Origin: Saccoglossus kowalevskii
Taxonomy: Eukaryota; Hemichordata; Enteropneusta; Harrimaniidae
Direction: 5' to 3'
NCBI RefSeq assembly: GCF_000003605.2
Contig: NW_003119426.1
Location: forward strand, 942,323-983,399
Length of the DNA: 41,077 nt
Part shown: positions 1-41,077 of the stretch, piece after piece
Layout of the letters: each line of letters begins with the position of its first letter
How positions within the stretch are numbered: position 1 is the first letter of the stretch
Program-made: the position numbers and the translations under genes
The notes under the pieces: generated by a model
What the model was told of the DNA's origin: nothing
The model's database searches: none
Seen by the model: the letters and a program-made list of their open reading frames with translations, nothing else

Positions 1-318
1 ACATTGACCTCATCTCTGTCACTCTGACATGTGCAAGCACAACACCAAAATCATTTTAGCCATGTTCTTTACATACTAAGTAATTGCGAACACTGTTCTG
101 TTTAGCTCTGAACGAACTGGATTGAACTCGGGTGCATCCCGGCTCTCGTTTGGCTGGGCCATGTAAACACCTTAGAATTAATCTCCTCTTAAACAGTGGA
201 AGAGCAGTAATTCAGCTCTGATAGAATGCTCTTTTGTAAACTGAGCAATTGACAATATGAATTGTGTATTCTTAAACATTATTACATCTTTCTGAACAGG
301 GATTTCTTTTATTAACTA

Positions 319-709
319 CTGTGGAATACTTTATTTTTGCTGGAATTAATTTTCGCTGAAAAGGCTTTTGGGGCGTTTTGATGAGTTTAATGTGAAATAT
401 AGGAAAAAAAGTATACTGTAAAATGACTAATTTTCACTGGGTTTAAATTTCACTGATTTACCATTTCAGGCATATTCAGTGGGTTTTAAATTCACGGTTT
501 CGTCATTTAGATAATGTGTTCTATGCTAAATTTTACATATTCACTGTGTTTTAATTTAGCGCAATTTTCCAGTCAGCGAAATAAGCTAAATTAAAACACA
601 GTGAATAATTACCCCCTTTACAGTATTTGCTGAATTTTATTTTCACGGAATCATTCCTTCAGCGAAAATAACGAAAATAAATTCCAAGCGAAAATAAAGT
701 ATTCTACAG
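319..709. mobile_element. MITE family A, copy 1 (with nested insertion)
   Basis: Flanked by TA on both sides. Terminal inverted repeats read CTGTGGAATACTTTATTTT and, at the far end, AAAATAAAGTATTCTACAG. The interior carries repeated TTTTCGCTG and CAGCGAAAA motifs. There is no coding capacity. The TA target suggests mobilisation by a Tc1/mariner-type transposase. The copy is about 180 bases longer than the others because it contains the element at 416-623. Confidence 0.85.
416..623. mobile_element. Related MITE nested inside MITE A copy 1
   Basis: A 208-base insertion bounded by TA, starting CTGTAAAA and ending CCCTTTACAG. Its subterminal inverted repeats are TTTTCACTG.GTTT and AAAC.CAGTGAA. 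It interrupts the A element at the point where the other copies read straight through (GAAAAAAAGTATATTCGC). Confidence 0.7.
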
Positions 710-852
710 TATAATTTAAAATAAATATATATGATTTTCAACTAAATATTTTTGTAATTTTTAAAGTGATGACATCTCATTTTAGATATAAATGTAGTAA
801 AGGAGAGAGGGAAACGACAAGAGGGGAGAGAGATGGGGGACAGTCTGCATAC

Positions 853-3800
853 CTTGATTAAACGTTGTAACATCATGGTGACAGCCAACCAATCAGGAAC
901 CAGTATCTCCAATTCTAGACTCAATAATGCCAGAGCCAGGACAGAGCCACGGAACGCGGTCAGACGGTTGTTACACACACACTGGAGAAGACGCGCTGTG
1001 AGGATAGAGAGATGTCGAGAAGGACTCATCTGTCCCAGACGAGATAGAAAATGAGGACAACCGAACACTAACAAGGCATGTAACTGTAAAAAAAAAATAT
1101 AAAAATAAATATTTATATTTGAACGCAGGTGGCTCAGATTATTAACTTCAATTGACTTGGGTCAAGGGGAAACAAATTATTTTTTCCTGACAACCCTATT
1201 TACCCATTATTGTACTGTAACTCAAACTTTTATTTGATGCAAATTACCGGTAATCAATTTTATTTTATTTTGATGCAAATTAGCTATGTGTTGTACTCAC
1301 TAAAAAAAGATTTTGTACATATACTTAGTTTAATGTCATGAATGAACGGAACAAGAATGTTTAGGAAATCCACTAGAATGTATGACAATTGGTTGTCATT
1401 CGCTTTTTAAATCTATTTTCAATGAATTATTGTGATACAGGTAGTCTATTGGGCGAAAAAATAAAACAAAAACCATATATACCTACCCCAATATTTCATT
1501 ATATTAAATACAGTACATTTTTTTCTTGGTCGTATGATTCAAATTGGTTGTTTTATATAAACATTTAAAAAACATTTTTTTTAACGTTTTTTATAGTTCT
1601 TCTGCATATTTGACAAAGTTTTACATATTTAGTCCTTTTAATGCCAAATTATTGTATTACCTTTCATAAATAAATTTTTTTTTTCATATTTTTTAAACAC
1701 TTTGATTAAAATTATTAAGCATTGGTAAATTATGTTCATTTCGTCAAATATTAAGAAAGAATTTGAAGAAAGTACAAAAGTAAAAATGCTGCAGTAAATT
1801 TACACTGGTCAAAAGGCTAAGAGTATTGACAACGGATTGTGTAAACATATCAATAAAAATACCCACTCCTTATATGGAAGTTGTGATATCCAAAACAAAC
1901 ATAGTGAATCTAGTTGCGAAGATGTATATTTTTTTATTTTTAATAAATTAAATTAGTTTAATTTACAAATTTTTCACTGTGATGGTCAGGATCAATAATT
2001 TAAATGTGAATTATAAAAATCTCATAAAAACCCACGTCATGCTACAGATCAAATAGGGACATACACAATTGTTTAGAATGTAGATTTCAATGGATAACAG
2101 AAAACAAATTCAAAATGCACATAACATAGATGAGGGGATGATCCTGCAGCTGGCCCTTTAATTTAATAAATTATCTTTGGAATGGAAAATAATTGAAATA
2201 TTCTTTTAACCTATTATATATACCGGTAGTAACAACCCAGAAAATATAAAATACTAATATGTGCAACCTTCACGTATATTTCCATAATATTATATTTCTT
2301 CTGGTATACTATTAATATTATACATTCTACTTGTATACATGTGACGTCAGGTGACAAATAATCCAAGTCTAATCGTGTATACCACACATGTTACTAAAAG
2401 CAAACGATTATCCACGTCAATGAAAAATCTGCTGAGCACAGCAGTTCAATTCATCCATACGCCAACCACCCGCCCGCCCACTCAAATGTTGCGAGTTGGC
2501 ATGGAAAAAACCATTACGGATTCAGTCACATGGTACAATAACATTGTAAAGAGTGAGCAACAAGTTTCTTTTCATAAAGTCCATTTTTTTTTTTATTCTC
2601 ATAGATTCTCAATTAAATTAAAGCCTAATGCATAATTAATTAATTAATTAATTAATGATTTTACAGTAAGTCAGCTACATCCCCTCCCGATTTTGGTAGA
2701 TCCATACAATTTGCTGCAAAAGCAACCACAAAACAGACCCCTCTCCTAAAAGAAGATTACTTTAAGATCCTTATATGGATAAAAAGAAATTTAATTGTCA
2801 TTATTTAAAAATAGTTGAATTAATATCTATTGTCGGTACACAAGTATTTTAATATCTCCTCCTCAGTGAATGTTTACGATGTATTGGACATGTTGAAACA
2901 TACATCGCTGTTACATTTCACATTCACAACATTAATCAGAGAAGGTAGTTTACTTACATTATGGAGGAAATCCAATGATGATGTCATGTTAATATCCCAA
3001 TGTAGTTTGTCTAAAATAATCTTCTCCATTCGGAGAACATCAGCCACACTACAACCACAGTCACTCACTTCAACAAGCTCCTGTGTGGACGGCACAACCT
3101 GAACACGGCAAAAAGAAAAGAAAACAAACATTTAACATTTTGAGCACCAAATTTAGGTAAATTTGTTCACATTTTCTGTGATTTTCACAGAATTTAATCT
3201 TAATTTAAAACCAAAAAGGATGAATGTGACATTGCCTCAAGTTTTTGATAAAAAATTCTGAAATTTACAGAATTTGATTAGAAAAGAGCAAACTATGAAT
3301 GGAACTATTTTCTGGTTGGTGTCAAGTTGATTTTTGAGCTTAAAGGATTAATTTCAAGAACAGACAGGATTTTTCTTGTAATATTAACATAATTATAACA
3401 AATACCATAAAGATTTAATTACCAATTTGAATTTTTTTTTATAAAATTGTTGTTTCTGTTCATAAGGCCCAGAAAAAAATCTTACCTACCCAAATGTTAT
3501 GCAAATCAGCAAAAAATATTTTATGTAAATTTGTCATGTTTAACCAATGAGATCAAATGTAGATGAAAAAATCAAACATGAATACAAACTTGAAATTCAT
3601 ATTTTACATTCTAGCAAAACAATGGACTTACATCGTCTTCCTCCTTCATTTTCATAGCAAGAAAGAAACAGCTGACTGAGATACATTTCAGATACTTGGG
3701 TCGCGCCTGAAAACAAAACACAGATTTAATCATTCACTTCAAAATAATAACAAAATTCTACTTGATTCGTTACCATAGTAATATGAATATAATCCTTTCA

Positions 3801-6800
3801 GGCTGTTTACTGGTAACCCTGATTTTTTTCAAATTCAAATGACTATGACTGAGAATAGAATACGTGACCTCCATAGTACAAATTACATTTCTACCCTACT
3901 AACCGGTTAGTCATAAATTGAACGCAATTTTTTATGCTTTTTTCTTTGTAACTAACCATACAGTACAGTACAAGATGCATAATGATTAGAATACAGTATA
4001 AATACAAACATTTGTTTGCATATAAGCTACAGCTACCAGAACATACCGCATCAATAACGTCATTTCCTATATGAACAATCAATATTTCCATACAATATAC
4101 ATGTATATATCAAAAAACAAATCCGTATGTTGTTTCCAGTTCAAATCATCAATTCTATCAGATTCACATCTCCATGGCAACAAGAATTGTCAGGTAAGCA
4201 TTTTTATATCCCAAATCTAATTACCATAACCCCATACAGAGTTTCATTAAAACTTTATATAATAAATTCCAATAATCTTTTTTTATTAAAAAAATAAATA
4301 AATACATAAATTATGCACATAGATGATAGACATACACAGGGTTTTGACAGACATCGTGGCAATTACCAACTTGCCTAATGAGTTTTCCTTCATGCCCTAA
4401 ACTTGCATACATACATTTGTACTCTTGCTTGTTTTTTGTTATTATGGAAGAATATAAATGACGAAAGCTAGGTAGGGCACGAAACAGAGACTTGTGACCC
4501 TTGGAGTAGAGTCTTTTTGATTAAAAGCTTTGTCAATTGGAGAGAAGATATATATACGTACATCATTTTGTAGATAGTGCCAAAAATTGACATTGGTGCT
4601 TAAAGAGTGAAACCTCACAAACACATAGTACATAGACGAGATGCTTTGCATGGTTACATGGATAATGAGTAAGATAGAACAAATAAAATAAATAATCAAA
4701 ATAATCATTTTATTAAAATTTCCAACAACATGTAATTAATTTTTTTTTACCCGTTTTATAGCGCACTGGTTGTCGCACAGCACGTGTTTGAATTTCATGT
4801 AAATAAACAATGTATTTTACACGCATTGTATACGTCGCTACGAGTTCGAACAGGACGCGGCACGACGACTGCCTCCCTTTAATATACTGAAATCAGTCCC
4901 AGCCTAATTGCTCATCCACCTCAAAACAAAATAAAACACTGAATACTGACATTTACACAAAGGAGTAGAAAGTCAGAGAATATATTTGGAAAATTGGCGA
5001 TTTGTATTCACGAAAACTTATTTGCGAAACATTTAATCACAATAACAGTCGATAATGAAACTCAATTGTTAGAAGTGCATGGTACAACAAATCCACCACT
5101 CTCTCGGGACTGAACAGTACAATTCAAATTTAAAATATATGAAACCACTTTACAGAACCACGCATCACCAGAGACAATACTGAATGAGAGAGCGCACACA
5201 CACAGTAATTAAATTTCAATTTGAGTGTACTTCACAGACAGAGAATGGAATTTTCCCTTCAAACGACATATATTCACCGAATGTCTGACGCTAGAGCTTT
5301 ACCTCCATAAATAAATACATTAATAACTAGGATATGAACCAATTTATCATAGCCTGAAAGGTTTAAAACGACCGACTTGGTGAGTATGGAATGTTGACAC
5401 AGCTAGACTGTATACCAACTTATCACTATATACCATTAACTCTTCAGGGTTATTTTAGTACATGGGCAGCTGTTGAATCAAATGTCACTCGTACTGGGGG
5501 GAATTAATGTACTATATATATATATAACCATTTAGTTAATTAATAACAGTGCTGCCTGGGATAATTAATTAAAATTAGAAAGCTAAATTTTAAGTGAAAA
5601 ATAAAATAAAACGTAGATGAAAAGAAAGCTATTCTTGTTTGTACTCAATTCTGGTTGAATATTAAGGTAGGTTTCTCTTTGACAATATGATCTTGCGTTT
5701 GTACTGGTAGACTGGTGCAGACTGAATAGCATGATAACTGAGGTGGTGTGGTCGATTTCCTTACCTTGATTGAGGCTAAAAAGTGATCCAGTATGGTTGT
5801 GCTTAGCATGAATGTTTCAGGTGAAAATTTAAACTTGAAATTCAGCATGCACATCCACCTTGTGATCTCGTCTCTCAGACGCGGACTTATTTCGTTCTCC
5901 TGCAATCCAAAGAGAAAAAAAAACAAAATAAATATTCTGTTCTCGTATTTGCTGAATGCATGCAAACCAAACATTGCATCTACATGATTGTATACTGGTT
6001 TTTATAAAAAAAACTTATTTTGGCCACAGACACACTTCTGTTAAGTACATAATCACATACAATATATGTGTTACTAACAAAGCAAATAAATAGTTCTTCC
6101 ATTTCCTCTCATTGACATTCAACCCAACTTTTGATTTGTTTTTTGCATTAGACAAGGAAATTAGTGTTGAATTAACTTTGCATGGAAATTTGTTTTTCAT
6201 TAGAATGAACAAAAGTTAAAAATTTCAAAGAAAATGGTAATAATTTGTATTTTCCACCAGATTCTATGGTAAAATATTATTTGGTGACACAAGATGAAAA
6301 AGTTTTATATTATTGATATGAATCCTAATATTTTATATTAAATTTAGTGAAGTTTCCAGTGGAATAATAATTTCCATTACTGTGGAGTAATTTATTTTCG
6401 CTGGAATTAATTTTCGCTGAAAAGGCTTTTGGGGCGTTTTGTATGGAATTTATTTTCACTGATTTTTGATGAGTTAAATGTGAAATATAGGAAAAAAAGT
6501 ATATTCGCTGGATTTTATTTTCACAGAATCATCCCTTCAGCGAAAATAGCGAAAATAAATTCCAAGCGAAAATAAAGTATTCTACAGTATATGCAATCAG
6601 TTCTGTCAGTAGTCCAGAATGCATGTATGAATTTAGCTTGAACTGCCTTAAGACAAAGAAATTCATATTTGCTGGTTGAGTTGTCATACGTACCACCATA
6701 TTGTCACACAAACCACTCGTACTTTTAAATATAGTTCAAAATATAAATGGGTCAATGGTTACCAGCCACTTCCCCTTTTGCCAACTGAATCCTAGCATAT

Positions 6801-8460
6801 GTACCAGTGTCTCAAATTACATTCAATAAATATATTCCATGATGACAGCATCAACACAACTAACTAGACACAACAACCTAATTTTAACACAGGTGAATTT
6901 AGAATGTAGATATCATGTTTACGTTCAATAATGCTATGAATACCAAAGTCAAAAGTATTTCTCTCTCACAAGATAAGCCTGCATTATTTATTTGTTTATT
7001 TATTTCTCAAAAATTCCAATCACGAATTGCTGCTAATAGGAAATTATGTCTTTTGGTTCAGCATCAACAAAGGAAATAGTGAAAATTCATGAAATGCTTG
7101 CAGTATATCTTTGATAGGGAAAAAATCATGCGCTATTCAAAGTGTTAGCATCTGGTGAACTGCCCCACATTCCAGTCCCATTAAGTACCACAACGATGAC
7201 ATATCAAGTTCATCCACAATTGCATTTTGGAACTATTTTGATCAGTTTCAAATATTTAACGTTTACTGTTGAAGCATTAATTGTAACTGGTATATAAAAC
7301 AATGTTGAGCAATAATCACTGGGTTTTAATTTCACACATTTGCCAGAAAAACAATTTTGTGTTATATGATAACTTTTCATGTTTTAATTTAGTGGATTTT
7401 ACTTACATATATCAGTAAAAATAGTGAAATGAAAACCTTGTGAAAAATTTATGCGTTTACATTATAGTATGTTTTCAAAACTTTATTTTGGGTTTGCATT
7501 TTTGAAAATCTGACAGTTCCAGATTTGTGGTGTTTATTTAGTCCAGCCAGAACCTACACATGTTTAGTTCACACATGCACAGATTGCATGGACGTATCTG
7601 AATAATAGTAATGTACAGCTGTGCCTAAATCCTCAACACACACACACTACACGCATGAAAAAACATTAAAAACAAAAAGATTAACAGAATTAATTTTATG
7701 AATGAAAGTTAGAAGGCAAATATTTCTGGAGATGTTTAAAGCATGGAATTCTGGGTATTTGAAAATGTTATATTGTACCAGTCACACTGTACAGTCTTGA
7801 TTCTATGGGGGCAAGGGGTTTAACAAATTTTGAAACCCTCTGTAATGAGAAGCCACATAGTTACTAGTCGGCTGAATTCTACAAGTTTCCAGACCTTCAA
7901 CCAGTATTGTGAATAAACAATTTTGAATTCCAATACTGATAGTAAAGACAACAAATAATTGTTATAGTAGGGTTGTCAGTAATATTGATAATAAAATTTG
8001 CTATCATAAATTAGCAGCAAACCCAATACTTAACATGTAAATCATCCCTCATTAAGTCATAAACGTGTTGAATAGTCTTTTGTTAAAAACTTGTTTGTGC
8101 TCAAATAAATCATTTGAAAATTTCTTTGTGACAATCCCCCTCTTTGTTTATTGTTTTTTTCATAATGCCAGTAACAAAAAAATGGGAGGAAAAAATCAAA
8201 TACTTATATCACCACTAGTTCAATTGCCAATCATTTTCAGGCTTAATTTTAATTTATAATTCAATTAGAGAATGGCGGTTTTTCTCCTCTACTTTTATAC
8301 CCCCCCCCCTCCCAAATGGTTTCAAAATTCAATCAATTATTACACTTACATCGTCTTCTGTGTCTCTCAGGTTCTTTTCCTTCCATGACTTGCTTTCCTT
8401 CTCCAAGGCATTATCTAGCATAAAATGCAGTTTTTTGGGATGTTTGATAATGCCAGCCAT
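853..8460 (-). CDS. CCNI: Cyclin I, 5' five coding exons (3' end outside window)
   Basis: Atypical cyclin of the G/I group. Coding exons on the minus strand: 8460-8350, 5899-5765, 3706-3632, 3098-2958 and 1083-853, giving 231 residues. Every junction is GT-AG and phase 0. The start is the first ATG after a polypyrimidine-AG acceptor (exon begins 8495) and opens MAGIIKHPKKLHF. The N-terminal helix is about residues 1-37 and the cyclin box runs from about 38 to 154 (RDEITRWM, SPETF, LDHFLASIK, RPKYLKCIS). K101 and E132 align with the conserved Lys/Glu pair that contacts the CDK in canonical cyclins. Exon 5 carries the cyclin I hallmarks SPSRHL, FRGSVLALA and VPDWL, which separate it from cyclin G. 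The exon 5 acceptor at 1084 (T-tract then ACAG) is preferred over one at 1030 because it restores LHALL directly after DFLHN. The last donor is at 852. The remaining C-terminus is not found in 1-852 and must lie to the left. The family acts in the cytoplasm or nucleus in cell-cycle and survival control. Confidence 0.93.
1084..2957 (-). other. CCNI intron between exons 4 and 5
   Basis: AT-rich, with a TTAA microsatellite at about 2632-2656. Searched for a missing small exon between DFLHN and LHALL; none is needed or seen. Confidence 0.6.
3707..5764 (-). other. CCNI intron between exons 2 and 3
   Basis: Contains MITE D copy 1 and a short TA tract near 5513-5526. The rest is unassigned AT-rich sequence. 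The following intron (3099-3631) shows nothing. Confidence 0.55.
4752..4884. mobile_element. MITE family D, copy 1
   Basis: Short imperfectly palindromic element (GCACGTGTTTGAATTTCATG, ACACGCATTGTATAC, GGCACGACGACTG, ending CCCTTTAAT). It is homologous to the segment at 14302-14420. In CCNI intron 2-3. Confidence 0.5.
6380..6587. mobile_element. MITE family A, copy 2
   Basis: Uninterrupted 208-base copy in CCNI intron 2, flanked by TA, with the same termini and interior as copy 1 (for example GGCTTTTGGGGCGTTTTG). It serves as the reference for the unnested structure. Confidence 0.85.
7310..7460. repeat. Degenerate relative of the nested MITE
   Basis: Shares CACTGGGTTTTAATTTCAC, TTTTAATTTAGTGGATTTTA and GTGAAATGAAAAC-like segments with the element at 416-623, but has lost clear ends. 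Within CCNI intron 2. Confidence 0.4.
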
Positions 8461-8495
8461 TCTTCCCTGTCCTCACCAAGTACTCCACCGCAAAC
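8461..8495 (-). other. CCNI: CCNI 5' UTR part of first coding exon
   Basis: On the minus strand a polypyrimidine tract followed by TTCAG ends at 8496, 35 bases before the ATG. The initiator exon is therefore itself preceded by an intron, and transcription must begin further right. This supports an upstream noncoding exon. Confidence 0.7.
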
Positions 8496-9322
8496 CTGAA
8501 CCAGAAAAAAAACACATTATATTAACACTGTGATCTTACTTTACATTTTTATAAAATCGCGCAATTTTTGCTGCTAAAGATTTTCATGATTTTATTGCAT
8601 TTTCCCTCACAAAAGTAAAGCGGTTACGATGTTAGAATCTACAGTCATCAAAGTCAATAGCTGGCGCATAGCTGACCGCAGGACAATGAGTAACATATCA
8701 GAAAGCAAATACACGAATTATTTCTCATCCTTGACCGTCACCCCTCATCTGCGTGAACATAGAATTATGGTTATTTGGATTTTTTTAAAACTCGCAATGG
8801 GAAAGGCATTTGGTGGGAGGGGGTAACCAAATTCTTTTCTTTGAGAATTGCTCTGACGGATAAAGTGACCCCTAGATATTGTAATTGGGATAAAATGTCT
8901 GACCGGTATCCTCGAATCAATTTGGGATAAAAAAAAAAGAAAGAAAAAAGCATGACAAAATTATTCGAACATATTCTGATCACGTTAAAAAGTACCGTGA
9001 GTATGAGAAGTATTTTCATGAAACCCAGAAATGACGACATCGAATAGAAACTGACATCTTACGTACAAAGGCGGGGGGTTTCCAGTTTAATACGGCGGGC
9101 CCATTGTCAAATATTTCCGGTGTCCAACCTCTGTCTATCCCCCGGTCTATCCCGAAATTGACAAGAATTGTATTTAAACTGAGAAATAAGTGTTTAAATT
9201 GTGGAAAAAACAAAACAAAGAAAATTGCAGCTGCGACACATTAAAATATCAAGAGGCTTTGTTTTGATGAAATCGGCATCAGTTGTCAATATCAAACTGT
9301 CAACTGACATTTCGTCTCTTAC

Positions 9323-9480
9323 CTTCTCACCAAAAGTGCAGCAAATTTGGTAGATGGATGATTTATACTGATCCATAAGCAGCCTAAGATGTTTCTTCTA
9401 GCACATGTTGACTAATTTGGGTCGGACGCTTCGAGAATATGGTAGAAATATAAGATAAATCAGGGGAATCGTTGCGAACT
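9323..9480 (-). other. CCNI: Probable CCNI 5' noncoding exon (right end uncertain)
   Basis: The minus strand reads GAGAAG|GTAAGAG with the donor at 9322-9321, a strong consensus that fits the acceptor at 8496. The exon would contain an ATG at 9376. If spliced to the next exon, that ATG opens a reading frame running past the CCNI start codon and stopping at 8417-8415. The transcription start cannot be read from sequence, so the right boundary is a guess. Confidence 0.5.
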
Positions 9481-10600
9481 AGATATCAGCGACAAAGGCG
9501 TAGTTAGTTTATGTTTACGCCAACCGGGTCGGTGCATATTATTACTGAGTCAGCTGTTCACAACGATATCAAAAATATCACTCCGCTAATTGACAAAGGG
9601 TTAATTTACCGGCGATGCTAAAATTCACTATAAATACTTGATTTGGTAAAATATAACTAAGTCGTAAGCAGCGAAGTTTCAAATGATCGTCTGACAATGA
9701 TTATGCATTATTTCTGTTTTTCAAATACATGTTATTGGTAGTATAGTTCTGTGAGTAAATCGCCGTATCAAAATAACAACCAATGGTAGTGCAGCTGGCT
9801 ACGTGCGGTTGACATTTCCCCGTCAGGCAACGTTGAACTGCTTTTTGGTTTTGTATTTTTTTCGTCTCACAGTTGTCTGACTATCTGTCGTGAATTGCCT
9901 TCTTCCCAACCCAAATAAATACGATATTGTTCCCCATACACTGATTAAAAGGCGTTACTTTGACGCCGATTACGTAAAGTATTCGGTTAAAATTATCACG
10001 TCTGTCGCCAACTTATTAGCATGCACAATTTACACTCAGCCAATCAGAGCGTTCGTTTGAAAAGGCGCGAAGTCCAAACGGACGAAATTGACGAAACAGC
10101 TGACAGAAATAAACAACAGTGTCGACGCGCGCCCTCAGCATTTGAGGTATTGTGAAGAGCCCGGTTTGGTAGGTAAGATTAATTTCTCGAATGCTTCTCA
10201 TTTTTAGTGATATTTCCCTTACCATCGGAGCATTCTTTATTTCAACAATGTTTGTTTTTACCCGTGATCAGATTAGATGAGAACGCACCATTCACCTTTG
10301 TCAAAATGACAGCCCGGTTCGTACGCCTATCTTTTGTGTCTCTCTGACCTATTTTTGAGATAAATATTATTAACTGGGCGTAAATCTACTGTCAAATCAA
10401 ACTGGCTCCAGTTGAATGCCCTGGATGTCAGTCGAAGATTTTGTCTGCGTTGCATTGTTTTTGAAGCGACTAGGGCCAAAGTGAAGAGCGTTTGTCCATT
10501 TCCAGTCAATCGGAAATTCATTTTTGCCAGTTGCCGCCAGCTGGGAGCACAACAATAGCCGCTGATCGTGTATTGTTCGACTTTGTGGGGTTTTAGATAA
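9381..10600. promoter_or_regulatory. Probable bidirectional promoter between CCNI and CCNG
   Basis: About 1.3 kb separates the first inferred donor of CCNI (9322, minus) from that of CCNG (10640, plus), and no other gene lies between. Visible motifs include a forkhead-type TGTTTAC (9512-9518), an AP-1/Maf-like TGAGTCAGC (9546-9554), TTACGTAA (near 9970) and a CCAAT box followed by CAG (10040-10047). No clear TATA box is placed for either gene. Mammalian cyclin G2 is known to be induced by FoxO factors, so the forkhead site is suggestive, but single short motifs prove little. Confidence 0.55.
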
Positions 10601-10639
10601 CTTTCTGTAGTAAACTATAGTTGGGAGCGATAGGCGGAG
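10540..10639 (+). other. CCNG: Probable CCNG 5' noncoding exon (left end uncertain)
   Basis: GGCGGAG|GTAAGT at 10633-10645 is a near-perfect splice donor just downstream of the GC-richer intergenic stretch. The CCNG initiator exon begins exactly with its ATG after an AG acceptor, so a 5' noncoding exon is required, and this is the best candidate. A weaker alternative donor (GGTAG|GTAAG) lies near 10170. The transcription start is unknown. Confidence 0.5.
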
Positions 10640-12357
10640 GTAAGTTTGACCATGATTTCAAGTTTCCAGGAGACTATGAGGCTCCATGTTTTCGACTTAA
10701 TGTAGCAACCAGTTAAAATTCGATCCAGTTCAATAATAAATGAAATCACTGACAATGATTTGATAAAGATTACCTTGTCAACACGATTGGCATTGTTATG
10801 TTAAATTCAGTATGTGTTGGTGGGTGGGGGTCTCTCGTCCATATGTTACAAAGCGGTAAACACCTCCTAATACAAATGTATTTCCAATAGACAACTTTGG
10901 TTTACAAGTTGTAATTGTTGATTTCGTTGTTGGAAATGAATCGTTTTGTACTTGTACTTGTACTGGAAAGAGTGAGTATAAATGTTACGATATAGTTTTA
11001 GATTCATTTCCAAACACATAAATATATTCCAAATTATTTGTTTAATTTTGATAATGAAACCATGGAGCTTTCTAGCCCCATGATGAAACTAACAAGCCAT
11101 GTTTTGTAGTTTCATAATTTTGATACAATTTTCCCAATTTTGGTAATTGTCTTGTTAAGTTAAAAACACTAAGTTCTTCACATATAGTTTTGTATATTAG
11201 AAATTCAATTTTTTTTTCTGAATAGTGAAATCAACAATAATAATATAATAAGTTTAGGTAAAAACACTTTGGTAGTTAAAACATGTTTGCTCTGTGTTGT
11301 TTTGTGCAAAAAAAAAACACACACAAAAAAAACACTGAAATAACGTATAATTTTATGTAACCAGGAACCTTAGAAAGCAGTAACAAAAAAAAGATGTGAG
11401 CATGATTCTAGTTGCTAATTACAATGGAAACAAAAGACTAAAAGTGTAATCAACATAAGCAGTAGTTCCTGCTGCACCCCCAGAGATTGACAACTCCCCC
11501 CTTTAAATGTCCTTCACCATTTCAGTAAGTAAGTAGAATTGTTTGCATGTGCTTCAGATTAGTTTTCAAATTCTCAAATTTTTTATCAAGATTAAGAGAC
11601 CAATTTTCATGAAATCAGTCAAAGTTTCAAAATTTTGTGGACAGAAACATTTCACTGGGCTTCTAAATACATCTAACCGTGCAAATATAAGGGTTTATCA
11701 AAAGGTGTGATAAAATGCTGGCTATACCTAAGCTACTGCAGATGATAACACTGTTTATTAATTTAATAATTTTATAATATTTAGAAGTACCTTCACTTAC
11801 TTGTGCTCCGATAACATGGAAAATAAATCACATGGTAGCTGAAGTGAGCTGAAGCCTATTTGATAGGGTCACAGCTATGGGTGTGAAGTGAAATAGGTCA
11901 TCTGTCTATTTTTTTGGCTATTGAATAGATTGGGGTTTTATTAACAGGCAAATCACTGTAATATAAATTAAATTCTAATACACACACACATTTCATACTA
12001 GAAATTTTACCAAATCAGTTGATTTCGTACAGTATTTAGGACTTTCTGTTCAGCAATGCTATGTAGTATAGTTTTTAAAGACCTTTTAGGAGTGTCATGT
12101 ATTGTAAAGTTAATTGTGTTAGAGTAAGTGCACATCTATTTTAAAAGTCTGTAGTTATCGCCAACAATGAATCCTTTATAAAGCTGTGATCACTAAGTGA
12201 ACTATCAAGTTGGTAAACAAGTGGTTGTTTATACCTGGATTCCAAATGTGTGAATTCACTAATACTAGAATCATAAATTGACAGATCTTTTACCATGCGT
12301 CCTGTATATTACTGTCAAAAAAGTTTGAAAAATGCAAATATTTGTGTCAGTAATTTA

Positions 12358-12548
12358 CTGTAGAATACTTTATTTTTGCTTGGAATTTATTTTCGCTGAA
12401 AGGGATGCTTCAGTGAAAATAAAATCCAGCGAATATACCTTTTTTCTAATATTTTACATTCAACTTCAGTGAAAATAAATTCCATACAAAACTCCCAAAA
12501 TGTCTTTTCAGCCAAAATTTATTCCAGCTACAATAAAGTATTTTACAG
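12358..12548. mobile_element. MITE family A, copy 3 (inverted)
   Basis: Flanked by TA; starts CTGTAGAATACTTTATTTTT and ends AAAGTATTTTACAG. The interior is in the opposite orientation to copies 1 and 2. It lies in the long 5' intron of CCNG. Confidence 0.8.
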
Positions 12549-12630
12549 TATTCAACTATTTTCAAACATTCCTAGCGGTTTACAGTTATTCATGTAATGT
12601 AGAAAAGTCAGCGTGTAAACTGAAAATCTG

Positions 12631-12776
12631 CTTAAAGCGAAGGAGTTGTCGCCTACGCATGTGTCTGAGGGCAATAGCGTTTCATTGTTTCATTTTGCGT
12701 TTTTAGCGTGTGTTGTTATCGCCAATTTGAGACTCAATTCCCGCACATACGCAGGTGATGACCCTCTCGCTTTAAA
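12631..12776. mobile_element. MITE family C, copy 1
   Basis: 146 bases with inverted termini CTTAAAGCGA.GGAG and CCTCTCGCTTTAA. The interior contains TGAGACTCAATTCCCGC and AACACACGCTAA-type words (reverse strand). Inverted relative to copies 2 and 3. Confidence 0.7.
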
Positions 12777-13549
12777 CTGAACACTGTAACAATTTTCAAG
12801 TTCTCCTAAAAGTATGTCATACGTTGCCGGCAAATGAAAGGGTACGTCTCCTTTTTGAAGCAAATCAGAAAGCATAATAATAACACCATTTTTTTTCATG
12901 GTCTAAACTCTTGCCTTGTCAATGCTACACTGAAACATTCTATTTACAAAATCGAGGAAAATATCCAAACATTTTTGATAAAAGAAACCACGAAGACAAA
13001 TTCATTGCTTAAATGACATAAACTCTTTGCTCCCGAAAAAAGAATGCTGATTTTTTTTATAAATGTTTTGCTTAAAAAATGCATTTTCTAACATTATGAA
13101 TAGAAAAGTTAGTATGAACAATTTTTATTTAATTTTATGTTAATCTGACGTCATTTTACTAGGATACAAATGGAGTTGATGGCAAGCCTTTTTTGACATT
13201 TTGTAAAAAATACACATTTAAGTATTCATGTTCATTCCTATCATTTTGTTAAAATACAAATACAGGCTGATACTCTGAGCAACACTAGCAGGTTAGGAAA
13301 ATCAGGAAATTTCAGATTATAATCGGCCAAGTTGTGTTGAAACTGTTTTTATTGATTTTCTTGTTGGGAGGTAATAAATACAGAAATAGTCAAACCTGTG
13401 TTAGTGACTACTTCTATATAAACCACCAACCAACTTTTAATCTGTTCCAAAGTATAATGTATAGCAATTTGATTATAAACACCACCTGTGTCATGTGACC
13501 ACTCTGTCAGGACAATTTTTGCATATTTGCCTTTGTTTAAAGACCAATA

Positions 13550-13815
13550 TAATAACTTCATCACGTAATGTATTCATAATTATTTATTTCGTGAATAAAT
13601 GTATAATCATTTTATCCTGTGGTGTATCAATGATTAATTATGCAGTAAATATATGTATAATCACTTCATCACGTGATATATTACTAAGTATTTATGCAGT
13701 AAATAAATGTACAATCACTTCATCACGTGATATATTACTAAGTATTTATGCAGTAAATAAATGTACAATCACTTTATCACGTGATATATCAATAATTAAT
13801 TTATGCAGTAATCAA
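13550..13815. repeat. 54-bp minisatellite, about 5 units
   Basis: The unit contains ATCACTTCATCACGTGATAT and TTTATGCAGTAAATAAATG. The two central units are nearly identical and the outer ones diverged. The period is a multiple of three, so an 18-residue pattern shows in an open frame. There is no splice or homology support for translation. Confidence 0.85.
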
Positions 13816-14133
13816 TTTCTTTTGGAGTTTGCTATATGCAGATTTGACTGTATTTACTGATTCCAATAATCTTTTGAAATAATAATGAAACTACGGAATC
13901 TATTTTGAAGTTTACATATAAAGTTCAGTATGTATGACTCCATTATTGAATTCTTACCGACTTACGGTAGTTGATTACAACCAAGTGTGGTTACCATGGG
14001 ATACTGTGCAGACCTGGTTGCTTTGGGGGCTAGTTACATGCTCAGTATTTTATTTATTGTTTCTATTTCTGACATATATCTATTAAGTAGAAGTTTCTTG
14101 CAGTGAAATTTGTCCAAATTTTAGAACTGATCA

Positions 14134-14183
14134 NNNNNNNNNNNNNNNNNNNNNNNNNNNNNNNNNNNNNNNNNNNNNNNNNN
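14134..14183. other. Assembly gap (50 N)
   Basis: A run of exactly 50 N, probably a placeholder of unknown true length, in the CCNG 5' intron. A small exon could be hidden here, although the gene model does not need one. Confidence 0.99.
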
Positions 14184-14301
14184 TTTGTGCTACCCAGTTT
14201 TGACCTTTGATTGCATTACACCTTCACCGACTATTAGGGGTTTTGATTTTTTCCAATAGTTTTCTTTTATGTAAAAACCCAAAAATTGCTTATATTCTGT
14301 A

Positions 14302-14420
14302 TTCACGTGGAAGCACATGTTTGTATTTTATGTAAACTAACCATTGTACATGCAATGTATACACCGTTGTGGATCCGAAATCAAACACAACATGGCGCGA
14401 CAACGGAAAGACTTTAAATT
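14302..14420. mobile_element. MITE family D, copy 2
   Basis: Shares CACATGTTTGTATTTTATG, CATGCAATGTATACACCG and GGCGCGACAACGG..GACTTTAA with copy 1. In the CCNG 5' intron, about 120 bases after the N gap. Confidence 0.5.
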
Positions 14421-14834
14421 TAATTAATTGGTTAGTGCTTCATAAATAAGTTTTTCGTCTGTCAAACAAATCTATGAAATCTAATTGATCATCTAAGTTC
14501 ATACAAGGTCAACTTCTGAATAGACATCCCCCCCCCCCATATAAATGTTGATTTGTCTTATCTGTATTTATTTATATACATGACTGAATTAGGGTGGTCC
14601 ATAAATTTATAATACAACCTGAACCATGCCAATTACATGTAGCCACTATTACAACAGATTCTGTTTTTGTTTGATGAAAATTGCAAATGTGTATGCATCC
14701 TGAAACTATCTTAGTACATACTAGTATTAAATGTATAAGGCATGCTGTCATTCATTTTATTTCGTTGTATGTATCGCATGGGACCCATGTGAAGAGTTTA
14801 TGAAATTTCCAAAGATTATTTTTTTTCTTTGCAG

Positions 14835-17800
14835 ATGGAGATATCTCACCATTACAAGGAGGAGATGGCACACTTGTTGTGTTCATTGCAGAAACTTTTG
14901 AGCAAAGAAACTCAGTATCAAACAACTCTGGAACACATGCTGCAATGCTACACACAGGTAATGATCCCATGAACTTGTACTTTTCATGAACCCCTAAAAG
15001 TCACACATCCTGGCAAATTCCCTATTAATGAGATTTTTTCCCAAGTAATCTTCAGAACACAATGCAAGCAGTTGCCATGGAAGTTCCAAAAACTGTTTGG
15101 CTAGGTAAAATTTGTTGGTGTAATTATTGTAAATTATTGGTGTTGTCTAATTATTGGTGTATGTCTACATTATCCACAGAAAGTGCCAGTATGTATGTTC
15201 TTCCTGGACTATGCATAAATAAACCAAAAAATCACTTTTTTTTTCACTGAATCTTAAAAATGGGTAAAAGTATTGGGCAAAATCTGTGCATATTAATTAC
15301 CTAATTTGCATATGATTACCAGTAGTAAATTTTTTTGCTTTTCCACTTCTTGATAACTCAAGTACTAATCATCACATTTCGATGAAATTTGGTATATAGA
15401 TGCTCTAGGACAATGCACAGACCTGATTAGTTTCAGGTTAAAATCTTTGCATAATAATTACCTAGTTTGTATATTAATTTAGTTCTAACCCCTTTTCAAT
15501 GAAACTTTGTACATAGATGGTCTATGACTTTGTGCAACTACCTTATAGTTTTACATTAGTAACCTGATTTGCATAATAATTAGTCGGTTATCAGCTTTTC
15601 CATCAATATCTCCAGTACCTATCATCTTATATTAATGAATCTTGGTACGTATATACTCTGTGACAATGCAGCAATGTAATTAGTTTGGGGTTTATATACA
15701 TCAATAATAAACACCTAATTTGCATAATAATGCAATACCAATTTCAGCTTTCCACCAATTTGTTTAAGATTAATTATCACATTATATTGAAATTTTGTAA
15801 ATGTGCATCCAGGAACAATGCACAGATCTAAATTTATGCATAATAATTAATTTGGTTCATTGCGGTAATCCAGACATGATCAGTTCATTGTTGAAAAACA
15901 TGCATATCTAATTATTTTTAGCCCCTTTCTGAAAATTTCAAAAAATCAGATTTAAATAGGATTTTGTGATAGAGGTGCTCTTGAATTAATTAGACTGACA
16001 ACCACAGCTGTAAAATCAAATGTATTTTCTGTAAGTATTATAAATATTGTGGATCACATTGTTTTCACCATGTGCATCTTCAATTGCAGACAAATATTAG
16101 TTTGCCAAGCTTCTTATTTGCAAGGCTAATCATTTTTAAATTAAAATTTTTAATTTATTTTAATGCGTCTCCCAGAGAGCACACGGGAATGCTGAGAGCA
16201 CGCAGGAATTCTTTTAAAGCTTTTTTTGATTTGATATTTTTTTCTGAATCGTGAAATTTATGAACTTTGGTTTCCTGCATAATCTATATAACATAATTGA
16301 CTTCTGTAAATGACAAGTTATCTTATAAAATAGATACGATAAGAAATATTTTATAGCGACCAGCGATGAACAAAGACTACAAAATGGCCGATAATTATGG
16401 CGTAAGCATCACATGACACAGAAACTCGCAAATTGGTTCTTGTAGTTTCCTATAAATTTGCTTGTCAACTTATTACATTCATTGTTGAAACTAAAACGTC
16501 TGATTAGACGACTCATGTTTTTTTCATAATTAAAAATTATTGGTGCTTAAATTCTTCATGTTAGCAGATTTGTTGTTATCACTTATTGAGAACAAATGAA
16601 AAATAATAGTTCACTTTATTGTATTCATGGAAATAACCAATAATTCGATTAATGTATTAAACGCATTAAATTGCCATTCGATAGGGAGATACTAGTAGCC
16701 GCACAGCCCTGTCATGTAGTACCAAACATGAATATGGTTTTTGTGGCAAAAATGCACTATGTGTCAGTATTAGCACTTGTAATATGCACATACAAAAAAA
16801 AAGTCAGGAGACACAACAGTGACATTCAATGTCCAGAACTGTCTTCTGGCACAAAAACATTTGGGGAAAAAAAAATTTGATCAATGTCGCAACAACAGAG
16901 ATTTAAGGCAAACAATACAAGTATGATGCCAAAATTGCAAAAGAAACTCAAAGCATAGCCAATTAAGACATGAATTATTTTTTATGAGGTTGATTTCTAT
17001 GTGTGTGAAAACTCATTGGCATGAATTGTAAAACAATGTGTTATGATATTCTTATAAGTCAATTTTTTTTATCATATAATTTAGTCATACAATCACAAAA
17101 CTTTGAGTCAAACACCTCACAACCCCCTTAGGGAATTATACATGCTGTTGCCCTTATGACCTGCCGTCTAAAGATTCATTCTGCAAATGTAGTACAGGTA
17201 CACTGATTGCTGCCAGGAATAACAAAACATTAAAGATTTCCAAGTTTCTATTCTGGGTCCTTTTAGTATGTTCTACAATGTGTGTTACTGCATGCAATAA
17301 TAATACATTATACAACAATGACTTAAGATTTACTGATGGGTGAACTATAATGACCTTTTCAACACCAGACTTTCTCGCCAAAATTTTTCTCCACTTTTTT
17401 TTCTTTATATTCTTCAATATTTCTGGAAATAAACCCTTAATTTTAACAGTCTTTGCTGAAAAAAATGGCTATTTTATCCCAATCTTCTGAAGGAAAGTGC
17501 AGACTATAAACGGGATTATTTTGTGAATTTGTGATGAAAAAAAGGGAACTGGTGGTGAAACGGTTAAATGGCGATTCCAATCCTATTATGAATTGTTCAC
17601 CTGCCCTACAATTTACCCGACAAAGATTTGGACCACAACTGTAAATAAATAGCGATGCTAATGTAGAATCATTTAGTACGGTCATTTAGCAATAGGTATT
17701 TGCGGCTTTCTTTTGCTGTATTTATTTTTCATCTATTAGAAACACATCTCCAATACAGCGTTCCCACTAACAAGACTGATACTTGTACTTGTTGGGATTT

Positions 17801-20800
17801 TGAATCAAAATGGAATCTCAAAAAACAAATTGAGTCAACTGCTGGGGGAGGGGGGGGGGGTTAATAAATAAAATTGTATGCAACTGTGAGTGACTTGATT
17901 CAAATAAAAAATTAAGAGTATATAGTACGGTATTACGGTTTCCTTCATATATTGCATAAAGTGTACAGCAGCGCATAATATTCTTTGAATGACATTTTTA
18001 GTATGTGGAATTCCATGAATTAGACCAAAAGCTACCACCTCAGCATGCCCCATTAAAAATATAAAGATTTTTTAATTTATCTGAGATAACGAAATTTCTT
18101 GTTGAGGTAATTTAACTCGTATCTCCTGTTGTCAATTTCAGAGTAGTACGGATGTCATCACACCAGAGATTCGTAATAAAAGTATACAGAACTTGCGGGT
18201 GTTAAATAGATTTTACGGTTATCCCTCGGAGACGTTCATGATAGCTGTCAATGTGATGGATCGATTTCTCTCCATCCTCAAGGTAATGACATTTTGATAA
18301 TGATAGTTGCAGTGTTACAGCCGTTCTGAGAATTATTCGGACAGTCAGTTAGCAATATATCTTGCAACTTTGCAAAACACTTGGGTCTTTTCCAATCTAG
18401 ACTTGATGGCGTCGTCGTACTGGCATGCCCAAAATTGGGATCATTCCATTATCTTGCTAGATGTGGGTAAAATGTCATGTAAATTCATTGCATACTGTAA
18501 ATACATTAATTGTTCAGTCAACGCTGACGGTACAATTTTAAATGAGACTTATTCCTGGGCTTCCTTAGTTTTTTCTAAAAGCAAGTTGCCAGCTTGTTTT
18601 CAACATCATTAAAACAGGGAGGCAATAGCCTTATATCAAAAAACACAATTCACATTACAACTATCTACAAATATATATATTTCAAATTCAAATTTTTGTT
18701 TGCTTACATTTTATTTACTCATTTATATCACATTTATTTGTATATTATTATATGTATATATGTATATATGTTTATAGTGAAATAAACTTCACATCACAAA
18801 TTGAAATATGGTACTTACACTTTGTATTGTGCATTGCTGTAAACCATTTTAATTTGGTGAAAGACAAATTTAGCTAGTCAATGAAAATTTCTCCAAGGTC
18901 CAACAACAAAGAGTCTGTGACTCATGAAATTTTGTTTCTGTGAATGCCATATAATCATCAAAATTCAAAAATTCCTAGCTACGAAAAAATTAAGGGATTT
19001 AAGTATGTTTTCCTAATGTTTAATGTACCTTTCTGTGGGCTTACATTTTTCTGAATAAAACTGATGACTATTTTATCTGATCATCGATAATTAACGATTT
19101 GGAATTAGTCTTCACCATTGGTGGCAGAAATAATAAACTGTTTCCAAATTTACCGGTAAATATATTTCACCATTGGTACATCATGTATCTAGCGAAAAGT
19201 TAACAGGAAGCACTTGTATTGATGCCATCTTGGGTCACCTCAATTTGATGCAGGCATGCAACACTGCTTACAGAGAGCTAATTATTATTTTGCATTGAGT
19301 AGTGTACAGCATAATATGTGAATAGTTAAAAACATTAAATGCATGTGAAAACAGTGCAGTGTCTTTATTTATTATAAGACTGTATGGCGCCCTCACAGAC
19401 AGACATGTGCTCAAATGTCTGAGTTTGTCAGTGAGGGCGCAATAACTAAACCAACCAACATAATTTGATAGATTCATACATAGGTGTACCGAATTGAGCC
19501 AAGACCAATGCTACAATAAATATACATTGTGTTCATCTGCCTTCTCTAGATTTAACCTTCATGTGGTCAAGTCAATGTAAAAGTACATATATCAACTGAT
19601 TTCATATTTTGGACTTATTTCCAGGATTTAAAATTCATGAAATGTTTTAATTTAAAAAATAGTGAAAATGTAGAAAATTGGGGGTACTTGAATTTGTTTC
19701 AGTATAAAACAATGACTTTGGGATTTCCCTATATTGTGAACCCCTACTCTACTGGTCATTTTGAATTCTGTAGAATACTTATTTTTAACTGGACTTAATT
19801 TTTGCTGAAAATATATTTTGGGTGTTTTGTATGGAATTTATTTTCACTGAATTTTGACAAGTTGAATGTAAAATATAGGAAAAACGATATATTCGCTGGA
19901 TTTTACTTTAACTGAATCATTCCTTCCGCGAAAATAGCAGAATTAATTCCAAGTGAAAATTAAGTATTTGACAGTAATTGAAATCTTACTTTCAAATAAC
20001 CAGGCACATGGAATAATTCATCAATATATCACAATATTCCTTGATGAGTGTTTTAATCTGTACACTGTTCTGTTTTATATCATGTGTTCTTTGTATTTGA
20101 CTCTAGGTCAGACCACGTCACATGGCTTGTATCACAGTAAGTTGTTATCATATCGCGATTAAAAGTACAGTCACAGATCAGGTATTATTATACTTTACCT
20201 TTATCTTTTCAACCACACATGGCTTTCACAATACTGTAGTTTCACTTATTGAATTTTTGTGAGCATAGTTTTGAGTTAAATTTGTGATTTGAACAATTAA
20301 TCGGTATCACTAGACCACCACGCAGTTAAAACTAGTCTCAATATATTATGATTGTTCATTTATTTTCATTCATATATGAAGCTATTACCTGCCACTAGAT
20401 GGCGCTAAACATACTGGTTAAATGGAGAATGAAAAGTGTGGTCTTTGACATTGGAGGTCTATTTTTACCTCCATAGTTTGACCTAAAGAATTCATGGTCA
20501 GGTGTGGATATGGCGCGAGGCTTTTTTAAATTTGGAGCTTTGTTCTCAATGAATTAGTAATTTATGACCAAAATTTATACCTATTGTGCAAGTGATATCG
20601 GAAATTAAAAACTGGGCATTATTTTGACATGAAAATTTAAAAAGTTAAAATGTGTAACTGCTCATGTTTCAACTTTGTTTATTTTTAAAGGATATGCCCT
20701 CAGCATTTGACCTTATTCGCATCAGCCAATCAAAATGCACAGTCAGCGATCTGAACCGAATGCAACGGATAATCCTGGAAAAACTAGAGTGGGATTTGGA

Positions 20801-23800
20801 CTGTCCTACTTCCCTGACATTCCTGCACCTTTTCCATGCTATTGCAATTGCCAGCGAATTTCTACACATTGATGTTGGGGAAGAAGACGAACACTTGGAG
20901 AAGCTGTGCTGGAAGTTGGAAGCTTGTATGTGCCAGACTTCATTTACTGTGTATAAGGTATGTAGACGTAAATAGGGTTCTCTGTAGAAGCTAAGTAACA
21001 AAAACATTTAGGTTCTGCATTTTTCACCTTGGATTAACAACTCTCCATTTTGGACCTATGTCCTCGAGGTTCTATTCTTGATAAAGTAAAAACAGATAAC
21101 ATAGTTTTAGACATAGCTAAATACTACAATTTGTATTTTTTAAACCAAATTAATATCTCGTCTTCAGCCACATCACAAATCATGTGATAAGAAGTCACAA
21201 AGTCTTCTAGATTCATGTGAAATATACCATGGTAACCTACACTCATACTAGCAATATGTGTTCCTGATGTTTAATTTACCTTTCTGTGGTTCATCACATG
21301 ATTTTTTTTTAAAAATCATTACCAATTTCTCACAATATTTTATTGTTTGAAAATGGTCTTAGCTATTGTTGATTAAATTGACATATATTGAAGCCAAATC
21401 TAAATGTAATTGTTCACTGTTACGGTTACACAGGAGCCAACTTACTCAGACAACTCTACATTCATTTATCTGTTGGATATTTCCAGTGCAGTACATGCTT
21501 TTTAATTTTAAGCATTTCTTTTTTCATCACATTCTTTGACTGTATATTATTCCTAATTTTGTCAGGCAAATTTATTGTGCAAATTGCACATTTGTATTTC
21601 TCTATAATTTCATTCATATTTGTTTATTCAAATCGATATAATTAACCATCGCCTACAGTTTATGATCAACGTGCAGTAAACAAAAATATAGTTTTGAGAG
21701 AAGGGACATCTTGAAAATGACGAACAGCGCCCCCATTGCTGGAAAGTGGAATTTCTGCTGTTTATGCAGGCTGAGTGCACATGAAGTTCATTTTGTGTAA
21801 TGCATTGAGTTCATGTCTGGGCCAATTATTCGATTTAGGAATTCATTAATGAGGAGAATATCGACTTAAATTTCACTGGAAAAGAATTCAGACAATGGGA
21901 ACAATCTTATGGCCAGGTTGCAAGACTTTTAAAAATCTCATAAAAATAAAAATAAATACAATTCTATTGGGTCAGCCATATGTTGTCTTCTTTCTTTCTG
22001 ACCTGTTAACAAATTGCTATATCTGTTACATTTTTGCAGGCTTCCACATTAGCACTGTGCCTACTGAGCTGCGAACTAGCTGCCAGGTCAGATGTCACAG
22101 ATATCACATCTAAGAAGTGGATGCGATCAACTTTAGCACTGCAGCTGCTGACAGAGGTAAACATGTCTGTTCTAAATACTTGATACTTTGCCATATTTAT
22201 GTGTAATTAATGGTGCATTGATTCAAAGAATGGCTTGTTAGCTGTAATTGATCTGTGGCTTATCCGGTGTTTACACCATTAAGACCCGGAAAGCCTGGGG
22301 GCATCACTGGAGGAGATTTTGAGACTGAAAAAAGTCAGGACAATGTTGGAAATTTGATCAGTTAAACTTAAAACAATTAGGATATCTGTACACTAATTAA
22401 TTAAACATTCAGTGTCTAATGCAATAATTAAATTAAGTAATTAATATTTAAACTATTAGACTGCTGTGGATCATTCCTTTTATGCAATGGTAAAATCACG
22501 CCACATCAGCCCTTTTTGTGTGTGTGTGTGTCTGACTGTCCATGCATCTGTTCGTGGGTGTGTTGGTGTACCTATATCTCATGCCTGAACTAATCCTGTT
22601 CAAACTTCAGACCTGCATTCTGCATCATATCACAATTACACACTATCATGATCCATGATCTTTCTGTCATTCAGAAACCATATCTTCACTTATACAAAGA
22701 CGGATTTTGTTCAGACATGGTACATATTTAGATGGAAGCTTGATGCATGTCATTTTGTTTCATAGAGATCTGATTCACAATTTAAATTTATTAAATTCTG
22801 TTCAACATTGTTTTGCCAAGTACATCTCAATAAAAGTATGCCCTCTATGACAACAGGAAGCACTGTCTCAGCACAGACCTGTGTCATATGACACCTTACT
22901 AGCTAATTTTGGCTAAAATAGTGCTCCGCCACCTTTTTACACTAGCGTTTAAAAATGGAACTTGATACTTCTTTTTGCAATTTAAGTTGCTTTTTAATCA
23001 CATATTTTAGTGAAATGTTGCTTAGTGAGTGAAATATTGATGTCATACGAAAATCAATCTTTGGAACAACAGAAATAATAAATAATAAAATTTGTGTTTG
23101 AAGTTTAAAATTTCCCGAGTAATTTCAGGTTTCAACTACTAGTAGCTTGAATGCAATAAAATCATGCGTAGAATGTCTTCTGAACCATGAGCTAGCAATG
23201 TAAACTTGTTGCAAATCTGCACAATTTTAGGGCCAGTTTGTTCTTACAGTATTTCTAAGTTTCATTTATCATTATTTAGTAAAGAAATCACTGAAACGAT
23301 TTATTATAGCCATAAAATATGTGCCAACCAATGATTGACTTTGAAATGTTAGAAGTTTCAAACAAACTCTTCGCACTCCTTGCACGATATACGTCAGATC
23401 AGTGTTGATAGGACACCGACCTGCAGCATCAATGTTCACTGGCAATGCAATAAAAGTATGCCCTCTCTGGCAATGCAATAAAAGTATGCCCTCTCTGGCA
23501 ATGCAATTAAACTATGCCCTCTCTGGCAATGCACTAAAACTATGCCCTCACTGGCAATGCCATAAAACTATGCCCTCACTGGCAATGCAATAAAACTATA
23601 CACTTGCTGACAATGCCATAAAACTATGCCCTCGCTGGCAATGCAATAAAAGTATGCCTTCACTGGCAATGCACTAAAACTATGCCCTCACTGGCAATGC
23701 AATAAAACTATACACTTGCTGACAATGCAATAAAACTGTGCCCTCTCTGGCAATGCAATAAAAGTATGCCCTCACTGGCAATGCACTAAAACTATGCCCT

Positions 23801-25437
23801 CACTGGCAATGCAATAAAACTGTGCCTTCTCTGGCAATGCAATAAAAGTATGCCCTCTCTGGCAATGCAATTAAACTATGCCCTCTCTGGCAATGCAATA
23901 AAACTATACACTTGCTGACAATGCAATAAAACTGTGCCCTCTCTGGCAATGCAATAAAAGTATGCCCTCACTGGCAATGCACTAAAACTATGCCCTCACT
24001 GGCAATGCAATAAAACTGTGCCTTCTCTGGCAATGCAATAAAAGTATGCCCTCTCTGGCAATGCAATTAAACTATGCCCTCTCTGGCAATGCAATTAAAC
24101 TATGCCCTCTCTGGCAATGCAATAAAACTATGCCCTCGCTGGCAATGCAATAAAAGTATGCCCTCGCTGGCAATGCAATAAAACTATGCCCTCGCTGGCA
24201 ATGCAATGAAAGTATGCCCTCGCTGGCAATGCAATAAAACTATGCCCTCGCTGACAATGTAATGAAAGTATGCCATCGCTGGCAATGCAATAAAACTGCC
24301 CTCTCTGGCAATGCAATGAAACTATGCCCTCGCTGGCAATGCAATGAAAGTATGCCCTCGCTGGCAATGTAATTATTGTATGCCCTCTATGACAGCACAA
24401 TGAAAACAACATACCTACAGGGTATTAGATGTTACAGTTATTTCCATAAAAAAAAGCATAATAGAACACCTGCAACATTATTTTTGTCATGCTCTTGTGC
24501 ATTTCATGAATATTTCTACAGATAACAGACTGTGAGCTTCTCCAGTGTCGAACACATGTATCTGAATTCCTAGTGTTGTACGGATCACCACGAATGAGAA
24601 TTCCAAGGAGTAAACTGACTTGGGTTATATCTTCACGTACTGCCAGACAGCTACAGTTCAGTGCCCAGTGTGTGACTGGTTTACCTACTATACATGAACA
24701 TCAAGTATTCGCTGATTCATCAGCAGGGGAGGACTCCTGTAACAGGTACGGTATTTATACTGCCTATAGTGAAGTACTCTCTAATGACGACACAATCATC
24801 GTTATCAAAATATAACTTTCTCTGTGACGTCACCAATGTCTGGTAGATGCTGCGAGAGAGAAATAACCTCAGAAGGGAAAACCTTTTGAAATACTGCCTG
24901 TGATGGGATTCAAATTCATGCATATCTTGACAAGATTTCTGATGCACCGGTTTAATGAAATCAGCTGTATGTTTGCAATTCAGTCAGGAGTTGACTGAAA
25001 ATATTGAATTTGTCGTTTTTGTTGATTGAAGGCTTGCAGTCACCAAAATGGGGAGGGGGGAGGAGAATATTCAACTCCACTCTACCTGACATGCACTCAA
25101 AATTACATTTGTAAAGTTTCAATAATAAACTTTCCATTCTTGTATTCCTGTATGATTTACACCTTCATTTATCTATTTCAGTTCCGTGGACGACTCTTCT
25201 GCATCCTCATCACCACCGCCACCGCCACCATACCGACCATTTCACACCCATGGAGTAGAAGATGAGGATTTCCCTTGTACAGAGGTAGTGTCAACAAGCG
25301 AAGACGGCTTAGAAGTAAATAACTTTTGTGTTGACCGGTCGTTGATCTTTGAATTCAAGACAGAAAACCCGCTACATTGCCAGTTACATAATATTTACAC
25401 AAGTGCGTCAAACAAGACGGTCTCAAACGCATCGTAG
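14835..25437 (+). CDS. CCNG: Cyclin G, complete, seven coding exons, 400 aa
   Basis: Cyclin G family member, an unconventional cyclin linked in animals to cell-cycle arrest, PP2A and stress responses. Exons: 14835-14957, 18142-18282, 20107-20181, 20691-20957, 22040-22156, 24522-24745 and 25182-25437. Introns are GT-AG and phase 0, except the last (phase 2). The ATG is the first base of its exon. Residues 1-41 form the N-terminal helix (HLLCSLQKLLSKE). The cyclin box runs from about 50 to 160 (PSETF, VMDRFLSILK, RPRHMACIT, MQRIILEKLEWDL) and the second helical half from about 161 to 250. The G-family signature KLTWVISSRTARQL followed by LPTIHEH lies near residues 273-300. K107 is present, but Q138 replaces the usual CDK-contacting Glu. 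The C-terminus is acidic and Ser-rich, with six prolines then Tyr (327-333; a PPxY motif), and is longer than the human G1 and G2 tails. The stop is TAG. The gene is divergent from CCNI. Confidence 0.95.
14958..18141 (+). other. CCNG intron between coding exons 1 and 2
   Basis: Besides the degenerate array at 15255-15960 it holds poly-T/poly-A runs and a poly-G run near 17850. No other element was recognised. Short open frames here lack splice or homology support. Confidence 0.6.
15255..15960. repeat. Degenerate tandem repeat, about five units near 140 bp
   Basis: Recurring words include GCATAATAATTACCTA, TTTGCATA, GATGAAATTTGGTATATAGA, GGACAATGCACAGA and CTTTTCCA. It is an old, diverged array in CCNG coding intron 1. 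Nothing coding is seen. Confidence 0.6.
19387..19440. repeat. Long imperfect hairpin
   Basis: GCGCCCTCAC at 19387-19396 is a perfect inverted match to GTGAGGGCGC at 19431-19440. Inside, AGACAGACAT pairs imperfectly with ATGTCTGAGTTTGTC. It could be a tiny foldback transposon. It is GC-rich in an AT-rich intron. Confidence 0.65.
19768..19974. mobile_element. MITE family A, copy 4
   Basis: Starts CTGTAGAATACTTATTTTT and ends AAGTATTTGACAG followed by TA. It is more diverged than copy 2. It lies in CCNG intron 2, about 130 bases before the 25-codon exon. Confidence 0.75.
20392..20404 (+). promoter_or_regulatory. CTCF-like motif
   Basis: CCACTAGATGGCG fits the CTCF core consensus CCASYAGRKGGCR at every position. 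It lies in the 509-base CCNG intron 3, which otherwise holds nothing recognisable. Confidence 0.35.
20958..22039 (+). other. CCNG intron 4, no recognised element except a CTCF-like motif
   Basis: AT-rich unique-looking sequence. The minus strand at 21724-21742 reads CCAGCAATGGGGGCGCTG, similar to the long CTCF consensus but with two extra bases. A TTAATTAA-rich stretch and short open frames were seen and not called. Confidence 0.5.
22157..23438 (+). other. CCNG intron 5, left part
   Basis: Contains a short TG microsatellite (about 22517-22531) and one isolated unit resembling the downstream 28-bp minisatellite (22826-22855, with AATAAAAGTATGCCCTCTAT). The rest is unassigned, with wording like that of common invertebrate tandem repeats (ACATGGTACATATTTAGATG). 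Confidence 0.55.
23439..24400. repeat. 28-bp minisatellite, about 34 units
   Basis: Unit CTGGCAATGCAATAAAAGTA plus TGCCCTCT, with recurrent variants (ACTATACACTTGCTGA, GCACTAAAA, GCAATTAAA). A seven-unit block of 196 bases is repeated: the variant at 23701 recurs at 23897. Near the right end one unit is shortened by about four bases. It lies wholly in CCNG intron 5 and ends about 120 bases before exon 6. Because 28 is not divisible by three, long open frames arise by frame rotation and are not genes. Confidence 0.95.
24746..25181 (+). other. CCNG intron 6, nothing recognised
   Basis: 436 bases from the donor AG|GTACGG to the acceptor ATTTCAG, with no repeat or motif noted. Confidence 0.6.
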
Positions 25438-26935
25438 TGTACGTCATCATTTATTTACAGTGCTACAGTTGTCGCACTTTGTTATTTTGTGATGTAGGTC
25501 CTTGGAAACCTGTATATGTAAGATGCTGGTACATGTACCTGAAACAAGCAACAACTTTAGGGTTATAATACAAGGTAAAATTTGGTTTTCCAATCCATTA
25601 TACAATGAATAACTTTTCTCAGTAAATTTGTTGTTTGGTCAAGACTAGTTTCATTGCATTTAAATTACACCGTGCTATGCAATGAATGTCAAATTCATCT
25701 TTTCAGTCTCAAATTTTGCAAATCAACATCAATCTGCAGTGCAATAGTGATTTGTTATCACGAGAATACCATGATGAAGGCAGTACGTGATTGTATCGAA
25801 TGACGTATAGCGATTAAAGATTTCATCCCTCACTGCCTTTATATATTATTGTCACATCAGAGGTAACCGAAGAGAAATGTTGGAATTACGACATGTAATT
25901 TATCTGGAACCATTCAATGTTAGTGATGCATACTTTTATGTAGTGCCAAATTCTGTTGTATTTGGTGCTAGATGTATCATAATAGAGGTTCAAATCTGAA
26001 ATTCTATTGAAAAAAAAAAACTTACTTAAGCCCCTTTTCCAGAAATGTGAGCTTTTATGTTTATTTTCAATGTTTGTGAACTTTATTCATCAGAAAGTAT
26101 TAAAAAACAGTTTGTTTTTTGTTCTTAAATGAAAAAAAAATTATTATTTAAAATGAATTTTATAAAGTAAATATTATTTTATGAATGTACGAATAGATAT
26201 TTTTAAATCTAAATTGTATTTTTTAAATATTTATAGAAAAACACATTTTATCACTATTTTGAAAGCAATTCCATCTTGCAGTTAAAGGACAATGGTTGCA
26301 ATGCACCATGGTACCACCTAATATATACGCATGTAAATATTGTATGCAATGTATATTTATGTGGGGTGGGATGTCTATATCTAGCTTGATTTTCAACTTT
26401 ATTTTAAGTGAAAATCGAAATTGAATACTTGCAGGCTGACCTTTCGTTGTATTTGATGACTTGTGAAAATGCAGAAAATTTGAAAACACTACAAATTATT
26501 GATGTTTTTCTGCATGAAAGGTTTCTCTATCTAATGTACAAAAGCAAAATAAAAGAACACAAAAATGGATTCCATCCTGAAGTTAGCATATGACAAATGG
26601 AATGCATCATATATGGTTTATTAACGCATCACTTGCTGAAAGTCTCCACAGCTAGCCAATCAGGAGACAATGTGTGAACTTAAGAAGAATGTACTTTGTG
26701 TTTTCTGTAATCTGTATTCAGTCAGATCAGTTATTTATAACGAGACATATTTATATATATTTATAAATTTATGAACACTATGCAACTTTTAATACAAGAT
26801 TTGTTATGCACCATTACTGCAATTTTATAATTGATATTTTATGTTCATTATTTTTTATGAATAATTTCTGTATAATATTTTATAAATGTGTTTGTAATTT
26901 ACTTAGTTCGAAATAAAAAGAATTTACCAATGACT
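25438..26935 (+). other. CCNG: CCNG 3' UTR with AU-rich cluster and poly(A) signal
   Basis: Very AT-rich sequence with no convincing ORF follows the stop. AATAAA at 26912-26917 is the best terminal poly(A) signal. Another AATAAA-like hexamer near 26550 could give a shorter form. Four ATTTA pentamers occur at 26733-26771, resembling AU-rich instability elements found in short-lived cyclin mRNAs. Confidence 0.55.
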
Positions 26936-27210
26936 ATAATAATTATGAATAAAGGAAAAGGGATGAATTGAGAGACAAATTGCCAAAAAAATGAGGTTGT
27001 TAATTGAAGACAAGACAGATGGTTTCCTATATATTCTCTAGGCAAATAAATAAATGCTGCTAGAATCAATAAATATAATACATTTAGTGGATAATATTTG
27101 ATATTCGTTGTCCTAAGTGACTATTCTTTATGACCCTCTCCCTTTAAAATTCTCCAATGATCACTCCAAGATTCATCTACATCATTAAATATTGTATGCA
27201 ACATTGCTTA

Positions 27211-27336
27211 CTTAAAGTGGAAGGGTTGTCACCTATGGACGCGCAGGAATTGAGTCTCAAGCGACAATAACAACACGCGCTAAAACCACAAAGGCTCATG
27301 GGTAGACGCTTGTTTGTAAACAATGATTCGCTTTAA
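27211..27336. mobile_element. MITE family C, copy 2
   Basis: Starts CTTAAAGTGGAAGGGTTGTC and contains GGAATTGAGTCTCAAGCGA and AACAACACGCGCTAAAA. Ends GATTCGCTTTAA. It lies about 275 bases beyond the CCNG poly(A) signal. Confidence 0.7.
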
Positions 27337-27706
27337 CCACATATGTTCTACTGTACAACCTTTCATCATTTAAGACGTGTCATCGTACAATATGACACAC
27401 GGCAAATGGTTAGCATTTGTCAATATGTTAATCAAAACAGTTTATCGTTTTGATTTTCATAAATAGAAAATAACTCAATTGAACATTATACAGATGATAC
27501 GACTATGGACATCGAATTTAGAATTGTGTGTAACAACCTGCAAATTGGCATACTTTCCCCACAAAGGTACAAACATGACCTGGAATTACATTTAGAAATG
27601 TGAACACAATTTTAAGATAGAAACAAACTTGAGTATGCATGTAGTATTTATATATAACAATGGTCTAAAGGATTATGTCTGGAACCTTTCAGTAGCTACA
27701 CTTACT

Positions 27707-27971
27707 AGCGGTGGACAACACCTCTACACAGGCGTGAGATATGGGTGTCGTATGAACAAAGATGGCTACCCGGTACTCTGATTGTAGCGCAGACCTACGA
27801 TTACAAAACTGAGACGTTACAAACTTTAACAAGGTAATTAGTGCATGTCACACCCAGGTCAAATCTCATACTTGTGATTTCCGTTAGAATAGCACATTGG
27901 ATTACGGGAAATCCAATGTTTATCAACACAAATGTCAAACACACGTGGCGCGACGACCATCGTCCTTTAAG
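27707..27971. mobile_element. MITE family B, copy 4 (diverged)
   Basis: Shares AACAAAGATGGC, GAGACGTTACAA, GGTAATTAGTGCATGTC and the right terminus GGCGCGACGACCATCGTCC. The left terminus is degraded. In the intergenic space between CCNG and PDGF/VEGF. Confidence 0.6.
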
Positions 27972-28060
27972 ACTGAATTCTGTTTACGCGAGTGATAAAA
28001 TACGAAACTTGCTAAAAAAAATATGACTACGCAGTGCTTGTAGCGTACGACTTGGTAATA

Positions 28061-28110
28061 AATATATATATATATATATATATATAAATATATATATATA
28101 TGTATATATA
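28061..28110. repeat. TA microsatellite
   Basis: Nearly pure alternating TA interrupted by single AAATA and TG steps. Confidence 0.95.
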
Positions 28111-28852
28111 GCAGCAAATGGTTAACATAACGTTCGTACACCTTTTGACAAATATTTGCAACAAAACATAGTCAAATGGATTAAAAGCTGGACATGGTTG
28201 TTCCCCTAGTTTAGAACAAATAGGAAGTCTGCAGCTCTTGTTTGGTTTTATATGTCTAATTTTGAATGGATAAAATACAAAAATTGAATTTGTTGTTAAA
28301 GTTCTAGTTTTTATCTTAGTCTGGGTCTTTTATCAAATGCTATAAACACATCTATTTTGTTCTGTACTGCAGAGAAACTTTGAATCTATAAATTTTCCCA
28401 TGAGTGACGCCCTCGAGCGACATAATTCTCAGTGATGTCAAAATTACGTAGTTTAAACCTACAAAATACCGTTGAAATACTCAGTATACAACTCAGCTTG
28501 GCAGTCTAGTCGTACGCAATTTAGAGCTAATCCTTAAATTGACTGAAGTCGAAGACCAAAACCATATATACGCTATAAACTGGGTCATTTGAACATCATT
28601 ATGCAACAGATGCACCTTGACTCAAGAGAGCATAACCTTCGGGACACGGTGCATGAAAGTTATCATGTGTATGCACGATTTTACTCAACATATTTCTCAA
28701 GAAAAGTACTATTTTAGTATCTATTCCCTCAACTTTGATAAAATTTAACTTATGTGACGTGACTGATAACATACCTGTATCACGAGACACATGGGTGCGT
28801 ATACTTAGTATGCCATTAGACAATCAATCATGATATACACAGTTAAATAACA

Positions 28853-28858
28853 TTTATT
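28853..28858 (-). terminator. Poly(A) signal candidate of the PDGF/VEGF gene
   Basis: AATAAA on the minus strand, about 300 bases beyond the TAG stop at 29158-29160. It would give a short AT-rich 3' UTR. It is chosen because it is the nearest good hexamer. Confidence 0.45.
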
Positions 28859-29157
28859 ACATAAGACGTATTTTACAATATTTTGTGACTATAAAAATAT
28901 AAAGCATATATATATATAATGTCTATTTTGCTTAGTTACTGAAATTACTCAAAGAAGCATTCCGTCAATAGAGGGCGCTATTTATAAGAGCGGTCAAATT
29001 GAAAAACGACAAATCAGCCCAGTATTAAATAACTTGAGTCACATGTGAAATGTAGTCGAGATGAACTCCTGACTTATTTACATTTGCTGAATTAATTTTT
29101 TTTCAGACACTTGAATCAGACACCTTTGTTAATGAAATATACTTGCTATAACAATGG

Positions 29158-32100
29158 CTAGACATCGCGAGGTTGTATACATTCACATGTTGGTGGCATC
29201 AATAATCTGCCAAGTGGACAATCTGTGGGTGGGCAATGTTTTACAGTAAAAGGCTTCAGACGTTCACACCTAAAAAGAAAACAGTTACCAGTAATAGTCA
29301 AAAATAACATAATACAGCGTCAGAAAATGTAAACATATCAAATGACATGAGGTCACACTACGTCAAATAAACATGACATGACATGACATGACATGGCACA
29401 ATATAACATCGCATTATAAGTACATTACACCACGTGACATTGCGTGAGATGGCATTGCGTAACATCACACTCCATGTACATTACACCACATGACATGAGA
29501 TTGCATTACGTCACGTCATAAATACATTACACGACATGACATGTGATTGCATTACGTCAAGTCATGAATACATTGCACCACATGACATGAGATTGCATTA
29601 CATCACGTCATAAATACATTACACCACATGACATGTGATTGCATTACGTCAAGTCATGAATACATTACACCACATGACATGAGATTGCATTACGTCACGT
29701 CATAAATACATTACACCACAGGACATGTGATTGCATTACGTCAAGTCATGAATACATTACACCACATGACATGAGATTGCATTAAGTCATGTCATGAATA
29801 CATTACACTACATGACATAAGATTGTGTTACGTCATGTCATAAATACATTACACCACATGACATGAGATTGCATTACGTCAAGTCATAAATACATCACAC
29901 CACATGACATGAGATTGCATTACGTCAAGTCTTAAATACTTTACACCACATGACATGAGATTGCATTACGTCAAGTCATAAATACATTACAGCACATGAC
30001 ATGAGATTGCATTACGTCAAGTCACAAATACATTACAGCACATGACATGAGATTGCATTACGTCAAGTCATAAATACAGTACACCACGTGACATGAGATT
30101 GCATAACGTCAAGTCATAAATACATTACACGACATGACATGAGATTGCATTACGTCACGTCATAAATACATTACACGACATGACATGAGATTGCATTACG
30201 TCACGTCATAAATACATTACACCACATGACATGAGATTGCATAACGTCAAGTCATAAATACATTACACCACATGACATGAGATTGCATTACGTCACGTCA
30301 TAAATACATTACACAACATGACACGAGATTGCATTACGTAACGTCATAAATACATTACACGACATGACATGAGATTGCATTACGTCACGTCATAAATACA
30401 TTACACCACATGACATGAGATTGCATAACGTCAAGTCATAAATACATTACACCACATGACATGAGATTGCATTACGTCACGTCATAAATACATTACATCA
30501 CATGACATGAGATTGCATTACGTAACGTCATAAATACATTACACCACATGACATGAGATTGCATTCCGTCAAGTCATAAATACATTACACCACATGGCAT
30601 GAGATTGCATTCCGTCACGTCATAAATACATTACACCCCACGTCATGAGATTGCATTACGTAAAGTCATAAATACATTACACCACATGGCATGAGATTGC
30701 ATTCCGTCACGTCATAAATACATTATAGCACATGATATGAGATTTCATTACGTCAAGTCTTAAATACATTACAGCACATGACATGAGATTGCATTACGTC
30801 AAGTCATAACCACATTACAGCACATGACATGAGATTGCATTACGTCAAGTCATAAATACATTACAGCACATGACATGAGATTGCATTACGTCAAGTCACA
30901 AATACATTACAGCACATGACATGAGATTGCATTACGTCAAGTCATAAATACATTACACCACGTGACATGAGATTGCATAACGTCAAGTCATAAATACATT
31001 ACACGACATGACATGACATGAGATTGCATTACGTCACGTCATAAATACATTACACGACATGACATGAGATTGCATTACGTCACGTCATAAATACATTACA
31101 CAACATGACACAAGATTGCATAACGTCAAGTCATAAATCCATTACACCACATGACATGAGATTGCATTACGTCACGTCATAAATACATTACACCACATGA
31201 CATGAGATTGCATTACGTAACGTCATAAATACATTACACCACATGACGTGAGATTGCATTACGTCAAGTCATAAATACATTACACCACATGACATGAGAT
31301 TGCATTACGTCACGTCATAAATACATTACACGACACGACATGAGATTGCATTACGTCACGTCATAAATACATTACACCACATGACATGTGATTGCATTAC
31401 GTCAAGTCATGAATACATTGCACCACATGACATGAGATTGCATTACATCACGTCATAAATACATTACACCACATGACATGTGATTGCATTACGTCAAGTC
31501 ATGAATACATTACGCCACATGACATGAGATTGCATTACGTCACGTCATAAATACATTACACCACAGGACATGTGATTGCATTACGTCAAGTCATGAATAC
31601 ATTACACCACATGACACAAGATTGCATTAAGTCATTTCATGAATACATTACATTACATTACATGACATAAGATTGTATTACGTCATGTCATAAATACATT
31701 ACACCACATGGCATGAGATTGTATTACGTCACGTCATAAATACATTACAGCACATGATATGAGATTGCATTACGTCAAGTCTTAAATACATTACAGCACA
31801 TGACATGAGATTGCATTACGTCAAGTCATAAATACATTACAGCACATGACATGAGATTGCATTACGTCAAGTCATAAATACATTACAGCACATGACATGA
31901 GATTGCATTACGTCAAGTCACAAATACATTACAGCACATGACATGAGATTGCATTACGTCAAGTCATAAATACATTACACCACGTGACATGAGATTGCAT
32001 AACGTCAAATCATAAATACATTACACGACATGACATGAGATTGCATTACGTCACGTCATAAATACATTACACGACATGACATGAGATTGCATTACGTCAC

Positions 32101-35100
32101 GTCATAAATACATTACACCACATGACATGAGATTGCATTACGTCAACTCATAAATACATTACACCACATGACATGAGATTGCATTACGTCACGTCATAAA
32201 TACATTACACCACATGACATGAGATTGCATTACGTAACGTCATAAATACATTACACCTCATGACGTGAGATTGCATTACGTCAAGTCATAAAAACATTAC
32301 ACCACATGACATGAGATTGCATTACGTCACGTCATAAATACATTACACCACATGACATGAGATTGCATTACGTCACGTCATAAATACATTACACCACATG
32401 ACATGAGATTGCATTACGTAACGTCATAAATACATTACACCACATGGCATGAGATTGCATTCCATCACGTCATAAATACATTACACCCCACGTCATGAGA
32501 TTGCATTACGTCACATCGTAAATACATTACAGCACATGACATGAGATTGCATTACGTCACGTCATAAATACATTACACCCCACGTCATGAGATTGCATTA
32601 CGTCACATCATAAATACATTACACCGCACGACATGAGATTGCATTACGTCACGTAATAAATACATTACACCACATGACATGAGATTGCATTACGTCAAGT
32701 CATAAATACATCACACCACATGACATGAGATTGCATTACGTCAAGTCTTAAATACTTTACACCACATGACATGAGATTGCATTACGTCACATCACAAATA
32801 CATTACACCACATGACATGAGATTACATTACGTCAAGTCATAAATACATTACACCACATGACATGAGATTGCATTACGTCAAGTCATAAATACATTACAC
32901 CTCACGTCATGAGATTGCATTACGTCACGTCATAAATACATTACACCCCACGTCATGAGATTGCATTACGTCACATCATAAATACATTACACCACACGAC
33001 ATGAGATTGCATTACGTCACATCATAAATACATTACATCACACCACATAAGATTGCATTACGTCACATCATAAATACATTACACCACATGACATGAGATT
33101 CATTACATCATAATATAAATGCATTACATTTCATGGCATAAGATCGTATTGTATCACATTACATTCAATGTGCATTACGTCAAATGACATGAGATTGCAT
33201 TACGTCATATCACATTATAAAAAAAACTTTTAAAAGTAAAGTGAATATCAGTTTAGATTGATCTATTTTTAACACAGAATAAACATGTTACGTTACGTTA
33301 CATTACATTCCATTACGTCACGTTAAGTTATATACCTGCACTTGTCGATATTCCACACGTAGCCTTCCTTACAGCTGATCGTTCTTTTACATTCACATTG
33401 ACATGTGGAATCGTCCCACATTTTTTTTCTGGGGTAACATATCCTACAGGGCAAAACAACCGAAATTAACCGACTAACACATGCCAAATGGAAGCTGTTA
33501 TCAGCACAATCCCCAGTAGTTTACCGATGTTACAATACGCACCGATTTGCTATAAGATTGTAGTATACTACACCTGTCAGACATCGAGGCTTTGCACAGG
33601 CAGCTACACGTGCTTTCATCCCATACTTTTCTTTCCATACACGTAACGCCCTTCTCTGGCTGTTTGCAAACACATTGACAGTTTTCATGGCGATGAATAT
33701 CCAAGTTACAATGATCTGATTTCACTTTACAGGAACATTCGCATCCTGTTTCATTCGTCAACCTGAACGTCTGTATTCCTTCCACTGGTAACGCCTCGGG
33801 GTTTTTCTGGTCGAAACTAGTTCGATACACCTGGAAAATGTACAACCTCTGATATTACAAACAATAATGCCCGGGTGGCACTCGTGACAAATTACCTACG
33901 TAGGATTTTAAAGGGCGGTGTTTGTCGCGCCGCGCATACGCGAGATATCTGAACAAAGATACCGGCTTTGGCTGTTGCGCGGCCCAACGAGTACAAACTG
34001 CGACGATATCAAGCTTTAACTAACTTTGGAGATTGAAGGGTAACGAAGGAGTCACCTGTGGTAATTAGTGTAATTCGCGCCCAGGTCAAAACTCTACTCA
34101 TGATTTTCATTGAAAGAGCGCATCAGATTATGGAAAAATTAATGTTTATCAACAAAAAAAATCACACATACGCGCGACGACCACCGCCATTTAAGTGAAA
34201 ATATATACAATCGATTTTCCGTTTTAGTAAGCAATCTTTCATCCCAGGGTATACAGTGTTTTGGACTTATTACACCAGACTAGAGTCTATGATATTGTTA
34301 TAACCCTTACATAAAAGATGTCAAACGAACATTGTATTTGATATAACCCCGGGAATACACATAGTATATTGTAGTTATCAAGATGATAAACATGACCATA
34401 CTTTTGGGGATCAGTGGCACATTGTTCAGCTATAAAACAAGTGTCACATTAATATCTTTACCAGTACCAAGTTTGTCGTTGTTAAACAATATAGAACGAA
34501 AGTGCATGTTTTAAGGATCGATAACGGGAAAACATGCGACGAGACAGATGGGTGATTTGAAAGCTTACCTTCACGTCCACGCTGTTGGTCTTAGTCGCCT
34601 CGCAGACAAATAATTCGTTGTTACAACATCCGCCACAACGATGTAGCTCCACACATGGAGGCCACAGAAATACTGCTGGGTCTCGATCTTTGGGTATCGG
34701 CACCATCGCGAGTCTTGGGACGCATGGTGGCAAATCGGCGACGATTGAATATGGGTCATCTGAGGGGAGAGAGGACACACATATGAGTATAACGATGACT
34801 GGATATCTAATACTGACCAGTTTACATACAGAATCATTAGAAACGGTATGGAACAGTTTTGAATTGTTCATATTTACATAGATTCAGACACAAAAAACGT
34901 TGGTTGGGTTAAGGTTTGTTTTTGCTTCTTCTTACCCAGACAGTCTTTGCTAGATACAGTTAACATTTCGGAGTTTTGTCAATGTTGGAACGTACTCAAA
35001 AAACGATTTTAAAATATAGGAAACCGAGGCACGCGTCGGTGATTAAAAGTTAAATATACTCTAGTGCATAATATGGAGATTCCATCATTACTTTTTTGCC

Positions 35101-36230
35101 ATGTTTCTTTCTTATTAATTACGTTGAGCTTAAGCATTCAAAAAAGAGAATGTTTGTACCTGTCTCATTTGAGTATGTTTCACTATTCACAGTGCAGCGA
35201 AATTTTAACAGTCTATAGCCAAGATTGTTTGGATAATAAAAAGCAAAAAAAAAATCACTGCCAAGTGCCCACGGACCTACATCTATACCTTAAAGGGACA
35301 CTTCCAGTTAAGCCTGATTTCACAACAAATTTAATTTCTGGATTAAAATTACAATGGATAACAAAAGATAGATTAACTTTGTAAACAACATAAACAATAG
35401 TGTCCCATGATTCTTTGGTGCAATCCCTGGGCTTAGAAGGTTCCCCTTTGATTAAGCTACCGTTATAATATAAGAAATGCCAGTAACAAAAGATCATCAC
35501 AGTATAATGGTACATAATCAACCTTTTAAAAGTCACTAGTAAATTTACTCAGCTGAATCTTGGTTAGAAAACAATGAAATAAAATGATTAAATTAATCTG
35601 GTATCAACACGTTGAAGGGTTCATTTAAAGGGTGTCCCAACAAATTAATTCAGAATACAAATTTATAAGTATAATCTTATTTTACCTCCATGGGCGTTAA
35701 AAATAAAGAGTGTACTTTGCACTTGTTTGTACATACCCATGGAAACATGACGCAATCTGGCAGGCAGCTGTGTTGTTGTTGTAATGTGTAGGTTGAAGCA
35801 TAACAATCTACACATATTTCCCCCCCCCCCCCGCATATAACGTACATGTGTACTTTGATACGGATAAATGTATATTAAGTGTATCTGATCAAACTGACCA
35901 ACATCGAACTTGGTCATAGTTGCATGTTTGTTTATACCATATATATATTAGTAACCGATCGTGTAAAAATTACTCAAGTTAACGCCTCCACAAGCGAAAA
36001 CCAATCAGTAGCCATCTCTCATTAATTATGCAAGCAAAGTACACCAACATCGAACTTGTTCATAGTTGCATGTTTGTTTATACCATATATATATTAGTAA
36101 CCGATCGTGTAAAAATTACTCGAGTTATCGCTCCCACAAGCGAAAACTAATCAGTAGCCATCTCTCATTAATTATGCAAGCAAAGTACACCAACATCGAA
36201 CTTGTTCATAGTTGCATGTTTGTTTATACC

Positions 36231-36265
<35 letters not shown>

Positions 36266-39200
36266 TTAGTAACCGATCGTGTAAAAATTACTCGAGTTAT
36301 CACGCCCACAAGCGAAAACCAATCAGTAGCCATCTCTCATTAATTATGCAAGCAAAGTACACCAACATCGAACTTGGCCATCTTTGCATGTTTGTTTATA
36401 ACATATATAAATTTGAAACCGATCGTGTAAAAATTACTTGAGTTATCACACCCACAAGTCACGCCTACAACAACAACAACAACAACAACGACGCCAAAAT
36501 ATTTTGCTTACTATACCTTCCCCTTCGTTTATACTATACTACGGGCAAGGCAAAAATGATTAAATTAAGTAATTACAGGGACAAAATCTGATATCAACAA
36601 ACACGTTGAAGAGCTCATTTAAAGGTTGTCCCAAACATATAATTCAAAATACAAATTTAAAAGTATAATCTTATTTTACCTCCATGTTGTACGCGAAAAT
36701 AGACGTTAAAAATAAAGAGTGTGCTTTACACTTGTTGTACACGCGCATGGGAACACGACGCAATCTGGCAGGCAGCTGTGTTGTTGTAATGCATAGATTG
36801 GACCATAACAATCTACACATATTTCCCCGTGCAAGTAACTTACTATGACACCGGATAAACAAGTCTTACCATGTTCAACTTCGTCCGAACCGCCCCCAGA
36901 GACATCAGGCACGTAAGGATTCCCGGACGGTAGACCAGGGATGCCAGGAGGTCCCACTGGGACCACTGGCAGATCTGTCCCCGAAGGACCTAAATAAAGC
37001 AACAGAAAAACGTTTCTTATGGTTAACTACGATTACATAACTTTCGTTATAACCACTGCGATCACCCATCCGTAACATCATTAATATCTACCATTATGTA
37101 TGGCCTTATATTAAACAAGCAGCCTCTCGGCTGAGATAGCTCCACTGTTAGCAATGCACATTTCAATTAAAGAACAGAAGATATCATTAGAAAATGAACA
37201 ATATGTATAGTATCAAAGCAATAGGACTTGCTGTTTTCAACAAGAATTCAAAAATATAATTATTCACCATAAATGATTGTGGTTTTTAACAAGAAGTCGA
37301 AAATATCACTTTTTACCAAAAATTACAAAAATATTCACCAAAATTAGAGAATTGAAGATATCATCACAAAATGAACAAATCTGAGAGAGGTCCACATGTA
37401 GTACCTATATATGTAATATCAAAGCAATCGGACTTGCGGTTTTTAACAAGAAGTCGAAAATATCACTTTTTACCAAAAATTACAAAAATATTCACCAAAA
37501 TTAGAGAATTGAAGATATCATCACAAAATGAACAAATCTGAGAGAGGTCCACATGTAGTACCTATATATGTAGTATCAAAGCAATTGGACATGCGGTTTT
37601 TAACAAGAAGTCGAAAATATCACTTTTTACCAAAAATGACAAAAATATTCACCAAAATTATAGAATTAAAGATATCATTACAAAATGAACAAATCTGAGA
37701 GAGGTCCACATGTAGTACCTATATATGTAATATCAAAGCATTTGCACTTGCGGTTTTTAACAAGAAGTCGAAAATATCACTTTTTACCAAAAATGACAAA
37801 AATATTCACCAACATTAGAGAATTGAAGATATCAACATGAAATGAACAAACCTAAGAGAGGTCTACCCAAGGTACATATACACTAAGTATCAAAGCATTC
37901 AGGCTTGTAGTTTTCAAGAAGAAGTCGAAAAAGTAAAACATTGACACGGACGACGACGGACGACGACGACGGACGACGACGACGGACGACGACGACGACG
38001 ACGGACGACGACGGACAATCACTCATATGATAAGCTCCGCTCGACAAAGTCGACAGCGGAGCTAAAAATTGACACGGACGACGGACGACGACGGACGCCG
38101 GACGACGACGGACAATCACTCATATGATAAGCTCCGCTCGACAAAGTCGACGGCGGAGCTAATCAAGAAGAAACATATTTATTCAATTAATTTCGTCCCC
38201 AACATGCAACTGGAAATTCAAATTACGGGAACCAATTGCGAGTACTAATGTCACAATACAAAATCTTTCAATGTTTGCTGAGCTCAGCTGCCGGGCAGGT
38301 GTTCGAGGGAAAATGTTACCCCAGGTTTAATCTAACTCTAGTACCGGCTTCCAGTTAGGTATAAATTTGTAGAATTCATCCACTCAACGCAATTGTTGGC
38401 GAAACGTTTTTTCCTGGCCATCCTGTTATCTCATATTAAATTATTACTACAAGCAGAGGGACGGAAAATGCTACGCGTAGGTCGATGTGATCAAAAGACT
38501 GTATTCGTGCATACTTTTCGTATTAACCTCGTAATATATGCACATCAATTTTATACAATGCATGTGTAAAGTGTGACATATTTGGTAATACATATGCATA
38601 TCATAGAATAAGAAGCGATAGTATAGAAACAGGGGGAAATATTTAAAATGGTTGCCAGTCGGACACATTTAAAGAGGGATGGTCGTCACCTGCGCACGCG
38701 CGGGAATTGAGTCCCAAGCGATGATAACAACACACGCTAGGAACGCAAAGGCTCGTGGGTAGACGCTTGTTTGTAAACAATGACACGCTATGACAATTTG
38801 GCGCATGCGTTGATGACGACTCCCCCTCTTTAATCGAGACGCGAAAATAAAGCGTGTGCTCAGAATCATGTAACCTAACAGTCATCATGCGAAGATTGGA
38901 TGAAGTCGGCGTAGTCATCTCAGAAAAACGGTTGTGGATCTACAATATGGATAACGTCTGGATTCATAGGTCAGAACTCGTTCGGTCGCCCATGTAATTA
39001 GCATAAGGCAAACTATTTAAAAGGCGGTGGTCGTCGCGCCACGCACGCACAAAATATGGGTATAATAATAAACAAAGATGGCGACTTTGACTGTTGCGAA
39101 GACCAACGAGAACAAACTGAGACGTTACCAAGCTTTAATTAGGCATTTTTAGGTGATTGGAAGGTAACGAAGGAGTCACCGGTGGTAATTAGTGCAAGTC

Positions 39201-40246
39201 CGTTCAGGTCAAACCTCATACTCGTGATTTCATTAGAAGATCGCATTGTTTATCAACACAAATGACGCACACGCGCAACGCGACGACCGTGAATCCTGTT
39301 CTATTTTTAACAAGCGACCTCACTATTACTTATTTGCCACGATTATTGCTACCACAAAGTTCTTGCCTTATCACAACTGCGTAGTTTATATAGTTGTTAT
39401 GGCGATTGTTACAAATCATACCAAGTATCGAGGTAGTTGAGCCTGTAGTTTTCAAGAAGAAATCGAAATAGCATTTTCACCAAAAATGACAAAAATAATC
39501 GCTAAAAATAAAGTACTGAAGATATTGTCACGGACTAAAAAATCTGATAAAAGTCCACTCAAGGAAGCTTTATACAAAGTATCCAAAATATTGAGCCGGT
39601 AGTTTTCAACGAGAAGTTGAAAAATATTCGATAACAATTTGAAAAAATGAAGATACTGCCACGTATCAATGAAAGAAATTGGCTAGGTAGTTTTCAATAA
39701 AAAGCAGAAAATAATTGTTGACGGACGACGGGCGAGTGGACAGACGACGACGGACAATTACTTAAATGAACAAAGGGCGTTGGTCGTCGCGCTGCACATG
39801 TGCGACATTTGTGTTGATAAACATTGATTTCCCCCACCATCCAATGCGCTTGTATAATGAAAATGGCGCGACTTGCACTAATTACCAGCATTAACTCCCT
39901 CGATACCTTTCAATCACCTAAAAAACCTAATTAAAGCTTGGTAACGTCTCAGTTTGTACTCGTTGATCTGCGCATGGAACTATCGGGGTTTATAGTTCCA
40001 TGATCTGCGCAACAGTCTCCATCTTTGTTTATATGACACTCATATTATATATCTCGCGCATGCGTGGCGCGACGACTTCCGCCTTTAAGTTTTGCAATGT
40101 GTAAGAAAAAGATCAAGGAAGAGAAATTTGAACGTACCTTCGTCATGATAGCCGGGCCCTGACGGGGGTTTAGGGCGGTGAAATATTCGTATGAAGTCTT
40201 CTGCTGAATGAACATCTCTCATTTTGTACAGTATCGAGGCAGGTAT
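29158..40246 (-). CDS. PDGF/VEGF-family growth factor, six exons, N-terminus outside window
   Basis: Secreted cystine-knot ligand for receptor tyrosine kinases. Minus-strand exons: 40246-40138, 36989-36870, 34759-34569, 33830-33574, 33443-33336 and 29269-29158, with compatible phases (1, 1, 0, 2, 2), giving 298 residues of the partial protein. Residues 1-36 (IPASILYKM, SAEDFIRIF) resemble the PDGF propeptide. Residues 37-76 form a Gly/Pro-rich linker exon. Residues 77-174 are the knot: C89, 22 residues, C112, then the signature PPCVELHRCGGCC (C112, C118, C121, C122), C129, C170 and C172. An N-glycosylation sequon NET at 166-168 sits just before the last knot cysteines, as in VEGF-C. The rest is a Cys-rich tail with CQCVC, CSCLC and CQCEC repeats of the VEGF-C/D and invertebrate PVF type. 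No RxxR cleavage site is obvious. The signal-peptide exon is not found up to 41077. An orthology call (VEGF versus PDGF) is not possible. Confidence 0.92.
29360..33215. repeat. 46-bp minisatellite, about 83 units
   Basis: The unit reads CATGACATGAGATTGCATTA, then CGTCAAGTCATAAATACATT, then ACACCA. The main variants are CACGTCAT versus AAGTCAT and ACAGCA versus ACACCA. The left edge begins with a CATGA pentamer run (29366-29395) and the right edge decays into CATTACGTTA words. A large segment is duplicated: the rare variant GAATACATTGCACCACATG occurs at 29566 and again at 31411, 1845 bases apart (40 units plus one extra CATGA step near 31010). It fills nearly all of the last PDGF/VEGF intron. 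It is noncoding. Confidence 0.96.
33831..34568 (-). other. PDGF/VEGF intron splitting the cystine knot
   Basis: Contains MITE B copy 1 and otherwise AT-rich unassigned sequence. It interrupts the cystine-knot domain between VDVK and VYRTS in phase 0. Confidence 0.6.
33906..34195. mobile_element. MITE family B, copy 1
   Basis: About 290 bases with terminal inverted repeats TTTAAAGGGCGGTG...GTCGCGC and GCGCGACGACCACCGCC..TTTAA. Conserved interior words include AACAAAGAT, CAAGCTTTAA, GGTAACGAAGGAGTCACC and GGTAATTAGTG. Noncoding; in a PDGF/VEGF intron. Confidence 0.75.
35580..35824. repeat. Direct repeat, left copy (pairs with 36551-36828)
   Basis: Shares CACGTTGAAG, TATAATCTTATTTTACCTCC, GACGCAATCTGGCAGGCAGC and AACAATCTACACATATTTCC with the right copy. 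The two flank the 146-bp array. It ends in a poly-C run. Confidence 0.75.
35896..36460. repeat. 146-bp tandem array, about 3.7 units
   Basis: The unit contains CAACATCGAACTTGTTCATA, TTGCATGTTTGTTTATACCA, a TATATA tract, AGTAACCGATCGTGTAAAAA and AACCAATCAGTAGCCATCTC. CGAACTT recurs at 35905, 36051, 36197 and 36369; the last interval is longer because the TA tract has expanded (about 36230-36266). A short CAA run follows at 36468-36489. Confidence 0.9.
36551..36828. repeat. Direct repeat, right copy (pairs with 35580-35824)
   Basis: About 970 bases from its partner and in the same orientation. It stops some 40 bases short of the Gly/Pro-rich exon, so the exon itself is not duplicated. Confidence 0.75.
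37190..37930. repeat. 157-bp tandem array, about 4.5 units
   Basis: The unit contains TATCAAAGCAATTGGACTTG, TTTTTAACAAGAAGTCGAAA, TATTCACCAAAATTAGAGAA and GAGAGAGGTCCACATGTAGT. TATCAAAGCA recurs at 37417, 37574, 37731 and 37888. Similar single units occur at 39430-39720 and 40498-40640. Confidence 0.9.
37940..38162. repeat. GAC/GACG-rich tract with paired terminal hairpins
   Basis: Two tandem copies of a module: TTGACACGG, a run of GACGACGG words, GGACAATCACTCATATGATA and then the hairpin AGCTCCGCTCGAC.AAA.GTCGACAGCGGAGCT (near 38031-38062 and 38129-38160). It directly continues the 157-bp array. It looks like the end module of a non-autonomous element. Confidence 0.75.
38668..38833. mobile_element. 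MITE family C, copy 3
   Basis: Starts TTTAAAGAGGGATGGTCGTC and contains GGAATTGAGTCCCAAGCGA and TGGGTAGACGCTTGTTTG. Ends CCCCCTCTTTAA. It is the longest copy of the family and lies in a PDGF/VEGF intron. Confidence 0.7.
39015..39291. mobile_element. MITE family B, copy 2
   Basis: Same orientation and interior as copy 1 (GGTAACGAAGGAGTCACC and GGTAATTAGTGCAAGTC). The left terminus TTTAAAAGGCGGTGGTCG is intact. The right terminus is cut short after CGCGACGACCG. Confidence 0.7.
39430..39770. repeat. Diverged copy of the 157-bp/GACG element
   Basis: Two degraded units (GTAGTTTTCAAGAAGAA and GTAGTTTTCAACGAGAAG) followed by TTGACGGACGACGGGCG and GACGACGACGGACAATTACT. The terminal hairpin is lost where MITE B copy 3 begins. 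Confidence 0.6.
39771..40088. mobile_element. MITE family B, copy 3 (inverted)
   Basis: Inverted relative to copies 1 and 2 (GCACTAATTACCAGC, AATTAAAGCTTGGTAACGTC). It carries an extra small palindrome, GGAACTAT..ATAGTTCC, near 39976-39999. It ends just before the first visible PDGF/VEGF exon. Confidence 0.65.
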
Positions 40247-40497
40247 CTGTAATTAGGTTTTCAGTGGTAGTGATGTTTAATTTGCAGTTAGACATGGACA
40301 CGCGATATAACGGCCGAAATATCTCTGCTGTCTTTGTAAACTGTCTTCCTCAAAACAAAGTTGATAATGTTCTATGCCATGGTCAGTAGTGTTCCTACAA
40401 CGTTCCGACATATCACAACCATGGTAGTTTATTTAGTTGTTGCCATGGAAATTACAATTGTTATCATCTTGTTACGAATTTTATGGAGGTCATGATA

Positions 40498-40750
40498 CTT
40501 ACATGCCAAGTATCAAAACAATTGGGATGTTAGTTTTTAATAATAAGGCGAAAAAAATAGGGAATTGAAGATATCATCACGAAATAAACAAATCTGACAG
40601 AGGTCCATCCAAGGTACCTACATACCAAGTATCAATTGGCCAAGTAGTTTACGTTGACGGATGACGACGGACAATCACATCAATGGACAGTTCCGCTTTG
40701 TCATCTTTGACAAAATCATCATCTTTGATGACAACGCAAGGGAGCTAAAA
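40498..40750. repeat. Diverged copy of the 157-bp/GACG element
   Basis: One unit (ACAAATCTGACAGAGGTCCA), a short GACGGATGACGACGGACAAT, then a degraded hairpin (CAGTTCCGCTTTGTCATC...GATGACAACGCAAGGGAGCT). Left of 40498 and right of 40750 nothing was recognised except a poly-C run at 41041-41055. Confidence 0.6.
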
Positions 40751-41077
40751 AGTAACAATCAGTTTAAGACAGCGAAGTGACAATTGCTGTGATTGGTTGG
40801 ACGGTTTTCAACAACCATTTCAGAGGCCGGCGGGGCACGAGATTTTGCACGGGGGCAAGATCTGCTCACCGTACGGGGGGCATGCTTCTCCAGACAATTT
40901 TTTGAAATCTAGACCCTCTGAAGCGCCATTTCCTGTATTTTGAGGTGCAAGACAGGCATTCCTCTTCAACTGTGTCGCATCGACACAAATACACAAAGTG
41001 TTTCAGCTTGGGTTAACATTTTCGAGGGTGAGGGCGGATACCCCCCCCCCCCCCCGCCCACAGTCAGCTGGCGCACA

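Follow-up and report, generated by a model that had tools for sequence, protein, structure and literature searches.

This locus raises the question whether two cyclin genes that are transcribed away from each other start from one common promoter region, and how long they have been neighbours. In the window, a 41,077-nucleotide stretch of the Saccoglossus kowalevskii genome, a cyclin I gene (CCNI) on the minus strand and a cyclin G gene (CCNG) on the plus strand were observed with their 5′ ends facing each other. We consider it quite probable, as a joint explanation, that they are an inverted-duplication pair with one shared start region at 8.56-10.64 kb, and that they belong to an ancient block together with a septin gene.

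Five coding exons, each with GT..AG borders, were found for CCNI:

8350..8495, minus strand: CCNI coding exon 1, with the ATG at 8460, the acceptor just upstream of 8495 and the donor at 8350
5765..5899, minus strand: CCNI coding exon 2, cyclin box, from the gene model and Pfam
3632..3706, minus strand: CCNI coding exon 3, 75 nt, with the length and intron phase of CCNG exon 3
2958..3098, minus strand: CCNI coding exon 4, from the gene model
853..1083, minus strand: CCNI coding exon 5, the last CCNI exon found, with a stretch of N immediately outside the window's left edge

The exon at 8350-8495 contains an in-frame TGA upstream of the ATG at 8460, which implies a non-coding first exon. No 3′ end of CCNI was found beyond 853; of the 10 kb that adjoin the window on its left side, 9749 positions are N. 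The N-terminal cyclin box matched Pfam PF00134 (Cyclin_N) at 2e-23 over residues 16-144. Comparison with approximate human protein sequences gave 49% identity and 226 bits for CCNI, 37% and 127 bits for CCNG2, and 34% for CCNG1, the gene being nearer to human CCNI than to either human cyclin G.

Seven coding exons of CCNG extend over 14835-25284 or beyond:

14835..14957, plus strand: CCNG coding exon 1, which opens with ATG
18142..18282, plus strand: CCNG coding exon 2, from the gene model and Pfam
20107..20181, plus strand: CCNG coding exon 3, 75 nt, from the gene model
20691..20957, plus strand: CCNG coding exon 4, from the gene model
22040..22156, plus strand: CCNG coding exon 5, from the gene model
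24522..24745, plus strand: CCNG coding exon 6, which carries the TWVISSRTARQL..LPTI stretch also present in human CCNG1 and CCNG2
25182..25284, plus strand: probable last coding exon of CCNG, 3′ end not fixed

The ATG of CCNG is the first codon after an acceptor, and its leader must therefore lie further upstream. The N-terminal cyclin box matched PF00134 at 1.7e-17 (residues 25-149), and the CCNG-type C-terminus, W[IV].S.RTA..L ... LPTI, is present, the exon at 24522-24745 aligning with human CCNG1 and CCNG2. Against the approximate human sequences, CCNG scored 39% over 327 aa (203 bits) with CCNG2, 36% (165 bits) with CCNG1 and 31% (123 bits) with CCNI. The sequence-only reading had proposed divergent cyclin I and cyclin G genes of sister families bounded at 8350 and 18282; gene models, Pfam matches and identity to the human namesakes confirmed this, and both positions are exact exon ends. 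The best match among solved structures was cyclin D1 for CCNI (1.6e-10) and cyclin A2 for CCNG (2.4e-05); the matches listed (60 of 64 for CCNI and 54 of 54 for CCNG) were to other cyclins, with no cyclin G or I seen among them. As expected, no cyclin G relative was found among 10 pattern matches in bacterial and archaeal genome contigs. The accessible parts of the literature tie cyclin I to CDK5 (PMC5256034), cyclin G proteins to PP2A, and CCNG1 to p53 (PMC6971155).

About 19 kb past the last known CCNI exon, a SEPTIN6/8/11-type gene was observed on the plus strand, transcribed towards CCNI (tail to tail). Eight pieces of it are located on the plus strand at C1211:917317-924357, and a septin exon matched Septin-11, -8 and -6 at 1.8e-44 to 1.8e-43. 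Between the septin and CCNI there is about 9.7 kb of N, in which a further gene could hide. The order here is SEPTIN(+)-CCNI(-)-CCNG(+). Beyond the septin, no SOWAH or SHROOM gene was recognised by eye among open reading frames of at least 110 aa at 802-942 kb, where 44,059 of 140,000 positions are N.

The human block at 4q21, SEPTIN11-CCNI-CCNG2, has the same three families in the same order and directions. Here about 1.3 kb separates the first donors inferred for the two cyclin genes, whereas human CCNI and CCNG2 are about 80 kb apart. The other product of the vertebrate genome duplications, SEPTIN8-CCNI2 at 5q31 with CCNG1 farther away on that chromosome, contains the same families. This agrees with a single ancestral linked set that was duplicated along with the genome, but the CCNI and CCNG copies there have lost their adjacency, unlike those found here. 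The mitochondrial contig of the assembly uses ATA for Ile, AAA for Lys, AGA for Ser and TGA for Trp (COX1 and ND1 codons read by eye at conserved positions), a set that suggests Enteropneusta, provided that this contig comes from the same animal as the rest of the assembly. This non-vertebrate code and a septin placed and directed as in human 4q21 support the earlier suggestion that the linkage may predate vertebrates. With the block present in an acorn worm and, in the same order and directions, in human, its linkage would go back to the ancestor of the deuterostomes. Septin, CCNI and CCNG would then form a three-gene block with the vertebrate SEPTIN11-CCNI-CCNG2 arrangement, linked at least since hemichordates and vertebrates last shared an ancestor. 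If true, order and direction have stayed unchanged since that ancestor, and the block would represent the pre-duplication state behind SEPTIN11-CCNI-CCNG2 and SEPTIN8-CCNI2 plus CCNG1. It would also be a test case of sister cyclins that apparently have one promoter in an invertebrate and lie far apart in human.

Vertebrate tables list parts of this neighbourhood: a row for cattle reads 'CCNI, SEPTIN11, CCNG2' in the available part of one paper (PMC8446201), and shroom3, septin11, 'sqwahb' (read as sowahb) and ccni appear as neighbours of the galectin LGALS1B, termed unique to Sauropsida, in that of another (PMC10343441). A trout paper names CCNI, CCNG1 and CCNG2, without positions in the part covered (PMC7393730). 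No description of CCNI-CCNG as a head-to-head pair was found in the open-access papers covered, which is weak evidence of absence. New here are the septin beyond CCNI and the result that no second copy of CCNI or CCNG was found across the 572-Mb genome.

The idea that the pair was kept because the two genes share regulatory DNA was weakened by these comparisons. The septin, which lies outside the shared region, was retained in order and direction as well, and the distance of about 80 kb in human means that adjacency outlived any compact shared promoter. On both points we lean slightly towards the view that adjacency persists only through slow deuterostome rearrangement, the common promoter being a neutral by-product of the inverted duplication that does not hold the pair together, though slow rearrangement is not distinguishable here from constraint. 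We regard it as a tentative and rather doubtful possibility that an outward inverted duplication centred on one promoter gave rise to CCNI and CCNG in pre-bilaterian or early bilaterian times, and that a co-regulating bidirectional promoter was kept in slow-evolving invertebrates and split only in vertebrates, each partner gaining its own controls. The slow-rearrangement view is compatible with the joint explanation given at the outset, which commits itself to no particular cause of retention.

Splice donors scoring above 6 with an approximate matrix were scanned on both strands of 8496-14830, and CpG content was analysed over 1-27000. Three features define the region between the genes:

9321..9325, minus strand: candidate splice donor of a non-coding first exon of CCNI (AAG/GT, last exon base 9323), rank 1 of 15 minus-strand donors
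10637..10641, plus strand: candidate splice donor of a non-coding first exon of CCNG (GAG/GT, last exon base 10639), rank 1 of 19 plus-strand donors
8558..10636, no strand: CpG-retaining segment, from CpG content, interpreted as the promoter region that the two genes have in common

The two top donors are 1316 bases apart (9323 to 10639), reproducing the earlier estimate of about 1.3 kb; runners-up include 10223 on the minus and 10172 on the plus strand. The same matrix gave scores of 4.26 to 11.48 for the 11 coding-exon donors checked. Given the spacing of the best donors, the transcription starts of CCNI and CCNG could be less than 1 kb apart.

The segment at 8558-10636 is the single best CpG-rich segment observed in 1-27000, with CpG-depleted flanks on either side. 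It has 92 CpG in 363 informative dinucleotides and a log-likelihood ratio (LLR) of 36; shuffles that ignore local composition gave at most 11.6 (0 of 2000 reached the observed value). Under fixed rates, the 95% ranges of its edges are 8414-8832 and 10580-11020. It was called without splice-site input and thus lends independent support to a common 5′ region. One CpG-rich region spans both inferred 5′ ends, CpG being an indirect trace of methylation. The CpG observed/expected ratio (o/e) is 0.20 in 10951-12250, and at this low value the first intron of CCNG looks like a transcribed, methylated gene body.

Both transcripts probably start inside the CpG-retaining segment. In this reading CCNI and CCNG arose by inverted tandem duplication, and both would be read outward from one unmethylated-type region at about 8.56-10.64 kb. 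CCNI would start upstream of the minus donor at 9323 and CCNG upstream of the plus donor at 10639, each with a non-coding first exon, which in CCNG is followed by a 4.2-kb first intron. Of the short shared promoter proposed earlier, the common 5′ region stands, on donors and CpG segment; the transcription starts and the sharing itself are putative. The bidirectional-promoter pairs CDT2-INTS7 (PMC2194621) and ICK-FBX9 (PMC2876993), as presented in the available parts of the two papers, are likewise head-to-head with a short region between first exons. They differ from the case here, where both partners belong to one paralogous family and promoter activity is predicted from sequence only.

Unmethylated DNA can be intergenic too. 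In two annelids, promoters made up as little as 7.71% and 14.08% of the unmethylated regions, according to the accessible part of that study (PMC11292947), and our CpG index also called 28101-33214 'low', largely a tandem array, a kind of repeat that can mislead the index. The annelid figures and the misjudged array lowered our confidence in a shared start region and raised that in ancient divergent neighbours with separate promoters, the CCNI start lying a short way upstream of 8.5 kb and the CCNG start either at 12.2-13.0 kb or immediately ahead of 14.8 kb. Such an arrangement nevertheless seems unlikely. A second CpG-richer stretch does exist at 12251-13000 (o/e 0.96), with plus donors of 8.73 at 12754 and 8.21 at 12841, but it has inverted repeats, as an inserted element would; to the right of the main segment, the best CpG-rich candidate (12612-12845) has an LLR of 7.0, under the 95% shuffle level (8.3). 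The strongest plus donor is that at 10639, and an o/e of 0.13 in two windows over the first coding exon of CCNG indicates that no CpG-rich promoter sits there.

Among 17 patterns (FOXO, p53, NF-Y, E2F/CHR, AP-1, CRE and others) compared with 300 shuffles, no motif class stood out in 8558-10639, and no p53 half site was present in it. A transcription-factor account of the segment was set aside, the lowest fractions (0.030 for TTACGTAA and 0.040 for RRCCAATSR) being unremarkable for 17 tries. We attribute a symmetric inverted repeat at 8972-8991 / 10256-10275 (20 nt, 80%), one of 13 pairs, to chance. Scans for tRNA and Rfam families over the window gave nothing.

CCNI and its neighbour CCNG are 35% identical over 203 aa (134 bits), exon 3 is 75 nt in both, and the flanking introns match in position and phase. 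Because the two are paralogues, chance adjacency is implausible. A recent local duplication within this lineage, to which paralogy and matching introns might point, was rejected as highly improbable, since CCNI and CCNG score 226 and 203 bits with human CCNI and CCNG2 against 134 with each other, and a published table that puts cyclin G and cyclin I under one TreeFam number counts them as two distinct ancestral bilaterian genes (PMC3238295).

The CCNI model consists of five exons with GT..AG borders on the minus strand and codes for the N-terminal 231 residues of a cyclin I; the CCNG model has seven exons on the plus strand and codes for 350 residues of a cyclin G. Both matched the Pfam N-terminal cyclin domain (2e-23 for CCNI, 1.7e-17 for CCNG). 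Against human cyclin sequences, the CCNI model was 49% identical to CCNI and 37% to CCNG2. The CCNG model was 39% identical to CCNG2 in an alignment of 327 residues that takes in the C-terminal stretch, and 31% identical to CCNI. The sequence-only reading of two cyclin genes transcribed away from each other is supported. The two acorn worm proteins share 35% identity across 203 residues. Both genes have a 75-nt exon 3, whose flanking introns agree in position and phase. One intron is confined to CCNI, falling within the region of CCNG exon 4, and has no counterpart in CCNG. Searches of the whole 572-Mb assembly found at least six matches to the CCNI model and at least seven to the CCNG model (last exon omitted), all inside CCNI/CCNG on the window's contig; 10 candidates were scored in each search and these counts may be lower bounds. 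A cyclin domain search of the genome gave 12 matches, one of them on this contig, which indicates that other cyclins are present, none close to CCNI/CCNG.

The features at the facing ends of the two genes are as follows:
8460, minus strand, CCNI ATG; the acceptor lies 35 bases upstream, and an in-frame stop separates the two
8558-10636, CpG-retaining segment between the first coding exons
9323, minus strand, top donor (score 10.24, ranked first of 15)
10223, minus strand, runner-up donor (9.48), in the same region
10172, plus strand, runner-up donor (8.78), in the same region
10639, plus strand, top donor (11.95, ranked first of 19)
14835, plus strand, acceptor immediately followed by the CCNG ATG

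Methylated gene bodies lose CpG over time. In many invertebrates DNA methylation lies in gene bodies and spares promoters, as in annelids (PMC11292947) and in the crown-of-thorns seastar, with 48-50% methylation in introns, about 12% in intergenic DNA and about 5% in promoters (PMC12550476). Two-state segmentation, using CG, TG and CA counts alone and no splice sites, found 8558-10636 to retain CpG in depleted surroundings. It was the best segment within 1-27000 (92 of 363 informative dinucleotides were CpG), with a log-likelihood ratio (LLR) of 36 versus a maximum of 11.6 among 2000 shuffles. Of 24 parameter settings, 21 placed the left edge at 8558 and the remaining three at 8489, 8621 and 9423; all 24 put the right edge at 10636, 10722 or 10989. 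With fixed rates, the 95% ranges were 8414-8832 and 10580-11020. CpG o/e was 0.20 across 10951-12250 and 0.13 in two windows covering the first coding exon of CCNG; therefore the CCNG transcript probably starts before 10.95 kb. The CCNG coding start has no CpG-rich promoter.

In both genes the coding start lies outside the first exon of the transcript. Donors were scanned on both strands of 8496-14830 with a scoring matrix and a threshold score of >6. The top donors, 9323 and 10639, are 1316 bases apart, in agreement with the earlier estimate of about 1.3 kb between inferred first donors; since the 11 coding-exon donors checked scored from 4.26 to 11.48, donor rank is taken as no more than suggestive. 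The left edge of the segment is consistent with the CCNI coding exon and the right edge with the CCNG donor. Both genes probably start within a single 2.1-kb region.

Two weaker CpG-richer stretches were seen. At 12251-13000 the best-segment LLR was 7.0, short of the 8.3 that marks the 95% level of the shuffles; at 4752-4866 it was 9.6, above that level and below the maximum. The CpG index labelled 28101-33214 'low', though it is largely tandem array, and can thus be misled by repeats. Unmethylated DNA need not be promoter: in two annelids promoters made up only 7.71% and 14.08% of unmethylated regions (PMC11292947). Besides promoter, 8558-10636 may thus include ordinary intergenic DNA. Among 17 motif patterns searched there, no known class was prominent. 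The array noted at 29477-33207 spans 3.7 kb and holds about 81 copies of a 46-base unit, with 91% matches. Two others lie in CCNG introns: a 54-base repeat with a CACGTG core (4.8 copies, 13551-13811, inferred first intron) and a 28-base unit in 34 copies (23439-24388).

Beyond CCNI, the plus strand of the same contig (C1211, contig coordinates) carries ORFs of a SEPTIN6/8/11-type septin. Against solved chains, one exon matched Septin-11 (1.8e-44), Septin-8 (2.1e-44) and Septin-6 (1.8e-43); among 29 sequences below 1e-20, those named Septin-1, -2, -3, -7 and -9 were at about 3e-22 to 7e-21, apart from a single Septin-2-named chain, 8dkt_B (7.9e-40), and two chains named just 'Septin' gave 4.1e-39 and 9.2e-32. 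A septin probe matched eight pieces, in order, at C1211:917317-924357, and joined pieces matched Pfam Septin at 1.2e-77. The septin lies about 19 kb from the end of the last known CCNI exon (C1211:943175), N making up about 9.7 kb of the gap, and the gene order is SEPTIN(+), CCNI(-), CCNG(+). No SOWAH or SHROOM was recognised by eye among ORFs left of the septin, where 44,059 of 140,000 bases are N. The minus strand of C1211:902323-912322 has ORFs that resemble an N4BP2-like protein, with a P-loop 'GLPGSGKSTLAR'; of two pieces run against Pfam, one gave a weak AAA_33 match (0.0056, below cut-off) and the other none.

Order and directions are exactly those at human 4q21. Sharing the 2.1-kb region may have held CCNI and CCNG together, but the septin has been kept though it lies outside that region, and human CCNI and CCNG2 are about 80 kb apart, so slow rearrangement alone may suffice to explain why CCNI and CCNG stayed together. 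A row of a cattle association table gives one locus as 'CCNI, SEPTIN11, CCNG2' (PMC8446201), and a galectin paper gives the neighbours of LGALS1B, a gene it calls unique to Sauropsida, as shroom3, septin11, ccni and one printed as 'sqwahb', taken here for sowahb (PMC10343441). A published table has cyclin G and cyclin I as two distinct genes of the bilaterian ancestor that share a TreeFam number, and gives each two vertebrate copies (PMC3238295). In another paper cyclins G and I form a single subfamily, and cyclin D stands between this subfamily and cyclin E (PMC3923393). Most simply, the CCNI-CCNG pair is an inverted duplication older than the hemichordate-vertebrate split.

On the mitochondrial contig (C4830), ATA stands at conserved Ile positions of COX1 ('YNViVTAHAF', 'PIMiGGFGNW'), AAA at conserved Lys of ND1 ('GERkALGYMQARkGP') and AGA where Ser is expected in ND1; internal TGA is read as Trp. 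AAA is Asn in echinoderm mitochondria and ATA is Met in those of molluscs and annelids; the codon set (ATA Ile, AAA Lys, AGA Ser, TGA Trp) points to an enteropneust hemichordate, provided that C4830 comes from the same animal as the window. COX1 (13355-14941) lies on the strand opposite the other recognised large genes, ND6 excepted. This differs from the usual deuterostome mitochondrial order.

A recurrent element with inverted arms and many 'GAAAATAAATTCC'-like words, at 12356-12550, is likely a small mobile element; such words were also seen by eye near 320-740, 6320-6680 and 19650-19970. On the minus strand at 33320-34890 lies a PDGF/VEGF-type growth factor gene with a PDGF/VEGF domain (6.2e-13), a CXCXC repeat match (0.00078) in a separate ORF piece and, between the two, a third piece with no match. 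VEGF-C/D-like proteins typically carry CXCXC repeats. With CpG o/e near 1, this gene has not lost CpG as the cyclin genes have.
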